Shown here: positions 1 through 64,000 of the stretch, piece by piece
How the letters are laid out: each line of letters starts with the position of its first letter
Position numbering within the stretch: the stretch's first letter is position 1
Source of the DNA: Verrucomicrobiaceae bacterium
GTDB taxonomy: Bacteria > Verrucomicrobiota > Verrucomicrobiia > Verrucomicrobiales > Verrucomicrobiaceae
Assembly: GCA_016795375.1 (NCBI GenBank)
Contig: JAEUHJ010000204.1
Coordinates: 1 to 64,000 of the forward strand
Length of the DNA: 64,000 nucleotides
Reading direction: 5' to 3'
The notes under the pieces: model-generated
Told to the model about the DNA's origin: nothing
Database searches by the model: none
What the model saw: the letters and a program-made list of their open reading frames with translations, nothing else
Translations under genes and position numbers: made by a program

Positions 1-363
1 ATAGCTGACCGCCTTCGTTTTCGCGATCTCCATAAACTTGTCGAAGGTGATCGCGGTGCCATCGGCGCGCAGCAAGGGGCGCTCGAACTTCGCGTTGCTG
101 GCCGGATCAGCGATGATTTCGAGCTGCCACGTCTCGCGCACCATGCCGATCTCGCGTTGTTTCCCGATGGGCAGCTTGTAAGGCAGCGGATTGCCGCGCT
201 CGACGTTGTAAAAATCGCCGGATGGCGTGATGCAGCATCCACCCTCCTCGCACACAGGGCCCGCTTTCCTTCCCGCAGCTTGTGCCTCAGCCCCCGTGAA
301 CACAGCAGCCCCCGCGCTGCCAAGTTTGAACAGATCGCGGCGGCTGAACGATTTCGGTTTCAT
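1..363 (-). CDS. Tat-exported oxidoreductase, probably molybdopterin-dependent (3' part cut off)
   Basis: The first 121 codons of a gene that runs off the left edge, read on the minus strand from the ATG at 363 with no stop. The N-terminus carries a twin-arginine signal (SRRDLFKLG, residues 7-15) followed by an Ala/Gly-rich hydrophobic stretch, so export of a folded, cofactor-loaded protein is expected. The mature part has a CC pair, then a segment with VERGNPLPYKLP and RETWQLEI. From memory this resembles the N-terminus of sulfite-oxidase-type molybdopterin oxidoreductases of PVC bacteria, where a RETW-type motif precedes the cofactor domain. The cofactor-binding Cys would lie outside the window, so the family call is an inference; the Tat signal is directly visible. 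Confidence 0.55.
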   Translation of the reverse strand, partial: MKPKSFSRRDLFKLGSAGAAVFTGAEAQAAGRKAGPVCEEGGCCITPSGDFYNVERGNPLPYKLPIGKQREIGMVRETWQLEIIADPASNAKFERPLLRADGTAITFDKFMEIAKTKAVSY

Positions 364-392
364 GGCGGCATTCAAAACGAACGCACCCGCCT

Positions 393-1268
393 TCACTTTG
401 CCTGGAAATAGCCGCGCTGCTTCTCGCTGATGGGCAGGCCGAGCTTTTCCATGACCTTGAGCATGTCCTCCCACACCTGGCGCTTCGCACGGATGCCGTC
501 TCCCATGCCTTCCTCGCGCAAAAGGTCGGACGGATGGTAGGTGACCATCGTGGGAATGCCGCTGGTGCTGTGAAAACGGCCGCGCAGGCCGCCGACGCTC
601 CCCGGAATGCCCAATCCTTCCGCTGCTGTGGCCCCGAGCGCGACAATGACCTTCGGCTGGATGAGGTCGATCTCCGTGAGCACGAACGGCAGGCACGCGC
701 GCATCTCCTCGGCGGTCGGTTTGCGGTTCTTGCTGCCTTGATCGTCCATCGCCGGGCGGAATTTGCAGATGTTGCTGATATAGACCTGCGCACGGTCGAG
801 CCTCATCGCCTTGAGGATCAGCGTGAGCTTCTCACCGGCGGGGCCGACGAAGGGCTCGCGCAGTTTTTCCTCCTCCGCGCCCGGCGCCTCGCCCACGAAC
901 ATCAAACTGGCGCGCGGGTCGCCCACCGCGAAGACCATGGCCTGCCGCAGGCTGTTCATCGCACGCGCCGGTTCCCATGTCTCCGCCATCGCGCGCAGCG
1001 TCGCGAGTTTTTCCTCGACCGTGCTGCCAGCAACTTCGAGCAAGGCGGCTTTCGTCGCCACCGGGGGCGGATTGTCGAGGATCTGGCGGGCTTCCGGCGC
1101 GGGATCGACCGTGATGGGCTGCGGCGGCGTGGGAGCTTGGCGGATCGCCGGCTTGCGCCCGAGTCCGCTCAATTTCTCCAGTGCCTCCGGCCGCAGCGCC
1201 ACATGCGTCGCACCCTGTTGCTGACGGTGCAGCAGGTGCTGTTTGAGGAGATTCGATGCGGCTGACAT
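393..1268 (-). CDS. Uracil-DNA glycosylase, family 4-like, with iron-sulfur ligands apparently missing
   Basis: A 291-residue protein of the uracil-DNA glycosylase superfamily, which removes uracil from DNA in base excision repair. The motif GEAPG (126-130) followed by EPFVGPAG (138-145) matches family 4 motif 1, and HPS (245-247) matches the second active-site motif. Family 4 enzymes normally bind a 4Fe-4S cluster through CxxC near motif 1 plus two later Cys. Here the region before motif 1 (residues 100-125) has no Cys, and only C168 and C192 remain, with C168 offset from its usual place. The N-terminal 95 residues are a Pro-rich extension. The longer frame reaches 1388, but the ATG at 1268 was preferred because the extra 40 residues are untypical and cross a repeat. 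Confidence 0.8.
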   Translation of the reverse strand: MSAASNLLKQHLLHRQQQGATHVALRPEALEKLSGLGRKPAIRQAPTPPQPITVDPAPEARQILDNPPPVATKAALLEVAGSTVEEKLATLRAMAETWEPARAMNSLRQAMVFAVGDPRASLMFVGEAPGAEEEKLREPFVGPAGEKLTLILKAMRLDRAQVYISNICKFRPAMDDQGSKNRKPTAEEMRACLPFVLTEIDLIQPKVIVALGATAAEGLGIPGSVGGLRGRFHSTSGIPTMVTYHPSDLLREEGMGDGIRAKRQVWEDMLKVMEKLGLPISEKQRGYFQAK

Positions 1269-1280
1269 GAGGGGAGGATG

Positions 1281-1360
1281 GCGAATGACGCAGGAATGTC
1301 GAATGCGGAGATGCTCATGCCTGCGGCCTCCCGGCGGTGAAAATGGCCATTGCATTCGAC
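1281..1360. repeat. Intergenic repeat with a 9-bp inverted pair
   Basis: Between the divergent glycosylase and small secreted-protein genes lie GAATGACG (1283-1290) and GAATGTCGAATG (1294-1305). The 9-mer GTCGAATGC (1298-1306) is exactly inverted at 1352-1360. The same 12-mer GAATGTCGAATG occurs at 20332-20343, between argD and argF, so this is a dispersed intergenic repeat rather than a local accident. It must share the space with the promoters of both flanking genes. Confidence 0.55.
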
Positions 1361-1399
1361 GGTAAAGCATTACCCTCCGGCCAACCATCCATCCAGGCC

Positions 1400-1789
1400 A
1401 TGAACCGAACCTTCCATCTCGCGGTCAGTGTGCTCCTCATCGTCGTCACCTGTGCCGCAGGAGCCGACAAGCCCAAAAAGTCACCGAAGCTGCCGGAGTA
1501 TCCGAAGCAGCCGAACATCAACAAGGCTCTTCATCATCTCGCCAAGGCCCAAAAACTCGCCAAAGGCAGCGCCAAGGAAGTGGCTGATGCCATCGTGTGG
1601 CTCAAAAAAGCCGAGACTCAACTGGCGAAGGACAAGAGCAACAGGCACGGCTCCTTCAAGGAGAGCGCCCACCGTCTCAGCGGCCAGGCCGCGAAAGATC
1701 TGGAGAAAGGTCTCGCGGACAAGGCCCTCCACAACATCGACGAGGCCATTGAGGCCACCCACAAGGCCGGCAAGGCGGGCGAGGACTGA
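1400..1789 (+). CDS. Small secreted helical protein of unknown function
   Basis: A 129-residue protein with a clear signal peptide (residues 1 to about 20, ending CAAG-AD) and a Lys/Ala-rich mature part predicted to be almost wholly alpha-helical: repeated AxxxLxxAxxxL patterns and many Lys and Glu, without cysteines. I recognise no family. The frame is open from 1337, but the ATG at 1400 gives a proper signal peptide, whereas the upstream extension does not and overlaps the repeat at 1281-1360. It stands alone, divergent from the uracil-DNA glycosylase and convergent with the sugar permease, whose stop lies 6 bases further on. A periplasmic role is likely from the signal; nothing more can be said. 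Confidence 0.7.
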   Translation: MNRTFHLAVSVLLIVVTCAAGADKPKKSPKLPEYPKQPNINKALHHLAKAQKLAKGSAKEVADAIVWLKKAETQLAKDKSNRHGSFKESAHRLSGQAAKDLEKGLADKALHNIDEAIEATHKAGKAGED

Positions 1790-1795
1790 GTTTCG

Positions 1796-2920
1796 TCACG
1801 CTCTGCGGCCCAGCCGCATGTCCATCCACACGGCGAGAATCAGCACGACGCCGCGGGCGATGAATTTGCGCTCCGGCGGCACGGACATGAGCGTCATGCC
1901 GTTGAGCAGGCAGGCGATGATCAAAGCGCCGAGCAGCACGCCCAGAACGGTGCCGCGACCACCACGCAGACTCACGCCACCGATCACGCAGGCGGCGACG
2001 GCGTCGAGTTCCATCAAATCGCCGACCGTTGTCGTGGATGAACCGGCATAGGCGGTCTGCATGAAGCCGGTGACGGCCACGATCGCGCCCATGCCGCCGT
2101 AGGCGGCGATCACGGTGCGTTTCATCGGCACGCCGGAGACGAACGCGGCCTCCGTGTTGCCCCCGATGGCATGCAAATGCCTGCCGATGCGCGTGTGCTG
2201 CGTGACCGCATACACGATCATCGTCACGCCGCCGAGAATGAGCGACGGCAGCGGAATGCCGCGAAACTGGCCGGTGACGAGCACGAACAGCGCGATGGCC
2301 TGCGCGGTGACAAACAGCCTCAAAAAGGCCATCTCCCTGCTGTCCACGGCGAAACCATGTGCGAGGCGGCGCTTGCGGGCGCTGATCGAGGTGAAAATCA
2401 ACGCGGTGACAAGAACCACGGCCAGCAGCCAGCCGAATCGTCGCGGAAGGTAATAGGTGGTGAGCAGCGAGTAGAGATTGCTCTGGCCGCCGGGGGCGAC
2501 GGGAACCGTGGCGTTGTCGATCACGAGCCAGAACAGGCCTTTGAAAATCAGCAGTGCTCCGAGCGTGACGATGAACGACGGCATGCGCTCGCACACGATG
2601 AACGCGCCCATCGCCACCCAGATCAGCACGCCGCAGAGCAGTCCCAGGCCGAGCGCGGCGGGCGCCGGCAGGTGGTGATGAAACACGAGCACGCTGGCGA
2701 CGCCACCGAGCAATCCAACGCCACTGCCTGCTGACAAATCGATGTGTCCGGGCAGCAGAATCAGCAGCATGCCCATCGCCAGCGTCGCCGTGATCGACAG
2801 CTCCGTGGCGAGCATCGACAGGTTCCGAGCGCCGAGGAACGCCGGCTCCTGCGCCGCGAAGAAAGCGCAGATCGCGAGCAGCGCGATGGCGATGGGCAGT
2901 TCTCGAAATTTGAAGCTCAC
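1796..2920 (-). CDS. Sugar ABC transporter permease (ribose/xylose type)
   Basis: A 374-residue, highly hydrophobic membrane protein with about ten predicted transmembrane segments, matching the BPD_transp_2 family of ribose, xylose and galactose importers (RbsC, XylH). Typical landmarks are GHIDLSAGSGVGLLGG after the second hydrophobic block, PSFIVTLGAL, and the C-terminal segment AACVIGGVSLRGGRGT with GVLLGALI. The length is close to xylose permease XylH (about 390). It would pass a pentose through the inner membrane, powered by an ABC ATPase fed by a binding protein. Neither partner is visible nearby: the next gene upstream, 6 bases away, is a zinc-ribbon membrane protein. The substrate cannot be assigned from sequence alone. 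Confidence 0.85.
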   Translation of the reverse strand: MSFKFRELPIAIALLAICAFFAAQEPAFLGARNLSMLATELSITATLAMGMLLILLPGHIDLSAGSGVGLLGGVASVLVFHHHLPAPAALGLGLLCGVLIWVAMGAFIVCERMPSFIVTLGALLIFKGLFWLVIDNATVPVAPGGQSNLYSLLTTYYLPRRFGWLLAVVLVTALIFTSISARKRRLAHGFAVDSREMAFLRLFVTAQAIALFVLVTGQFRGIPLPSLILGGVTMIVYAVTQHTRIGRHLHAIGGNTEAAFVSGVPMKRTVIAAYGGMGAIVAVTGFMQTAYAGSSTTTVGDLMELDAVAACVIGGVSLRGGRGTVLGVLLGALIIACLLNGMTLMSVPPERKFIARGVVLILAVWMDMRLGRRA

Positions 2921-2926
2921 GACAAC

Positions 2927-3997
2927 TCAGTCCTGCGATGCGAGAAAGATGCCGAGGATGATCAGCGCGATCACGATGGCGATCGTGATCTTCACCCAGC
3001 TCAGCGGATACTCGCCGCCGATCTTGCCGGTGGCCCCGTTCACGGCGACCTGGTAATTTTTCGTGCCGTAGGTGTAGGTGAGCAGCCAGACGGGCAGCAA
3101 AACATGTTTGAAAGTCTGCGCGCTGTAGTCGGGGGCGATCTGCAGGTTGCGATGCGTGTCGCCGGGAATCTGCGAGGCGCATTGGCTGCGCAGGGCGCCG
3201 TCCATGCGGCCGCGTGAGTCCTGCGCGGCCTGGAGGAGATCGATCTGATACTGCTCCACCACCCAGCCGGAGAGATATCCGGGGTCGTAGGGCAGTAAAT
3301 CCGTCGTGGTGGGGAAGGGCTGGAGTTTTTCGAGCAGGTTGCCATGCACGCCCTTTGACGCTGGCACGAGCACGTCGTCGAAATCGGAGCTGACATGGCC
3401 GGAGGCGTATTCCCAGCGCGTGTGGCGCGTGCGGTTGCCCTTGCTGTCGGTCGTGTAGTAATAGTAACCGGCCTCCGCCTCCCACGGGCACTCCGCATGC
3501 GCGTCGAAGGTCCAGTAGGGCAGGTAAAGCCCGTGCAGCGTGTCGGTCATCGCCTTCTGCCCGAGCGCGTTCGGCGCCCAGAAGTGGCTGCCATACCAGC
3601 GGCGGATGTCTTCGCGCACCTGGCTCTGGGAAACCTTGAAGGGAAGCTGGCTGCCGGGCCGGATCGGCGCGCCGACATCGTCCACGGCCATGACCGCGGG
3701 TGAGCCGCAGAAGTCGCAGTTCTGCGCGACGCGTTTCTCGTCGAAGACCGAGATCGCGTGGCAGCTCTGGCATTTGACCGTCTTGCGCACCGCCGCCCAG
3801 CCCCGCTGGTCATCGGGAATGGCCCGCAGCATGGCGACGAGATCGTTTTCCTCCACCAGCGTGCCGTCTGATTTCAATTCGGCGGGCGACTCCGTGCCGC
3901 AAAACGGGCAGACGAGCGCGTGTTTCGACGGCGTCCAGACCGCCTCGGCACCGCAGGCCGGGCAGGCGAATTTTGAAATGGCGGTGACTTCGGACAT
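2927..3997 (-). CDS. Double zinc-ribbon protein with C-terminal membrane anchor
   Basis: A 356-residue protein. The N-terminus has two CxxC pairs (CPAC at 12-15, CPFC at about 31-34) and a second set follows (CQSC at about 76-79, CDFC at about 93-96), giving two predicted zinc ribbons. The middle holds a Trp/Tyr-rich beta-type domain (YLPYWTFDAHAECPW, then AGYYYYTTD), and the C-terminus has one hydrophobic helix (ITIAIVIALIILGIFLA) ending just before the stop. Such proteins are often loosely annotated as helicase-like zinc-ribbon proteins; no helicase motif is present. It is probably anchored in the inner membrane with the ribbons in the cytoplasm. It is 6 bases upstream of the sugar permease and likely co-transcribed. 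Function unknown. Confidence 0.75.
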   Translation of the reverse strand: MSEVTAISKFACPACGAEAVWTPSKHALVCPFCGTESPAELKSDGTLVEENDLVAMLRAIPDDQRGWAAVRKTVKCQSCHAISVFDEKRVAQNCDFCGSPAVMAVDDVGAPIRPGSQLPFKVSQSQVREDIRRWYGSHFWAPNALGQKAMTDTLHGLYLPYWTFDAHAECPWEAEAGYYYYTTDSKGNRTRHTRWEYASGHVSSDFDDVLVPASKGVHGNLLEKLQPFPTTTDLLPYDPGYLSGWVVEQYQIDLLQAAQDSRGRMDGALRSQCASQIPGDTHRNLQIAPDYSAQTFKHVLLPVWLLTYTYGTKNYQVAVNGATGKIGGEYPLSWVKITIAIVIALIILGIFLASQD

Positions 3998-4100
3998 GAC
4001 CGCGATTTACCGGAGGGAAACACATCCTGTCCATTCCAAAAATGGCGCGGTTGTTTTACAGGCTTGCCAGCGCGGCGCCATCTCATGCAAAATGTCGCGC

Positions 4101-5411
4101 ATGAAGGCATCCCTCCTCATCGCCCTGTTCCTGGCCGCCGCCCATGCCGAATCCGTCAAAGACCGCGAAGGCGCGGTGCGTGGCGAAAAGGCGCGGATGG
4201 AGAACGACGCGCGCTGGAACTGGAACGACATCGACGGCGGTTTCCGGCTGGCCAAAACCACCGGCAGGCCGTTGCTCGTCGTGCTGCGCTGCGTCCCGTG
4301 TCTGTCCTGCGCGGGGATCGATGCCAGCGTGCTGCAGGAGCCGGAGCTCGTGCCGCTGCTGGACCAGTTCGTCTGCGTGCGTGTGATCAATGCCAACACG
4401 CTCGACCTCTCCAGGTTTCAGTTCGACTACGATCTGTCTTTCTCGGCGGTCATGTTCAACGGCGACGGCACGATCTACGGCCGCTACGGCTCGTGGCTGC
4501 ACCAGAAGGATCCGCTGAACAAGACCACGGCCAGTTTCAAAAAGGCGCTGGAAGCCGTGCTGGCCGTTCACGGCGGCTATCCTGCCAACAAGGCCGCGCT
4601 CAGCGGCAAGCAGGGCGCCCCCACGCCTTATCAGACGCCCATCGAATTCCCGAAACTCGCGGCCAAGTATCAAAGCAAGCTCGACTGGGACGGCAAAGTC
4701 GTGGCGAGCTGCGTCCACTGCCACATGGTCGGCGACGCGTTCCGCGCGCACTACCGCGGCCAGAACAAGCCCGTGCCTGTCGAATGGATCTATCCGCAGC
4801 CGTCCATCGAGACTCTCGGCATCACGCTCGCCGCGGATGACATCGCCAGAGTCGAGGCCGTGGCCGCCGGTTCGCCCGCGGCGAAGGCGGGCGTGCAAAC
4901 AGGCGATGCTTTCATTTCACTGAACGGTCAGCCGCTCGTCTCCACCGCCGACGTGAGCTGGGTGCTGCACCGCTCACCGGATGCGGGGGCGTTGTCCGCC
5001 ATGATTCGACGCAATGGCATGGAGAGCGGGATCACGCTCGACCTGCCCGCCGGGTGGCGTCTGAAATCTGACATCGGCAAACGTGCCGGCACCTGGCCCA
5101 TGCGCGCGATGGCCTTCGGCGGCATGAAAATGGATGACATTCCCGACGAGGAGCGGGCCGTCCTCGGCCTCGACAAGGACCAGATGGCCCTGCGTATCTT
5201 TCACGTCGGCCAGTGGGGCGAGCATGCGAAGGCGAAGCAGGCCGGTTTCCAGAAGGACGACATCCTCATCGAGGCGGGTGATCTGAGACAACGCATCACG
5301 GAAAGCGGCATCATCGGCCACCTGTTGCTGCATCACCTCCCCGGCGAAAAACTGCCCGCCGCCGTGCTGCGCGGCGGGAAGCGGGTGGAGTTGAAGCTGC
5401 CGCAGCAGTGA
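4101..5411 (+). CDS. Secreted thioredoxin-like/PDZ protein with CxxCH motif (Trx7/PDZ type)
   Basis: A 436-residue protein with a signal peptide (residues 1-17, AHA-E). A thioredoxin-fold region follows, with the Cys cluster CVPCLSCAG near residues 64-72. A CVHCH sequence near residue 203 fits the CxxCH attachment motif for c-type heme. Two PDZ-like modules come last, at about 237-315 and 365-436, the first containing AGSPAAKAGVQTGDAFISLNG. This order matches a PVC-bacterial family I recall as Trx7/PDZ (seleno)proteins, in which Cys can be replaced by selenocysteine; here only Cys codons are seen. A periplasmic redox or electron-transfer role is inferred. A second in-frame ATG at 4092 would add three residues; 4101 gives the cleaner signal peptide. 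Confidence 0.75.
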   Translation: MKASLLIALFLAAAHAESVKDREGAVRGEKARMENDARWNWNDIDGGFRLAKTTGRPLLVVLRCVPCLSCAGIDASVLQEPELVPLLDQFVCVRVINANTLDLSRFQFDYDLSFSAVMFNGDGTIYGRYGSWLHQKDPLNKTTASFKKALEAVLAVHGGYPANKAALSGKQGAPTPYQTPIEFPKLAAKYQSKLDWDGKVVASCVHCHMVGDAFRAHYRGQNKPVPVEWIYPQPSIETLGITLAADDIARVEAVAAGSPAAKAGVQTGDAFISLNGQPLVSTADVSWVLHRSPDAGALSAMIRRNGMESGITLDLPAGWRLKSDIGKRAGTWPMRAMAFGGMKMDDIPDEERAVLGLDKDQMALRIFHVGQWGEHAKAKQAGFQKDDILIEAGDLRQRITESGIIGHLLLHHLPGEKLPAAVLRGGKRVELKLPQQ

Positions 5412-5549
5412 TGCATCACCGCCGCCTGTGCGCGGAGCACCCGCCGCCCAAACAGCCGGCAAGCGTTCCCGCAAACTGGCGGGCAGGCTGCCACGACGAT
5501 GAAAGCCGCAGGAGCAGGCCGGGCATCTGGCGCTGATCGTCCGCGTGCC

Positions 5550-7532
5550 TCACAGCAGCGCCTCGTGCGCGCGGCCGTCCTTCGCCTCGCAGTAGAGGAT
5601 GAAGGAATGGTTCACCACGGCGTAGCCGCCGGGGGTCGGGTAGTCGCCGCTGAAGTACCAGTCGCCAAACTCGGCGCCGAGAGCCTGATGAAGGCCGGGG
5701 ATGGTCTGGTAGATGACCTCGACGGCACCGGTCCATGAGGTTTCCTCGGGGCTGATCATCTGCGCGATCTTGGCGGAGATTTCCTCGTCGGTGAAGGGCG
5801 CGTAGATGGCCTTCACGGCGTTGCGCATCTGCTCCTTCGGCTTTTTGAGCTCGGCCTTGCAGGCGCGGTAGGTGCTTTCCACGACGTGGGACATGCCGCG
5901 CTCGCGCAGGAGGGTCACGGCGGCCTGGAAGGCGATGAATTTTCCCAGCTCGGCCATGTCGATGCCGTAGCAGTCGGGGTAGCGGATCTGCGGCGCGGTG
6001 GAGCAGACGATGATGCGCTTCGGATTGGTGCGGGCGAGGATGCGCAGGAGACTTTTCTTCAGCGTGGTGCCGCGGACGATGGAGTCGTCAATGACGACGA
6101 GGTTGTCCTGCGGGGTGACGACGCCGTAGGTGATGTCGTAGCTGCCGGAGACGAGCGCGTCGCGCCCGGTCTCCTGCGCGATGAAGGTGCGCATCTTGAT
6201 GTCCTTGAGCGCGATTTTTTCGGCCCGCGGCCAGTTGCGCAGCACGAGGTCGTCGAGGCGCGCCTCGTCCTCGGCGTCAAACTTGCCGTCCTTGAGCATT
6301 TCGACGAGCGCCTCCTTCACCACGACGCGCCGCGCCTTGCGCAGGCCGTCGAGGAAGCCGAAGTAGGCGGTCTCCGCCGTGTTCGGGATGAAGCTGAGCA
6401 CGGTGTTTTCGAAGTCGTTGTCAATCGCCCGCGCCACCTGCGGCACGAGCTGCTCTCCCAGCGCCTTGCGCTGGCGGTAGATGACGGAGTCGTTGCCGCG
6501 GGAGAAGTAGATGCGCTCGAAGGAGCAGGGCTTGAACTCGCGCGGCGCGGTGAAGGGCTGGATGCTCATCGTGCCGTCGGCCTTGATGACGGCGACGTGC
6601 GCGGGCGGCAGTTTTTTGACCTCCTGCTCCGTCACGCCGAAGACGGACATGAGGGCGACGCGCTCGGAGGCGATGGTGAAGACTTCGTCGTTCTCGTAGT
6701 AGTAGCAGGGGCGGATGCCGTTCGGGTCGCGCATGGCGAAGAGGTCGCCGTTGCCGATGACGCCGATGATGGCGTAGCCGCCGTCCCAGCGTTTCGCGGA
6801 CTCGGTGACGAACTTCGTCACGTCGAGCTGTTCGCTGATGTGGGTGGGGATTTCCGCGCCGGGCACGCCGGAGTCGCGGTTCGCGTGGTAGAGCTGCGTG
6901 TGCGCCTCGTCGAGCTGGAAGCCCATCTCCTCCAGAACACTCTGGGTGTCGGTGCCGAAGACGGGGTGCTGCCCGCGCCTCATCATGATCTCGTTGAGCT
7001 CGCGGGTGTTGGTGAGATTGAAGTTGCCCATGACCATGAGCGTGCGCGTGGGCCAGGTGGTGCGGCGCAGGTAGGGATGCAGCGAGCCTTTGCCGAAATC
7101 CCCGCTGGTGCCGTAGCGCAGGTGGCCGATGTAAATCTCCCCCGCCATCTCGAACTCGCGTTTGATGGCCTCCGGGTCCTCCTCGAAGGGCACGAACTCC
7201 CGCCCCTCCTGGTCGCGCTCGTCCTTGCGCTGCTTGTCGATGCGGCGGGCGATGCGCTTCAAGTCCTTGCGCATGCCGTCAAAGACGGCGCCGATCTTGT
7301 CCACGCTCTCTGTGCTGCGGTCGCGGAACATGTAGGGCAGGCCGGGCGGCACGCCGAGCTTGGTGCAGCCGATGCCGAAGCCGTCCTGGCCGCGGTTGCG
7401 CTGCTTGGTCATGAGCGCCTGGAGGGCGTCCAGCCCGTAAAGCGCGTTGCCGTATTTTTGATAGTAGTAGCCCAGCGGCTTTTTCAGCCGCACCACGGCT
7501 ATGCCGCACTCGTGCCGGATTGGGTCGCTCAT
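5550..7532 (-). CDS. purF: Amidophosphoribosyltransferase, long form
   Basis: A 660-residue enzyme of the first committed step of purine synthesis, making phosphoribosylamine from PRPP and glutamine. The glutaminase nucleophile is Cys9 (HECGIAVV), so an eight-residue propeptide must be removed, as in the processed PurF class. The N-terminal class II amidotransferase domain covers about 9-330 (GNFNLTN, RWDGGYAI, RDPNGIRPC). The PRPP loop VVIDDSIVRGTT lies near residues 475-487. At 660 residues it is much longer than the E. coli enzyme (about 505), with extra segments at about 75-130 and in the C-terminal 100 residues. I recall similar long forms in Bacteroidetes. It stands alone; no other pur gene is in the window. 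Confidence 0.9.
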   Translation of the reverse strand: MSDPIRHECGIAVVRLKKPLGYYYQKYGNALYGLDALQALMTKQRNRGQDGFGIGCTKLGVPPGLPYMFRDRSTESVDKIGAVFDGMRKDLKRIARRIDKQRKDERDQEGREFVPFEEDPEAIKREFEMAGEIYIGHLRYGTSGDFGKGSLHPYLRRTTWPTRTLMVMGNFNLTNTRELNEIMMRRGQHPVFGTDTQSVLEEMGFQLDEAHTQLYHANRDSGVPGAEIPTHISEQLDVTKFVTESAKRWDGGYAIIGVIGNGDLFAMRDPNGIRPCYYYENDEVFTIASERVALMSVFGVTEQEVKKLPPAHVAVIKADGTMSIQPFTAPREFKPCSFERIYFSRGNDSVIYRQRKALGEQLVPQVARAIDNDFENTVLSFIPNTAETAYFGFLDGLRKARRVVVKEALVEMLKDGKFDAEDEARLDDLVLRNWPRAEKIALKDIKMRTFIAQETGRDALVSGSYDITYGVVTPQDNLVVIDDSIVRGTTLKKSLLRILARTNPKRIIVCSTAPQIRYPDCYGIDMAELGKFIAFQAAVTLLRERGMSHVVESTYRACKAELKKPKEQMRNAVKAIYAPFTDEEISAKIAQMISPEETSWTGAVEVIYQTIPGLHQALGAEFGDWYFSGDYPTPGGYAVVNHSFILYCEAKDGRAHEALL

Positions 7533-7634
7533 TCAGGAAGGAGCGCCCATACATGGCTAGTGCTGCGGGGAGTGCAACCGGCGGAACTCAGTTTCTCAGC
7601 GCTCATTTTTGCATCCATTGTTATTCACAAAACG

Positions 7635-8222
7635 TCAACGCGCTCCCCGCTGCCACCAGCCCAGCGCAAAACCGATGCCCGCACCGAAGCCAAGGCCATG
7701 AAACAGTCCCCAGCCTAGCTTCGCCACAATGGACACCTGCGGCTTCGCCCAGCCTTCGATGCCGCTGCCGAGAACGCCATACATCCACTTCCCGCCGATG
7801 AAATAACCCGCCGTGTGCAGGGTAAACAGCACGATGGCAGCGATCCAGAAGCCCGAAGGCTTTTTCAATGAACTCCAGCACACCCAGGAGAAAAACAAGG
7901 TGCCCGCCGCGGCGCCGGACCACTCGCGCAGCTTGATGCCCGGCGGATCCTTGATCAAAAACCACACGAGGCTCCAGATCAGCGCATACCCGAAAAACGC
8001 CGGCAAAAACATGCGGTAGAAGCGCCCGAGCTTGTTCTCGCCGCTCAGCAGCCCGCACAGCACCAACCCCGCGCCACCGAGATACACGAGCGCGATCAGC
8101 GCATACATGCCAGTTTCACTTCCGGCGAGGCGCGGCACGAAAGCCCAGATGGAGTAAGCGGCGACGCTGACCAGGCCGAAACCGAGACAGCCATGCAAGA
8201 TGGAACGAAAAAGAGCATTCAT
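7635..8222 (-). CDS. Hypothetical inner-membrane protein, about six TM helices
   Basis: A 195-residue hydrophobic protein with about six predicted transmembrane segments, starting at the ATG at 8222. Recognisable blocks are GCLGFGLVSVAAYSIWAF, MYALIALVYLGGAGLVLCG, FGYALIWSLVWFLI, WIAAIVLFTLHTAGYF and GLFHGLGFGAGIGFALGWW. The positively charged loop ENKLGRFYR lies between helices 2 and 3. There are no catalytic or binding motifs I recognise. It is divergent from the sulfatase gene, whose true start is 82 bases beyond, so the spacer 8223-8303 should hold promoters for both. Function unknown. Confidence 0.65.
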   Translation of the reverse strand: MNALFRSILHGCLGFGLVSVAAYSIWAFVPRLAGSETGMYALIALVYLGGAGLVLCGLLSGENKLGRFYRMFLPAFFGYALIWSLVWFLIKDPPGIKLREWSGAAAGTLFFSWVCWSSLKKPSGFWIAAIVLFTLHTAGYFIGGKWMYGVLGSGIEGWAKPQVSIVAKLGWGLFHGLGFGAGIGFALGWWQRGAR

Positions 8223-8303
8223 GGTGCCGCCTACAACGTCGCAGACCGACCTGGTCTGCCGCCAGATGCAAGAGTCCGGTCAACTTCGCGTTCAAGGCGC
8301 GCC

Positions 8304-9740
8304 ATGAAGCGCCTTCTCGCCTTTCTCCTCCTCTCCACGCCACTTTGCGCCGCCGAATCGAAGCCTGACGTGCTGTTCATCGCCGTCGATGATTTGAACG
8401 ACTGGACCAGCTACCTCGGCGGTCATCCACAGGCGAAGACGCCGAACATCGACCGCCTCGTGGCACGCGGCACCGCGTTCACGAACTCGCATTGCGCCGC
8501 GCCGGCCTGCAATCCGTCGCGTGCGGCGCTGATGAGCGGTTTGCGTCCGTGGCAGACCGGTATCTACACCAACAGCGATCCCGCCCAGGGCGTGCTGAAG
8601 GATGTCGTCACCATCAACCGCCACTTCCTCGCCAACGGCTACACCACGCTCGGCGGCGGCAAGATCTACCACAACTACAACGCCGAGGGCCGCACCGATT
8701 CGTGGACGAAGTGGGAAGGCCTGTTCCCCAGCATCAAGAAGCACGAGGAAAACATGAACGGCCTCAAGCGCGGCCACTTTGACTGGGGTTCTGTCGAGGT
8801 CAAAACCGGGGAAATGGGCGACTTCAAGGCCACCGACTGGGCCATCGACCGCCTCAAGAACGAACCGACGGACAAACCGCTCTTCCTCGCCCTCGGCTAC
8901 GTCAAACCCCACCTGCCGTGGTATGTGCCGAAGGAATATTTCGACCGCTTCCCGCTCGCCGACATCCAGCTGCCCGTCACCAAGGAACATGACATCGACG
9001 ATCTGCCGAAAACCGGTGTGAAAATGGCCGGGCCCGAGGGCGATCACGCCGCCGTGGTGAAAGCCGATCAATGGAAGAAAGGCGTGCAGGCCTATCTCGC
9101 GACAATTTCATTCCTCGACGATCAGGTCGGCCGCCTGCTCGATGGACTCGATCAAAGCCCGCGCAAGGACAAGACCATCATCGTCTGGTGGACCGACCAC
9201 GGCTGGCACCTCGGTGAGAAGGAGCACTGGCGGAAATTTGCGCTTTGGGAGGAGGCCACGCGCACCAGCATGGCCATCGTCGCCCCCGGTATCGCCAAAC
9301 CGGGCACGAAGTCTGACGCGCCGGTCGATTACACCAACCTGTATCCGACGATCTGTGAACTCACCGGCCTGCCTGCTCCAGAACACGTCAAAGGCGCGAG
9401 TTTGACGCCGCTGCTCAAGGATCCGTCCGCCAAGTGGGACGGCGTGGCCGTCTGCACCCACGGCAAAGGCAATCACGCCGTGCGCGACGCTCAATGGCGC
9501 TACATCCGCTACGCCGACGGCGGTGAGGAACTCTACGACCACTCCAAAGACCCGCACGAGTGGACCAACCTCGCCGGTGAAGCCAGCATGGGCGACATCA
9601 AGGCGAAACTCGCCGCCGCGCTGCCGAAGGAAGAAGCCAGGCCAACCGCTGGCGAAAAAAAGAAAGGCGGTGGCAAGGCGAAGAAAAAGGCCGGGAAGAT
9701 CGAGGCTCTCCCAAAGGAGCCGCAGACGCCGAAGAAATAG
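8304..9740 (+). CDS. Secreted arylsulfatase / iduronate-2-sulfatase-like
   Basis: A 478-residue exported sulfatase with a signal peptide (1-17, CAA-E), hydrolysing sulfate esters, probably on sulfated polysaccharide in the periplasm or outside. The formylglycine motif is C69-N-P-S-R (69-73), with C69 the residue to be modified. The metal site starts at VDDLND (28-33), and the second half shows WTDHGWHLGEKEHW, typical of iduronate-2-sulfatase relatives. No formylglycine-generating enzyme is visible nearby. The last 40 residues form a Lys-rich tail (KKKGGGKAKKKAGK), which is unusual and may bind polyanions or the envelope. The reading frame extends upstream to 8193, but the ATG at 8304 starts the signal peptide. 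Confidence 0.88.
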   Translation: MKRLLAFLLLSTPLCAAESKPDVLFIAVDDLNDWTSYLGGHPQAKTPNIDRLVARGTAFTNSHCAAPACNPSRAALMSGLRPWQTGIYTNSDPAQGVLKDVVTINRHFLANGYTTLGGGKIYHNYNAEGRTDSWTKWEGLFPSIKKHEENMNGLKRGHFDWGSVEVKTGEMGDFKATDWAIDRLKNEPTDKPLFLALGYVKPHLPWYVPKEYFDRFPLADIQLPVTKEHDIDDLPKTGVKMAGPEGDHAAVVKADQWKKGVQAYLATISFLDDQVGRLLDGLDQSPRKDKTIIVWWTDHGWHLGEKEHWRKFALWEEATRTSMAIVAPGIAKPGTKSDAPVDYTNLYPTICELTGLPAPEHVKGASLTPLLKDPSAKWDGVAVCTHGKGNHAVRDAQWRYIRYADGGEELYDHSKDPHEWTNLAGEASMGDIKAKLAAALPKEEARPTAGEKKKGGGKAKKKAGKIEALPKEPQTPKK

Positions 9741-9745
9741 CCCGC

Positions 9746-10117
9746 ATGCGCTTCGCACGTCTCGAATCCATCGCCGCCAGCGTCGTGAAGGCCACGCTGG
9801 CCTCGCTGCCGCCGGTGATCCGTGATGAGGCGGCGGATTGCACGATCGAGTTCGCCGAGATGGCCGCGCTGCTCGACATCGAGGCGGATCTCGATCCCGA
9901 CCTTCTCGGCTTGTTCGAAGGCAATGCGCGCTGCGATCCGCTGCCTGCCGCAGCGGATGAGATGCCGCGCATCCGCCTGTTCCTTGATAATTTGTGGGAT
10001 GATTGTGACGGCGACTTGAAAACGTATCGCGACGAGGTGCGCATCACGCTGCTGCATGAGCTGGGGCATTACCTGGGCCTCAATGAGGACCAGGTGGCGG
10101 CGCTGGGGCTGGCGTGA
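9746..10117 (+). CDS. Zincin-like metallopeptidase family protein
   Basis: A 123-residue protein with the zinc-protease signature HELGHYLGL (about residues 106-114), where the two His and the Glu form the catalytic zinc site. Size and the pattern RIRLFLDNLWDD ... EVRITLLHELGHYLG match the minimal zincin family PF06262 (former DUF1025). Substrates of this family are unknown; there is no signal peptide, so it is cytoplasmic. The start is 5 bases after the sulfatase stop, suggesting co-transcription or merely tight packing. Its stop abuts the stop of the convergent GYF/RDD gene with no spacer. Confidence 0.8.
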   Translation: MRFARLESIAASVVKATLASLPPVIRDEAADCTIEFAEMAALLDIEADLDPDLLGLFEGNARCDPLPAAADEMPRIRLFLDNLWDDCDGDLKTYRDEVRITLLHELGHYLGLNEDQVAALGLA

Positions 10118-10837
10118 TCAGGCGCCGGGCTCGCACTCCACCACGGTGGTGTCGGCGATGAGGTCGTGCAGGCAGCGCTGGTCCTCGCGGAAGATGAAGC
10201 ACGCATCGACAATGCCGTAGAGCGGCACGAACTGGTTGATGATGGCATTGACCACGGCGCGCAGCAGGAATGCCTTCACAAAACCGGCGTTCTGGCCGTC
10301 AGGAAACGTGACAACACGGATCTTCAGCATGCGCTTGGCGATCGTCTGGCCGTATTTTGTCAGCCACACGGCGTTCCAGACGAGCAGGCCCAGCGTGGCC
10401 AGTCCGGCGACGGCGAAACATGCGACCGCGGCCACCGGCACGTCATTGCCGCCCGCCTTCTCGGCCTGGCCCATCAGCACCACGCCGATCACCACCGGCA
10501 CCGTGATGACCAGCAGGATGATGAGCGTGTCGATGATCGCCGCGCCGAGGCGCGCCCCGCGGGAGGCGAGCTTCAGCCGCGGCAGCATGGCTGCGCTGAT
10601 GATGTTGGACTGCGGGGCGGCGTAGGGATTGAACGGCGCGGCGGCAGCGGCTGAGAATGGGGGTGGGGAAGGGGTGGCCGGGGCGCTGAATTTCGTGCTC
10701 AGCGGCTTCCAGTCAGCCATCCCTTCGCTCCAGCACAGGTCGTCCGGCAAAAAGCGTCCGGTGGCGATTCCAGGCTGGATTTCCTCCTCGGCAAAAACGC
10801 CGAGCTGCTGGCCGTTGCGTGCGAGATGATAGTCCAT
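10118..10837 (-). CDS. GYF_2-RDD domain membrane protein
   Basis: A 239-residue protein. Residues 2-50 form a GYF_2 (DUF4339) domain, with MDYHLARNGQQLGVF and later CWSEGMADWKPLS. A Pro/Ala-rich linker covers about 51-80, and the C-terminal part is an RDD domain with three to four transmembrane helices beginning at SRGARLGAAIID (R and D of the RDD signature). RDD proteins are small membrane proteins, some linked to ion or substrate transport; the GYF part may bind proline-rich partners. It is the last gene of the minus-strand run, 17 bases after recR. No specific function can be assigned. Confidence 0.82.
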   Translation of the reverse strand: MDYHLARNGQQLGVFAEEEIQPGIATGRFLPDDLCWSEGMADWKPLSTKFSAPATPSPPPFSAAAAAPFNPYAAPQSNIISAAMLPRLKLASRGARLGAAIIDTLIILLVITVPVVIGVVLMGQAEKAGGNDVPVAAVACFAVAGLATLGLLVWNAVWLTKYGQTIAKRMLKIRVVTFPDGQNAGFVKAFLLRAVVNAIINQFVPLYGIVDACFIFREDQRCLHDLIADTTVVECEPGA

Positions 10838-10854
10838 GGGATGAATGCGGTGAT

Positions 10855-11463
10855 TTAACCGAGTCTCCTGCGTCCATGCAATGCCTGATACAACGTCAGC
10901 TCATCCACATGATCGAGTCCGCCGCCGGCGGGCATGCCCTGGGCCAGCCGGGAGACGGAAACGCCCGAGGGACGCAGCAGGTCGGCGATGTAGCTGGCGG
11001 TGGCCTCGCCTTCGACATCGGAGCCGAGGGCGAGGATGACCTCCTCGGCCTGCAAATCGTGAACACGCCGCACCAGCGGCTCCATGCGCAAATCGTCCGG
11101 CGTGATGTTGTCGAGCGGTGAGAGGCGGCCGCCGAGCACATGGTACAAACCTTGAAACGCGCCGCTGCGCTCCAGCCGCAGCACATCGGCGGCCTGCTCG
11201 ACAACACAAAGCAGCCGCTGCTGGCGCCGCGGGTCGTGGCAGAGCAGGCAGGCGCTGCCGTTTTCGATGAAGAAGCCGCAATCATCACAGGCCACGATGC
11301 GCTCCTTCGCCTCGCCGAGTGAATGGACGAGCGAGGAGATGCGCTCATCCCGCATCTGGAGCAGCCAGAGCATCAGGCGCTCCGCGCTGCGGGGGCCGAG
11401 GCCGGGCAGCGCCTTGAGCTGGGCCACGAGACGCTGGATGGCGGGCGGATAGTCGATGCGCAC
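10855..11463 (-). CDS. recR: Recombination mediator RecR
   Basis: A 202-residue protein of the usual RecR length. It has the N-terminal helix-hairpin-helix (LPGLGPRSAERLMLWLL, about 18-34), a C4 zinc finger (CDDC and CLLC, about 59-75), a Toprim domain with the acidic motif GSDVEGEATASYI (about 147-159), and a C-terminal segment (SRLAQGMPAGGGLDHVDELTL) that includes the Walker-B-like end. With RecO and RecF it loads RecA on single-stranded gaps. It sits between the degenerate cyclase (11 bases upstream) and the RDD gene. The usual partner dnaX/YbaB genes are not here, so the context differs from the common arrangement. Confidence 0.95.
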   Translation of the reverse strand: MRIDYPPAIQRLVAQLKALPGLGPRSAERLMLWLLQMRDERISSLVHSLGEAKERIVACDDCGFFIENGSACLLCHDPRRQQRLLCVVEQAADVLRLERSGAFQGLYHVLGGRLSPLDNITPDDLRMEPLVRRVHDLQAEEVILALGSDVEGEATASYIADLLRPSGVSVSRLAQGMPAGGGLDHVDELTLYQALHGRRRLG

Positions 11464-11474
11464 GGCGGGTGGGA

Positions 11475-12761
11475 TCAGATGGCGGCCAGCTTGCGCGCGT
11501 GTTTGGGCGTCTCCTTCTCAGGCACGGCCTTTTCCTTCAACGCGGCCTCGACGCGTTCGGTGAAGTATTTCAGCGGCGCGTCCTCGCGGTCCTCGATGGC
11601 GGCGTTTTTGAAACTTTCGAGCGCCTGCTTCAAGTCGCCTTTGCGATACTGCACCACGCCCTGCCAGAAGGCGTCGCGGGTGCGGGTCTCCTGCTCCGTG
11701 AGCGTGCCTTTCTCGGCGAGCAGCTCGTACACCTCGCTCATCTGCTCGGAGCCGGAGACACTGACCATCTCCATCGGCCGCACCTCGGCGGTGTCTTTGA
11801 CGAGGGTGTAGGTGCGCGCGCTGAGCAGCACCTTGCTGCCGTATTCGGCGTTCAGATTGCACAGGCGCGTGGCGAAGTCGATGACATCCCCCACGGCGCT
11901 GAAGCTCTCAAAATGGTTCACGCCAAACAGTCCGCACACCGCCGCCCCGCTGCTGAAGGCCACGCCGAAACGCGCCTGGATGCCGAAGCGCGCCTCCATC
12001 TCCCGCGTCAGGGCTGCCAGATGCGCGCGCAGCACCGCCGCGACCTGCACGGCATGCACGGCGTGGTGCTCGTCCGTGAGCGGGAAGCCGAAGAACACGC
12101 GCACCTGCCGCGCGTCGCAATCATCGAGGTAGGCACCGCGTGAGATGAGAAACTCCGACACGCTGCGCTGGAAATGCGCGGCCACCTCCTCGAAGCGCCC
12201 CGGCTCCATGCCGGTGGCGATGCCGACGTGGTTGAGCAGGCGGCAGGTCAGCACGGTGATCTCGCGGCGCTCCGTCATCTTCGCGGGCGTGTTCTGGTCC
12301 GCCAGTTCCTCGAACAACGGTGTCGAGAGCCTGCCGACGAAATACTCCCGCATCACATGACGCCGGTAGCTGTTCACCGAGCCGCCCACGGCGATCCCGA
12401 CGATCCCGGCGAGCCACAATGCCAGGGAGCCCGACACCGGCTCGAACAAAATGCCGCTCATCGCCATGATGCAGCCGAATGTGGCGGTGAGGAACGTGCC
12501 GCCAAGCAGGAACGCGAAACGTCGCCACTGGGAGAGCATCTCGATGCACACCCAGGCGCTCACAAAAGCCAGCGCCGTGTAGTAGCCGTATTGCAGCCAG
12601 ACGAGCTGCTTCAATCCGGCGGGCGGCAGGATGAAGCCGCGCGCATACAGCGCCGCGAACCATTCCGAGGTGCTTTTGAAATAACCGAAGTGATACAGGG
12701 CCAGCAGCGGGATGCAGACGAGCACGCCGATGAACATGGCGGCGGCGTGGTTACGATTCAT
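11475..12761 (-). CDS. Membrane protein with degenerate class III adenylate cyclase domain
   Basis: A 428-residue protein from the ATG at 12761 (an upstream frame to 12842 overlaps the previous gene more deeply). Four transmembrane helices lie at about 9-27, 52-72, 83-104 and 112-131. A class III cyclase-type domain follows at about 164-345, with REITVLTC, VFFGFP, FGVAFSSGAAVCG and FSAVGDVIDFATRLCNLN. The two metal-binding aspartates of active cyclases appear lost: the first position reads Cys (about 173) and the second Arg (about 218). It is therefore probably catalytically dead, perhaps a ligand-binding or regulatory relative. The C-terminal 80 residues are helical and charged, TPR-like. 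It overlaps the ClpX-like gene by 11 bases and recR follows 11 bases later. Confidence 0.75.
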   Translation of the reverse strand: MNRNHAAAMFIGVLVCIPLLALYHFGYFKSTSEWFAALYARGFILPPAGLKQLVWLQYGYYTALAFVSAWVCIEMLSQWRRFAFLLGGTFLTATFGCIMAMSGILFEPVSGSLALWLAGIVGIAVGGSVNSYRRHVMREYFVGRLSTPLFEELADQNTPAKMTERREITVLTCRLLNHVGIATGMEPGRFEEVAAHFQRSVSEFLISRGAYLDDCDARQVRVFFGFPLTDEHHAVHAVQVAAVLRAHLAALTREMEARFGIQARFGVAFSSGAAVCGLFGVNHFESFSAVGDVIDFATRLCNLNAEYGSKVLLSARTYTLVKDTAEVRPMEMVSVSGSEQMSEVYELLAEKGTLTEQETRTRDAFWQGVVQYRKGDLKQALESFKNAAIEDREDAPLKYFTERVEAALKEKAVPEKETPKHARKLAAI

Positions 12762-14439
12762 GGGCGGTGGGTTCGGGGGTGATGTCGATGACGTTGGACG
12801 ATGCTGACTCAGGATGCTGGCGGCGGCAGGCGCTGACGACAAGCTCGCTGACGAACTTGTCCGGATTCGCGACGGCTTCCGCTGAAAGATCGAAGCGCGT
12901 CCCGCCGGTGCTGCGGGTGACGAGCTTCAGGCCGAAGGGATAGTCTTTGAAGAGTCGCGCGCACAGCGCCTCGACGTTCATGCCTTCCCGCTGCGCCCGC
13001 GCGGCGACCGCCGCGACGGCGGCATCGTCAAACACGAGCGTGAAGCCGTGCTCGCGCTGGAAACGCTCCGCAAAGGCGCGCGCCTCGCCGGCATGGGCCG
13101 CGCCCAGCTCCACGGCGAGGCTGGCGGCCATCTGGCGATATTTCGCGAGTGTTTGCGCGGAATTTTTGACCAGCGCGGCGTCGATGCAGATCTCCGGCAG
13201 GCCGAGGCTGGGCATCTCGAATTTGAAATCGCGTAACACGCGCTCCCAGGCGGTCACCAGGCCGCGCGCGCCGGTCTTCTCCTCCTCTGCACGGCTGGCG
13301 ATCTCGCGCAGCGCGTCGTCTTCAAAGACGGCCTTCAAACCGTAGGCGGCGAATTCACGCTCATACTGGCGGATGAGGCTGCCTTCGGAGTTTTTCATGA
13401 TCTGGAACATGTCGTCCGCGCTGAGCGGATCGCACACGACGCGCACGGGCAGGCGGCCGATGAACTCGGCCTCGAAGCCGAAGTCGATGAAGTCCTTCGT
13501 GCGCGCCTCGCGGAACAGATGCTCCGCGGCGGCGGTCTTCATGTCGGCGGAGATGAAGCCGATGGACTTCCGGTTCGTGCGTTTCTCGATGATCTTTTCC
13601 AGGCCGCTGAACGCGCCGCTGACGATGAAGAGGATGTTGCGCGTGTTCACCACCTCGCGACCGGTGCGGCCCTTGCGCGTGTCGAACATCATCTGCATCT
13701 GGCTGCGGATGTCGTTCGGCGCGTAGAGCGGCACCTCGGTTTCTTCCATCAGCTTCAGCAGCGCGGTCTGCACGCCGCGTCCGCTCACGTCGCGGCCCAG
13801 CTTTTCCGGCCCGCTGCTGAGTTTGTCGATCTCATCGAGATAAATGATGCCGTGCTCGGCCAGCTCGATGTCGCCGTTCGCCTTCGCCACGAGATCACGC
13901 ACGAGGTCGTCCACATCCGCGCCGACATAGCCTGTTTCGCTGAATTTCGTCGCGTCGGCCTTCACAAACGGCACGCCGATGAGATCGGCGATGTGTTTGA
14001 CGAGGTAGGTCTTCCCCACGCCCGTCGGGCCGATGATGATGACGTTCTGCTTCGAGAATTCGAGACGCGGGCCGGGCGTGCCGGACTCGCGGTCCTCCCG
14101 CAGCATGCGCGCGTGGTGGTAATGATCGCACACGGCGGTGGCGAGCACCTTTTTCGCCTCGTCCTGGCGGATCACAAAGCGGTCGAGGTGCGCCTTGATG
14201 TCGGCGGGCTTGTGATGGAACTCGAATGCCGCGCTGTTGTCCTCCTGCGGCTGTTCCCCGGCCTTGCCGTCGCTGTTTTCCTCCGTGCGCTGTGCGGCCG
14301 GTCCGTCCACGCGGGTGAAGAGCACCTGGCCGCCGAGGGTGTTCTTGATGAAGTCTTCCAGTTTGCGCGTGACCTCCTCCGGCGTGGCTGGAGATTTCGG
14401 CTTGTCAGCTTCGGGTGTTTCAGGCGGGCGTTCGCTCAT
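12751..14439 (-). CDS. ClpX-like AAA+ unfoldase without the zinc-binding domain
   Basis: A 562-residue ATPase of the ClpX family. Visible motifs are Walker A GPTGVGKT (about 138-145), pore loop GYVG, Walker B IIYLDEIDK, the IGF-type loop KSIGF that in ClpX docks to ClpP, EFIGRLPV, and sensor 2 TGARGL. ClpX normally starts with a C4 zinc finger that selects adaptors; here the first 75 residues are Glu/Pro-rich with no Cys pair. The C-terminus carries about 140 extra residues beyond the usual ClpX end. It is thus a divergent unfoldase, possibly with its own substrates. Its start overlaps the stop of the PIN toxin gene by 4 bases (ATGA), and the cyclase-like gene overlaps its end. Confidence 0.85.
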   Translation of the reverse strand: MSERPPETPEADKPKSPATPEEVTRKLEDFIKNTLGGQVLFTRVDGPAAQRTEENSDGKAGEQPQEDNSAAFEFHHKPADIKAHLDRFVIRQDEAKKVLATAVCDHYHHARMLREDRESGTPGPRLEFSKQNVIIIGPTGVGKTYLVKHIADLIGVPFVKADATKFSETGYVGADVDDLVRDLVAKANGDIELAEHGIIYLDEIDKLSSGPEKLGRDVSGRGVQTALLKLMEETEVPLYAPNDIRSQMQMMFDTRKGRTGREVVNTRNILFIVSGAFSGLEKIIEKRTNRKSIGFISADMKTAAAEHLFREARTKDFIDFGFEAEFIGRLPVRVVCDPLSADDMFQIMKNSEGSLIRQYEREFAAYGLKAVFEDDALREIASRAEEEKTGARGLVTAWERVLRDFKFEMPSLGLPEICIDAALVKNSAQTLAKYRQMAASLAVELGAAHAGEARAFAERFQREHGFTLVFDDAAVAAVAARAQREGMNVEALCARLFKDYPFGLKLVTRSTGGTRFDLSAEAVANPDKFVSELVVSACRRQHPESASSNVIDITPEPTAHES

Positions 14440-14927
14440 GACGGGGTTTCAGGTAGGCGTAATTCACGCCGGAAAGACTGCAATAGGGGAGATGCAACTC
14501 GGAACCCGTTCTGTTTCAGGATTTTCATGGACGAATCAAAGTCCAGCGTCCCCAACCGATGCCCGTCGGCCATCAAGGCAAGCAGTCCGCGAACGCGCAA
14601 TCCCAAGGCGCGCGCAACGGCACGCCCGACGCGCTCATCGATCAGCAGCAGCGCCTCGGTCCGATGCGCCCAGGCAAGGCTGATGGCTGCCGCTTCACCT
14701 TCATCCAAAGTGGCGGTTTCAGACAGGAGCTCCACATGACCGGCCACATGAATGAAAGGCGGCAGCTCCTGCAATGCCTGCCTCAGCACCTCGGGTGCCC
14801 CGGCATGCAGGCATTCGGCAATCACCTTGTTTGGAACAGTCACCTCGCCAAAAAGATCGCGCAGCAGATCCAGCTTCCCAAGCACCGCCAGATAACACAG
14901 CACGGACGTGTCGCTGACGACGATCAT
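14436..14927 (-). CDS. PIN-domain toxin (DUF3368 type)
   Basis: A 163-residue PIN-domain protein, a putative Mg-dependent ribonuclease toxin. Acidic residues expected for the active site are present: VSDTSVL (D6), Glu in NKVIAE (about residue 38), the DEGEAAAISLA block (about 95-105) and LLIDER (about 114-119). The pattern matches DUF3368 PIN proteins, the usual partner of UPF0175 antitoxins. It is translationally coupled on both sides: its ATG overlaps the stop of the antitoxin gene by 4 bases, and its stop overlaps the ATG of the ClpX-like gene by 4 bases. The coupling to the unfoldase is unusual for a toxin-antitoxin pair. Confidence 0.85.
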   Translation of the reverse strand: MIVVSDTSVLCYLAVLGKLDLLRDLFGEVTVPNKVIAECLHAGAPEVLRQALQELPPFIHVAGHVELLSETATLDEGEAAAISLAWAHRTEALLLIDERVGRAVARALGLRVRGLLALMADGHRLGTLDFDSSMKILKQNGFRVASPLLQSFRRELRLPETPS

Positions 14928-15178
14928 GAAGGCAGCGGGGCGAGTTCAGACGCCACGGCAGCCTCATCGTAGCTCGGCCACGCTCCGCGTGATGCCAGGA
15001 AGTTCTGCGCCTCCCAGCGGGATGGCAGCCCCAAAAGTTCGCGCACCTGCGCCATCGACAGCGCCCCGTTGCGATACCCTTCCACCGCCACGCCCTCCAG
15101 GGCGGCATGGGTGAGATCAGGCACGCCGCGCTGCAACGAATCGCGCAGGGAGTCGGGAATGTGAATTTCGAGAAGCAT
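14924..15178 (-). CDS. UPF0175 family antitoxin
   Basis: An 84-residue protein matching the UPF0175 family in size and pattern: LEIHIPDSLRDSL at the start, then A-LEGVAVEGYRNGALSMAQVRELLGL, a helix-turn-helix-like segment, and ASRGAWPSYDE near the end. It would bind and neutralise the PIN toxin encoded next, and probably repress the operon. The frame is open back to 15319, but the ATG at 15178 gives the family's normal length and start. It is the first gene of a six-gene minus-strand run reaching 10118, and is divergent from argC across 124 bases that must hold both promoters. Confidence 0.82.
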   Translation of the reverse strand: MLLEIHIPDSLRDSLQRGVPDLTHAALEGVAVEGYRNGALSMAQVRELLGLPSRWEAQNFLASRGAWPSYDEAAVASELAPLPS

Positions 15179-15302
15179 GCTGAGAGTTTGCCCGATTTCA
15201 GCCTTTCTGACAAGCGGCACGATGCGTGCTCGATAAGGCGCAGAAATGACTTTTTTCCGGGTTGCGTGAACTTCGCGCCATTTCATACTCCGCCCCCCGC
15301 AC

Positions 15303-16352
15303 ATGTCCGCCAAAGTCAAAGTCGCCGTCGTTGGAGCCAGTGGTTATTCAGGAGCCGAGCTGCTGCGCCTGCTGCTGCGTCATCCGAACGCCCAGCTCGT
15401 GGCGGTGACTTCGCGCTCGCTGGCCGGGAAACCGCTGTCGATAGAATTCCCGCGCTTCCGTGGCGTGGGCGTGGCGGATTCTCTGACCTTCACCGCGCCG
15501 GATGCCGCCGCTTTGAAGGCTGCGGGAGCCGAGATCGCCTTCCTTGCCGTGCCACATGGCGTCGCCGCGGAATACGCGAAGCCCTTGCTCGAACTCGGCC
15601 TGAAGGTGCTCGACCTCAGCGCCGACTTCCGGCTGCGCAGCGCCGCGCTGTATGAAGAATTCTACGGCCACGCGCATCCCGCGCCGGAACTGCTGGATGA
15701 GGCCGTCTATGCGCTTCCCGAGGTGCGTGCGGAGCAGATCAAGGCCGCGCGGCTCATCGCCTGCCCAGGCTGCTATCCCACCAGCATCCTGCTGCCGCTC
15801 ATTCCGCTGCTGAAGGCCGGTTTGCTGGCAGATTCACCCCTCGCCGTGGCCAGCATGAGCGGTGCGAGTGGCGCGGGCCGCAAGGAAAGCATTCCGCTGC
15901 TCTTCAGCGAGGTGCAGAACAGCGTGCGCAGCTACTCCGTGCCGGTGCATCGTCATTTGAGCGAGGTCGGCCAGGAACTCGCCCTCGCCGCCGGACGCGA
16001 AGTGAAGCTCTCGTTTGTGCCGCATCTCATGCCGACGCATTCCGGCATCTGCACGACCACGTTCGCGCAGCTCAAGCCGGGTGTGAGTGTGGATCAAGTC
16101 GGTGCCGCGCTGCATGCCGCGTATGATTCGCAGCCCTTTGTGCGTCTGCTCGGCGTGAATCAATCCCCCGACACCAAGAACGTCACCGGCACGAACTTCG
16201 TGGACATCGGCTGGTCCTTCGATGGACGCGCAGGGCAGCTCATCCTGATGAGCGCGGAGGACAATCTCGGCAAAGGCGCCTCCGGCCAGGCCGTGCAAAA
16301 CATGAACCTCATCTGCGGCTTCGAGGCCACCGCAGGCCTTCTCAACATCTGA
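15303..16352 (+). CDS. argC: N-acetyl-gamma-glutamyl-phosphate reductase
   Basis: A 349-residue enzyme, third step of arginine synthesis (NADPH reduction of N-acetylglutamyl phosphate). The nucleotide-binding motif VGASGYSGAELLRLL is at about residues 11-25, and the catalytic Cys is in IACPGCYPTS (about 155-164). Other landmarks are SGASGAGRK and FVPHLMPTHSGI. Its length is normal for the family. It opens a plus-strand arginine cluster: argJ starts 1 base after its stop, then argB, a toxin-antitoxin pair, argD and argF. The upstream 124 bases separate it from the divergent UPF0175 gene. Confidence 0.95.
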   Translation: MSAKVKVAVVGASGYSGAELLRLLLRHPNAQLVAVTSRSLAGKPLSIEFPRFRGVGVADSLTFTAPDAAALKAAGAEIAFLAVPHGVAAEYAKPLLELGLKVLDLSADFRLRSAALYEEFYGHAHPAPELLDEAVYALPEVRAEQIKAARLIACPGCYPTSILLPLIPLLKAGLLADSPLAVASMSGASGAGRKESIPLLFSEVQNSVRSYSVPVHRHLSEVGQELALAAGREVKLSFVPHLMPTHSGICTTTFAQLKPGVSVDQVGAALHAAYDSQPFVRLLGVNQSPDTKNVTGTNFVDIGWSFDGRAGQLILMSAEDNLGKGASGQAVQNMNLICGFEATAGLLNI

Positions 16353-16353
16353 C

Positions 16354-17643
16354 ATGCCGCACAAGCACGACAACGATCCCTGCAAAGGACGCACGCCTTT
16401 CAATGTCATCGACGGAGGCGTCACCGCCGCGAAGGGCTTCCGTGCCTCCGCCGTGACCTGCGGCATCAAAAACCCGGAAGCCACGCGTCTCGATCTCGCG
16501 CTCATTGTTTCCGACACGCCGACCGTCACCGACGCCGTTTTCACCACCAACAAGGTCCGCGCCGCCTGCGTGCGCGTGTGCCAGCAGCACATCAAGGACA
16601 GCGACACGCGCGCCATCATCGCCAACAGCGGCAATGCGAACGCCTGCACCGGCGTCCAGGGCATCCAGGACGCCAAGGCCATGACCAAGGCCGTCGCCGA
16701 GGAACTCGGCGTGAAAATGCGCCAGGTGCTCGTCTGCTCCACCGGCATCATCGGCATGCAGATGCCGATCGAGCGCATCCTGCCGAAAGTCCCCGACGCC
16801 ATCGCCAGGCTGAACGACAAAGGCAGCGACGACGCCATGCGTGCCATCATGACCAGCGACACGCGGCCGAAGACCTTCGCGGTCGAGGTGCCGTGCGGCA
16901 AAGGCAGCTTCCGCATCGGCGGCATCGCCAAGGGTGCCGGCATGATCTGCCCGAACATGGCCACCATGCTCTGCTTCATCACCACCGATGCCAAAGTGGC
17001 CAAGGATGAGATGAAGCGCAGCATGCGCTACGCGGTCGAGAAGTCCTTCAACTGCATCACCATCGACGGTGACACCTCCACGAACGACACCGTCATCGTG
17101 ATGAGCAACGGCCAGAGCGGCCTGCCGACCATCAAACGCAACACACCCGAGGCCGAGCTCTTCCGCTGCGCTTTGCACAAGGTGATGCTCGAACTCGCCA
17201 AGATGATCGTGTGCGATGGCGAGCGCGTGACGAAGTTCGTCGAGATCCGCGTGCGCAATGCCCGCACGCTGGGCGATGCCCGCAAAGTGGCCGAAACCGT
17301 CGCGAAGAGCCTGCTCGTGAAATGCAGCTTCCATGGCTGCGATCCGAACTGGGGCCGCATCATCCACGCCGTCGGTTATTCCGGTGCGCGCATTCGTGAG
17401 GAGCTCATCGACATCTACTTCGGCGGCCTGCAGGCATGCAAAGGCGGCCTCGCCACCAAAACACCCGTCACCGAGATGGAGAAGGTCGTGAAAGAGCCGA
17501 AATTCACCGTCACCATCGACCTCAACAGCGGCACCAGCGGCTACACCGTTTACACCAGCGACCTCTCCGAGGAATACATCGATTTTAACAGCGCCGAGTA
17601 CTCCGCAGCCATCCACGCCAAACGCCAGAAAGGCTTCGCATGA
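16354..17643 (+). CDS. argJ: Glutamate N-acetyltransferase / amino-acid acetyltransferase
   Basis: A 429-residue ArgJ, which recycles the acetyl group from N-acetylornithine to glutamate and may also use acetyl-CoA. The self-cleavage site is seen in GAGMICPNMATMLCFI (about residues 190-205), where the Thr of ATML becomes the N-terminal nucleophile of the beta chain. Also present are NSGNANACTG (oxyanion region) and, near the C-terminus, DPNWGRI. The start lies one base after the argC stop, and the end overlaps argB by four bases (ATGA), so translation is coupled. With argJ present, a separate argE is not needed for the cycle. Confidence 0.95.
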   Translation: MPHKHDNDPCKGRTPFNVIDGGVTAAKGFRASAVTCGIKNPEATRLDLALIVSDTPTVTDAVFTTNKVRAACVRVCQQHIKDSDTRAIIANSGNANACTGVQGIQDAKAMTKAVAEELGVKMRQVLVCSTGIIGMQMPIERILPKVPDAIARLNDKGSDDAMRAIMTSDTRPKTFAVEVPCGKGSFRIGGIAKGAGMICPNMATMLCFITTDAKVAKDEMKRSMRYAVEKSFNCITIDGDTSTNDTVIVMSNGQSGLPTIKRNTPEAELFRCALHKVMLELAKMIVCDGERVTKFVEIRVRNARTLGDARKVAETVAKSLLVKCSFHGCDPNWGRIIHAVGYSGARIREELIDIYFGGLQACKGGLATKTPVTEMEKVVKEPKFTVTIDLNSGTSGYTVYTSDLSEEYIDFNSAEYSAAIHAKRQKGFA

Positions 17644-18488
17644 CCGATCAAATCCAAAAGTCTGCGGTGCTGCTCGAAGCCCTGCCTTACATGCAGTCGT
17701 TCCGCGGCTGTACGTTTTTGATCAAGGTCGGCGGCAGCGCGATGGAGGATCCGGTGCAGGTCGATTCCTTCCTGCGCGATGTCGTCTTCCTCGAAGCCGT
17801 GGGCATCAATCCCGTCATCGTGCATGGCGGCGGCAAGGCGATCTCGAAGGCGATGAACGAATCCGGCCTGCAGGCGAAGTTCATCAACGGCATGCGCGTG
17901 ACCGACGACGAAACGATCAAGATCGTCGAGGAAACGCTCGCCCGTGTCATCAACCCGGAGATCGTGACCAAGATCAACGCCTTCGGCGGCAAGGCAGTCG
18001 GCATTCCGGGAACGGAAGTATTTCTCGGCGAGAAAATGACCGGCGATCTCGGCTGGGTTGGCGAAGTAAACGACTGCAAGCTCGGTTTGATCCAGGCCGC
18101 AGTGGCTGGTGAGTTTGTTCCTGTGGTTTCACCAGTCGCGCGCGAGCTTGCCTCCGGCAAAACGCTCAATGTGAACGCCGATCTCGCGGCTTGCGCGCTC
18201 GCGAAACGGCTCAAGGCCACCAAGCTCATCTTCCTGAGTGATGTGCGCGGCGTGATGCGCGATCCGAAGGACGACAACACGCTGATCCCGAGCCTTGACG
18301 AGGCCAGCATCGCGAAACTGAAAGCCGAAAACATCATCAGCGGCGGCATGATCCCGAAAGTGGACTCCTCGCTCGATTCGCTGCGCGGCGGCGTGGGTAA
18401 GGTGCATCTCATCGACGGACGTCTGCCGCACGCGCTGATCCTCGAAATCTTCACCGACGGCGGCATCGGCACGGAGATCCACCTTTGA
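17640..18488 (+). CDS. argB: N-acetylglutamate kinase
   Basis: A 282-residue kinase of the amino-acid kinase family, phosphorylating N-acetylglutamate, usually the feedback-controlled step. Landmarks are IKVGGSAM (about 22-29), VHGGGKAIS (about 61-69), NGMRVTD, NVNADLAACALA and FLSDVRGV. It begins with about 20 residues before the first beta strand, an N-terminal helix that in other kinases of this type supports hexamer formation and arginine inhibition; that is an inference. It overlaps argJ by four bases. After its stop comes a RelB/RelE-type pair rather than argD. Confidence 0.95.
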   Translation: MTDQIQKSAVLLEALPYMQSFRGCTFLIKVGGSAMEDPVQVDSFLRDVVFLEAVGINPVIVHGGGKAISKAMNESGLQAKFINGMRVTDDETIKIVEETLARVINPEIVTKINAFGGKAVGIPGTEVFLGEKMTGDLGWVGEVNDCKLGLIQAAVAGEFVPVVSPVARELASGKTLNVNADLAACALAKRLKATKLIFLSDVRGVMRDPKDDNTLIPSLDEASIAKLKAENIISGGMIPKVDSSLDSLRGGVGKVHLIDGRLPHALILEIFTDGGIGTEIHL

Positions 18489-18530
18489 AAGCAGGGTTGC
18501 TGTTTCCAGATCGGGCACTACTTTCCTGTC

Positions 18531-18737
18531 ATGAGCATTGTTGCCAAACAGAAGCTGGCCGAGATCACCGCGCTTTCCGCCGATGAAATGCGTGAGATCA
18601 TGCTGGGCATCGAAAACGCCCTGGAGGAATTGGAGGACATTGAGGACGTGAAACGCATCCATGCTGAGATTGCACGGGGAGAGGCGGAACTGGTGCCTTG
18701 GGAGGATGTGAAGAAGAATCTGGGGTTGGGAAAATGA
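18531..18737 (+). CDS. RelB/ParD-like antitoxin, putative
   Basis: A 68-residue acidic, helical protein (SADEMREIMLGIENALEELEDIEDVKRI), ending PWEDVKKNLGLGK, a tail typical of short RelB-like addiction-module antitoxins. Its TGA overlaps the ATG of the RelE-like toxin (AAAATGA), the usual coupling in such pairs. A weak sigma-70-like promoter can be read just upstream (TTGCTG at 18497-18502, 16 bases, TACTTT at 18519-18524), so the pair may have its own transcription within the arg cluster. The family call rests on size, charge and partner more than on a motif. Confidence 0.7.
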   Translation: MSIVAKQKLAEITALSADEMREIMLGIENALEELEDIEDVKRIHAEIARGEAELVPWEDVKKNLGLGK

Positions 18738-18994
18738 ATGCCCGGTATCAGGTCGTCTTCGATCGCCGTGCGGAAAAGTCGCTTAAATCCCTGCCGGGAT
18801 CGGAACAGCGACGGATTGAGAACGCCATCGACGGCCTTGCGATCAACCCGCGGCCCAACGGAGCGATCAAAATGACGGGAGTTCCATCCTGGCGTCTGCG
18901 TGTCGGCGATTATCGCGTCATCTACGATGTTCACGACAAAGTGCTCACCGTGCTCGTCCTCAAAATCGGCCACCGCCGCGAAATCTACCGCTGA
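18734..18994 (+). CDS. RelE/ParE-family toxin
   Basis: An 86-residue basic protein with the RelE/ParE fold pattern: YQVVFDRRAEKSLKSLP, then a helical segment ending AINPRPNG, WRLRVGDYRVIYDV, and C-terminal VLVLKIGHRREIYR. The Arg-rich strands and the terminal H-R-R-x-x-Y are typical of mRNA-cleaving RelE toxins. The ATG at 18734 was chosen because it overlaps the antitoxin stop; the longer frame from 18698 would cut into it. It lies 42 bases before argD, so the pair is inserted in the arginine operon without a gap in strand direction. Confidence 0.85.
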   Translation: MNARYQVVFDRRAEKSLKSLPGSEQRRIENAIDGLAINPRPNGAIKMTGVPSWRLRVGDYRVIYDVHDKVLTVLVLKIGHRREIYR

Positions 18995-19036
18995 CAAATC
19001 CGCTCCGCCTTCCATTCTCCACGACTTCAACCCTCC

Positions 19037-20284
19037 ATGTCCACCGCCTCAAACCCCGAAACCAACTGGCTCTCGCAATACGTCCTGCCAAATTACGGGC
19101 GTTACGATGTGTGGCCGGTGCGCGGCGAGGGCGCTTACGTCTGGGATCGCGATGGGAAGAAGTATCTCGACTTCGCCGGTGGCGTGGCCGTCTGCCCGCT
19201 GGGTCATTGCCCGCCGCCGGTCGTCAAAGCGATCACGGAGCAGACGAACACGCTGATCCATGTGTCGAACTGGTATTGCATCGACAAGCAGGCCGCGCTG
19301 GCGCGCATTCTCGTCGAGGAATGCGTGCAGATTCCGGGCAAGTGCTTCTTCTGCAACAGCGGTGCCGAGGCAAACGAGGGCCTGCTCAAGCTCGCACGCA
19401 AATACGGCCAGCAGACCGGTGGTCGCTACGAGATCATCACCTTCACTGGCTCCTTCCACGGTCGCACATTTGGTGCGATGACCGCCACGGCGCAGGAAAA
19501 AATCCATGGCGGCTTCGGCCCATTGCCGCCAGGCTTTGTTTATGCGCCGTTCAATGATCTGGAGGCCCTCAAAGCCGCGATCACGGACAAAACCGTCGCG
19601 ATCTTGCTGGAGCCGATTCAGGGGGAAAGCGGCGTGAATCCGGCCACGCCGGAGTTTTTGCGCGGTGCGCAGCGTTTGTGTCGTGAAAAGGACATGCTGC
19701 TGCTGTTGGACGAAGTGCAGACCGGTTTCGGCCGTGCGGGCGAACTGACCGGCTGGCGGAGCATCATCCCCGGTGATGAAATCCAGCCTGATGGCATCAG
19801 TTGGGCCAAAGCACTCGGCAGTGGCTTCCCGCTCGGCTCGTTCTGGGTGAATGATCGTCGCGATTTGAGCAAGCTGCTCGGCCCCGGCACGCATGGCACG
19901 ACTTACGGCGGTTCACCGCTCGCCTGCGCCGTCGGCATCGCCACGCTGCGCGCGATCATCGACGAAAAACTCTGCGACAACGCCAAAACACGCGGCGCGG
20001 CCATTGCCGCCGCTGTGCGAGCGTGGAAGCACCCGCTGATCAAAGAAATCCGCCAGATCGGCATCTTCATCGGCTTTGAACTCAACGCTGACGCGATCAG
20101 CGCCAAATCAAACGGCAAGCTGCCGTCCATCTTCCTCGCGCAAAAGCTGCTCGACGCCGGCATGATGGTCACCCCTGCCGGCCCGAACGTCGTGCGCTGG
20201 CTCTCGCCGCTGAACATCACGGCAGAACATGTCGAAGAAGGACTGGCGATCTTTAAGAGCGTGCTGGATGCGCTCGCTGCCTGA
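19037..20284 (+). CDS. argD: Acetylornithine aminotransferase
   Basis: A 415-residue class III PLP-dependent aminotransferase converting N-acetylglutamate semialdehyde to N-acetylornithine. Visible are CNSGAEANEGLLKLARKY (about 104-121), TGSFHGRTFGAM, the PLP aspartate region LLLLDEVQTGFGRAG, and the PLP lysine in SWAKALGSG (about 256). The length is normal. It follows the toxin-antitoxin pair by 42 bases. Relatives can also act in lysine synthesis, but the arg context makes ArgD the better call. A repeat-bearing gap of 135 bases separates it from argF. Confidence 0.93.
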   Translation: MSTASNPETNWLSQYVLPNYGRYDVWPVRGEGAYVWDRDGKKYLDFAGGVAVCPLGHCPPPVVKAITEQTNTLIHVSNWYCIDKQAALARILVEECVQIPGKCFFCNSGAEANEGLLKLARKYGQQTGGRYEIITFTGSFHGRTFGAMTATAQEKIHGGFGPLPPGFVYAPFNDLEALKAAITDKTVAILLEPIQGESGVNPATPEFLRGAQRLCREKDMLLLLDEVQTGFGRAGELTGWRSIIPGDEIQPDGISWAKALGSGFPLGSFWVNDRRDLSKLLGPGTHGTTYGGSPLACAVGIATLRAIIDEKLCDNAKTRGAAIAAAVRAWKHPLIKEIRQIGIFIGFELNADAISAKSNGKLPSIFLAQKLLDAGMMVTPAGPNVVRWLSPLNITAEHVEEGLAIFKSVLDALAA

Positions 20285-20290
20285 ATATGG

Positions 20291-20386
20291 ACGAATGATG
20301 AAATCCGAATGACGAATGAAGTCCAAAGCACGAATGTCGAATGGCCCGTCGCTGTGAATCGCGGCGTCCCGATCTGATTCGTCATT
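20291..20386. repeat. Intergenic GAATGACGAATG-type repeat
   Basis: In the argD-argF gap, several overlapping copies of GAATG/ACGAATG occur at 20291-20343. AATGACGAAT (20308-20317) is exactly inverted as ATTCGTCATT at 20377-20386, so the segment can fold into a long-loop hairpin. The 12-mer GAATGTCGAATG (20332-20343) is also found at 1294-1305. It is probably a dispersed non-coding repeat; whether it acts as terminator or processing site between argD and argF is unknown. Confidence 0.6.
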
Positions 20387-20419
20387 TGCCCGCTCCGCAT
20401 CGCCTCAAATCTCCCTTTC

Positions 20420-21331
20420 ATGATGAACCATCTCCTTTCCATCGAAGAGCTCAGCAAAGAGCAGATCGAAAAGATCGTCGATCTCGCCTGCGTGCTGAAG
20501 AAGGACCGCAAGTCGTCGCCGCAGGTGCTCACGGGGCAGCAGTGGGCGCTCATCTTCACGAAATCATCCACACGCACGCGCGTGAGCTTTGAAGTCGGCA
20601 TTCGTGAGTTGGGCGGGCAGGTGATGTTCCTCTCCGGCGCGGACATCCAGCTCGGCCGCGGCGAGCCGATCAAGGACACCGCGCGCGTTTTGGGCCGCAT
20701 GATCCACGGCGCGGTCATCCGCACCTTCGCGCAGCAGGACGTGGTCGATTTCGCGAAATACAGCGGCATGCCCACGATCAACGCGCTGACCGATGACGAG
20801 CATCCCTGTCAGATTCTGGCCGATTTGCAGACCATCCAGGAGCGTCTCGGTGGCTGGCAGGGGAAACGCGTGTGTTTCCTCGGCGATGGCGATTGCAACG
20901 TCGCGCGCTCGTGGATTTGGGCCTCGTCGAGACTCGGCTTTGAACTCGTCATCGGCGCGCCGAAGGAGTTTCAGCCGCAGGAGAGCTTCATGCGCAATGT
21001 TCCGCCGCAAACGATCCGCGTCGTCGATGATCCCGCCGAGGCGGTGAAAGGTTGCGACGTGCTCTACACCGACGTGTGGGTCAGCATGGGCAAGGAAGCC
21101 GAAAGCGCCGACCGCATCGAGATTTTGAAGCCCTGGCAGATCAACGACGCGCTGCTCAAGCACGCGAAACCGAACGCCGTCGTCATGCACTGCCTTCCGG
21201 CTTATCGTGGCAAGGAAATCACCGACGAAGTCATGGAGGCGAACGCCGATGTGATCTTCGACCAAGCCGAAAACCGCCTGCACGCGCAGAAGGCGGTGAT
21301 CGTGGAGATCACACGGAAGAGTGTGAACTAG
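20420..21331 (+). CDS. argF: Ornithine carbamoyltransferase
   Basis: A 303-residue enzyme forming citrulline from ornithine and carbamoyl phosphate. The carbamoyl-phosphate loop reads FTKSSTRTRVSFE (about 47-59), with the canonical STRTR. HPCQILADLQT (about 128-138), the ornithine loop DVWVSMG (about 217-223) and HCLPAYRG (about 255-262) follow. The two adjacent ATGs at 20420 and 20423 cannot be told apart; 20420 is given. It is the last arg gene here; argG and argH are not in the window. The convergent kinase gene ends 21 bases away. Confidence 0.95.
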   Translation: MMNHLLSIEELSKEQIEKIVDLACVLKKDRKSSPQVLTGQQWALIFTKSSTRTRVSFEVGIRELGGQVMFLSGADIQLGRGEPIKDTARVLGRMIHGAVIRTFAQQDVVDFAKYSGMPTINALTDDEHPCQILADLQTIQERLGGWQGKRVCFLGDGDCNVARSWIWASSRLGFELVIGAPKEFQPQESFMRNVPPQTIRVVDDPAEAVKGCDVLYTDVWVSMGKEAESADRIEILKPWQINDALLKHAKPNAVVMHCLPAYRGKEITDEVMEANADVIFDQAENRLHAQKAVIVEITRKSVN

Positions 21332-21352
21332 GCCATCGGTTCGATCCGCTGT

Positions 21353-24300
21353 TCAGCGTGATTCCAGCATTTTTCTGAGCTCCGCCTTGCCTGCATCGGT
21401 CATCTTCGTGCCGCCCACGGGTACGTTGTTGAGCGTGGGGCAGGTCTTGAGGATGGGGATGACGGCGTCCGTGACGGGCGTGCCGTCGAGGCGGAGGTAG
21501 CCGAGCGGCAGCTTCATCAGGGGCGCGAGACCTTGATCCGTGATCTTGGCACCGGTCAGCATGAGATAGTCCACGGATTTGAGCTGGGCGATGTGGGGCA
21601 GCCATTCGTCTGTGATCTTGTCTCCACTGAACTGCACCGAGGTCAGGTTCCGCAGGCGACCGAAGGCCCGCGAAAAACCCTCCGGGGTGAGGGTCGCCTT
21701 GCTCCGGTTGTCATGGCCCATGCGGAACATCTTCAGCTCCGGCATGGCGTTCGCGATCGCTGCCAGGCCAGCGTCGGAAATCGGGCAGACATTCACGTCC
21801 AACTCCCTGAGGCTGCGGAAGTCTTTCACGTTTTGCAGGCTTTCGCCGGTGAAGAGGGCGTTGAAATTCAGCGTCAGTTCCTGCAAACTGCCCAGTCCGG
21901 CGAGGACGGCTGCGGCTGCTGGCGGGAGATCGACGGGCGGCATGCTGAGAATCTCCAGGTTCTTGAGCCTGGCGAGGTGTTTGAAATGCTCCGGCTTGAA
22001 GGTCTTGACGACTTGCAGGTCGAGCCGCTTGAGCTTCGAGTTCGCGGGCAGATGAGCGAGGAAGGAGCCGTCGAGGCTGCGATCGGACACGTTCAAGTCC
22101 TCCAGTTCCGTCAAGGCCGTCAGCCCTGCCAGCATGGCATCGGTGAGGGTGCTACCTGCACCCTGGCGGCCGCCGGCCAGATCGAGTTTGCGCAACTTCT
22201 TGAAGCGGGGCAGGAAGGCCATGCCCTCCGCGGTCAGGTTGGGGCTGCTGGTGGTGAGTTCGAGCAGGTTCTCGTTGATGTAACCCAGACCCGTGCCATG
22301 AAAATGTTTGATCAGGTTGCCGATGGAGAGTGACTCCAGATTTTTCAGGCCCGAGAGATGGGCGAAGGCGGCATCATCCACTGCGGTTGGCATGAGATGC
22401 GCCGCTTTCAGCTTCGCCGCACCACGCAGCATCTCCACGGGCATGGTGCCTGGGCACTGGAAGAATCCGATCTTTTCGAGGTCCGGCGTACGGCCGAGGA
22501 TCTCGAACCACTTTCGTTCATCCTTGTCCGGGGTGAAGGAAAAGGTGTTGGCGTAGAATTCCACGAGGGTGAGTTTGCCTTTAGGCACGGGTTCACCCTT
22601 GTTCAATTTCTTCACCTCGCCGTCGCTTCGAAGTTTCACGTCCCAGGCTCCCGTCTCGACGGCGAATTCGCAAAGCGCACGGATCTCCTCCTGGGTGGCA
22701 GGCGCCAGTGGTGGCAGCACTTTGGCCGCCGGCAAGGGCGGTGCTGTGGGAGCGGTCGGCACTGTAGTCTTGCCGCTGCTGCCGAGGGGGGCTTTAGGCG
22801 ACGTGGTAGCGACGGAGGTGCTGGTCGGTGCGGCGGACTCACGCTGCGAGGCGACGTAGTCACGCACGCCCTTCACGCGCGTGGCCTCGTCGAGCTTCTG
22901 CGCCTTCGTCAGTTCGTCCTGGTAGGCCGCCAGCGCACGATCATACGCGGCGTGCAGCGGGGCGGCGTCTTGATCGCGTTTGGCAATGAGGGAGGTCATC
23001 TGCCCGCGCCAGGTCTTGCGCAGGGTTTGCAGAGAGGCTGGCGTGTCCTCGCCATCGATCTCCGGCACGGCGGCGGTGTTCTGGATGAGCGTTTTTTCAT
23101 TCCGCAGCGCGAGCGCCTCATCGAGTTTGCCCGCCTTGGAAGCCGTGGCGATGCTGCGATCCAGCGCGGCGGTGTATTTGGTGTTCAAATCGGCCACGGC
23201 GGCTTTGTGCGCGGCTCCGGCCTGTCGTTCATAGGCTTCCAAGAAGGTTTTTTCGAGGTTGGCGAGCTTCGCGGAGACGGGATCGGCGGGTGCCGGGGGC
23301 TGCGACACGGGCGCGGCAGACGTCATCGCTGGCGGCGGGGAGGTGGCAGCCACCGTCGGCTTGGCAGGCTCGCGAATCCAGGAGACCTCGCCATCGACGG
23401 CCTGGAGCCGCACTCGATGGAAGGTGGTGCCTTCGCTTGAAGCGCCAAAGGCGAAGTGGCCGGCTTTGGCCGGGCGCCAGACCCTCGAGCCGCCGCTCGT
23501 CTCGCTGCGCGGCCCCTCCCAAGCCAGCAGCGGTGATCCGTTCAGCCAGGCCTTCAGAGACAGGCGGTCGGGCTTCTGCAGCGTGACCTGGACGGTGATA
23601 CGGCTCCTGCCGACGAGCGGTTTTTCCAGACTCACCCAGCCCGGAGTGCCTCTGGTGAAAGCCGGTTGAACTTGGAAATGCACGAAGCCGGCCCTCACCT
23701 CCCCATGGTTGCCGTGCTGGATGGTGAAGAGGGTGTTTTGGAATTCATCATCGCCGTCCTGAGCGAAGGGAAGGAACAGCGCCACCTCACCCGGAGTCTC
23801 GCTCGGGGTGACCTCCGCATCCAGGATGTAGCCTGCGCTGGGACGCACGGGAACTTGGAGGCGTGCATGCCAGTCGCCCCTGCGCCCCGAGTGGGTCACC
23901 GCATCGCCATCGCGGGTCCATTTTCCAGTCACCGCGTCCAAGCCCAGATCAATGCCCGGCAGCAGTTCCACCGCCTTGGCACCCAGCACGGGAACCGGCT
24001 CCGTGAACGCCGGAGGCGGCGGTGTGGCGACGACGGCGGGCTTGGGTGCGGGTGGTGTCGCCGACTTGGGGGATGCCGGGGCTGGCTTCGATGTTTTGAC
24101 GGTCGGGGGCTGGGACGAGGCCACCGGCCGCGGTTTCGGCTTGCCGCCGAGGATAAAAAACACGCCGATGGCAGCCGCGGCCGTGGCTCCGAGGCCGATC
24201 CAGAGCCCTGCGTTCGATTTGGACTTCGATTTCGCCTTTTCAGACTTCGCCGCAGGGGCCGGTTCATCTGTCTTTGCCGACGCGACCGGACTCGCGGCAG

Positions 24301-25219
24301 GCTTTTGCGCCCGTGCCGCCCGCGCAGCCGCTTCCGCGGCCTCCTGCTGGCGTTGAATGAGCACCGAACGCGGCAGCGCCAGGATCGTGTCGAGTTCTTT
24401 GCGGATCTCCGCCGCGCTCTGATAGCGCGCCTCACGATCCGTCTGCATCGCCTTCGCAATGATCGCGTCGAAACGCGGATCGGTGCCCAGCTTCACGCCC
24501 GGCATGGTCCACATGCCGCGCGGAATTTCACCGCTGAGCATCTGACAGAGCATCACGCCGATCGCATACAAGTCCGCGCGGCCGTCCAGCGGAATGCCGG
24601 GAATCAGGGCTTCGGGCGCGACAAAATCAGGCGTGCCCATCGCCATGTTGGTCTTCGTCAGGCCGCTTTGGCTTGAATCGCTCTGCTTCGCCAGACCGAA
24701 GTCGGCCACCTTCACCGCGCCTTCCATGTTGATGAGGATGTTCGCGGGCTTGATGTCACGGTGGATGACGCCACGCGCGTGCGCATAAGCCAGCGCGTCG
24801 CAGACATGGGCGGTGATGGAAAGCGCGTAGTCCTCCGGCAGCCGCCCCTGCGCGACGATCATCTGCGCCACGTCCGTGCCGTCGATGAACTCCATGACGA
24901 AATACAGCAGCCCGCTTTGCGTCTCGCCGAAGTCGAAGACGTTCACGATGCTCGGATGGTTCATCTTCGCCATCGTGCGGGCCTCGTTTTTGAACCGCTC
25001 GGCAAACTGCGCGTCCTCATCGCCGATGAGGGCGCCCGGCAGCACCTTGATGGCCACCGCGCGGTCCAGCGAAGCCTGCACGGCCTTGTAAACCGCCCCC
25101 ATGCCGCCACGCCCGAGCAGTTTTTCGAAGCGATACTGCGGCAACATTGCCTGCATCTCCTCCAGTGATGGAGGCTGCCATCCGCCGGAGGGTTTGGAAC
25201 CAGATTGCGTCGTGCTCAT
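21353..25219 (-). CDS. Hanks-type Ser/Thr protein kinase with C-terminal leucine-rich repeats
   Basis: A 1288-residue receptor-like kinase. The catalytic domain covers about 30-285 with GRGGMG (36-41), VAIK Lys58, HRDIKPAN (153-160), DFG (173-175) and GTPDFVAPE, all intact. An Ala/Pro/Lys-rich linker leads to one transmembrane helix (338-358), then a Pro/Ala-rich segment and a concanavalin-like or 3-keto-disaccharide-hydrolase-like beta domain (about 420-620). A helical part follows (about 660-800), and from about 930 to the end there are leucine-rich repeats (LKNLESLSIGN, LTELEDLNVSD, LKNLEILSMP). The kinase faces the cytoplasm and the LRRs the periplasm. The ATG at 25219 is preferred to 25246. 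Signal and target are unknown. Confidence 0.88.
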   Translation of the reverse strand: MSTTQSGSKPSGGWQPPSLEEMQAMLPQYRFEKLLGRGGMGAVYKAVQASLDRAVAIKVLPGALIGDEDAQFAERFKNEARTMAKMNHPSIVNVFDFGETQSGLLYFVMEFIDGTDVAQMIVAQGRLPEDYALSITAHVCDALAYAHARGVIHRDIKPANILINMEGAVKVADFGLAKQSDSSQSGLTKTNMAMGTPDFVAPEALIPGIPLDGRADLYAIGVMLCQMLSGEIPRGMWTMPGVKLGTDPRFDAIIAKAMQTDREARYQSAAEIRKELDTILALPRSVLIQRQQEAAEAAARAARAQKPAASPVASAKTDEPAPAAKSEKAKSKSKSNAGLWIGLGATAAAAIGVFFILGGKPKPRPVASSQPPTVKTSKPAPASPKSATPPAPKPAVVATPPPPAFTEPVPVLGAKAVELLPGIDLGLDAVTGKWTRDGDAVTHSGRRGDWHARLQVPVRPSAGYILDAEVTPSETPGEVALFLPFAQDGDDEFQNTLFTIQHGNHGEVRAGFVHFQVQPAFTRGTPGWVSLEKPLVGRSRITVQVTLQKPDRLSLKAWLNGSPLLAWEGPRSETSGGSRVWRPAKAGHFAFGASSEGTTFHRVRLQAVDGEVSWIREPAKPTVAATSPPPAMTSAAPVSQPPAPADPVSAKLANLEKTFLEAYERQAGAAHKAAVADLNTKYTAALDRSIATASKAGKLDEALALRNEKTLIQNTAAVPEIDGEDTPASLQTLRKTWRGQMTSLIAKRDQDAAPLHAAYDRALAAYQDELTKAQKLDEATRVKGVRDYVASQRESAAPTSTSVATTSPKAPLGSSGKTTVPTAPTAPPLPAAKVLPPLAPATQEEIRALCEFAVETGAWDVKLRSDGEVKKLNKGEPVPKGKLTLVEFYANTFSFTPDKDERKWFEILGRTPDLEKIGFFQCPGTMPVEMLRGAAKLKAAHLMPTAVDDAAFAHLSGLKNLESLSIGNLIKHFHGTGLGYINENLLELTTSSPNLTAEGMAFLPRFKKLRKLDLAGGRQGAGSTLTDAMLAGLTALTELEDLNVSDRSLDGSFLAHLPANSKLKRLDLQVVKTFKPEHFKHLARLKNLEILSMPPVDLPPAAAAVLAGLGSLQELTLNFNALFTGESLQNVKDFRSLRELDVNVCPISDAGLAAIANAMPELKMFRMGHDNRSKATLTPEGFSRAFGRLRNLTSVQFSGDKITDEWLPHIAQLKSVDYLMLTGAKITDQGLAPLMKLPLGYLRLDGTPVTDAVIPILKTCPTLNNVPVGGTKMTDAGKAELRKMLESR

Positions 25220-25369
25220 GGAATGAGGAATGCGAGTAGGGATCAAGCCAGCCTAGCGTGGCCTTTGTTCCCTTGGCGACGTTTTTTTGTCGTGTGGCGG
25301 GGCGCACCACCCAAATGCCACCTTGCAGGCCCGCCGGGCCACGGCATTCATCGCCTTTCCCCATTCCCA

Positions 25370-26182
25370 ATGAGCAGCTCCGTCACCGCAAACAGTCCCC
25401 TCGGCGTCTTCGACTCCGGCGTGGGCGGATTGACCGTGGTGCGGGCGCTGCGGGACCTGCTGCCGAACGAATCGATCGTGTACCTCGGCGACACCGCCCG
25501 CGTGCCCTACGGCTCGAAGTCGCCGGACACGATCCGGCGTTTCTCAATGGAGGACACGCAGTTTCTCGTCTCACACGGCGTCAAAGCGGTCGTGGTGGCC
25601 TGCAACACGGCCACGGCACATGCTCTGCCCGCCTTGCAAGCGACGTTCCGTGTGCCGGTCATCGGCGTGCTCGGCCCGGGCGTGGAGGCGACGCTTTCGG
25701 AGACTTCGTGCGAACGCGTGGGCATCATCGGCACGGCGGGCACGATCCGCAGCCATGCCTACCAGCATGAAATCGCCATGCGGCGGCCGGATGTGATGAT
25801 CGAGGCCAGGGCGACGCCGCTGCTCGTGCCGTTCGTCGAAGAAGGCTGGACGGATCATCCGGCGCTCAAATCCGTGCTGCGCGAGTATTTGAAGCCGCTG
25901 CTCGACAAGGGCATCGACACGCTCGTGCTCGGCTGCACGCACTATCCGCTGCTCGTTCCGGTGCTGAAGCGCATGCTGGGCCAAAAAGTGCGCCTCGTGG
26001 ATTCGGCAAGCACCTGCGCGGCGCATGTGAAGGCAAAACTGGAACAAGACGGATCGCTGCGCACGACGAAGTCGAAGCCAACGCTTGAGATCTATCTCAC
26101 GGACCATTCCGAACAGGCGGAGAACCTCGCCAGGCGCTTCCTGGGTACCGATTTCGGCAAGGTGAAGAAGGCGGTGGTGTGA
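25370..26182 (+). CDS. murI: Glutamate racemase
   Basis: A 270-residue enzyme making D-glutamate for peptidoglycan. Both catalytic cysteines are present: VVACNTATA (about 77-85) and VLGCTHYPLL (about 189-198). The N-terminus shows the family signature GVFDSGVGGLTVVRAL (about 11-26) with the catalytic Asp, and the substrate-binding GDTARVPYG follows. The frame is open upstream to 25205, overlapping the kinase start, but the ATG at 25370 gives normal length and N-terminus. It is divergent from the kinase; the 150-base spacer must hold both promoters. A REP-like element follows its stop. Confidence 0.95.
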   Translation: MSSSVTANSPLGVFDSGVGGLTVVRALRDLLPNESIVYLGDTARVPYGSKSPDTIRRFSMEDTQFLVSHGVKAVVVACNTATAHALPALQATFRVPVIGVLGPGVEATLSETSCERVGIIGTAGTIRSHAYQHEIAMRRPDVMIEARATPLLVPFVEEGWTDHPALKSVLREYLKPLLDKGIDTLVLGCTHYPLLVPVLKRMLGQKVRLVDSASTCAAHVKAKLEQDGSLRTTKSKPTLEIYLTDHSEQAENLARRFLGTDFGKVKKAVV

Positions 26183-26183
26183 T

Positions 26184-26237
26184 GCGGGCATTCTTGCCCG
26201 CCGTCGAGAACTCACTTTCACGGACTGGAATGTCCGC
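26184..26237. repeat. REP-like pair of stem-loops after murI
   Basis: Directly after the murI stop, GCGGGCA (26184-26190) and TGCCCGC (26195-26201) form a perfect 7-bp stem with a 4-base loop. A second stem, CGGAC (26221-26225) with GTCCG (26232-26236), follows 20 bases later. No T-run follows, so it is a poor intrinsic terminator; the paired arrangement looks like an intergenic REP-type element. Confidence 0.5.
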
Positions 26238-26279
26238 GCTACTTGCCCCACGTTCACATCTCGCTAGCCTCGCTGGCAC

Positions 26280-27416
26280 ATGTTTCCGCGCATTTTTGAC
26301 CGTTACCTCGGCCGCCAGGTCGGCTCCGCCACGCTGATCGGCGTGGCGCTGCTCAGTGGCGTGATGGTGCTGGGCAACGTGTACAAAAAGCTCGACGAAC
26401 TGCTCGGCAACACCGAGCTGCCCATCTCGGTGATCCTGGAGTTCGTGGCGATGGTGATCCCCTTCTCGCTCATCTTCACCATTCCGTGGGCTTTTCTGAC
26501 CGCCATCCTGCTCGTCTTCGGCCGTCTGTCCGCCGACAACGAGCTCGTGTCGTTGCGCATGACCGGCATGTCGATGGCACGCATCTGTGTGCCCGTCTTT
26601 GCGCTGGCGCTTTTGCTCAGCGGCATCTGTTTCTGGGTGAATGTGAGCCTCGCCCCGGCGGCGAAGGATCACATGAAGCGGCTGTTTTACCAGGTCGCGG
26701 TGAAGAATCCTGAAACATTGTTCCAGGAAGGTCAGGTGCTGGAACGCGTGCCCGGCTACCGTATCTACACCGGCAAACGCGACGACAAGGCGCTGTCGGA
26801 TCTGCACATCATCAAGCTGGATGAGGCTTCCAATGCCGGGAGCTACATCCGCGCCAACCAGGGGAATATCCAGACGGCGGAGGGCAAGCTGGACTTCACC
26901 ATGCTGCTCAAGGGCGTGAGCATCGAGCACCTCCCCGCCGCCGACGGCAAAGGGCAGGGGGGCGTTCCCAAACCGCTGAGCCTGGAGGAATTTCCTCTCG
27001 AATTCCCTCTTTCTGAAATGCAGAAAGACGCGGTGCGGGTGAATGCGAGCATGAAGACGACCGCCGCGCTGGCGGAGGAGGTGGCCACCTGGAAGGACAG
27101 CTTCAATGGTGATGTCCTGACCGATGTCACGCGCTCGCTCTCACGCACGGAGCTGCACAAGCGCTACAGTTTCTCGCTGGCCTGCTTCACCTTCGCGCTG
27201 GTCGGGATTCCACTCGGCGTGACGGCTCAACGACGCGAGACATCGTCCGGCTTCGCGCTGAGCCTGATCACGGCCACGGTTTACATCGTGTTCATCATCC
27301 TTGCCGACACGTTGAACGACAAACCATCCTCAATGCCTCATCTGATCATGTGGGCGCCCAATGTGATCTTTCTCGGCATCGGCGGCTGGCTGTTTTACAA
27401 GCTGAGCCGGAAGTAG
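26280..27416 (+). CDS. LptF/LptG family permease
   Basis: A 378-residue inner-membrane protein of the YjgP/YjgQ family, a part of the ABC machine that lifts lipopolysaccharide from the inner membrane to the Lpt bridge. It has three N-terminal helices (ATLIGVALLSGVMVLG; VILEFVAMVIPFSLIFTIPWAFL; VPVFALALLLSGICFW), a periplasmic beta-jellyroll-like domain of about 170 residues, and C-terminal helices (FSLACFTFALVGIPLGV; GFALSLITATVYIVFIIL; VIFLGIGGWLFY). The motif SADNELVSLRMTGMS after helix 2 is typical. Only one of the LptF/LptG pair is here, so F and G cannot be told apart. Its presence implies an LPS-bearing outer membrane. Confidence 0.88.
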   Translation: MFPRIFDRYLGRQVGSATLIGVALLSGVMVLGNVYKKLDELLGNTELPISVILEFVAMVIPFSLIFTIPWAFLTAILLVFGRLSADNELVSLRMTGMSMARICVPVFALALLLSGICFWVNVSLAPAAKDHMKRLFYQVAVKNPETLFQEGQVLERVPGYRIYTGKRDDKALSDLHIIKLDEASNAGSYIRANQGNIQTAEGKLDFTMLLKGVSIEHLPAADGKGQGGVPKPLSLEEFPLEFPLSEMQKDAVRVNASMKTTAALAEEVATWKDSFNGDVLTDVTRSLSRTELHKRYSFSLACFTFALVGIPLGVTAQRRETSSGFALSLITATVYIVFIILADTLNDKPSSMPHLIMWAPNVIFLGIGGWLFYKLSRK

Positions 27417-27430
27417 CCGACGCGGGGAGG

Positions 27431-28729
27431 TCACCCGCGCATCAGTCCGATCACTGCGGAGGCCATCGCCTTCACGCCGGTTTCGATGCTGGGTCCTGGG
27501 ACGGGTTTGAACAGCGGGGAATGCAGCGACGGCAAAGTGGCGCCTTTGGCCTTTGCCTGGGAGACAGCCTCCGGGGGCTGCGTGCCCAGCCAGAACATGC
27601 AGAGCGGCACCTTTTCCTTGGTCATGCCGTATTCGGAGAAATCCTCCGCGCCCATCACCGGTTCGCGCGTGAGGACGTTGTCCGCGCCGATCGCCTGACT
27701 GGCGAGCGTGCGCACCTCGGCGCAAAGCGCGGGCTGGTTGTAGAGCGCGCTGGCGCTGTCCGGGGAGATGATGACCTCAGGCATCCTGCCGGCGGGCATG
27801 TTCGCGGATTCCGCCTGCGCTTTGACGATGCGCTTGATGGAGTCGATGAGGTGCCGGCGCGTTTCAGTCTTGTAGCTGCGCAGCGTGAGCTGGAGGCGCA
27901 CCTCGTCGGAGATGATGTTGCTCTTCGTGCCGCCGTGGATGCTGCCGACGGTCACCACGGCCGGATCGCCCGGCCTCACCTCACGACTGACGATGGTTTG
28001 CAAGGCCAGCACGATCTGCGAGGCGAGCAGGATCGGATCCTTGCACAAATGCGGCATCGAACCGTGGCCACCGACGCCTTTCACGCTGATCTCGACGCTG
28101 TCCACATTCGCCAGGGCGAAGCCTTCGACGATGCCGATCTGCCCGTGCGCCATGTCGGACGCGCAGTGCAACGCCACGGCCTTGTCCGGCTTCGGGAATT
28201 TTGAAAACAGCCCGTCACGCAGCATGAAGCGCGCTCCCAGCACGCGCTCCTCCGCGGGCTGGCCGATCATCACGACCGTTCCCTGCCATTGTTCCTTCGT
28301 CTTCGCCAGAACCCGCGCCGTGCCGATGAAGCTGGCCATGTGGATGTCGTGCCCGCAGGCGTGCATGACGTTCACCTCGTTGCCCTGGTCGTCCTTCACC
28401 ACTTTCGTGCTGGCATAAGGCGCGCCGGTCAGCTCTTTCACCGGCAGCGCGTCCAGGTCCGTGCGCACCAGGATCACCGGCCCGTCACCGTTCCTCAAAA
28501 CACCGACGACACCATGCCCGCCGACCTTCTCGGTGACCTCCAGGCCCGCCGCGCGCAGCTCCTTGGCGACCCGCGTCGCCGTCTCGACCTCGTGCAGGGA
28601 AAGCTCGGGGTTCGCGTGCAGCTCCTTGTAGAGTTCCACGAGCGACGGCAGCTCTTGTTTCGTGATCGACGCGACGTCAGCGGCGATGGCGGATGAAACT
28701 ACGAGAATGGCGGCAAGGATGGTTTTCAT
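27431..28729 (-). CDS. Secreted M20 family amidohydrolase/peptidase
   Basis: A 432-residue protein with a signal peptide (1-16, AIA-A) and the M20D amidohydrolase pattern: RTDLDALPV (about 79-87), HACGHDIHMAS (metal-binding Cys and His, about 110-120), QPAEE with the catalytic Glu pair (about 142-146), the lid-domain sequence VKGVGGHGSMPH, and GAEDFSEY near the C-terminus. Relatives remove acyl groups from amino acids (hippurate or IAA-amino acid hydrolases). With the signal peptide it should work in the periplasm, scavenging amino-acid conjugates. The ATG at 28729 starts the signal peptide; the frame continues to 28777. It converges with the LptF/G gene (14-base gap). The 280 bases upstream, 28730-29009, show nothing recognisable. 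Confidence 0.85.
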   Translation of the reverse strand: MKTILAAILVVSSAIAADVASITKQELPSLVELYKELHANPELSLHEVETATRVAKELRAAGLEVTEKVGGHGVVGVLRNGDGPVILVRTDLDALPVKELTGAPYASTKVVKDDQGNEVNVMHACGHDIHMASFIGTARVLAKTKEQWQGTVVMIGQPAEERVLGARFMLRDGLFSKFPKPDKAVALHCASDMAHGQIGIVEGFALANVDSVEISVKGVGGHGSMPHLCKDPILLASQIVLALQTIVSREVRPGDPAVVTVGSIHGGTKSNIISDEVRLQLTLRSYKTETRRHLIDSIKRIVKAQAESANMPAGRMPEVIISPDSASALYNQPALCAEVRTLASQAIGADNVLTREPVMGAEDFSEYGMTKEKVPLCMFWLGTQPPEAVSQAKAKGATLPSLHSPLFKPVPGPSIETGVKAMASAVIGLMRG

Positions 28730-29009
28730 GAAGGTGTGCTGCAGAGGGTGAGGCCGTCCGTCTCTGAGAATGAACAACGAGCCAGAGCGAGGATACTGTC
28801 ACAGAAAATCGTCTCCGCATGCGCCGGTATGCAGCGCCCTCATCGTCACCAGGGCGCCCAGCGCCGAAGACTGCCGTGAGACACGGCGCAAACCGGCGCT
28901 GTGTTCGCAACCGCTTATCACCAACCTGGCGGCGAGGGTGGGGAAACGGCGGCGGCTGGTTGTTGCGTGTGATGGTAACGAGATCAGGAGGATCAAGGCA
29001 GCTCAGATC

Positions 29010-29849
29010 TCAGGGCGCGTTTTCAAGCCAGCCCATGCTGCGCATCCATTCGGCGCAGCGCTGCGGCCAGGCGTTGATGGGGTGATGGTTGTCGCGCATG
29101 CCGAAGCCGTGGCCGCCTTGGGTGAAGAGGTGGAGTTCGCAGGGGATGCGGCGCTTTTTGTATTCGAGGTAGAGCACGGCCGCGGCGGCGGGATTCTGAC
29201 CGTCGTCATGGGCGCAGGCGAGGAACATGGGCGGCGCGCCTGCGGGCACGCTGAAGCCGTCTTTGAACTTCGCGGGGGACTTGGGATCCACAAAACCGCC
29301 GCCGTAGATCATGATGCCGAAGTCCGGCAGGGCGGAGGCGACGGGACGATCACACGCGAGGTGGGCGAGGAGGTTCCCGCCAGCACTGAAGCCGAGCAGA
29401 CCGACGCGGGCCGGATTGAGTCCCCACTCTTTGGCATGGGAACGGACGAGCAAGAGAGCCTGGGCGGCATCCCGGACGGGTTTTTCGTGCGGCGCGGCCT
29501 CGTCGCGGGTGGGCGTGCGGTATTTGAGCAGGATGCTGGTGACGCCGATGCTGCCGAGCCACTCGCAGACCTGCGTGCCTTCGTGAACGGCGGAGAGGAA
29601 AATGTAAGCGCCGCCAGGCGCGACGATGACGCTCGTGCCATTGGGCTTTTCAGGCCGATACACGGTGATCGTGGGATCGTGGATGTCGGTGATGGTGCTT
29701 TTGCCGGCCCTGGTGCGGATGAAGTCATCGGTGGCTTTGGAATGCGGCTGCATTTCTCCAGGAGCGCCATCAGGCCAGAGTCTGATCTCGATGGGTTCGG
29801 CGGCCTGCAACGACAGCGCGGCGAGGACGAGCAAAGGCAGCAGTTTCAT
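29010..29849 (-). CDS. Secreted alpha/beta hydrolase (acetyl-esterase-like)
   Basis: A 279-residue protein with a signal peptide (1-15, LQA-A). The alpha/beta hydrolase fold is shown by the oxyanion segment VIVAPGGAYIFLS, the nucleophile elbow GFSAGG (about 152-157), the acid region AHDDGQNPAAAA and the catalytic His in TQGGHGFG (about 253-260). This matches lipase/esterase proteins often called acetylxylan esterases or BD-FAE-like hydrolases. It probably acts on acetylated plant or algal polysaccharide, consistent with the secreted sulfatase in this window, but the substrate is not shown. The frame is open upstream to 30254 as a shadow of the divergent TraB gene; ATG 29849 starts the signal peptide (29864 is a possible alternative). 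Confidence 0.82.
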   Translation of the reverse strand: MKLLPLLVLAALSLQAAEPIEIRLWPDGAPGEMQPHSKATDDFIRTRAGKSTITDIHDPTITVYRPEKPNGTSVIVAPGGAYIFLSAVHEGTQVCEWLGSIGVTSILLKYRTPTRDEAAPHEKPVRDAAQALLLVRSHAKEWGLNPARVGLLGFSAGGNLLAHLACDRPVASALPDFGIMIYGGGFVDPKSPAKFKDGFSVPAGAPPMFLACAHDDGQNPAAAAVLYLEYKKRRIPCELHLFTQGGHGFGMRDNHHPINAWPQRCAEWMRSMGWLENAP

Positions 29850-29963
29850 GCGGAATGACCGCATGATGACGGAAAGGCTGGATTTGTCACCCGGGGAGAA
29901 AGCGCCGGCTTGCGGTTGCAGTTGATGGTTGCATCCCGTTTGCAGCGCGTGTTTGGGTCGCCG

Positions 29964-30881
29964 ATGCTGCTCCTCCGTCTTGTTGTTCTCTTCGCGCTCG
30001 TCGTTTGCGCAGTCGCATGTAAGCGTGAGGCTGAGAAATTCATTCCTGATGGGGAGGGTGACGGCAGCGTGTGGGTGGTGGACGGCCCGAATGGCGGGCG
30101 GCTGTATCTCTGCGGCACGATCCACATCCTGCGTGAGAAGGACTACCCGCTGGCTCCGGCCTACGAGGCGGCCTATGCGAGTTCCAACAAGCTCGTGCTG
30201 GAGCTGCCGCCGGGCGCGACGTCCGGGCCGGAGCTGGCGGGCCGCATGTCGCAACTCGGCCTGTATTCAGCGGACACGTCGTTGGAGGCGAACGTGGGCA
30301 GGGAGACGTGGGAGGCGGTGAAAAAGTGGACGGAGAAGCGCGAGCTGGAGGTTTCCTCGATGAACCGCTACCGCCCGTGGTTCATGGCGTTGCTGATGAC
30401 GAACCTCGAATATGCCAGTCTGGGGGCGAAGGCGGAGATGGGGGTGGACACCTATTTTGAGAAACGGGCGAAGGAGGACGGCAAGCCCGCGGAGGGACTC
30501 GAGACCGCGGAGTTTCAAATCCAGCTTTTCGCCTCTCTGAGCGACAAACAGCAGCGGGAGTTGCTGGAGCAGACACTCGCCGAGATCAGCCATGTGGCGG
30601 AGGAATACGAAAAAATCGTCGCAGCATGGAAACATGGCGACCTGGCGGCGTTGGAGGAGATGATGACGCGCGAGTCGGAACGCTACCCCGACTTGAACGA
30701 GCTGTTCGTCACCGCCCGCAACCTGGCCTGGATGGGCCGCCTGGAGCAGATGCTCAAAAACGGGGAGAGGGTGATGGTGCTCACCGGGACGCTCCATTTC
30801 ATCTCGGACACGGGCCTGGTCGAACTGATGCGCAAACGCGGCCATCGCGTGCGGCACTACCGCGAGGTGACGGACTTCTGA
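29964..30881 (+). CDS. TraB/GumN family lipoprotein
   Basis: A 305-residue protein of the TraB/GumN (TIKI-like) family, proposed metalloproteases. Key motifs are LYLCGTIHIL near the mature N-terminus (GxxH) and VLTGTLHFISDTGLVELMRKRG near the C-terminus, the paired His motif region of the family. The middle contains MNRYRPWFMALLM and GVDTYFEKRAKEDGKPAEGLET, both typical. The ATG at 29964 gives a lipoprotein signal with a lipobox ending CAVAC, so the protein is likely lipid-anchored. It is divergent from the esterase gene over 114 bases. Confidence 0.82.
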   Translation: MLLLRLVVLFALVVCAVACKREAEKFIPDGEGDGSVWVVDGPNGGRLYLCGTIHILREKDYPLAPAYEAAYASSNKLVLELPPGATSGPELAGRMSQLGLYSADTSLEANVGRETWEAVKKWTEKRELEVSSMNRYRPWFMALLMTNLEYASLGAKAEMGVDTYFEKRAKEDGKPAEGLETAEFQIQLFASLSDKQQRELLEQTLAEISHVAEEYEKIVAAWKHGDLAALEEMMTRESERYPDLNELFVTARNLAWMGRLEQMLKNGERVMVLTGTLHFISDTGLVELMRKRGHRVRHYREVTDF

Positions 30882-30925
30882 AACAGTTTCACGTTGTCCG
30901 AGTGCCCGGCTTGAAACTTTGAGCT

Positions 30926-31897
30926 CTATATCAACCTCAGCCGCGTGAGATCCTGCGTGTCCACCATGCCGACGGGCCTGCCGTCGTCATCCACGACGAC
31001 GATGTCATCGACACGGTTGTTCTGCAACGTGGCGAGCACCTCGGCCGCGAGCTTGCCGGCCTGGATGCTGATGGGGCGTTGCGTCATGAACTCGCGCACT
31101 GCGCTCTCGGCGATGCGGTGGTCCTTCTGGAAGGCGCGGACAAAATCGCCATGCGTGAAGACGCCGGCGAGCGTGCCGTCTGCGTTGGCGACGACGGCGG
31201 CGCCGCTGCGCGCTTTCGTCATGGCCTGCAAAGCCTCCCTTACAAGGGTTTCAGGCGTGATGATGGCGAGCTGCCCGCCGCTGCGCATGACATCACTCAC
31301 GCGAGTGAGCAGCGCACGGCCCAGCGAGCCGCCGGGATGCAGCCTCGCAAAATCCTCCGCCCGCACCCCCCTGGCCTCCAGCAGGGTCATCGCCAGCGCG
31401 TCGCAGAGCACGAGCATGGTCGTGGTGCTGGAGGTGGGCGCGAGATTGAGAGGGCATGCCTCCTGCGTGACCTGCACGTCGAGCACGACGTCGGCATTTC
31501 TGGCCAGGGTGGACTGCTGGCCACCGGTGACGGCAATGATCGGAATGCCGAAGCGCTTCAGGTGCGGCAGGAGATCGAGCAGCTCGGAGGTCTCCCCGCT
31601 GTAGCTGAGCAGGATCGCCAGATCGCCCTCATCCACCACGCCGAGGTCGCCGTGCAGGGCGTCACCGACATTGAGCAGGACGGTGGTGGCCCCGGTGCTG
31701 TTGAGCGTGGCGGCCAGCTTCCGCCCGATGTTGCCGCTCTTGCCCACGCCGCAGACGATGAGTTTCCCTTTGCCGCGGACGCAGGACAGCAGCTTCTCGA
31801 CGGCATGGGCGAAGTTCCCGTCTATGCGCGCATGCAGGCGCTGCAGCTCCTCGATTTCGAGCTGGATGACGTGTCGGGCTTTTTCCGGGTAATTCAT
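30926..31897 (-). CDS. kdsD: Arabinose-5-phosphate isomerase, KdsD/GutQ family
   Basis: A 323-residue enzyme converting ribulose-5-phosphate to arabinose-5-phosphate, the precursor of Kdo in LPS. The SIS domain (about 30-175) holds VCGVGKSGNIGRKLAATLNSTG and SYSGETSELLDL; LHPGGSLGRALL (about 192-203) links to two CBS domains (about 205-323, MRSGGQLAIITP ... VVVDDDGRPVGMVDTQDL). This is the usual KdsD/GutQ layout and length. With the LptF/G permease it supports a Kdo-containing outer membrane. It converges with the TraB/GumN gene (44-base gap). GutQ-type function cannot be excluded by sequence. Confidence 0.92.
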   Translation of the reverse strand: MNYPEKARHVIQLEIEELQRLHARIDGNFAHAVEKLLSCVRGKGKLIVCGVGKSGNIGRKLAATLNSTGATTVLLNVGDALHGDLGVVDEGDLAILLSYSGETSELLDLLPHLKRFGIPIIAVTGGQQSTLARNADVVLDVQVTQEACPLNLAPTSSTTTMLVLCDALAMTLLEARGVRAEDFARLHPGGSLGRALLTRVSDVMRSGGQLAIITPETLVREALQAMTKARSGAAVVANADGTLAGVFTHGDFVRAFQKDHRIAESAVREFMTQRPISIQAGKLAAEVLATLQNNRVDDIVVVDDDGRPVGMVDTQDLTRLRLI

Positions 31898-32003
31898 GGA
31901 CGGGAAACTTTAGACGGAGACGCGGAGGCGGCAACCAAGTGCTTGAGCCTGGGCCGATTCCCCGCCAAGATGGTCGTTGCCGCCCGCTCATACACAACAA
32001 CGT

Positions 32004-32999
32004 ATGTCTTCGCCTTCCGGTTCCAACGGTTCCCACCGCGCCTTCCTGGGCGTCTGTGCCACGCTTTGCATCTGCCTGTTGCTGACGCTTTTTGTCGGAT
32101 GGAAATGGTATTTCGAAAACCTCTCCAACCGCAATATGCTGATTGAGCTGGCGAAAAAGGCCGAGGCCCGCGCCCAGGGATTGGAAAAAATGGGACTCAT
32201 GATCGACACCGGCGCGGCCACACCCTCACCGTCGGCACCGCCAGCTTCCAACGTGAGCGAGCTTCCTGCCCCGGCGTCCGCCACCGCCCCACCCTCCGAC
32301 GATGAACTTCCGGGAAAATTCTCCATCAAGGAGTTGCCGCTTCTGGAAACCTCCGAGGAAGTCGTGCAGGCGCTCGCCATGCTCGATCAGTATTGGAAGA
32401 TTGAAGCATGGCAGGACAAAGTGCCTTTCGTGGCCCGCTCGGACCGAGTCTCAGACCTGATGAAAGACTTTTACGAGACGCAGAAGGGGGCGGATCCCAT
32501 GCCGGGCGGGCTCGTCAGCAAGGCTCGGTATCAGATCGACGGCATCGAGATTCTTTATTTCAGCTACACCAGCAACCGTCCCAGCGGCACGCTGGAAGTC
32601 GCCATGCTGCGCGAGACGGATGGCAAGTTCCGCATCGATTGGGAAAGTCTCACGGGTTACGGCGAGATGTCCTTTGGAGACTTCCGGGAAAAGCGCCCTG
32701 TCAAACCCGTGACTTTGCGCGCTTATGCGCGGCGTTTTGAGTACTTCAATTTTGAGTTCTCCGACGCTGACAAGTATCTCTGCGTCAAGCTGACCGCCGG
32801 AAACGGCGAAAGCTCCATCTATGCCTACTGTGAACGAGGGACAAAGCTCGCCCGCTGGCTGGAAAGCGACATGGCAGGAACCGGACCCACCAGCCTCAAG
32901 GGCTACACCGTGCAGGTCTCCTTTCCTCCGAACGCACAGTCAAACCAGTGCGTTTTTCTCAACAAGCTGCTCACTCCCCGCTGGCTTTCCCTGCGGTAA
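32004..32999 (+). CDS. Single-pass membrane protein of unknown function
   Basis: A 331-residue protein with one N-terminal transmembrane helix (about 13-33, LGVCATLCICLLLTLFVGW), followed by a helical charged region, an Ala/Pro/Ser-rich linker (about 70-100), and a C-terminal domain of about 220 residues. The last domain contains WKIEAWQDKVPFVARSDRVSDLMKDFY and YHF-like strands (ILYFSYTSNRPSGTLEVAMLRETDGKFRIDWES), suggesting an NTF2-like or similar mixed alpha/beta fold; that is a guess. Membrane anchor and periplasmic orientation are inferred. ATG 32004 is preferred over 31977 for the hydrophobic start. It is divergent from kdsD and convergent with the ferredoxin gene. Confidence 0.65.
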   Translation: MSSPSGSNGSHRAFLGVCATLCICLLLTLFVGWKWYFENLSNRNMLIELAKKAEARAQGLEKMGLMIDTGAATPSPSAPPASNVSELPAPASATAPPSDDELPGKFSIKELPLLETSEEVVQALAMLDQYWKIEAWQDKVPFVARSDRVSDLMKDFYETQKGADPMPGGLVSKARYQIDGIEILYFSYTSNRPSGTLEVAMLRETDGKFRIDWESLTGYGEMSFGDFREKRPVKPVTLRAYARRFEYFNFEFSDADKYLCVKLTAGNGESSIYAYCERGTKLARWLESDMAGTGPTSLKGYTVQVSFPPNAQSNQCVFLNKLLTPRWLSLR

Positions 33000-33032
33000 G
33001 CCATGCCGTTGTCCGGCGGAGCGGAAAAAGAA

Positions 33033-33266
33033 TCACTCGCCGTCGCGACCGATCGCCTCCACCGGGCAGCCCGTCAGGGCTTCTTCGCAAAGATTGCGCT
33101 CGTCATCGTTCTCCGGCTGCTTGTAGAGGAAGGAATGGCCGCCGTCATCATCGCGCTTGAAGTTGGCCGGGGCCGTCTCGCGGCACAGGTCGCAGTCGAT
33201 GCACTGGTCATCGACATAATAGGCTCCGGGGGCGTTCTGGGAATACTTGTTTGCTGCGTCGGCCAT
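33033..33266 (-). CDS. Ferredoxin, single 4Fe-4S
   Basis: A 77-residue small electron carrier. The cluster ligands are CIDCDLC (Cys 22, 25, 28) and the Cys of GCPVEAI (Cys 67); another Cys at 60 is extra. The spacing is that of one [4Fe-4S] cluster with a remote fourth Cys followed by Pro. The insertion between the ligand groups (DDDGGHSFLYKQPENDDERN) resembles short acidic ferredoxins of PVC and related bacteria. The ATG at 33266 removes a basic upstream extension. Its redox partner is unknown; none is adjacent. Confidence 0.85.
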   Translation of the reverse strand: MADAANKYSQNAPGAYYVDDQCIDCDLCRETAPANFKRDDDGGHSFLYKQPENDDERNLCEEALTGCPVEAIGRDGE

Positions 33267-33445
33267 GTGGGTCTGGGGTGAGGGCCGCGACAGTAGTGCC
33301 CGCCCCCCCTGTTTCAAACGCTTTTTTGCCCGCGTCAGCCGTGCTGCCTTGCCCGCCGACGGTCAAATTGACAGCCTCTTTACAATAAAAGCTCGCCACC
33401 GCCGTGATGCTCGCCGCATCATTGCTCCACATCCCGTCAACGGCC

Positions 33446-36400
33446 ATGAAAACGCTCGCCCTCGTCCTCCTGCTGCCCCTCGCCGCCCTCGCCGAAAATG
33501 AAATCGGCTTCATCGAGCGCTTCGCCCTCGCTGCCGACCGTGCCAAAGCCCTCGCCGAGCTCGTCCCCGGCTCCCATGAGTATTACTTCTTCCACGCCCT
33601 CCATTACCAAAACACCCGCGACACCGCCAGACTCAACACCCTCCTCAACGAGTGGCGCAAACGCACGCCGGACGAAAACGAGGCCCGCCGCGTCATTTTG
33701 AACCGCGAGGCCGTCCTCGATTACGAGAAGAACCCGCAAGCCACGCTGAAATACCTCATCGAGCGCCTCGGCATCCGCCACGACCACCAGCGGCAGGTGC
33801 CGGATGCAAAGCCCGACCTGCCCACCAGCCTCGATCCGGCGAAAATCAGCCGCGAGGTCTTCCTGCGCGATGCCTTGAACAACGACCGTGGCCTCCAGAG
33901 CCTCTCGCAGGACGCCCTCGCCTCCCTCCTCCGAGATCAAATCGCCCTCACGCCCGATCAGCGCCGCGCCGTGCTGCAAAAACTCCAGCGCCCCGATGTG
34001 CCGAACCTCGTCGCCGCGCTGAATGCGGACTTCAAAGCGGAGCCGTTCATCGGTTTCGGCGATCTGCCGATTCATCGCCAGCTTTTGATCTCGCAGCTTG
34101 ATGAGCTGAAAGCCGAGCACGGCCAGAGCACCAACTTCATCTACACCTACCTGCGCAAACTGGCCCCCAGCGCCGATGTGAGCCTCGAATACGATGAAGC
34201 CGAGCGCGAGGTCTGGCTCGACCGCGTGTGGGCCTTCGCGCAGGGCGTCAACTCGCATAAAACTCTCAAAGCCCGCATCCTTTACCTCCGCCTCGATCAC
34301 GACCGCAAAAAGGGCGTCTATGATCGCGGGCGCTTCCTCGCCTACCTGCAGCTCCCGCGCCGCATGGCCTACATCAATGAGGACTTCCTCCGCACCTACA
34401 ACTCCGACTGGTGTGACCTCGACGCCGACCTCAGCGACCCACTTGTGAGCTCCCCGCCCGTCCACAACGACGAAGAACTCGTCCGCGACTACTTCCTCCA
34501 CCTCTTCGCCAGTTCAGCCGACCAAAACTCCACCGCTCCAGCACTCCTCGCGCCGTGGACGCCGCACGTCAGCGACAAATGGCTGCGACCAATCCTCGCC
34601 GAGGCGCTCATCACTAATGGCATCGGCAATGCCGAGAAATGGGCCTCGCTCATCACGCCCACGGAGTTTCAGGCGCTCAAAGACCGTGTGGACATCGAAT
34701 TCCCCGCCACGAACGCGCCGCAGTTCCTGCCGGGCGATGACATCGCGTTCGACGTCGTCGTCAAAAACACGCCGAAGCTCATCGTGAAGATTTTCGAGCT
34801 CAACACGCTCAATTTCTTCCAGACGCAGCAGCGCCAGCTCAACACCGACCTCAATCTCGACGGCCTCGTCGCCAACAGCGAGCAGACGCACACCTTCGAC
34901 ACCAGCCCCTTCAAGCGCACGCGGCAAAAATTCGCCTTCCCCGACCTCAAAGGCAAACGCGGCGCCTGGATCATCGAATTCATCGGCGGCGGCCGCAGCA
35001 GCCGCGCGCTCATCCGCACCGGCCAGTGGCATGTTTTGCAGCAAACCGGCCCCGCGGGCGAATTGGTGCTCGTTCTCGATGAAAAGAACCAGCCCGTCAA
35101 AGACGCCGTCGCGTGGTTCGAGGGCCGCAAACTCACCGTGGATGAAAAACTCGGCCGCATCGCCATTCCGTTCACGAACCAGCCTGGCACGAAGAATCTC
35201 ATCATCGGCGATGCCGCCGGCACCTTCGCCACGCTTACGCAATTCAATCACAACTCCGAAGACTATCGCCTCGACGCCCAATTCCACATCGAGCGCGAGC
35301 AACTCCTCGCCCGTCGCGAGGCCACGCTGGCCGTGCGCACGGCTTTGATGCTCGGCGAGACCCATCTCGCCCCTGAGCTGCTCACCGAGCCAAAACTGAC
35401 CATCACCAGCACCACGCACGACGGCATTTCGACGACTCGCGAAGTCAAAGACCTCAAACTCAGCGCTGGCAGCGTCCTCACGCACACGCTCAGCGTGCCG
35501 GAGCGCCTTGCGAGCCTCGCCGTCACCTTCACGGCCAAAGTCGATGTCCTCAGCAACGGCGGCACCAAAAAAGACCTCACAGCGCAACACGCTTGGATCC
35601 TCAACGACATCAACAAAACCGAAGCCACCAACGACGGCCACCTCAGCACCTTCGATGGCAGCCGCGTGTTCGAGCTTCTCGGCAAAAACGGCGAACCTGT
35701 CGCCGACCAGCAGGTCATCTTCACCTTCAAGCACCGCGACTTCACCCGAGTGCAGACTTATCCGCTCAAAACCGACGACAAAGGCCGCGTCGCTTTGGGC
35801 AAACTCGAAGGCATCGAGCAAGTCACCGCGAAAATCCCCAACGGCCGCAGCAGTTCATGGCCGCTCGAAGAAGCCGACAGCACGCTTTCCACGATCATCC
35901 AAGCCATCGAAGGCGAACTCGTGCGCATTCCGGAACGTAGAACGGGTTTTCAACCCGTTTCCCTACTCTCCCAATCCGCCGGAACCTTCACTTCCGACCA
36001 TAAATCTCTCCTCAAAGCCGAAAACGGCTTCCTCACCATCACCGGCCTCAAACCCGGCGACTACTCCCTCAAACTCGCCGACCAACTCATCGCCATCAAA
36101 GTCACGAAAGGCGAAGTCATCGGCGGCTGGGCGCTGGGAAAACATCGCCAGCTCGAACTCAAAGGCAATTCGCCGCTTTACATCATTGATGTCGCCTCCG
36201 ACAAAGACTTCATCACCGTCAAACTCGCCCATAGCAGCCCGTTTGCCCGCGTGCATGTCGCCGCGTCGCGATTTCATCCTGGCAGCGGCCTTTTCGGCGG
36301 TCTCGGTGGCTTCGCACGCTTCGGCGCGGCTGCTGGCACGCCCGCCCGCAATCCGAACCTCTACTCCGCCGGTCGCGAGATCGGCGATGAATACCGCTAC

Positions 36401-39400
36401 ATCCTCGAGCGCCGCTATCTAAAACTCTTCCCCGGCAACATACTCACCCGCCCCGGCCTGCTGCTCAATCCATGGGAGATTCGCAGCACCGATCTCGATG
36501 CGTTCGACAATCAGGCCGGTGAAGGCGCATCCATGACTCGCGGTGGAGCCGCTGGAGCTGTCGAAAGCCCCAAAGCCATGCCTGCGAAGAAAAAGAACGG
36601 TCGCGATGCAGGCCCGCAAGGCGGCACGAACCTCGATTTCCTCGCCGCGGCCGCGCCGGTCATCTACAACCTCGTTCCCGACAAAGACGGCGTCGTGCGC
36701 ATCGAGCGCAAAATGCTCGGCGACCGCCAGCATGTGCAAATCTATGCCGAGGATCTGCAAAACGCCTCGTGGCGCACGCTCACGCTGCCGGAGGTGCCGA
36801 CCAAATTTGCCGACCAGCGCCTCGCGCGGAATCTCGATCCCGCGAAGCCCTTCACGCAGAAAAAAGAGATCACCGTGCTCGATACCGGCAAGTCGCTCAC
36901 GCTCGCCGACATCCTCACCAGCGAGCTGGAGACCTACGACACGCTCGGCGGCATCCACAGCCTCTTCACCACGCTCAGCGGCAATGGAAACCTCGCCGAG
37001 TTCGCCTTCGTGCTGAACTGGCCGAAGCTCAAGGACGACGAAAAGCTCGCCAAATACGGCGAATACGCCTGCCACGAGCTGAACTTCTTCCTCCAGCGCA
37101 GAGACAAGCCCTTCTTCGACAAAGTCATCGCCCCGTATCTCGCCCACAAGAAGGACAAGACCTTCATGGACGAGTATCTGCTCGGCCTCGACCTCTCGAA
37201 ACATCTCGAACCCTGGGCCTACGCCCGCCTCAACATCGTCGAGCGCATCCTGCTGGGCTCACGCATCCAAAACGAAGCGCCAAATGCCGCGCGACATGTG
37301 CGCGAACTCTGGGAGATGATCCCGCCGAATCCCGAGGAGGCCGATCGCTTGTTTGAAACGGCGCTGCGTGGCCGGGCGATGGAGAGTGGGTATGGCGATG
37401 ATAAGTCTGCGCTTGGAGACTTGGAAAAAGCGAAGCAGCAGGCCGCTGTCGCCATGCCACCATCTGCGTCGATGGATTCCATGCCTGCGGCAGCGCCTAT
37501 GGCTGCGGATCCTTTTGCCGCCTCTTCAGCCCCCAGTTCAGGCGGCGGATTTGGCAGAGGCATGGGAGCGGGCGGCGCGCCCGGCGCGTTGCGTCGCTCA
37601 ATGACTGCGCAGGAACTTCAGCAGCTTTCCGAATTGAAAAAAGCGGATGCAGGTTACGACCGCATCACCGGTCGCAAAGAATTGGAGGCTCTGGCTGACA
37701 AACGTGAAGGCGAACGAAGGGTAATGGTTGTCTTCAACGAAACAATCGCCCTCGGGGCCAGTGTCAACGTCAGCAGCGGCACGCTCGGCTACTTCGGCAA
37801 AGACGCCGCAGGCACTGCCCGCCAAGAGGTCCGCGCATTCTATCGCGCGCTTGGCCCGACGAAGGAATGGGCGGAGAACAACTACTACAAGCTGCGCATC
37901 ACCGAGCAGGATGCTGATCTCGTCACCGTGAATGCGTTCTGGCGTGATTACGCGGCGTGGGTGGCGACGGGATCGAAGGGCGGGTTTGTTTCGTCGAATG
38001 TGGCGGAGGCGCATCGAAACTTCACGGAGATGATGCTGGCGCTGGCGGTGCTCGATCTGCCGTTTGAGGCACCGAAACACACGACGAAGGCGGAGAACGG
38101 CCAGTTCACCTTCACCACAGGCGGACCGTGCATTCTTTTCCACAAGGAGATCAAGCCCGTGGACGGCGACAAGTTGGCGCAGGGCCATCTCCTCGTCTCG
38201 CAAAGCTTCTTCCGGCACGGCGACCGCTACCGGATGGAGGGCAATGAGAAGTTCGAGAAGTATGTGACGGATGAATTCCTCACCGGCGTGACCTACGGCG
38301 CGAATGTGGTCGTCACGAACCCGACGAGCAGTCGCGTGAAGGCCGCCGTGCTGCTGCAAATCCCGCAGGGCGCGCTTCCCATCCTCGGCAGCAAGGCCAC
38401 CGATTCGAAACAAGTGCGCCAGGAGCCTTACACGACGCAGACCTTTGAGTATCACTTCTACTTCCCCGCGGTGTCGGCGAAGGCCGGCGTGAAGTTCGCA
38501 CACTTCCCCGTGAACGTCGGCGGTGCGGCGGCGAAGCCGATGGAATTCAACGTCGTGGCCAAACTCACGCAGGTGGACAAGGCCTCGTGGGATTACGTCT
38601 CGCAAAACAGCACCGAGGCGGAGGTGTTTGCGTTCTTGGAGCAGAACAACCTGGAGGCGCTGGACTTCGAGCGTGTGGCGTGGCGCTGCAAGCAGGCGGA
38701 TTTCTACAAGAAGCTCATCGGCTTCATGAACCAGCATCATGTCATCAACGACGCCGTTTTCAGCTACGCCTTCCTGCACAACGACGCGGGCATGCTCGGA
38801 CAGCTTTTGAAGGATGACGGAGGCTACGGCCCCTACTTCGCGAGCAAGCTCGTGAGCATCGACCCCATCGAACTGCGCAGCTATGAGCACCTCGAATACT
38901 CACCGCTGGTGAACCAACGCGCCCACCGTCTCGGCAGCGAGTGGCGCATCGCGAATCCGGCGGTGCTCCAGCAATACACGCAGCTCCTCACCGCGCTGGC
39001 GCACAAGCCGCAGCTCGATGCCATGGATAGCATGAGCGTGGTCTATTACCTGTTTTTGCAGGGCCGCGTCGAGGAGGCGCTGGCGCGCTTCAAAGCCATC
39101 GACGCCACGAAACTGCCGACGCGGCTGCAACATGATTACTTCCAATGCTACGCGGCCTTTTATGAGGGAGATGTGGCTGCAGCGCGTGGTGTGGCCTCGA
39201 AACGGCTCGCAGGCTCGGAACTGCCTCCACGCTGGAAAACGCTCTTTTCGGATGTTTTGACCCAAACCGACGAGATCGAAGGCAAAACCGCCAAATCCGA
39301 AAAAGCCGACCAACCGGACCGCGAAGCCCAGCAGGCCGCTTTGGCCTCCACGGAGCCCGGTTTTGACTTCAAAGTCGAAAAGCAGACCATCTCACTCAAT

Positions 39401-40000
39401 TGGAAAAACCTCTCCGAGGTCACGCTGAACTACTACCTCATGGATCCGGAGTTCAGTTTCAGCAGCAATCCGTTCGTGAGCCAGGACGCAGGCCGTTTCA
39501 GCATCATCAAGCCGAACAAAACCGCCACGCAGGCCCTTCCCAAAGACGCCACCAAGCTCGATGTGCCACTGCCGGGCGAATTCGCGAAGGCGAACGTGCT
39601 CGTGGAGGTCATCGGAGCCGGAAAACGCCAGACGCAGGCCTACCACGCCAACACGCTCAAGCTCGCGCTGACCGAAAACTACGGACGCCTCGAAACGCGG
39701 GACGCTGCCACCGACAAACCGCTGCCGAAGGCCTACGTGAAGGTCTATGCGAAGCTCAACAACGGCACCGTCCGCTTCTTCAAAGACGGCTACACCGACC
39801 TGCGCGGCCGCTTTGACTACGCCAGCCTGAATGCGCCTGAAAATGCCGCTGCTCCCTCCGGCACCGACATGCCAGCCAACGGCCTCGACTACCCGATGCT
39901 GAAGCCCGCCGAGCTGAACAACGTCTCGAAACTGGCCGTCCTCGTCCTCAGCGACACACACGGCGCCACCGTGAAGGAAGTCGATCCACCGGGGCGGTGA
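33446..40000 (+). CDS. Giant secreted protein (2184 aa), macroglobulin-like beta domains, function unknown
   Basis: A 2184-residue protein with a signal peptide (1-16, ALA-E) that I could not place in a known family. Residues 20-430 are helical. Beta-sandwich-like modules follow from about 428 (PGDDIAFDVVVKNTPKLIVKI), with a carboxypeptidase-regulatory-like segment at about 538-562 (LVLDEKNQPVKDAVAWFEGR). Gly/Ala- and Pro/Ala/Met-rich low-complexity linkers lie at about 1031-1058 and 1336-1385. A helical, TPR-like region spans about 1780-1960, and a further beta module with a CNA-B-like segment is at about 2080-2128 (KAYVKVYAKLNNGTVRFF). The layout recalls alpha-2-macroglobulin-like proteins, but no thioester motif was seen. 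An in-frame inverted repeat is at about residues 827-838. The start at 33446 was chosen for the signal peptide. Confidence 0.7.
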   Translation: MKTLALVLLLPLAALAENEIGFIERFALAADRAKALAELVPGSHEYYFFHALHYQNTRDTARLNTLLNEWRKRTPDENEARRVILNREAVLDYEKNPQATLKYLIERLGIRHDHQRQVPDAKPDLPTSLDPAKISREVFLRDALNNDRGLQSLSQDALASLLRDQIALTPDQRRAVLQKLQRPDVPNLVAALNADFKAEPFIGFGDLPIHRQLLISQLDELKAEHGQSTNFIYTYLRKLAPSADVSLEYDEAEREVWLDRVWAFAQGVNSHKTLKARILYLRLDHDRKKGVYDRGRFLAYLQLPRRMAYINEDFLRTYNSDWCDLDADLSDPLVSSPPVHNDEELVRDYFLHLFASSADQNSTAPALLAPWTPHVSDKWLRPILAEALITNGIGNAEKWASLITPTEFQALKDRVDIEFPATNAPQFLPGDDIAFDVVVKNTPKLIVKIFELNTLNFFQTQQRQLNTDLNLDGLVANSEQTHTFDTSPFKRTRQKFAFPDLKGKRGAWIIEFIGGGRSSRALIRTGQWHVLQQTGPAGELVLVLDEKNQPVKDAVAWFEGRKLTVDEKLGRIAIPFTNQPGTKNLIIGDAAGTFATLTQFNHNSEDYRLDAQFHIEREQLLARREATLAVRTALMLGETHLAPELLTEPKLTITSTTHDGISTTREVKDLKLSAGSVLTHTLSVPERLASLAVTFTAKVDVLSNGGTKKDLTAQHAWILNDINKTEATNDGHLSTFDGSRVFELLGKNGEPVADQQVIFTFKHRDFTRVQTYPLKTDDKGRVALGKLEGIEQVTAKIPNGRSSSWPLEEADSTLSTIIQAIEGELVRIPERRTGFQPVSLLSQSAGTFTSDHKSLLKAENGFLTITGLKPGDYSLKLADQLIAIKVTKGEVIGGWALGKHRQLELKGNSPLYIIDVASDKDFITVKLAHSSPFARVHVAASRFHPGSGLFGGLGGFARFGAAAGTPARNPNLYSAGREIGDEYRYILERRYLKLFPGNILTRPGLLLNPWEIRSTDLDAFDNQAGEGASMTRGGAAGAVESPKAMPAKKKNGRDAGPQGGTNLDFLAAAAPVIYNLVPDKDGVVRIERKMLGDRQHVQIYAEDLQNASWRTLTLPEVPTKFADQRLARNLDPAKPFTQKKEITVLDTGKSLTLADILTSELETYDTLGGIHSLFTTLSGNGNLAEFAFVLNWPKLKDDEKLAKYGEYACHELNFFLQRRDKPFFDKVIAPYLAHKKDKTFMDEYLLGLDLSKHLEPWAYARLNIVERILLGSRIQNEAPNAARHVRELWEMIPPNPEEADRLFETALRGRAMESGYGDDKSALGDLEKAKQQAAVAMPPSASMDSMPAAAPMAADPFAASSAPSSGGGFGRGMGAGGAPGALRRSMTAQELQQLSELKKADAGYDRITGRKELEALADKREGERRVMVVFNETIALGASVNVSSGTLGYFGKDAAGTARQEVRAFYRALGPTKEWAENNYYKLRITEQDADLVTVNAFWRDYAAWVATGSKGGFVSSNVAEAHRNFTEMMLALAVLDLPFEAPKHTTKAENGQFTFTTGGPCILFHKEIKPVDGDKLAQGHLLVSQSFFRHGDRYRMEGNEKFEKYVTDEFLTGVTYGANVVVTNPTSSRVKAAVLLQIPQGALPILGSKATDSKQVRQEPYTTQTFEYHFYFPAVSAKAGVKFAHFPVNVGGAAAKPMEFNVVAKLTQVDKASWDYVSQNSTEAEVFAFLEQNNLEALDFERVAWRCKQADFYKKLIGFMNQHHVINDAVFSYAFLHNDAGMLGQLLKDDGGYGPYFASKLVSIDPIELRSYEHLEYSPLVNQRAHRLGSEWRIANPAVLQQYTQLLTALAHKPQLDAMDSMSVVYYLFLQGRVEEALARFKAIDATKLPTRLQHDYFQCYAAFYEGDVAAARGVASKRLAGSELPPRWKTLFSDVLTQTDEIEGKTAKSEKADQPDREAQQAALASTEPGFDFKVEKQTISLNWKNLSEVTLNYYLMDPEFSFSSNPFVSQDAGRFSIIKPNKTATQALPKDATKLDVPLPGEFAKANVLVEVIGAGKRQTQAYHANTLKLALTENYGRLETRDAATDKPLPKAYVKVYAKLNNGTVRFFKDGYTDLRGRFDYASLNAPENAAAPSGTDMPANGLDYPMLKPAELNNVSKLAVLVLSDTHGATVKEVDPPGR
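35930..35985. repeat. In-frame REP-like inverted repeat inside a coding gene
   Basis: AACGGGTT (35941-35948) and AACCCGTT (35952-35959) form a perfect 8-bp stem with a 3-base loop, within the 2184-residue protein gene. In frame it encodes RRTGFQPVS, an unusual stretch between two ordinary modules. CCGGAAC occurs directly repeated at 35930-35936 and 35979-35985; because the unit between them plus one copy is 49 bases, a simple insertion with target duplication would have broken the frame, so that direct repeat may be fortuitous. Confidence 0.6.
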
Positions 40001-40211
40001 AACGTCTGCGCCAGGCAGGTTGTGAAAAAAACGTGGAAGGACGCGGGAACACCGCGAAAAAAACTCGAAAAAGCCGGCAGAGAGCAGGGCACTCCGACTC
40101 CATTGGAGTGGTTCAGCCAGATGCCCCCTCTCTTTCCGGCGGGGTTGGAGCATGAGAGGGCGAATTGGCAGCGACTCTTGAATTCTTCATCATGAGCCGC
40201 TACACCCACGC

Positions 40212-40763
40212 ATGGCACTCAAAGCGACCATTCACAAAGTCGGCGTCTCGTTTTCCGACCTCGACCGCAACGTGTATGCGGATCATGAGATCACGCTGGC
40301 GCGGCATCCTTCCGAAACGGCGGAGCGGATGATGGTGCGGCTGCTGGCGTGGGTGCTCAACGTGCCGGAGAACAACGACCACGGCACGCTGGAGTTCGGC
40401 AAGGACATGTGGGAGCCGGAGGAGCCGTCGCTGGTGCGGAATGACCTGACCGGATTGCGCCTGCATGAGATCGAGATCGGCCAGCCGGAGGAAAAGCGTC
40501 TGGTGCGCGCCTGCGGCCGGTCGAAGCAGGTGACGGTTTACACTTTCAGCAGCACAGCGGCGGCGTGGTGGGCGGGCGTGGCGGAAAAACTCGCGCGCGT
40601 GAAGAACCTGGCCGTGTGGCAGCTCCCGCCGGAGCAGGTGAAGGCGCTCGCCGCGCTGGTGGACCGCACGCTGACGCTGCAAATCACCGTGCAGGACGGC
40701 GTGATCACCGTGGATGGCGGCGGCAGGAGCGTGGAGGTGGCGGCGGCGCGGCTTTTCGGGTGA
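40212..40763 (+). CDS. YaeQ family protein
   Basis: A 183-residue protein matching YaeQ throughout: MALKATIHKVGVSFSDLDRNVYADHEITLARHPSE at the start, then ERMMVRLLAWVL, EEPSLVRNDLTG, and a C-terminal AAWWAGVAEKLARVKNLAVWQLP. YaeQ has a PD-(D/E)xK nuclease-like fold; the biochemical role is unsettled. It is the first of four plus-strand genes (YaeQ, Vsr-like, GH25-like, AlkD-like). An inverted repeat separates it from the Vsr-like gene. The preceding 211 bases after the giant protein gene are gene-free, with only short A-rich hairpin-like sequences. Confidence 0.9.
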   Translation: MALKATIHKVGVSFSDLDRNVYADHEITLARHPSETAERMMVRLLAWVLNVPENNDHGTLEFGKDMWEPEEPSLVRNDLTGLRLHEIEIGQPEEKRLVRACGRSKQVTVYTFSSTAAAWWAGVAEKLARVKNLAVWQLPPEQVKALAALVDRTLTLQITVQDGVITVDGGGRSVEVAAARLFG

Positions 40764-40786
40764 GCGGCAGAGAAGACAGGCGGAGG

Positions 40787-40858
40787 TTGGCCGAAATAGA
40801 GAAAAGAAGGAAAAAATCAGAGGAGCTTTTTTTGAACTCTTTCCTCTCTTTCGGCCAA
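40787..40858. repeat. Intergenic inverted repeat before the Vsr-like gene
   Basis: TTGGCCGAAA (40787-40796) and TTTCGGCCAA (40849-40858) are exact inverted arms of 10 bp, and the similarity continues imperfectly inward (AGAGAAAAGAAGG against CCTCTC). Between them lie A- and T-runs. It could act as a bidirectional terminator between the YaeQ and Vsr-like genes, but it also fits a dispersed REP-type element. Confidence 0.5.
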
Positions 40859-40880
40859 TCATTTCAGTGTTCTCCATCCC

Positions 40881-41396
40881 ATGCCAGACGTTTTCACCAA
40901 AGCCAAACGCAGCGAGGTGATGAGCCGTATCCGCGCGTGTGGGAACAAGGACACGGAGCTGCGGTTGATGACAGTGTTTCGTGAGCAGGGCACCACGGGT
41001 TGGCGCAGGCAGGTTCCAATCCGGTTTCAAGTTACAGGTTCAAAGTTGCAGGTCCCAGCACGGCGGAAGCGAGCGAAGAACTTGAAACCTGAAACCTTGA
41101 ACTCGAAACAGACAAAGTCCGTGCGGCCGGACTTTGTGTTCCGACGGGAGCGGCTGGCGGTGTTTGTGCATGGCTGCTTCTGGCATGGCTGCGCGGAGCA
41201 TTATCGACGCCCGAAGGCCAACCGGAAGTTCTGGGACGCGAAGATCGCACGGAACATGGAGCGTGATGCCGCGGTGACGAAGGCGCTGCGCAAGGCGGGC
41301 TGGCGCGTGCTGTGTCTCTGGGAGCATGAGCTGGCGAAAAAACGCGAGCGGAGGCTGCTGGCGCGGTTGCGGCGGTGGATTGTTTTTGGAGATTGA
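40881..41396 (+). CDS. vsr: Very short patch repair endonuclease-like (Vsr) with an in-frame insertion
   Basis: A 171-residue protein with Vsr features: MPDVFTKAKRSEVMSRIR at the start, RPDFVF (catalytic Asp84), VFVHGCFWHGCAEH (zinc-binding His/Cys), NMERD and GWRVLCLWEHEL. Vsr nicks DNA next to T:G mismatches arising from deaminated 5-methylcytosine, so a cytosine methyltransferase partner would be expected; none is in the window. In E. coli Vsr the catalytic Asp is residue 51, here 84. The extra residues, about 48-80, coincide with an inverted-repeat DNA insert (41022-41120) and read as low-complexity sequence (FQVTGSKLQV, RRKRAKNLKPETL). The catalytic part after it looks intact, so activity is possible but uncertain. 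Confidence 0.8.
   Translation: MPDVFTKAKRSEVMSRIRACGNKDTELRLMTVFREQGTTGWRRQVPIRFQVTGSKLQVPARRKRAKNLKPETLNSKQTKSVRPDFVFRRERLAVFVHGCFWHGCAEHYRRPKANRKFWDAKIARNMERDAAVTKALRKAGWRVLCLWEHELAKKRERRLLARLRRWIVFGD
41023..41136. repeat. In-frame inverted-repeat insert in the Vsr-like gene
   Basis: GGTTTCAAGTT (41023-41033) is exactly inverted as AACTTGAAACC (41079-41089). A shorter pair, CAAAGTCC (41113-41120) and GGACTTTG (41129-41136), lies at the 3' edge. The segment adds about 33 codons between the Vsr N-terminus and its catalytic Asp without breaking the frame. Its composition differs from the gene around it. Confidence 0.6.
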
Positions 41397-41428
41397 CGCA
41401 GGGCGCGCCTTCCGGCTAAACCGGGAGG

Positions 41429-42307
41429 ATGAAGATGCCGCGTGTGATTTTCCACGGGAGCGCCGCCGCGCTGCTGCTGTTGACGGGCTGCTCGCCGATC
41501 CGCACGGAGACGATGTCGGTGCATGCGGCGCGGCGTTGTCTGAACAACACGGTGGACTTCGGCCATGATGGCGGCGTGGTGCGCCCGGACGTGCTGCGCG
41601 TGATCGGCGTGGATCTCATCATCCACCGCGCCACGGCGGGCGGTCATGCGGACGCGGATTACGCGCGGCGGGAGCGCGCGGCGCGTGTCGCAGGCATGAA
41701 ATGGGGAGCGTATCATTACATGAAGCGGCGCATGAGCCTGGAGTGGCAGCTTGCGCAGTTCATGAACACGGTGGCGTCGGTGGCGCGGCGCAACGGGACG
41801 ACGGCCCATCCGCTGATGCTGGTGCTGGACAACGAGGGCGCGGACCGTGTGTCGTGGAGCGAGCTGGCGCGCGCGGCGCGGATCGTGAGGGCGCGCACGG
41901 GGGCGTGGCCGCTGCTGTATTGCAGCGTGCCGCTGCGGGGGACGACGGCGTTTGCCCGGCAATGCGGGGAGCTTCAGGCGCTGGCCTCCGATGACCGCGG
42001 CGTGCTGCGTGCCTGCGGCCTGTGGATCCCGCGTTATGGGGAGCAGCCGGGGACGCGCGTGCAGTTCAGCGTGCCGCGTGTGTTCGGCGGCTGGAGCTTC
42101 TGGCAGTATTGCGGCGACATCAGCGGGCGGCCCAAGACGGCGTTCCTCGCGCCGGAGTTTTCCGGGAACGTGGGCGCGGGCTTCACGCGCAGCGGCGGCG
42201 GCGCGGCACTGCGGCATTTTTGTGACCGGAGTATCTTCAACGGTTCGCGCGGCGCGTTTGAACGATTCTGCCACGAGCACGCTTCGGCAGTGGTGATGTG
42301 GCGGTGA
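41429..42307 (+). CDS. GH25-like lysozyme-type lipoprotein
   Basis: A 292-residue protein with a lipoprotein signal (AAALLLLTGC), so likely lipid-anchored. The central domain fits glycoside hydrolase family 25 muramidases: TVDFGHDGG, LIIHRATAGGHADADYARRERAARVAGMKWGAYHYM, and the catalytic-type LVLDNEG (D-x-E). WSFWQY later matches the Trp-rich end of the fold. It would cleave the peptidoglycan glycan or act on a related polymer in the envelope. The catalytic residues were identified by pattern only. It starts 33 bases after the Vsr-like gene and is followed by the AlkD-like gene. Confidence 0.72.
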   Translation: MKMPRVIFHGSAAALLLLTGCSPIRTETMSVHAARRCLNNTVDFGHDGGVVRPDVLRVIGVDLIIHRATAGGHADADYARRERAARVAGMKWGAYHYMKRRMSLEWQLAQFMNTVASVARRNGTTAHPLMLVLDNEGADRVSWSELARAARIVRARTGAWPLLYCSVPLRGTTAFARQCGELQALASDDRGVLRACGLWIPRYGEQPGTRVQFSVPRVFGGWSFWQYCGDISGRPKTAFLAPEFSGNVGAGFTRSGGGAALRHFCDRSIFNGSRGAFERFCHEHASAVVMWR

Positions 42308-42322
42308 GAATTTCGCCCTGGC

Positions 42323-43030
42323 ATGAGCTTCACTCAATTTCGACGGCACTTTCGCGCCCAAGGCAGCGCTGCGCGCGCGATGGTCGCGCTGCGGTTTTTC
42401 AAAACGGGTCCGGGTGAGTATGGCGAGGGCGATCAGTTCCTTGGACTCACCGTGCCGCAGGTGCGTGCGGTGCTGCCGCAGACGGATGAATTGACGGAAG
42501 CGGAGGTTTTGGAGCTGCTGCGCTCGAATTGGCACGAGGAACGACTGCTGGCGCTGTTGATCCTGGTGCGACGTTTTGACAAGGCGAAGAAGGACGAAGC
42601 GGTGCATGCGCAGATCGTGAAGCTGTATCTGGCGAACACGAAATGGATCAACAACTGGGATCTGGTGGACACGAGCGCGCCGCAGATCCTCGGCGCGTGG
42701 CTGCTGAGGCGTGATCGCGCCGTGCTGGGAAAGCTGGCGAAGTCGAACAGCCTGTGGGAGCAGCGCATCGCCGTGCTGGCGACGCTGGCCTTCATCCGCA
42801 CGGGTGATTTCGCGGACACGCTGTGTTTGTGCGGGCAGTTCCTGACGCATGAGCACGACCTGATGCACAAAGCCTGCGGCTGGATGCTGCGCGAGGCCGG
42901 CAAACGCAACGTGGAGGCGCTGCGCGAGTTTTTAAACTCTCACGCATCACACATGCCGCGCACGATGCTGCGCTACGCGATCGAAAAACTTCTGGAACCG
43001 GAGCGGCGGCGGTGGATGGCGAGGCGATGA
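42323..43030 (+). CDS. DNA alkylation repair protein, AlkD-like HEAT-repeat type
   Basis: A 235-residue alpha-helical protein of the DNA alkylation repair family (AlkC/AlkD), glycosylases that remove bulky N3/N7-alkylpurines using HEAT-like repeats. Typical is INNWDLVDTSAPQILGAWLL, with the Trp/Asp pair, plus FLGLTVPQVRAV and HKACGWMLREAGKRN. Length is normal (AlkD about 235). It overlaps no neighbour and lies 76 bases before the PVC CxxCH gene. Together with the Vsr-like gene it makes a small group of base-repair functions here. Confidence 0.85.
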   Translation: MSFTQFRRHFRAQGSAARAMVALRFFKTGPGEYGEGDQFLGLTVPQVRAVLPQTDELTEAEVLELLRSNWHEERLLALLILVRRFDKAKKDEAVHAQIVKLYLANTKWINNWDLVDTSAPQILGAWLLRRDRAVLGKLAKSNSLWEQRIAVLATLAFIRTGDFADTLCLCGQFLTHEHDLMHKACGWMLREAGKRNVEALREFLNSHASHMPRTMLRYAIEKLLEPERRRWMARR

Positions 43031-43106
43031 GCTGAAGCGGTCGATTTGCGGAGAGAATGCTTGCCAAAAAGGCGGGGCGCGGGCGTAATCTGCGGCTCCC
43101 CTTTTT

Positions 43107-46100
43107 ATGATCTCCCGCCTCGCTCTGTTCCTTGTTTGTTCGATTGGTTTTGCCCGCGCTTCGCAGCCGACATCGCTGGCGGACATGCCGGATGCGAATC
43201 CGGAGGCGGAGTTGAAGGCGTTTGTGGTGCCGGAGGGGCTGGAGGTGAACCTGTTCGCGGCGGAGCCGATGATCCAGAAGCCGGTGCAGATGAACTGGGA
43301 TGCGCAGGGACGGCTGTGGGTCGTCTGCAGCTCGACGTATCCGCAGATCAAGCCGGGGGAGTCGGCCAAAGACCAGGTGGTGGTGCTGGAGGACATGAAT
43401 GGCGATGGCAAGGCGGACAGATCGACGTCTTTCGCCGAAGGACTGCACATCCCGACGGCGCTGGCCCCGGGGGATGGCGGCCTGTATGTGGCGAATTCGA
43501 CGGAGGTGCTGTTTTTGAAGGACACGAACGGCGATCTGAAGGCGGACGAGCGGAACATCATCCTCAGCGGATTCGGCACGGAGGATACGCACCACCTGCT
43601 GCACACGTTCCGCTGGGGGCCGGAGGGGATGCTGTATTTTTTGCAGTCGATCTATATTCATACGCACATGGAGACGCCGCATGGTGTGCGCCGCCTGATG
43701 GGGGGCGGGATCTGGGAATTCCGCCCGGAGACGCGGCGCGCGGAAATCCTGAGCAAGGGGCTGATCAATCCGTGGGGTTTTGAGTTTGATCGCTGGGGCC
43801 AGAGTTTCGCGTGCGACGGCGCGGGCGGGGAGGGGATCAATTTCATCTTCCCCGGCAGCGTTTTCGCCACGTCGCCGGGCGCGAAGCGCATCCTGCACGG
43901 GCTGAGTCCCGGCCAGCCGAAGCAGTGCGGGCTGGAGATCGTGGAGGATCCGCATTTCCCGGAGGACTGGCAGGGTTCGTTCGTGCTGAACGACTTCCGC
44001 GGCAACCGTGTGAACCGTTTCAAGCTGACGCCGAGCGGCAGCGGCTACATCGCCAAACAGATGCCGGATGTGCTGGCGAGCACGCACCGGGCGTTCCGGC
44101 CGATCGATGTGAAGGTGGGGCCGGATGGCGCTCTTTATATAGCGGACTGGTACAATCCGATCATCCAGCATGGCGAGGTGGATTTCCGCGATCCGCGCCG
44201 CGACCATGCGCATGGCCGTATCTGGCGCGTGACGGCGAAGGGGCGTCTGCTGAGCGCGAAGCCGAAGATCGCGGGTGCGAGCACGGCGGAGCTGCTGGAG
44301 ATGCTGAAAAGTGATCGCGCCTACATGCGGCGTTTTGCGAAGCGGGAGCTGCGGGACCAGGGCGCGGCGAAGGTGACGGCGGAGCTGGACGCGTGGGCGG
44401 CGAAGCAGACAGACGGGCACGCCTTGCTGGAGGCGGCGTGGGCGCGGGAGGGCGTGAATGCGTTTTCGCCGGTGATCTGGCGCAAACTTTGGGAGAACAG
44501 CGATTACCGCATCCGCGCGGCGGCGTTGCGCATCCTGAGCCATCGCTGGCGTGAGTTTCCCGATGCGATGAAGGTGCTGGAGGCGGGCGTGGCGGATGAA
44601 AATCCTCAGGTGCGGTTGTGGGCGCTGGCGGTGCTGGCGGACATGCGCAGGCCGGGGGCGATCAGTGTCGCGCTGAAGGTGCTGGACAAGCCGGTGGACG
44701 AGTCGCTCGACTTCCTGCTGGAGCTGACCTGTCGCGAGCAGGCGGACGTGTGGATGCCGGCGGTGGTGAGCGGGAAATTGAAGCTGGACGAGCGTCCGAA
44801 GCATCTGGTGTATGCGATGAAGAGCACGGGGCGCAGTGACGCGCTGCCGCCGCTTTTCACGGAGTTGAAAGAGGGTAAATTGGGCGTGGAAGACGCGGCG
44901 GCGGTGCTGGCGATGGCCGGTGACTCGGCGGATGCGGCGCAGGCGAAGACAATGACCGGCATGGTGAATGACGCGGCGATGGCCGCGCACTACATCGGCC
45001 TGCAGGACGCGTTGGTGAAGGCGGCGACGGACCGCAAAGTGATCCCGGAAGGCGCGGCGGAGACGGTGATGGCGTGGTTCGCCCGGCCGGAGCCGCATGT
45101 GGTGCATCGCGCGGCCATCCTGGCGGGTCTTTGGAAAGTGGAGGCGGCCCGCGACAAGCTGGTGGCGCTGCTGACGGGCGCAAAAACGATCCCGCCAATC
45201 CGTGACGGGGCGGTGCGCGGCCTGACGGCGCTGGGCGGGACGAAGACGCGCGATTTGTTCGACAAGCTGTTCGTCGAGTCGGCTGATCCTGGGCTGAAAG
45301 CGCTCATGATTGACGGCTTGACCTCGGTGGGGCCGCAGATCGCGGCGAAGCGGGCGGTGGAGATTCTTGAGAAGGCCGATGTGGAGGGCGCGAAGCCGGT
45401 TTTGACCGCGTTTTTGAAAAACAAACAGCTTCCCGGCGCGCTGGCGAAGGCGCTGGCGGGCAGGACGATTCCTGACCTCGTGGCGGTCGAGGGCATCCGC
45501 ATGGTGAGCAGCCGGGGCATTCAGGGGCCGCTGGCTGAGGCGTTGAAAACAGCCGGTCATGTGAAGCAGATGGACAAGCCGCTGACGGGGCCGGAGATGG
45601 CCGCCTTGGTCGAAAAAGTGAAGACCAGCGGTGATCCGGCGCGCGGGGAGGCGGTTTATCGCCGTCAGCAGCTTCTTTGCACAACGTGTCACGCGATCGG
45701 CGAGAGCGGCGGCGTGCTGGGGCCGAACCTGGTCAGCATCGGTGCCTCGGCACCGGTGGATTACCTGATTGAGAGCCTGCTGGAGCCGAGCAAGAAGATC
45801 AAGGAGGGCTACCACATGGTTGTTGTGAACAAAAAGGATGGCGGCGTGGTCTCCGGCGGGCTGGTGAACGATGGGGCGGAGGAGTTGACGATTCGTGACC
45901 CCGCCAATCAGACTGTGAAGGTGGCGAAATCAGCCGTGGCGAGCCGCCAGATGAGCCCGGTGAGCATGATGCCGCCTGGATTGACCGCGAGCCTGCGGGA
46001 GGATGAATTCGTTGATCTGGTGCGGTTTTTGAGCGAGCTGGGCCGGGAAGGTGCCTACAAAACGCAGCCGAACCGTTATGTGCGGACGTGGAAGGTGATG

Positions 46101-46505
46101 GGCAAGATGGAGCAGAAGGATGTCGATCATGTGCGGCATGTGGGCAGCTTTGCCCTGAATGACGAAAAGTATGCCTACCCGTGGCAGATCGCGTTCAGCC
46201 AGGTGAACGGCGAGCTGCCGCTGGCTGAACTGCCACCGGCGCAGCGGATGTATCCGTGGTTTCCTAAAATCGCGCAATTTGGGCTGAAACTGGACGGTGG
46301 TGGGAAGGTGAAACTGGGTTTCAGCGCGGTGAAGGGGATTGTTGTGGCGGTGGACGGGACAGAATTGAAGGAGCTAAATGCCTTGCAAGCGCTCGAATTG
46401 AGCGCTGGCACGCATCGTGTCAGCGTGCTGATCACTCGTGACGCTGGGGAACTGGCGGCATTCCGGGTGGAAATCCTAGATGGTGCTGCTGTGGCGGTGC
46501 CGTGA
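43107..46505 (+). CDS. PVC-type heme-binding CxxCH protein with dehydrogenase-like propeller and HEAT repeats
   Basis: A 1132-residue secreted protein with a signal peptide (about 1-19). Residues about 40-420 form a beta-propeller-like soluble-dehydrogenase domain (PEGLEVNLFAAEP, VPTALAPGDGGLYVAN, GPDGALYIADWYNP). HEAT-type repeats follow from about 430 to 800. At about 850-980 sits a cytochrome c-like domain with CTTCH, the CxxCH heme motif, and GPNLVSIG, SLLEPSKKIKEGY. A C-terminal domain of about 140 residues closes it. This layout is common in PVC bacteria, where many paralogues are predicted to oxidise carbohydrates in the periplasm; the substrate is unknown. The upstream overlap-free ATG at 43107 starts the signal peptide. 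Confidence 0.9.
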   Translation: MISRLALFLVCSIGFARASQPTSLADMPDANPEAELKAFVVPEGLEVNLFAAEPMIQKPVQMNWDAQGRLWVVCSSTYPQIKPGESAKDQVVVLEDMNGDGKADRSTSFAEGLHIPTALAPGDGGLYVANSTEVLFLKDTNGDLKADERNIILSGFGTEDTHHLLHTFRWGPEGMLYFLQSIYIHTHMETPHGVRRLMGGGIWEFRPETRRAEILSKGLINPWGFEFDRWGQSFACDGAGGEGINFIFPGSVFATSPGAKRILHGLSPGQPKQCGLEIVEDPHFPEDWQGSFVLNDFRGNRVNRFKLTPSGSGYIAKQMPDVLASTHRAFRPIDVKVGPDGALYIADWYNPIIQHGEVDFRDPRRDHAHGRIWRVTAKGRLLSAKPKIAGASTAELLEMLKSDRAYMRRFAKRELRDQGAAKVTAELDAWAAKQTDGHALLEAAWAREGVNAFSPVIWRKLWENSDYRIRAAALRILSHRWREFPDAMKVLEAGVADENPQVRLWALAVLADMRRPGAISVALKVLDKPVDESLDFLLELTCREQADVWMPAVVSGKLKLDERPKHLVYAMKSTGRSDALPPLFTELKEGKLGVEDAAAVLAMAGDSADAAQAKTMTGMVNDAAMAAHYIGLQDALVKAATDRKVIPEGAAETVMAWFARPEPHVVHRAAILAGLWKVEAARDKLVALLTGAKTIPPIRDGAVRGLTALGGTKTRDLFDKLFVESADPGLKALMIDGLTSVGPQIAAKRAVEILEKADVEGAKPVLTAFLKNKQLPGALAKALAGRTIPDLVAVEGIRMVSSRGIQGPLAEALKTAGHVKQMDKPLTGPEMAALVEKVKTSGDPARGEAVYRRQQLLCTTCHAIGESGGVLGPNLVSIGASAPVDYLIESLLEPSKKIKEGYHMVVVNKKDGGVVSGGLVNDGAEELTIRDPANQTVKVAKSAVASRQMSPVSMMPPGLTASLREDEFVDLVRFLSELGREGAYKTQPNRYVRTWKVMGKMEQKDVDHVRHVGSFALNDEKYAYPWQIAFSQVNGELPLAELPPAQRMYPWFPKIAQFGLKLDGGGKVKLGFSAVKGIVVAVDGTELKELNALQALELSAGTHRVSVLITRDAGELAAFRVEILDGAAVAVP

Positions 46506-46547
46506 AGCTTGGGAAATCTGAAAATTTGTATTGTCCATGTATTTGCG

Positions 46548-46577
46548 TTGACGCTGGACGGACGACCTCGCTATTCT
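46548..46577 (+). promoter_or_regulatory. Candidate sigma-70-like promoter for the giant gene
   Basis: TTGACG (46548-46553), an 18-base spacer, and TATTCT (46572-46577). Transcription would start near 46584 and give a leader of about 210 bases before the ATG at 46793. It is a sequence match only, with spacing one longer than ideal. Confidence 0.4.
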
Positions 46578-46594
46578 CTGAACGTAATGCCCGG

Positions 46595-46621
46595 AAATCT
46601 TGTCACACGGTGGCAAGATTT
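46595..46621 (+). promoter_or_regulatory. Strong hairpin in the leader of the giant gene
   Basis: AAATCTTGTCA (46595-46605) pairs with TGGCAAGATTT (46611-46621) as an 11-bp stem (one G:U) with a 5-base loop. It lies 90 bases after the stop of the PVC CxxCH gene and just downstream of the candidate promoter. It may serve as the 3' processing or termination structure of the upstream gene, or as 5' leader structure of the giant gene. No long T-run follows. Confidence 0.5.
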
Positions 46622-46702
46622 CTGGCGCTATTCGCAATATTGTTCATGCCTCGTTTTTTCACCGCCCCTCAATTGATTCCAAGCATGGCTTGGCTGTCCT
46701 TG

Positions 46703-46742
46703 GGCGGTGCTATGTCACCGCCGGTTTCCGACCGGATTTTTT
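46703..46742 (+). terminator. Terminator-like hairpin overlapping an alternative stem
   Basis: CCGGT (46721-46725) pairs with ACCGG (46731-46735), followed by a six-T run (46737-46742), which resembles a short intrinsic terminator 50 bases before the giant gene start. GGCGGTG (46703-46709) can instead pair with CACCGCC (46716-46722), using two bases of the terminator stem. The two structures compete, as in attenuators. The terminator stem is only 5 bp. Confidence 0.35.
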
Positions 46743-46792
46743 CCCTCACTGCCGCCCCCTTTTGATTCCAGCTCCCGCTGCTCTTTAACACG

Positions 46793-49700
46793 ATGAAAAC
46801 ACTCCGCAGATACCGCCTCTTGCTCGGATGGTTCATGACCTTCCTGGTGTTCAGCCTGCAGGTTGCCACGCCGTTGCGTGCGGCGACCGTGTTGTGGAAT
46901 CCGTTTGGATCGCCTGTCAGTTCAGGAGATTGGGACACGAGCACGGCGAACTGGGGAGCCGGAGGTTCGTCACTCTGGGTCAACGCCAACAACGACATCG
47001 CCAAATTCGGGGACGCGGCCAACGGCCCGCCTTCCTCGGTATTCATCACCGCGCCTGTATCCGCCGGAGGGCTTTTTCTGGAGGCGCAAAGTTCAAGCGC
47101 GATGGATTTTTCATTGATCGCGAGTGGGGTGAATCCGGCGGACAACACGTTGAATTTTGCGGGTGGTACTCCAACGGTTCATTTCAAAGGGAGTTCAGCA
47201 CTGGGTTCGGACCATAGAGCAAGCATCAATGCGAAGCTGACGGGAACCCAGGGCCTGATCGTGGAATTTGAGGACACCGCCGGCACGCCAGGGAGCGGCT
47301 ATGGCGTTTTGAAACTCGGGCAGGCGAATTTCAATTACGCCAGCACCTTGAGCGGGGGAATCACAGTCAAGAACAAGGCAGGTCTGGCGGTGGCTGTTTC
47401 CCCCTCGGATCTGGTCGGCGGAAATCATCCCTTGGGGACGAATACCATCACCCTGGAGGGAGGATCGAAGTTCGAAATCAGTGGGGACAAGACGTCCAAT
47501 GGATTGTCCGGAAGGGTGTTCGCCACAAATGGCACCGGCGACACCAGTCGTGTGGATTTCACCGGTATGGCGAGCAGCCTGCGCACAGACAACCTGCTCA
47601 ACAACCTGAACATCAACGCCTCCAACACGGCGGTGCAATGGCAGGGCAAGGTGGAAATCGGGACGGCGGGTGCCTACACATTCTTTGCCAGTTCGGACGA
47701 TGGCAGCAGGATTTTCATCGACGGGCAACTTGTGGTCAACAATGACGGTGGCAAAGGCAACACGGATCTTTCCAGCGCGCCCATCTTTCTGTCGTCGGGG
47801 TTGCATGACATCCGGGTGGACTATGTGCAGGGCGGAGGCGGGGCGAACATCAATCTGGGCTATGCGGGGCCGGACACTGACGGCAGCAACGGGCAGGTTC
47901 GAACGGTGATTCCGTTCAGCAAGCTTTACCAGGCGGACGTGAACGGGCTGGCCGGGGTGAGCACCGCGTTGCAGCTCGGGAACGGGCTGAATGTGACCGG
48001 GAATGCCTTGGTGGACCTGCGAAACGCCAGCTTCAGCTCCGCCCAGTTGGGACGCCTGCAAATGAGCAATGACGCGACGCTGACCGTGAAATCCACTGAC
48101 TTGACCGGCAATCAGGTCGTGGGAGACGGGGCCGGCTTTGGCAAGACCCTTCGGTTTGGCGGAACCACCGGTGATCCGACAATTTTCGGCACGCCGTCGT
48201 CCTCGGGGACGCACACGGTGACTTTTGCCTCGGACGTGAATGTTGCCTTTGACGGGGTCGTCACTGACGAGGGGCGCACGATGACCATCGAGAAGACGGG
48301 GGCTGGTTGGCTGTCTTTCAACCAGACTGGCAGCGCCAATACTCTCGGCTCCGCCAGCAACATTCTGATGACCGGCAGCTCCACGGCACAAACCGCCACG
48401 TTCGGCAGTTATGACAGCGGCTTCTATCGCAGCACGCTGACCACGGGAAGCACCGCAGGATTGTCAGTCGGGATGACGGTCAGTGGCAGCGGCATTCCTG
48501 CTGGAGCGGTGATCGTCGAGATCGTGGATGGCACGACTTTCAAAATCACCGGCAATGCCTCCGCGCTCGTGCCGAGCACCAACCTGGCGTTCTCCAAAAC
48601 ACCCACGCTGGTGCTCACCGGCGCACCGGGGGGCAACAACCCGATCGGTTCCGCGGGTGTGGTGCTGGCAGGGGGCAATCTGGTGCTCGACTCGAAAGGT
48701 GCGACCGCCGCAGGTGTCGGGCCGGTGTTCAACAACCTGATCACCGTCAATCAAAACGCGGTGATCCAGTCCGTGGCGAATGCGTCCACCCTGACCTTGG
48801 GAGGGAACATCAGCATCGCCGGGAACAAAACCCTCGTGCTGGACGCGATCGCCGGTGGGCGTCCGGCCACTGATCCTGGCGCGAATCTGATTGTCTCCGG
48901 AGGCATCACTGGAGACAACACCACGACGCTGGTGATCCGCTCCACACAGAAAAATGCGGGTACGACGATCAATGCGGCGGCCGCGCTGGCCAACGGAGTG
49001 GCACAGCAGACGGGATTCGCGGCACAGAGCGGCGTGGTGACGCTGAGAGGGGATAACTCCGCGTTCAGCGGCATGTTGAGTTTTGAGACTGGATCGAATC
49101 TGCGGGTGGAAGGGGTCAGCGCGCTGTCCGGAAAAACCTTCACGATGGCCGGAGGGACGTTGCAGCTCCTGGATGATGCCGATGGCACGGGGGGCACGCA
49201 AAACCTGGCTTTCAACCATTCCATCACGGTGACTGGGAACGCCGCGTTGACGGTCGGGCGTACTGCCACCACACAGGCTCCCTACTTCCTTCAGGCGTCG
49301 AACAAGAGGGCGCAGATCAGCAGCCTCTCGATCGGCCGGCAGACTCTGAGCGTTTCCAACAACAATGATTATGGTCTGCAGGTGACCGGTGCCACCACGC
49401 TCAATGGAACCCCGACCTTCACGGTTGGCACCGGTACCGCCTCCAACGTGGTGCAGGGGCTGCATCTGGCCGGGCAGGTGACGGGAGCGGCCAGCATTCT
49501 GAAAAACGGAGGAGGGACGCTGGTTCTCGACAATGCCGCCAATTCCTTCGGCGGGGCGGTGAACTTCTCCGCTTTCGGTTCCACCAATATTTTGACCGTC
49601 GAAAGCGTGAACAATCTCGTCACCGGGCAGCGCCTGCAACCTAGCGCGGGAATCAGTGCCGGAACCAGCGTCACGGCCGTCAATGTGCAGAATTTCGCCG

Positions 49701-52700
49701 GCAGCGCCGCCTCGGGCGCCACGGTGATCACCGTGGCCGCGGCAGGCGCGTTTGCCGTCGGAATGCCGGTGAGTGGCAACGGAGTATCCGCAGGCACGAC
49801 GATCGCCGCCTTCAATGACAACGTCACGAACACCACGACGGGGGACACTTTCTTCAACCCCAACATTCTTTCAAATGTACAGGGCGGCACGAGTGACTTC
49901 CGGGTGGGGATGGCTGTCAGCGGCACCGGCATCCCGGCGGGTACGGTGGTGGTGGAGATCGTGGATGGCACGACCCTGCGGCTGAGCCAGAACATCACGC
50001 AGGACAATCCCACACTCGTGCGCCGTCAAGTGACCCTCAGCCAGGCGACCACGTCGAGTGATCCCACGCTGGTGCGCTCGCAACTGACGCTGAACCAGAA
50101 TGTGGCCAGCCCGGGAACGCAGACGGTGGACGCAAACTCGATGGTGAACGTGTCCGGCGGCGTGCTGGCTTTCACCAGCGACGGAGCCTTGGGGGCTGCG
50201 ACCAACGAAATCCTGGTCAACACAAATTCCACCACGACAGGATTGCGGGCGGACGGCACGTTCAACATCCCCAACACCCGCGCCATCATTTTCAACCAGA
50301 CGAACAATTCGCTGGAGGTGACCGCTGGAAACACGGTGACCATGGATGGGGCGTTCACATTCTCGAGCGCGAACAACAATCTGCAAAAGAACAACCGGGG
50401 AACGCTGGTGCTCACCCAGCCTCAGAGCACCTGGAACGGCAATCTCACCATCGGGCAGGGCGTGGTGCGCATCAACGCCGCCGCCGCCTTGGGAAATGCC
50501 GGATCGTTCAATCTGGGCACCAACGTCGCCACGGCGGCCACCCTGGTCGCCAATGTGGCTGCGGCGCTGGAGCTCTCCGGTGGCATCACCCTCTCCGAGG
50601 CGCTGGTGTTCACACCGGGCAACAACAACACCTCCAACGGCATCAGCGGCGGCGGTGCTTTGCGGAGTGTCTCGGGCGGCAATGTCTGGAACGGCACCAT
50701 CGCCATGTCCGGTGCCAGCGGTACGGACAATCAGATGCGCGCGGCGACCATCGGTGTTGATGCAGGCTCGATGCTGACGATCAATGGAGCGATGACAGCG
50801 CGCATCGGCACCGGGGGCAGCGGTCGTGGCGCCTGGTGGGGCCTGGTGGGGGCGGGTGATGGCATCGTCACAAGCACCATGACTTACAATGGCGACTTGT
50901 CTTTCGGAGCCTACTCGCTGGCGAAGGCGGGCACGGGAACCTGGGCGTTGACTGCGGCCAATGCCTTCAACGGGCAGAACGTGTATGTGAACCAGGGGAC
51001 CCTGGCCCTCAATGGGACAGGCACGCTGGGAGTTCCCGGCGTCAATGGAGGAACCGGCACGGTGTTTGTCACTTCTGGCGGTGCATTGACGTTGGACAGC
51101 ACCGGCACCAACACGAGCAACCGCCTCAGCGCACGTGTGCTGACCGTGTATGGAGGCTTGGTGAACATCCTGGGCAATGCTTCCGCAACCACCAGCGAGA
51201 CCACCGGTGTCCTGACATTGAATTCAGGACACTCGGTGTTCACGCTCACCCCTGGCACGGGCCAGCAGGCGAACCTCACCACCGGGGCGGTGACGCGCAA
51301 CTCAGGCAGCACCGTGCTTTTCCGAGGCAATGGCCTGGGAACTGCGAATGCGGAACGGGCCAACATCCAGGCCACGGGCGCGGGTTTTGTGTTTACCGGG
51401 CAGAACGGCGCTGTTGGCGCGAAAAACAAGGGTATCCTGCCGTATGCGATCATTGACTCCTCGTCCTCGGGCCTGGGGACTTCCTTTGCCACCGCTGATT
51501 CGGTGACGGGCGCCTTGCGCGCCCTCGACTCCACTGAGTTTGAGACGAGCATGACGAACAACCTCGGCAACGCGGCGGTGCCGCTGAATGTCTCCCTCAG
51601 CAGCACGCAAGGCGTGGCCAACCCGCTGACGGGCAGCACCATGACCGTCAATTCGCTCACTCTTGGCAGTGGCGGTGGCATTTCCATCACTTCCGCCGAG
51701 AGCCTCATTCTGGACAGGGGCGGTGTTCTTGCCTTCAGCGGCAACACGGGCATCAGTGGCGGGCGGCTTTCCACCTCCAGCAACCGCCAGTTCATTTTTC
51801 ACGCGCTTGGAGACCTCACCGTGTCCTCGGCTATGCACGGCTCCTCGGGCGGTCTGGCAAAGTCTGGCACCGGGGTGATGACGCTGTCCAGCCAGCAGTT
51901 CTACAACGGGCTGACGTCGGTCAATCAGGGCACGCTCAAGCTGGCCGGAGGAACCAACACTTTGTTCTTCAACAATGATTTTGCCTTGCAGGGTGGCTCG
52001 CTGGATCTCAACGGGACCATCCAGGTGCTCAACGTGCTGCGCACAGACACTGCGGTGGCCCAGAACGCCAATCTCGTGCCAGGAGTGGGCGGGAGTGTGA
52101 TCAACAGCTCCGGTGCCCAGGCCACCTTGGGACTTGTCAATGCGGGCGGCAGTTTCTCAGGCACACTCAACGGCAACTTGGCGTTGGTGCGTTCCACCAA
52201 TGCAGGGAGTTTCAGCGATTGGAACATCTACTCGGCCAACGCATACACTGGTGCCACCATCCTCAACGGCGGACGCACCCAGTTGCTCGGCAATGCGACG
52301 CTTGGCAGCACGTCATCCATCGAAATCAGCCAGGCCACGCTGCTGATCTCAAACAACAATGCCACCAGCTTCCTTGACCAGCAGGTGGACAACCGGGTCA
52401 ACGACACAGCCCCCATCCTGATGCGCGGCGGCATGCTGCAATACCGCGCCCGCAATGGATTCGAGGCGACGGAGGCATTTGGCGCGCTGACCCTTGCGGA
52501 GGGCAACAGCGTGATCGACGTGGCCGAGCCGGGCTCGGGTATCAACAGCTCCACAGCCACCTTCACCGCCCTGGCCCGTCAGGCGGGTTCCCATGCCACC
52601 TTGCGCTTTTTCAACGTGGACGGCGCGCAAGGCAGCCGGGCGCGGGTGTTCACCTCCAGCCTCAATGGAGTGGCCACCACCAACGTCGGGGATGGCCTGG

Positions 52701-55700
52701 TCAATCATATCATCGGCGGTTGGGCAGTGTTTGAGCGTGAGTTTGCCAGCTACACTCCGGGAACCGGGGTGGGTGCGCTGAACGGGGCGGGTTATGCCGG
52801 CTATTCCCCCAACGACATCAACACAGGCACCGCCACGGACAACATCCGACTGACTTATCCCGCCATTTCATCCACCGGAACGGTGGGGACAAACTTGCTC
52901 ACGATTGCCGACACCTCCGCCCTGAACGTGGGGGATGCTGTGCTCGGAAGCGGCATCCCGGCGGGCGCGCAAGTGGCCTCGATCATTGACGGCACCCAGT
53001 TCACTCTCAACACTCCTCTGGGAGGGGCCAATCCGACGCTGACCCTGCCGCAACGGGTGTCGCTCACAGCAGACCGCACCATCAACAGCCTGGCGCTGGT
53101 GGTCTCCGGGGACAGCACCCTGGACCTCGGCGGACACACGCTAAATCTGGCCAGCGGCGGCCTCATCGCCTCCCAGGGTTTCAGCACCACCAATGCCCAG
53201 GTCACCGTGGTCAACAGCTCGACCACCAGCAATATCATCGAGCTTGCCAGCGTCCCCCAGAACTTTGTCATCGGCTCCACTGTGCTCGGGCGCACGGTCA
53301 CCGCGGTCAATGGCCTGATGGTGACGCTTGATGGCAACGCGAACACCACCAGCAGCACGCCGACCGGGCGTGACTATGTCAGTGCTCTGTACATGCCGAT
53401 CCAGATCCAGAACGGCAACCTGACCGCCGGCGGCACGCCAAACACGGCCGCTGATCTTTATCTGCACGCCATCGGCTATGTGAACGGAAACGTAAATGTT
53501 CAAAATCGTGATGTGCTGGTCGCTTCCAACATCGTGAACAACGGCACGGGAGCGTTGACGCTGGTGATCAACGGCACGGAAGGACGCGGCAGTTTTGCCG
53601 GCATCAGCGACTTCCGCACCAATGAGCTGGTGCTCAGCGGCAACAACACCTACACCGGCGGCACCTTCGTGAACGCAGGCTTTGTGGTGCTGAATTCCGC
53701 CGTCGGGACCGCTTTGGGAGCCGGTGATGTCACCATCACGGGTGGAGCCAGCACCAACGGCAGCACGTTCCAGGAGCGCACCACCACCGTGGTTTTCGGG
53801 CGGTCGAACCAGATCGCCAGCACGGCCACGGTGTCAATGCTCGGCGGCTCCACGCTTGAACTCAACGGTTTCAACCAGACCCTCGGCGGCCTGGTGTTCA
53901 GCAACACGGGTGGCAGCACGCCGACGCTGATGGCCGGCACCGGCGTGCTGACGCTGAATGGTGACATCACGGCCACGTCTTCCAACCTGGGAGCCAACAC
54001 GGCATCCACCATCACCACGGGTTCGGTTTATTCGCGCCTCGTCACCGGCAGCAATACAATCACCCTGGGCTCGACGGCCGGTCTGACGGTGGGGACTGTG
54101 GTGAGCGGCAGCGGCATTGCCGGCGGCACCACCATCGCTGCCATCAACAACGCCACCACCGTCACGCTGTCATCAAACGCGACGGCGACTGGAAACAGCC
54201 TGCTGACCTTCGGTGGCCTGGGTTCCATCAACCTGGGAGGCTCGAACCGTACCTTCGACGTGTCTGCGGTGACGGCCAATGGGGTCAGCCTGGCGCCGTT
54301 GCTGCCGTCGATGAACATCACCGGCACCATGACGGGGGCCGCCGGGGTCATCAAGACGGGTAACGGCCTCTTGCAGCTCAGTGGAGCCAGCACATTCAGC
54401 GGAGGCGTTGATCTGCAGGCCGGGGGGATATTGGTCTCCGCCAGCAGCACATTCAACAATGGTACTCCCGGCGTGGTGTCCGCAGGACCGCTGGGTACGG
54501 GCGCTGTGACGCTGGCCGCCGGCACCCGTCTTCTTTCCAATGGAAACTTCATCATCGGCAACAACGTGACCGCTGCCGGGAATTTCAACTTTGACAGCAC
54601 GGCGGCCGCGGGCACCAACCTCACTCTCAGCGGTACGGTCACTCTGCCCGGCTCTCTCATCATTGATGTCAACAATCCGGGCATGACGGCCGCTCTGGGT
54701 ACTATCAGCCGGGCGGGCGGGCCGGGAAGCATCAACATCACGAAAACCGGCCTGGGCACCCTGGCGCTTGGCGGGATGACGGCTGGAAACACCGTCAATC
54801 TGACGCTCAGTGGCGGCGGCCTTTCACTTCTGCATGACGGGGATGGTACTGGATCGCGTCAGGTCGTCAATTCGGGGGTCACCCTCAATGCCTCAGGTCC
54901 GGTGAACCTGACGGTGGGGCGCCTTGGCGGCACTTATGCTCCGCTGTTCACTTCCGCCTCAAACAAGACCGTGCAACTGGCGGCCTTCACACTGAACGGG
55001 CCGCTCACCGTCACCAACAACCACGGTCATGGCCTTGAGATCACAGGCACGGCAACCCTGGGCAGCGGGCAGATCATCAATGTCGCGAACGCGAGTGACT
55101 CCAACCGGGTTGCGGGACTCACATTTTCCGGCGCGGTTGCCGGAGCCTCAGGCATCATCAAAACCGGGCCTGGGACGCTGGCTCTGACAGGCACGAACAG
55201 CTTCACCGGCCTGGTGGATGTGCAGGGTGGGGTGATCGCGGTGAACACCGATGCAGCGCTGGGCAATGCCGCCAACCAGGTGGCTTTGAACATCAATGCC
55301 GCCACCGGCGCGGGTTTGCGGGCCACCGGAACCTTTGCGACGAGTCGCGTGATCCAGCTCAATCGCGCCAGCAATGCGATCGAGGTGACAAGTGGCAACA
55401 TACTGACCCTGAACAGCGCCTTCATCCTCGGCACCGTCAGCAACGCCCTGCGCAAGAACGACAACGGCACGCTGGTGCTTGCAGCTGCGAACAGCACCTG
55501 GACTGGAGGACTCACCATCGGCGCGGGCGCGGTACGGATCACCCACAACAATGCGCTGGGAACCACGGGTGGCAGCACCGTGGTGAGCGGGACGGGGGCG
55601 GCGTTGCAACTCGGGGGCGTCACCATCGCAGAGCCGTTGACGTTGAACGGAACTGGCATCAACGGGGAAGGGGCCTTGCAGGCGTTCTCCGGCATCAGTA

Positions 55701-58700
55701 CCGTCAATGGAACCGTGACCTTGGGATCTGCGGCGACCATTGGAGCGAATACGGGAGCGACCCTCAATCTGACCGGGGCGCTCAGCAGCGCCCAGGCGCT
55801 CACTTTCGTGGGGGCTGGCAGCATCAACAAAACCACCACGGGTTTCGGTGCGGTGAGTTCCATCACCAAGCAGGGCGGCGGCACTTTCACACTCGACGTG
55901 ACCAGCGGTTCGTTTGGAGGCAGCCTGGTTGTCAATGAAGGCACGTTCACGATGAACTCCGGTGTCACGATTGGCGGCACGGGTACGATCACCATTCAGG
56001 GGCCCTCAGGAGTGCTGAACCTCCTGGGAGGACTGGATCATATGACTGGAGCCAGGGCGCTGACCTTGATTGGAGGTACATTCACTGTGGCGGGCGGGTC
56101 GGGTTCCACGGAGACGCTTGGGGCACTGACCACGGCACGCGGCGCCACCAATGTGTTCAACTTCAACCCTGGTGGCACCAGCACGCTGACTTTTGACCGT
56201 TGGAACAACAATGGCGACTCAAGCACCAGCTTCGTTGGAACATCTCTTGGCTCTGCCACCAGCCGCATCCTCTTCACCAATGCCCCCGGAGCAGTGAGCA
56301 CCGCCGGCATGATCAACAATGTGCTCCAGAGGAGCACCATCACCGTTGGCGGTGCCACCCATTTCGCTTCCTACAATCATAATGGCTCGACGGCCAACAC
56401 CAACGGCATCCAGGCTTTCACGAATTATAATGTCACCAACAACATCGACACGGCGTCATCGACCCACACACTGAACATCACCAGCACGCCGGTCTTCACG
56501 GGAACCACGAACCGGACTCTCAATGCGATCAGGCTCGACAAGACAGGTGGAGGCATCAACATCGGCAATGGCATCTCCCAGCAGGGGGCCACGCTGACCC
56601 TCACCGCTGGTGCGATTCTCAATGCCGTCGGCAACAACAGCCTCGACAGCGCCCTGCGCATTCATTTCAGCCCCCAGGCCCATGTCGCGGTGGCAGCGGG
56701 GACGATCCTCACCAGCAACAGCCTGCTGACCGGCACCGGCGGGTTTGTCAAAGACCTCGGCGGCACACTGGTCATCAACGCGCCGGACGATCGGGCTGGC
56801 ATCGCCAACATCAGCGGCCAGACATTGACTGGAAACTTTGTCATCAACGCCGGAACGGTGAAACTGGGCGGTGGCAACAACACCTTGACCCCCAATCAGT
56901 TCCTGATCATCGCCCCTGGCGCCACGCTCGACTTGAACGGCACGTCCCAGTTTGCGTTTGGTACACGCGGGGATGGCGCGGCACTGCAAGGCAACGCGGG
57001 CACCATCACCAACAGCAACGCCGCGGCCGCTGCGCTCATTCTGGGCGCTGACAACGGCGGCTTTAACTGGGGAGGAGTCATCAAGCAGGAATCTGGAGCG
57101 GGGGCGATGAGCTTTCTCAAGAGCAGCCCGCAGACCTATGTGTTGCTGAATGAAAGCACTTACAGCGGGGACACCATTTTCGCGGGAGGGACAAACTACC
57201 TGGCTGATGGCGGCAGGTTGACAAACACGGCATCCATCGGAGTCCACTACGCCGTGCTGCGTCTGGATGACAACTTCAACTTTGCCCTGACCAACCGCGT
57301 GAACACAGGCGCGGACATCACTTTGCGCGGCGGATCGCTGGTTTATGTGGGGCGCGCGCAGACGGAATCAGCACAGTCTGTGGGGGACGTCATCCTGGCG
57401 GAAGGCTACAACATGATCCAGTCCGCCAATGGTGGCACCGGCATCAATTCAGCCACGCTGACACTCTCATCCCTGTCGCGCTCGCCCGGATCGGCGGCGA
57501 CGGTGCGTTTTCCGGACAACAGCCTCGGCGTGGTCGGCAATGTCGGACGTATCCTGATCTCCAACTTGAACGGGGTGGACACCACCACTGGAGTGGTGGG
57601 GGCTGGATTGACTCGCAACCTCATCGGCCCGTGGGCGGTGGTTGACCGTGAATGGGCCAGCTACATCCCTGATCTTGGCGTCGGGCGCCTGAATCAGACG
57701 GGCTTTGCTGGATACTCCACCAACACACTCAATGGAACCCCGCTGGCCACCGACAACATCCGTGCCACGGGCAGTGTGGGGGCTTTGTCCGCCAACACGA
57801 CAGTCAATACCTTCGCCATGGTCAATCCGGGATCCGCGCAGACCACGGTCGATCTAGGCGGCTTCCAATTGACGCTTCAGGGCGGGGGGCTGCTGCTGGC
57901 GCACAACGGAGACAACCGCAACATCACGATCACCAATGGCACGATCACCAGCGGAACGCTGAATGCCGCCAGCGACCTCTATGTGCATGCGCTGCCCTAT
58001 GGGGGCACCAATCGCACCGCGGTCATCGGCGCTGCCATTGAGAACAATGGCAGCGGCGCGGTGCGCCTGGTCTATTCCGGCAGTGACGGCGCGGCGAATG
58101 TGACCCTCAACGGCACCAATACCTACACCGGAGGCACGGTCGTCAATGGTGGCGTCCTGGTCATTGGCTCCACGGGTTCGATCGCTGGCGGAGGCATCAC
58201 TATCAGCGGGGGGGCGCAGTCAGGCAGCGGCATCCTTGCGCAGCAGGCGGGCGGCGTGATCGCCTCCAGCAACGTGGTGACCATCAATGGCAGCGGACTT
58301 CTGGTTCTGGCAGGTGAGCAGACGTTGCAGGGACTTGTTTTCAATGGCAACGGCGGCGGCACGGCGGCACCCACGGCCAGTTCCGGCGAGGGGTTGTTGA
58401 CGATTGGTTCGGGCGGCATTGTTTCCAATCCGTTCAATCCCGCCGCCGCCCCCCTGGTTGTGGGACGCATCGACCTCGGTGCGACAGCGAACACAGTCAC
58501 GGTCAACACCTATGACTTCAACAGCTTCACCAATTTCGCGCCGACCACGGCCGGTTTGGTACTCGGCGGCCTGCTTGGCTCGTCAGGAGGCTTCACCAAG
58601 AACGGCAACGGGGTTCTGCAAATCAACCAGTCCACTTTCACCGGCGGCCTGAACGTCGCCGCCGGCGGCATCCAATCTGGCGCGATCAACAGCGGGTCTC

Positions 58701-61700
58701 GTTTCTCCACGCTCACCTTGCAATCGGGCACCCGCCTCAATCTCAACGGGCAGCACACCAACTGGGGGGCGTTGGAGGGGGCCGGCATGGTGTTCAACAG
58801 CGTGGCGAACACGCCGACGCTGACGGTGGGCTTCAACAATGCCTCCACCACCTTCTCCGGACAGGTGAATCGTTTCAACGACGCCACGCCGGCGTCGCTC
58901 CATGTGACCAAAACTGGCGATGGCATCCTTACCATCACAGGTGTCCAGAGTGCCACGAACGGCACTTCCGGCATTCTTTCTGTCGCCGGAGGCGGCGTCA
59001 CCTACAGCGGCGGCGGACGGGCGCTGCTGGCCAATCACACCATCTTGGATGGCGGCACGCTCCTTCTCGACAACACCGGTACGGCGACCAATAACCGCCT
59101 GTCCTCGCCGCTGACAGCCCTGCCAGGCTCCACACTCAACATCAGCGGCGGCCTGCTCACGATCCTGCCGAACACCAGTGCGAGCATCACCGAGACCATC
59201 ACCGCGCTCACCGTTGGCGCCGGGGCTGGCGAGATGCTGCTGGACGCTGACCCGGCCACGGGCATCACGCTGACCATGGCGACCCTCAATGGAATCCAGT
59301 CAGGCGGCACCCTTTGGATTCGTGGTGATTTCAATGCCGCTGGAGCCAACAGCGTCAACGGTTTCTCCCGTGTGCATGTCACTACCACGTTCAATACCGT
59401 TGGCAGCCAGGGCGGTGGGGCGAACGGCACCACGACGATGACGATCCGTCCCGACATGATTGGTTCTGCGGTTGATGGCTCCGGTCTGGCCTTTATCACA
59501 CGTGACTCGGTGACAGGTTTGCTGCGTCCGCTGGCTGCCAACGAAGTCTCCACCTCCCTCGTCAACAACTCGATCACCAACATCTCCCTCGGGGGCAATT
59601 CGAAGATCGCGTTCAGCCAGAACGTCAACAGCCTGATTCTCAACAGCGGCGGCGGCATCAGCAATGCCAATGTCGCGGCCTATGGCAAGTTCACCTCCTC
59701 CGCCGGCATCCTGACCGAGTATGTCCGCACAGGTGGTGTGATCGCCTTTGAAGGCAATGCCGGCCTCGATCTGCCGGCCTTCAACACCTACAGCGGCTTC
59801 TTTGCGTTTCATACGATTGGCGGAGCAACCACCCTCGCCATCAACGGTCATGTAGGTAATGCCAATGGCGGGGGGCTGTGGAAGTCCGGGGCAGGTACGC
59901 TGCAGCTCAACGGCCGCGCGTTTTACACCGGGCAGACCAGCGTCAATGAAGGCACATTGGTGCTCAACGGAGGGGACAACACCATCGTCGTGACCCCGAC
60001 CGCCAATGTGGGTTCCTTCCAAAACCTGCTCATGAACGGGGGCGTCCTCGAGCTCAACGGATTCAATCAGATGGTGGGCACCTTGTTCACCACCAATCCG
60101 CTGGCCGTGGGCGGCACTATCATCAATTCGTCGGCGACTGCGGTGACGCTGCGCGCCAACACTGGCAGCAACACCTTCGCAGGAGTGCTGGCGGGCAACT
60201 TGAGCTACGAGCAGTCCGGCGGCGGCACGCTGGTGTTCAGCAATCAAAGCACCTTCACTGGCGGCACGACCGTGCGCGGCGGCAGCCTGGTGCTGCGTGA
60301 CAACGGCGCGTTCACCGCCACGAGCGGCGTCTCTGTGCACTACGCGACACTCGACTGGGACAACACCGGCCTCAATCCTCTCGGCGGGGACAATCCGGTG
60401 CGTCTGGCGGCGAGCGTGCCGCTCACCTTGCAGGGTGGCAATTTTGTCATTCGCGGCGGCGGTTCGGCTGACACTGCGGTGACATTGGACACCGTCGTTA
60501 TCTCGCGTGGTTACAGCACGGTGAACCTTGTGCCCACGGTCAACGCGGGCAGCTCCGTTCAACTCACCATTGGCAATCTGCTTCGCGGCGCCTCGGAGCA
60601 TGGCGTGTTGAATTTCATCGCTTCTGGCGGCGTGGGCATGGGAGGGACTGGGAACAACAACAATGCCCGTGTCCTGCTTTCAGCGGTCAACGGTTCCGGG
60701 TTCTCTGCCAGTCAGTTGGTAAACGGCCTGATAGGCGGCTGGGCCGTGGTGCACGGCAACAGTTTTGCCACTTACCTGGACGGGGGGGGGGTGGGCGAGC
60801 TCGGCGCCACTGTGGGGGGGAACGCGTTTGCCGGGGGGAATGTCTTCCGCCCCTATGACGGCACGGACATCAGTTCCGGAAGCACCGAGACATCCTGGAA
60901 CATCAGCGACAGCTCCAATCGCACGCTTACGCTCTCCAAGGCCGTCAACTCCCTGCGCCTGGGCAACGTCTCCGCCACGCAGACCCTCACGCTGGGCAGC
61001 GGCTCAACCCCCACGACGCTCACCCTGGGGGTCGGTTTGCTGACCAACACCGGGCAGGCCACCATCATCACCGCCGCCAATGCCGGCTCGGCGCTCACCG
61101 CATCTTCAGGAGAGCTGGTGATGTTCGTCAATCAGGGGACGACCACCCTCAACACAAAAATCACGGGTGGCATCAGCCTCGTCAAGAGCGGTGGTGGCAC
61201 TCTCGCCTTGAATCCTGGACAGAACGCGGGTGTTTCCAATGACTACACTGGCGGCACCTTTGTCACGGCCGGGACGCTTAATTTGAGCAGCGCCGCAAAC
61301 ACCATCGCGGTGCCGGGAGACCTCGTGATCGACAACGCGACCGTGGCGTTTGCCAACGCGAACAAGTTCAACGCCACCACCAGCCAGATCGCCGCCGCCA
61401 GCAACGTGACGCTCAACGGCGGGGCCACGCTGAGCTTCTTCAGCTACTCCGGGGCGACGACCACCACGCTGGGCAGCCTGACCTTCAACAACGACGGTGG
61501 CACGACGCAGCCCCGTGTGCTGTTCAACACCCCTGGGGCGTTGCACACCCTGGTGCTGTCCGCCGCCAATGCCATCACCGTCGTCAACAACAACAACGGC
61601 ACAACGCCCATCATCGCCGCGGCCAGCACCGCGACCAGCTCTGCGTTGCAGTTCAGTCATGCCGCCCCGGTCATCAATGTTTCCGGCTCCTCTCCCACCG

Positions 61701-64000
61701 GATTCATCATCCAGGCTCCTATCGTCACCGGCGGAGGTGCCATCACAAAGACGGGTAATGGTTCGCTGATATTGAGCGGGGCGAGCACTTTCAACAATGG
61801 ATTCAATCTCAACGAGGGATCCCTCATCGTAGGCACCGGCACCACGGCGACCGCTGCGGGGGGGACCACCATCGCGAACGGCGCGCTTGGCGTCGGTGCC
61901 TTGAACATCGGTCAGGGGACGACCCTGATGGCATCAGGGTACACTGTGATCAGTTCCACCACGACGGGAAGTTCGACGGCGGTGACGATGGCCAGCCCGA
62001 ACGGACGCCTGCTCACCGTCGGCCAGCCCGTCAACGGCACCTTCATTCCGGGCGGGGCCTTCGTCGCCTCCGGCATCACGGACGCGGGCTTCACCCTCCC
62101 GGCGAACGCCAGCGGCACAGGTACCAACAACCTGAACTACACCACCTGGCTGGCAAATAACATCAATGTGAATGGTGATTTCACCTTCGGCGGCACCAAT
62201 TTTTCCCACAGCCTTTTCCTGACCGGCACGGTGAACCTCGGCAGCGGGGCCATGCGCACCATCACGGTGGACAGCCCCTATGTGACCTCCTACCTGCAAG
62301 GTGCCATCAGCGGCAGTGGTGGCGGTTTGGGCAAATCTGGCCTTGGTGTCCTGCAAATCTCCAACACCGGCAACAACTATGCGGGAGCCACCACCATCAA
62401 CAACGGTGTGTTGCGCCTTGGGGCGGCCGGGGTCATTCCCGACGGCTCCGCGCTCACCGTCGCGCAAGGTGGCGTGCTGGATCTCGCAGGACGCAATGAG
62501 ACCGTGGGTTCCCTGGCCGGCGCGGGTCTTGTGACGAATTCCAGCGGCGCCACTTCCACCTTCACAGTCGGCGGGGACAACAGCAGCACCGTCTTTTCCG
62601 GCGTGCTCACCGCTGCCACGGTCTCTCGCCTGAACCTGGTCAAGAACGGCAGCGGCACGCTGACCTTGAGCGGTGTGAGCAACTACACCGGCACCACCAC
62701 CATCAACGGCGGCGTCATCAGCATCAGCTCGCTGGGCAACGGCGGCACTGCAGGGGGCATCGGAGCCGCCTCCAGTTCTGCTGCCAACCTGGTCATCAAT
62801 GGAGGCACGCTGCGCTACACAGGTGTGACTGCCTCGACCAACCGTTCCCTGACGATCGGCAGCAGCGGGGCCACGATCGATTCATCAGGCACCGGCGCGT
62901 TGAGTTTCAGCGCCACCTCCCTCGCTTACTCAGGCACTTCAGCGCGCACGATCACCTTCACCGGCAACTCGGCCCCCGGCTTTGTGAACACCTTCACACC
63001 CGCCATCGCGAACGCCACGGGAGCGACCAGCGTGGTCAAGAGCGGCACCGGCACCTGGGCGCTGGGTGGTGTCAACACCTACACCGGAACCACCAGCGTC
63101 AATGCTGGCACCCTGATGCTCACCGCCGGTTCTCTTGGCAACACCGCCATCAGTGTCGCAACTGGAGCCACCCTCAGTCCTTTGGCGGCCACCTACAATG
63201 CCGGCACCGCCACCGCTGGTTCCGCCGGAGCCACCCTGACCCTGGCTGCAGGATCCACCTTGAACCTGTCCAACAACGCGGTTGGCACCTTCAACCTCCA
63301 GCAACAGACCACGTTTGCCGGGACAGCAATGACCATCGGTGCTGCCAGTGGTGCGGCGGTGAACATGTTCTTCGACATCGGCGGCGCCAACAATTTGGAC
63401 ATCGACCGCATCATCGTCACCAAGCCGGTTGTTCTGAACGCCAGCGGGGTTGAGATCACCGTCAATCCGCTTTCCACGATCACCCGCATCGTCACGGCCG
63501 GGGCTCCAGGGTCTCCGCAGATGTACAATCTGATCGCAGGCTCGACCTTCACAGGCTCGGCGTTCAGCCTCAGCAGCAACGGCCTTCTCGTCGGCTCCCA
63601 GGACCTCACGGGTAACGTCACCAATTTTTCGACGACCATTTCCGGGATTTCCAGCACCGCCGCCCTGAATGTCGGCATGCAGGTTACCGGCGTGGGCATT
63701 CCCGTCGGCGCCACCATCGCCTCCATCGTCGATGCGAACACCGTGACGATCTCGTCAGCCGCCACCAGCACGACTTTCGCCAACGAGTTGAACTTTGCCA
63801 ACGCGTACAAGCTCACGCTCAACACCACGGGCGGCCCCCAGTTCCTGCGCCTGGGTGTGGAGACGGTGTCGTCCAGCACGCGCTACTGGACAGGCGGGTT
63901 GAGCGCAACTTGGGACACGCCCAACAACTGGAACACGCTTGCCACGGGGCTGGGATCGACCGGTGTGCCCGGGGTGGTGGACAGCGTTTTTATGACGGCT
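46793..64000 (+). CDS. Giant autotransporter-associated beta-strand-repeat surface protein (3' end beyond window)
   Basis: One frame runs from the ATG at 46793 to the last base, 5736 codons, with no stop seen in the stretches I translated. It starts with a long signal peptide (about 1-31, ending LRA-A) and a TVLWNP ... GDWDTSTANW segment, the usual N-terminal entry of autotransporter-associated beta-strand proteins. A PA14-like domain is at about 270-363. The rest is a repetitive beta-helix-type sequence rich in Gly, Thr, Asn and Ser, with hallmark phrases such as LSGNNTYTGGT, LNGTNTYTGGT, LNGFNQTLGG and KSGTGVMTLS (PATR, Pfam PF12951). Near the right edge RYWTGG ... ATWDTPNNWN repeats the N-terminal motif. 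Cysteines are essentially absent. A C-terminal beta-barrel or sorting signal must lie outside. Likely a surface adhesin. Confidence 0.88.
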   Translation, partial: MKTLRRYRLLLGWFMTFLVFSLQVATPLRAATVLWNPFGSPVSSGDWDTSTANWGAGGSSLWVNANNDIAKFGDAANGPPSSVFITAPVSAGGLFLEAQSSSAMDFSLIASGVNPADNTLNFAGGTPTVHFKGSSALGSDHRASINAKLTGTQGLIVEFEDTAGTPGSGYGVLKLGQANFNYASTLSGGITVKNKAGLAVAVSPSDLVGGNHPLGTNTITLEGGSKFEISGDKTSNGLSGRVFATNGTGDTSRVDFTGMASSLRTDNLLNNLNINASNTAVQWQGKVEIGTAGAYTFFASSDDGSRIFIDGQLVVNNDGGKGNTDLSSAPIFLSSGLHDIRVDYVQGGGGANINLGYAGPDTDGSNGQVRTVIPFSKLYQADVNGLAGVSTALQLGNGLNVTGNALVDLRNASFSSAQLGRLQMSNDATLTVKSTDLTGNQVVGDGAGFGKTLRFGGTTGDPTIFGTPSSSGTHTVTFASDVNVAFDGVVTDEGRTMTIEKTGAGWLSFNQTGSANTLGSASNILMTGSSTAQTATFGSYDSGFYRSTLTTGSTAGLSVGMTVSGSGIPAGAVIVEIVDGTTFKITGNASALVPSTNLAFSKTPTLVLTGAPGGNNPIGSAGVVLAGGNLVLDSKGATAAGVGPVFNNLITVNQNAVIQSVANASTLTLGGNISIAGNKTLVLDAIAGGRPATDPGANLIVSGGITGDNTTTLVIRSTQKNAGTTINAAAALANGVAQQTGFAAQSGVVTLRGDNSAFSGMLSFETGSNLRVEGVSALSGKTFTMAGGTLQLLDDADGTGGTQNLAFNHSITVTGNAALTVGRTATTQAPYFLQASNKRAQISSLSIGRQTLSVSNNNDYGLQVTGATTLNGTPTFTVGTGTASNVVQGLHLAGQVTGAASILKNGGGTLVLDNAANSFGGAVNFSAFGSTNILTVESVNNLVTGQRLQPSAGISAGTSVTAVNVQNFAGSAASGATVITVAAAGAFAVGMPVSGNGVSAGTTIAAFNDNVTNTTTGDTFFNPNILSNVQGGTSDFRVGMAVSGTGIPAGTVVVEIVDGTTLRLSQNITQDNPTLVRRQVTLSQATTSSDPTLVRSQLTLNQNVASPGTQTVDANSMVNVSGGVLAFTSDGALGAATNEILVNTNSTTTGLRADGTFNIPNTRAIIFNQTNNSLEVTAGNTVTMDGAFTFSSANNNLQKNNRGTLVLTQPQSTWNGNLTIGQGVVRINAAAALGNAGSFNLGTNVATAATLVANVAAALELSGGITLSEALVFTPGNNNTSNGISGGGALRSVSGGNVWNGTIAMSGASGTDNQMRAATIGVDAGSMLTINGAMTARIGTGGSGRGAWWGLVGAGDGIVTSTMTYNGDLSFGAYSLAKAGTGTWALTAANAFNGQNVYVNQGTLALNGTGTLGVPGVNGGTGTVFVTSGGALTLDSTGTNTSNRLSARVLTVYGGLVNILGNASATTSETTGVLTLNSGHSVFTLTPGTGQQANLTTGAVTRNSGSTVLFRGNGLGTANAERANIQATGAGFVFTGQNGAVGAKNKGILPYAIIDSSSSGLGTSFATADSVTGALRALDSTEFETSMTNNLGNAAVPLNVSLSSTQGVANPLTGSTMTVNSLTLGSGGGISITSAESLILDRGGVLAFSGNTGISGGRLSTSSNRQFIFHALGDLTVSSAMHGSSGGLAKSGTGVMTLSSQQFYNGLTSVNQGTLKLAGGTNTLFFNNDFALQGGSLDLNGTIQVLNVLRTDTAVAQNANLVPGVGGSVINSSGAQATLGLVNAGGSFSGTLNGNLALVRSTNAGSFSDWNIYSANAYTGATILNGGRTQLLGNATLGSTSSIEISQATLLISNNNATSFLDQQVDNRVNDTAPILMRGGMLQYRARNGFEATEAFGALTLAEGNSVIDVAEPGSGINSSTATFTALARQAGSHATLRFFNVDGAQGSRARVFTSSLNGVATTNVGDGLVNHIIGGWAVFEREFASYTPGTGVGALNGAGYAGYSPNDINTGTATDNIRLTYPAISSTGTVGTNLLTIADTSALNVGDAVLGSGIPAGAQVASIIDGTQFTLNTPLGGANPTLTLPQRVSLTADRTINSLALVVSGDSTLDLGGHTLNLASGGLIASQGFSTTNAQVTVVNSSTTSNIIELASVPQNFVIGSTVLGRTVTAVNGLMVTLDGNANTTSSTPTGRDYVSALYMPIQIQNGNLTAGGTPNTAADLYLHAIGYVNGNVNVQNRDVLVASNIVNNGTGALTLVINGTEGRGSFAGISDFRTNELVLSGNNTYTGGTFVNAGFVVLNSAVGTALGAGDVTITGGASTNGSTFQERTTTVVFGRSNQIASTATVSMLGGSTLELNGFNQTLGGLVFSNTGGSTPTLMAGTGVLTLNGDITATSSNLGANTASTITTGSVYSRLVTGSNTITLGSTAGLTVGTVVSGSGIAGGTTIAAINNATTVTLSSNATATGNSLLTFGGLGSINLGGSNRTFDVSAVTANGVSLAPLLPSMNITGTMTGAAGVIKTGNGLLQLSGASTFSGGVDLQAGGILVSASSTFNNGTPGVVSAGPLGTGAVTLAAGTRLLSNGNFIIGNNVTAAGNFNFDSTAAAGTNLTLSGTVTLPGSLIIDVNNPGMTAALGTISRAGGPGSINITKTGLGTLALGGMTAGNTVNLTLSGGGLSLLHDGDGTGSRQVVNSGVTLNASGPVNLTVGRLGGTYAPLFTSASNKTVQLAAFTLNGPLTVTNNHGHGLEITGTATLGSGQIINVANASDSNRVAGLTFSGAVAGASGIIKTGPGTLALTGTNSFTGLVDVQGGVIAVNTDAALGNAANQVALNINAATGAGLRATGTFATSRVIQLNRASNAIEVTSGNILTLNSAFILGTVSNALRKNDNGTLVLAAANSTWTGGLTIGAGAVRITHNNALGTTGGSTVVSGTGAALQLGGVTIAEPLTLNGTGINGEGALQAFSGISTVNGTVTLGSAATIGANTGATLNLTGALSSAQALTFVGAGSINKTTTGFGAVSSITKQGGGTFTLDVTSGSFGGSLVVNEGTFTMNSGVTIGGTGTITIQGPSGVLNLLGGLDHMTGARALTLIGGTFTVAGGSGSTETLGALTTARGATNVFNFNPGGTSTLTFDRWNNNGDSSTSFVGTSLGSATSRILFTNAPGAVSTAGMINNVLQRSTITVGGATHFASYNHNGSTANTNGIQAFTNYNVTNNIDTASSTHTLNITSTPVFTGTTNRTLNAIRLDKTGGGINIGNGISQQGATLTLTAGAILNAVGNNSLDSALRIHFSPQAHVAVAAGTILTSNSLLTGTGGFVKDLGGTLVINAPDDRAGIANISGQTLTGNFVINAGTVKLGGGNNTLTPNQFLIIAPGATLDLNGTSQFAFGTRGDGAALQGNAGTITNSNAAAAALILGADNGGFNWGGVIKQESGAGAMSFLKSSPQTYVLLNESTYSGDTIFAGGTNYLADGGRLTNTASIGVHYAVLRLDDNFNFALTNRVNTGADITLRGGSLVYVGRAQTESAQSVGDVILAEGYNMIQSANGGTGINSATLTLSSLSRSPGSAATVRFPDNSLGVVGNVGRILISNLNGVDTTTGVVGAGLTRNLIGPWAVVDREWASYIPDLGVGRLNQTGFAGYSTNTLNGTPLATDNIRATGSVGALSANTTVNTFAMVNPGSAQTTVDLGGFQLTLQGGGLLLAHNGDNRNITITNGTITSGTLNAASDLYVHALPYGGTNRTAVIGAAIENNGSGAVRLVYSGSDGAANVTLNGTNTYTGGTVVNGGVLVIGSTGSIAGGGITISGGAQSGSGILAQQAGGVIASSNVVTINGSGLLVLAGEQTLQGLVFNGNGGGTAAPTASSGEGLLTIGSGGIVSNPFNPAAAPLVVGRIDLGATANTVTVNTYDFNSFTNFAPTTAGLVLGGLLGSSGGFTKNGNGVLQINQSTFTGGLNVAAGGIQSGAINSGSRFSTLTLQSGTRLNLNGQHTNWGALEGAGMVFNSVANTPTLTVGFNNASTTFSGQVNRFNDATPASLHVTKTGDGILTITGVQSATNGTSGILSVAGGGVTYSGGGRALLANHTILDGGTLLLDNTGTATNNRLSSPLTALPGSTLNISGGLLTILPNTSASITETITALTVGAGAGEMLLDADPATGITLTMATLNGIQSGGTLWIRGDFNAAGANSVNGFSRVHVTTTFNTVGSQGGGANGTTTMTIRPDMIGSAVDGSGLAFITRDSVTGLLRPLAANEVSTSLVNNSITNISLGGNSKIAFSQNVNSLILNSGGGISNANVAAYGKFTSSAGILTEYVRTGGVIAFEGNAGLDLPAFNTYSGFFAFHTIGGATTLAINGHVGNANGGGLWKSGAGTLQLNGRAFYTGQTSVNEGTLVLNGGDNTIVVTPTANVGSFQNLLMNGGVLELNGFNQMVGTLFTTNPLAVGGTIINSSATAVTLRANTGSNTFAGVLAGNLSYEQSGGGTLVFSNQSTFTGGTTVRGGSLVLRDNGAFTATSGVSVHYATLDWDNTGLNPLGGDNPVRLAASVPLTLQGGNFVIRGGGSADTAVTLDTVVISRGYSTVNLVPTVNAGSSVQLTIGNLLRGASEHGVLNFIASGGVGMGGTGNNNNARVLLSAVNGSGFSASQLVNGLIGGWAVVHGNSFATYLDGGGVGELGATVGGNAFAGGNVFRPYDGTDISSGSTETSWNISDSSNRTLTLSKAVNSLRLGNVSATQTLTLGSGSTPTTLTLGVGLLTNTGQATIITAANAGSALTASSGELVMFVNQGTTTLNTKITGGISLVKSGGGTLALNPGQNAGVSNDYTGGTFVTAGTLNLSSAANTIAVPGDLVIDNATVAFANANKFNATTSQIAAASNVTLNGGATLSFFSYSGATTTTLGSLTFNNDGGTTQPRVLFNTPGALHTLVLSAANAITVVNNNNGTTPIIAAASTATSSALQFSHAAPVINVSGSSPTGFIIQAPIVTGGGAITKTGNGSLILSGASTFNNGFNLNEGSLIVGTGTTATAAGGTTIANGALGVGALNIGQGTTLMASGYTVISSTTTGSSTAVTMASPNGRLLTVGQPVNGTFIPGGAFVASGITDAGFTLPANASGTGTNNLNYTTWLANNINVNGDFTFGGTNFSHSLFLTGTVNLGSGAMRTITVDSPYVTSYLQGAISGSGGGLGKSGLGVLQISNTGNNYAGATTINNGVLRLGAAGVIPDGSALTVAQGGVLDLAGRNETVGSLAGAGLVTNSSGATSTFTVGGDNSSTVFSGVLTAATVSRLNLVKNGSGTLTLSGVSNYTGTTTINGGVISISSLGNGGTAGGIGAASSSAANLVINGGTLRYTGVTASTNRSLTIGSSGATIDSSGTGALSFSATSLAYSGTSARTITFTGNSAPGFVNTFTPAIANATGATSVVKSGTGTWALGGVNTYTGTTSVNAGTLMLTAGSLGNTAISVATGATLSPLAATYNAGTATAGSAGATLTLAAGSTLNLSNNAVGTFNLQQQTTFAGTAMTIGAASGAAVNMFFDIGGANNLDIDRIIVTKPVVLNASGVEITVNPLSTITRIVTAGAPGSPQMYNLIAGSTFTGSAFSLSSNGLLVGSQDLTGNVTNFSTTISGISSTAALNVGMQVTGVGIPVGATIASIVDANTVTISSAATSTTFANELNFANAYKLTLNTTGGPQFLRLGVETVSSSTRYWTGGLSATWDTPNNWNTLATGLGSTGVPGVVDSVFMTA
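47600..47881 (+). other. PA14-like domain within the giant protein
   Basis: Residues about 270-363 carry a PA14 pattern: VQWQGKVEIGTAGAYTFFASSDDGSRIFIDGQLVVNND, then LSSGLHDIRVDY and GANINLGYAGPD. PA14 domains bind carbohydrates in many adhesins and glycosidases, so this is the likely ligand-binding head near the N-terminus. Confidence 0.8.
48431..48565 (+). repeat. GIPAG-type cassette, copy 1
   Basis: In-frame segment reading LSVGMTVSGSGIPAG, then VEIVDGTTFKITGNAS. It interrupts a beta-strand repeat. Its 20 bases at 48518-48537 are identical to 49955-49974 in copy 3. Confidence 0.65.
49718..49819 (+). repeat. GIPAG-type cassette, copy 2 (partial)
   Basis: Reads ATVITVAAAGAFAVGMPVSGNGVSAGTTIAAF, directly before copy 3, with a more degenerate form just upstream (about 49600-49690, SAGISAGTSVTAV). 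Confidence 0.5.
49886..50005 (+). repeat. GIPAG-type cassette, copy 3
   Basis: Reads RVGMAVSGTGIPAGTVVVEI, then VDGTTLRLSQN. It shares 20 identical bases with copy 1, which argues for recent DNA-level copying rather than only selection on protein. Confidence 0.6.
52421..52853 (+). repeat. Large module, copy 1 (IGGWAV module)
   Basis: About 145 codons: RGGMLQYRA, then AEGNSVIDVAEPGSGINSSTATF, HIIGGWAVFEREFASY, GVGALNGAGYAGYSPN and TDNIRLT. The same order of motifs recurs from 57323 and, more diverged, from 60428. Confidence 0.7.
52868..53047 (+). repeat. GIPAG-type cassette, copy 4
   Basis: Reads LNVGDAVLGSGIPAGAQVAS, then IIDGTQFTLNTPLGG. It sits directly after large-module copy 1, at a place where module copy 2 has no such segment, so it looks inserted there. 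A degenerate relative follows at about 53228-53346. Confidence 0.65.
54041..54193 (+). repeat. GIPAG-type cassette, copy 5
   Basis: Reads LTVGTVVSGSGIAGGTTIAA, then INNATTVTLSSNATATG. It splits a beta-strand repeat whose halves can be read on both sides. Confidence 0.6.
57323..57782 (+). repeat. Large module, copy 2 (IGPWAV module)
   Basis: About 150 codons: RGGSLVYVGRA, AEGYNMIQSANGGTGINSATLTL, LIGPWAVVDREWASY, GVGRLNQTGFAGYSTN, ATDNIRATG. It is clearly homologous to 52421-52853. Confidence 0.7.
60428..60860 (+). repeat. Large module, copy 3 with poly-G tract
   Basis: About 144 codons: QGGNFVIRGGG, SRGYSTVNLV, LIGGWAVVHGNSFATYL, then the G10 tract (60782-60791) coding GGGVGELGATVGGNAFAGG. 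More diverged than copies 1 and 2, but with the same motif order. Confidence 0.65.
61967..62116 (+). repeat. GIPAG-type cassette, copy 6 (divergent)
   Basis: Reads LLTVGQPVNGTFIPGGAFVA, then GFTLPANASG, between two beta-strand repeat units. Confidence 0.5.
63620..63769 (+). repeat. GIPAG-type cassette, copy 7
   Basis: Reads LNVGMQVTGVGIPVGATIAS, then IVDANTVTISSAATS, shortly before the second WDTPNNWN motif at the right edge. Confidence 0.6.

Follow-up and report, generated by a model that had tools for sequence, protein, structure and literature searches.

A giant gene of 10,434 codons, whose product is well supported as a surface fibre, starts in the analysed window (64,000 nucleotides) and is followed downstream by a cassette of four Verru_Chthon genes, which are well supported as minor pseudopilins. 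The window corresponds to C166:1-64000 in a draft genome of 4.7 Mb, where contig C166 is 92,453 bases long and the window takes up its first 64 kb. We propose that the giant protein is sorted by its PEP-CTERM tail and crosses the outer membrane by a pseudopilus of the type II secretion system (T2SS) type, with the cassette as an alternative tip; the evidence leaves this reading about evenly poised. It is the gene neighbourhood alone that points to an action of the cassette on the giant protein. The features are collected in Table 1.

Table 1. Features of the giant locus, with positions on the contig (numbering identical to the window up to 64,000)
Feature	Position	Strand	Basis
Promoter-like element TTGACG-N18-TATTCT	46548..46577	+	conserved upstream of giant orthologues
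Possible short leader ORF, 39 codons	46646..46765, between promoter and giant	+	like-placed ORFs in orthologues
Giant PEP-CTERM/PATR protein gene	46793..64000 in window (first 5,736 of 10,434 codons); ends 78097	+	ORF reading, orthologues, codon-position test
Sec-type signal peptide	46793..46882, about residues 1-30	+	MKTLRRYRLLLGWFMTFLVFSLQVATPLRA; kept in orthologues; assigned by eye
First W motif WDTSTANW	46931..46954, residue 47	+	motif search of giant
PA14 domain	47564..47884, residues 258-364	+	PF07691, E 8.7e-14
'VGM' module copy	48413..48619, residues 541-609	+	local profile; without Pfam family
PATR beta-strand repeat stretch	49493..64000 in window	+	PF12951/TIGR02601; local profile count
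'VGM' module copy	49847..50053, residues 1019-1087	+	local profile
'VGM' module copy	54035..54238, residues 2415-2482	+	local profile
'VGM' module copy	63614..63823, residues 5608-5677	+	local profile; more copies beyond window
Second W motif WDTPNNW	63911..63931, residue 5707	+	motif search of giant
Verru_Chthon cassette A, 1,703 aa	78201-83312 (beyond window), same contig		TIGR02600, 1092 bits vs 332
Verru_Chthon cassettes B, C, D	behind A, to 85778, same contig		TIGR02598, TIGR02599, TIGR02596
IMP dehydrogenase (IMPDH)	85837-87294, same contig, behind cassette D		gene order

The giant gene and its protein

The single frame that the earlier note had read from the ATG at 46793 to the end of the window (5,736 codons) was confirmed. 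Once the next stretch of the contig was joined, as that note had proposed, the frame continued without an earlier stop to 78095-78097. The complete protein has 10,434 residues, is larger than first reported, and contains no cysteine (0/10,434 residues). The nearest in-frame stop 5' of the ATG is at 46763, and the start is supported by the orthologues, which have the same MKTLR onset of the signal peptide.

Colinear copies of the giant gene were found in 12 species of the same genus; the named relatives comprise Prosthecobacter and unclassified Verrucomicrobiaceae draft genomes. From stop to stop, the orthologues of seven other species have 10,135-10,778 residues, and two more have 11,644 and 12,111. 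The remaining ones include two of more than 13,100 residues, whose 5' end lies outside the fetched sequence, and one cut by a contig end; in G013, the open frame reported by a PEP-CTERM genome search measures 14,256 aa. Over end-to-end alignments the closest orthologues are 43-68% identical, and four others share 28-34%, where the alignment is possibly helped by the repeat composition. Codon positions 1 and 2 diverged less than position 3 in 12/12 comparisons with the giant, most clearly in the close pairs. For example, the differences from the G011 orthologue at positions 1, 2 and 3 were 0.25, 0.19 and 0.57. Judging from these sequences, the giant is under purifying selection. Because of this selection and the colinear copies in the genus, the frame is not an assembly artefact; the independent orthologues and the codon positions likewise ruled out misassembly, chance and a frameshift.

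Several genomes were seen to contain additional PEP-CTERM open frames, 9,000-14,700 aa long (such as 14,376 aa on contig C83 of G001, 14,657 aa on C102 of G002, and 11,959 aa on C14 of G008), and giants are therefore habitual in this genus. Giant genes of PVC bacteria are already known from a survey of huge proteins (PMC11573180) and, for the PVC superphylum, from the West-Roberts preprint as it is cited in PMC12057145. As far as these sources describe them, those giants share with the present family the prediction as surface proteins and the enrichment in PVC phyla. The present family differs in having a colinear orthologue conserved across a genus; it sets no size record.

At its C-terminus the giant carries the PEP-CTERM tail VPEPGRLMLIILGFFALGWRRRRRWLF, composed of the PEP motif, a hydrophobic helix, and an arginine cluster. 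The tail scored 16.7 bits on TIGR02595 (cut-off 16), and 24.9 bits (E 2.6e-4) in the genome search. Two exosortases were matched in the genome by PF09721 (152.7 and 139.6 bits). The PEP-CTERM/exosortase surface proteins were first found in Verrucomicrobium spinosum (PMC1569441). The giant shares with them the tripartite tail, an apparent signal peptide, and the exosortases in the genome; it differs in its exceptional size (10-14 kaa in the family), a near-fixed number of PATR repeats, the VGM modules, and a neighbouring minor-pseudopilin cassette.

The repeat-built surface protein described in the earlier note was borne out by PF12951/TIGR02601 matches along the chain, and its PA14-like head by a PF07691 match of 52 bits (cut-off 24). 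The signal peptide is also apparent by eye; with about 30 residues it is, contrary to that note, not specially long. The local profile counted about 42 PATR repeats in the giant, and 42-47 in the full-length orthologues. The VGM module has about 68 residues (consensus TVTVxSTxGLxVGxxVSGTGIPAGxTIxSI), and about 22 copies occur in the giant; among the orthologues the copy number varies from 18 to 65, and is highest in the longest proteins. This module had no match to a Pfam family and no convincing NCBIfam match. Its predicted model had a pLDDT of mostly 70-94 over the modules, and the best structural match was the decoration protein of the Arthrobacter phage Bridgette (8eci; Z 10.2, with 29% of 73 aligned residues identical; next match 7.1). 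The sequence profile of the module also recovered the 8eci chain (E 0.0012); its WD40 matches were set aside as sums of very weak short matches. Since the PATR count is near fixed, the VGM copies range so widely, and the VGM model resembles a phage decoration protein, the giant looks like a stable repeat scaffold with a varying number of decoration-like domains. A decoration-like module whose number varies within a fixed repeat scaffold is thereby described. In the second model, the PATR part was poorly predicted, with a pLDDT below 50 at 115-157, and a beta-helix is therefore an assumption for this part.

Windowed self-comparison revealed old internal duplications in the giant, mostly 35-54% identical. 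The earlier note had taken the motifs WDTSTANW and WDTPNNWN as bracketing one designed unit. This did not hold, for a third copy lies at residue 6612, past the window, and the 'both ends' were an effect of the window edge; the W motif also occurs at similar positions in several orthologues. More likely it marks the onset of successive passenger-like blocks, and the copies at residues 47, 5707 and 6612 suggest that there might be three of them.

The Verru_Chthon cassette

The cassette begins 103 bases behind the giant gene and matches all four Verru_Chthon families, in the order A-B-C-D. Besides A (Table 1), the other three members also scored above their curated cut-offs (B 76.8/51.4, C 355.8/256.5, and D 102.5/70 bits). 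These family names come without a function; the analysis links them to the K-I-J-H set of minor pseudopilins as well as to giant PATR genes. The name 'Verru_Chthon' was not mentioned in the literature searched, a coverage that leaves out most subscription papers and preprints. A viral origin of the cassette was also considered and rejected, as no relative was found among the viral contigs searched.

On the curated Gsp models the cassette proteins matched below cut-off: A on GspK with 30.5 of 130 bits, B on GspI with 20.1 of 44.35, and C on GspJ with 23 of 64.85. D had weak matches to GspG/GspH-type pilins. This test has little power in the phylum, because the H-I-J-K proteins of the genome itself also score below cut-off. 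In a profile comparison, D came closest to the GspH that the genome itself encodes and C to its GspJ, mostly through the N-terminal helix, and B fell between J and I. The PDB sequence profiles of B, C and D gave no useful match beyond the N-terminal pilin helix. In the alignments of the class III prepilin signal, Glu5 is kept in B, C and D and absent in A; GspK likewise lacks Glu5, unlike the other minor pseudopilins. Moreover, some distant loci have the gene order D-B-C-A, which corresponds to gspH-I-J-K.

The AlphaFold model of cassette C, built on 53 sequences, had a pLDDT of 87 and a pTM of 0.83, and Foldseek returned a single notable match, the XcpVWX minor pseudopilin complex. Against GspJ-type chains (GspJ/XcpW/EpsJ) the model gave Z scores of 9.1-10.3, and against a Thermus type IV-like minor pilin 10.4; the next unrelated structure had 5.1. 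As far as the model goes, cassette C folds like GspJ. The fold evidence concerns C, and the identities of B and D rest mainly on the N-terminal helix. With this distinction, the equivalence of A, B, C and D to GspK, GspI, GspJ and GspH is well supported.

The genome also has a T2SS operon of its own on contig C180, with the genes F-G-H-I-J-K-(PilN-like)-M in order, a GspD-like secretin on C119, and a second G/K pair on C50. The cassette is therefore an additional, motor-less set of minor pseudopilins. It shares with the T2SS tip GspH-I-J-K (e.g. XcpU-V-W-X) the fold of C, the Glu5 pattern, the weak model matches of A, B and C, and the order D-B-C-A in some relatives. It differs from that tip in that no major pseudopilin, ATPase or secretin adjoins it, in the length of A (1,300-1,800 aa versus about 300 for GspK), and in being a second set in a genome with its own H-I-J-K. 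Adjoining the T2SS operon, an ORF of 897 aa (L018, 9007-11700 of C180) was observed, which has two PATR-like matches and no PEP-CTERM.

Gene neighbourhood and the route of export

The order giant-A-B-C-D-IMPDH was found in 13/13 genomes examined, comprising the own genome and 12 relatives with the downstream part fetched. Among the named GTDB loci with upstream sequence, a PATR/PEP-CTERM ORF lies directly upstream of A in 14/15 loci of class I, the cassette class of the window; the sole exception (L125) has a class-I cassette with no giant upstream. In the wider set of 76 named loci with flanks, a PATR ORF is within 1.5 kb of the cassette in 30 and within the locus in 34; outside the Verrucomicrobiaceae, many cassettes lack a PATR gene at a distance of up to 10 kb. 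By a rough inference from the own genome, where about five PATR genes are spread over 4.7 Mb, a few per cent of random 20-kb stretches would contain one.

The steps of the proposed export may be as follows. The giant would cross the inner membrane by Sec and be retained there by its tail, which an exosortase would cut and re-attach. The giant would then pass the outer membrane and remain at the surface, with the PA14 domain and the VGM modules available for binding. The cassette proteins A-D would cap the housekeeping T2SS pseudopilus as an alternative tip, adapting the T2SS to the giant fibre. To our knowledge, no T2SS exports so long a chain. The T2SS route is plausible by precedent, because CTERM-tagged proteins use a T2SS in Myxococcus (MYXO-CTERM; PMC11980579) and Vibrio (GlyGly-CTERM; PMC3237569). 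The MYXO-CTERM/myxosortase and GlyGly-CTERM/rhombosortase systems likewise bring C-terminally tagged proteins to the surface via the T2SS; their tag and protease are different, and their substrates are of ordinary size.

In a rival explanation, which we consider quite possible though short of an even balance, the giant would be a PEP-CTERM/exosortase surface protein of the ordinary kind, the cassette would serve other substrates as a T2SS tip or as a pilus set, and their adjacency would be inherited synteny with no bearing on function. This is consistent with L125 and many distant loci, where a cassette occurs with no giant, and with the gap between the giant and A. It is also consistent with the other giants and PEP-CTERM proteins of the same genomes that have no adjoining cassette. 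For example, the window's genome has one cassette and at least four further PATR/PEP-CTERM genes, and in G008, with one cassette A match, the PEP-CTERM frames that measure 11,959 and 8,918 aa lie on different contigs from that match. As many PEP-CTERM giants in the genus lack an adjoining cassette, a rule of one cassette per giant was rejected. Against inherited synteny, the adjacency was kept across genomes whose giants are just 28-68% identical and in 14 of the 15 class-I loci, and the same site can hold another PATR giant accompanied by a divergent cassette; both facts also fit a strong synteny of the IMPDH locus. That other giant is found at the IMPDH site of G018 and G019; it has 5.8-6.05 kaa, is related in patches, and has no PEP-CTERM.

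Eight loci of the second cassette class have a long upstream ORF with the other C-terminal ending and, in five of them, a PATR match. Away from these two classes the association of cassette and PATR giant is loose. The cassette-linked PATR giants of L062, L065, L127-L130 and L159 were observed to end in a conserved GxGYF-like stretch and not in a PEP-CTERM. This end is perhaps another sorting or anchoring end. The class-II giant has no PEP-CTERM, which counts against the model that joins PEP-CTERM and cassette.

A third explanation takes the cassette to assemble a fibre resembling a type IV pilus, or the tip of a DNA-uptake pilus, with giant and pilus cooperating in adhesion; it appears improbable. 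The genome does encode an Amuc_1098-type secretin of type IV pili, the fold is common to minor pilins and minor pseudopilins, and the top Z score of cassette C is tied with the Thermus type IV-like pilin; however, GspJ-type structures make up 8/10 of the entries above Z 9 for C, and A matches GspK and is without Glu5 like it. The PATR repeats, named after autotransporter passengers, and the lack of cysteine would suit a type V autotransporter of the classical kind, whose barrel either belongs to the same chain or is provided by a two-partner TpsB. This is extremely improbable, since the complete chain finishes in the PEP-CTERM tail, Pfam scans found no autotransporter barrel in it, and PF03797 is absent from the genome draft. 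The C-terminus, which the earlier note had named as decisive between an autotransporter and another route, thus largely rules out the former.

How chains exceeding 10,000 residues are exported when no autotransporter barrel is present, and how PEP-CTERM proteins pass the outer membrane, are two questions that meet in one conserved gene block, and the extra T2SS tip is a concrete candidate. If this is true, four protein families that so far have only a cassette name would gain a function. As far as checked, the pair of a giant and a motor-less minor-pseudopilin set is an undescribed variant. A broader proposal, possible but tentative, is that Verrucomicrobiota have exchangeable tips: a motor-less GspH-I-J-K-like cassette would retool the housekeeping T2SS to export and deposit giant beta-repeat fibres, and each cassette class would co-evolve with its type of giant.

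The region upstream of the giant gene

The promoter-like element has the form TTGAC[GT]-N18-TATTCT and lies 238-287 bases 5' of the ATG in 10/10 orthologues with fetched start, in which the surrounding intergenic sequence is diverged. Short ORFs placed similarly to the one here occur in the other nine orthologues with fetched start, and their frame relative to the giant varies. Several of the ten begin with MRNxPxDL; the one here and that of G016 begin with MPR. Because the starts are similar in differing frames, a leader peptide or RNA element is possible, and the short ORF may be either of these, or due to chance. Rfam matches and tRNAs were absent from the 64-kb window. Farther upstream, at 33404-40000 (+), is an ORF of 2,198 aa that gave no useful NCBIfam score; it has an apparent signal peptide, and by eye it resembles the bacterial alpha-2-macroglobulin-like proteins.
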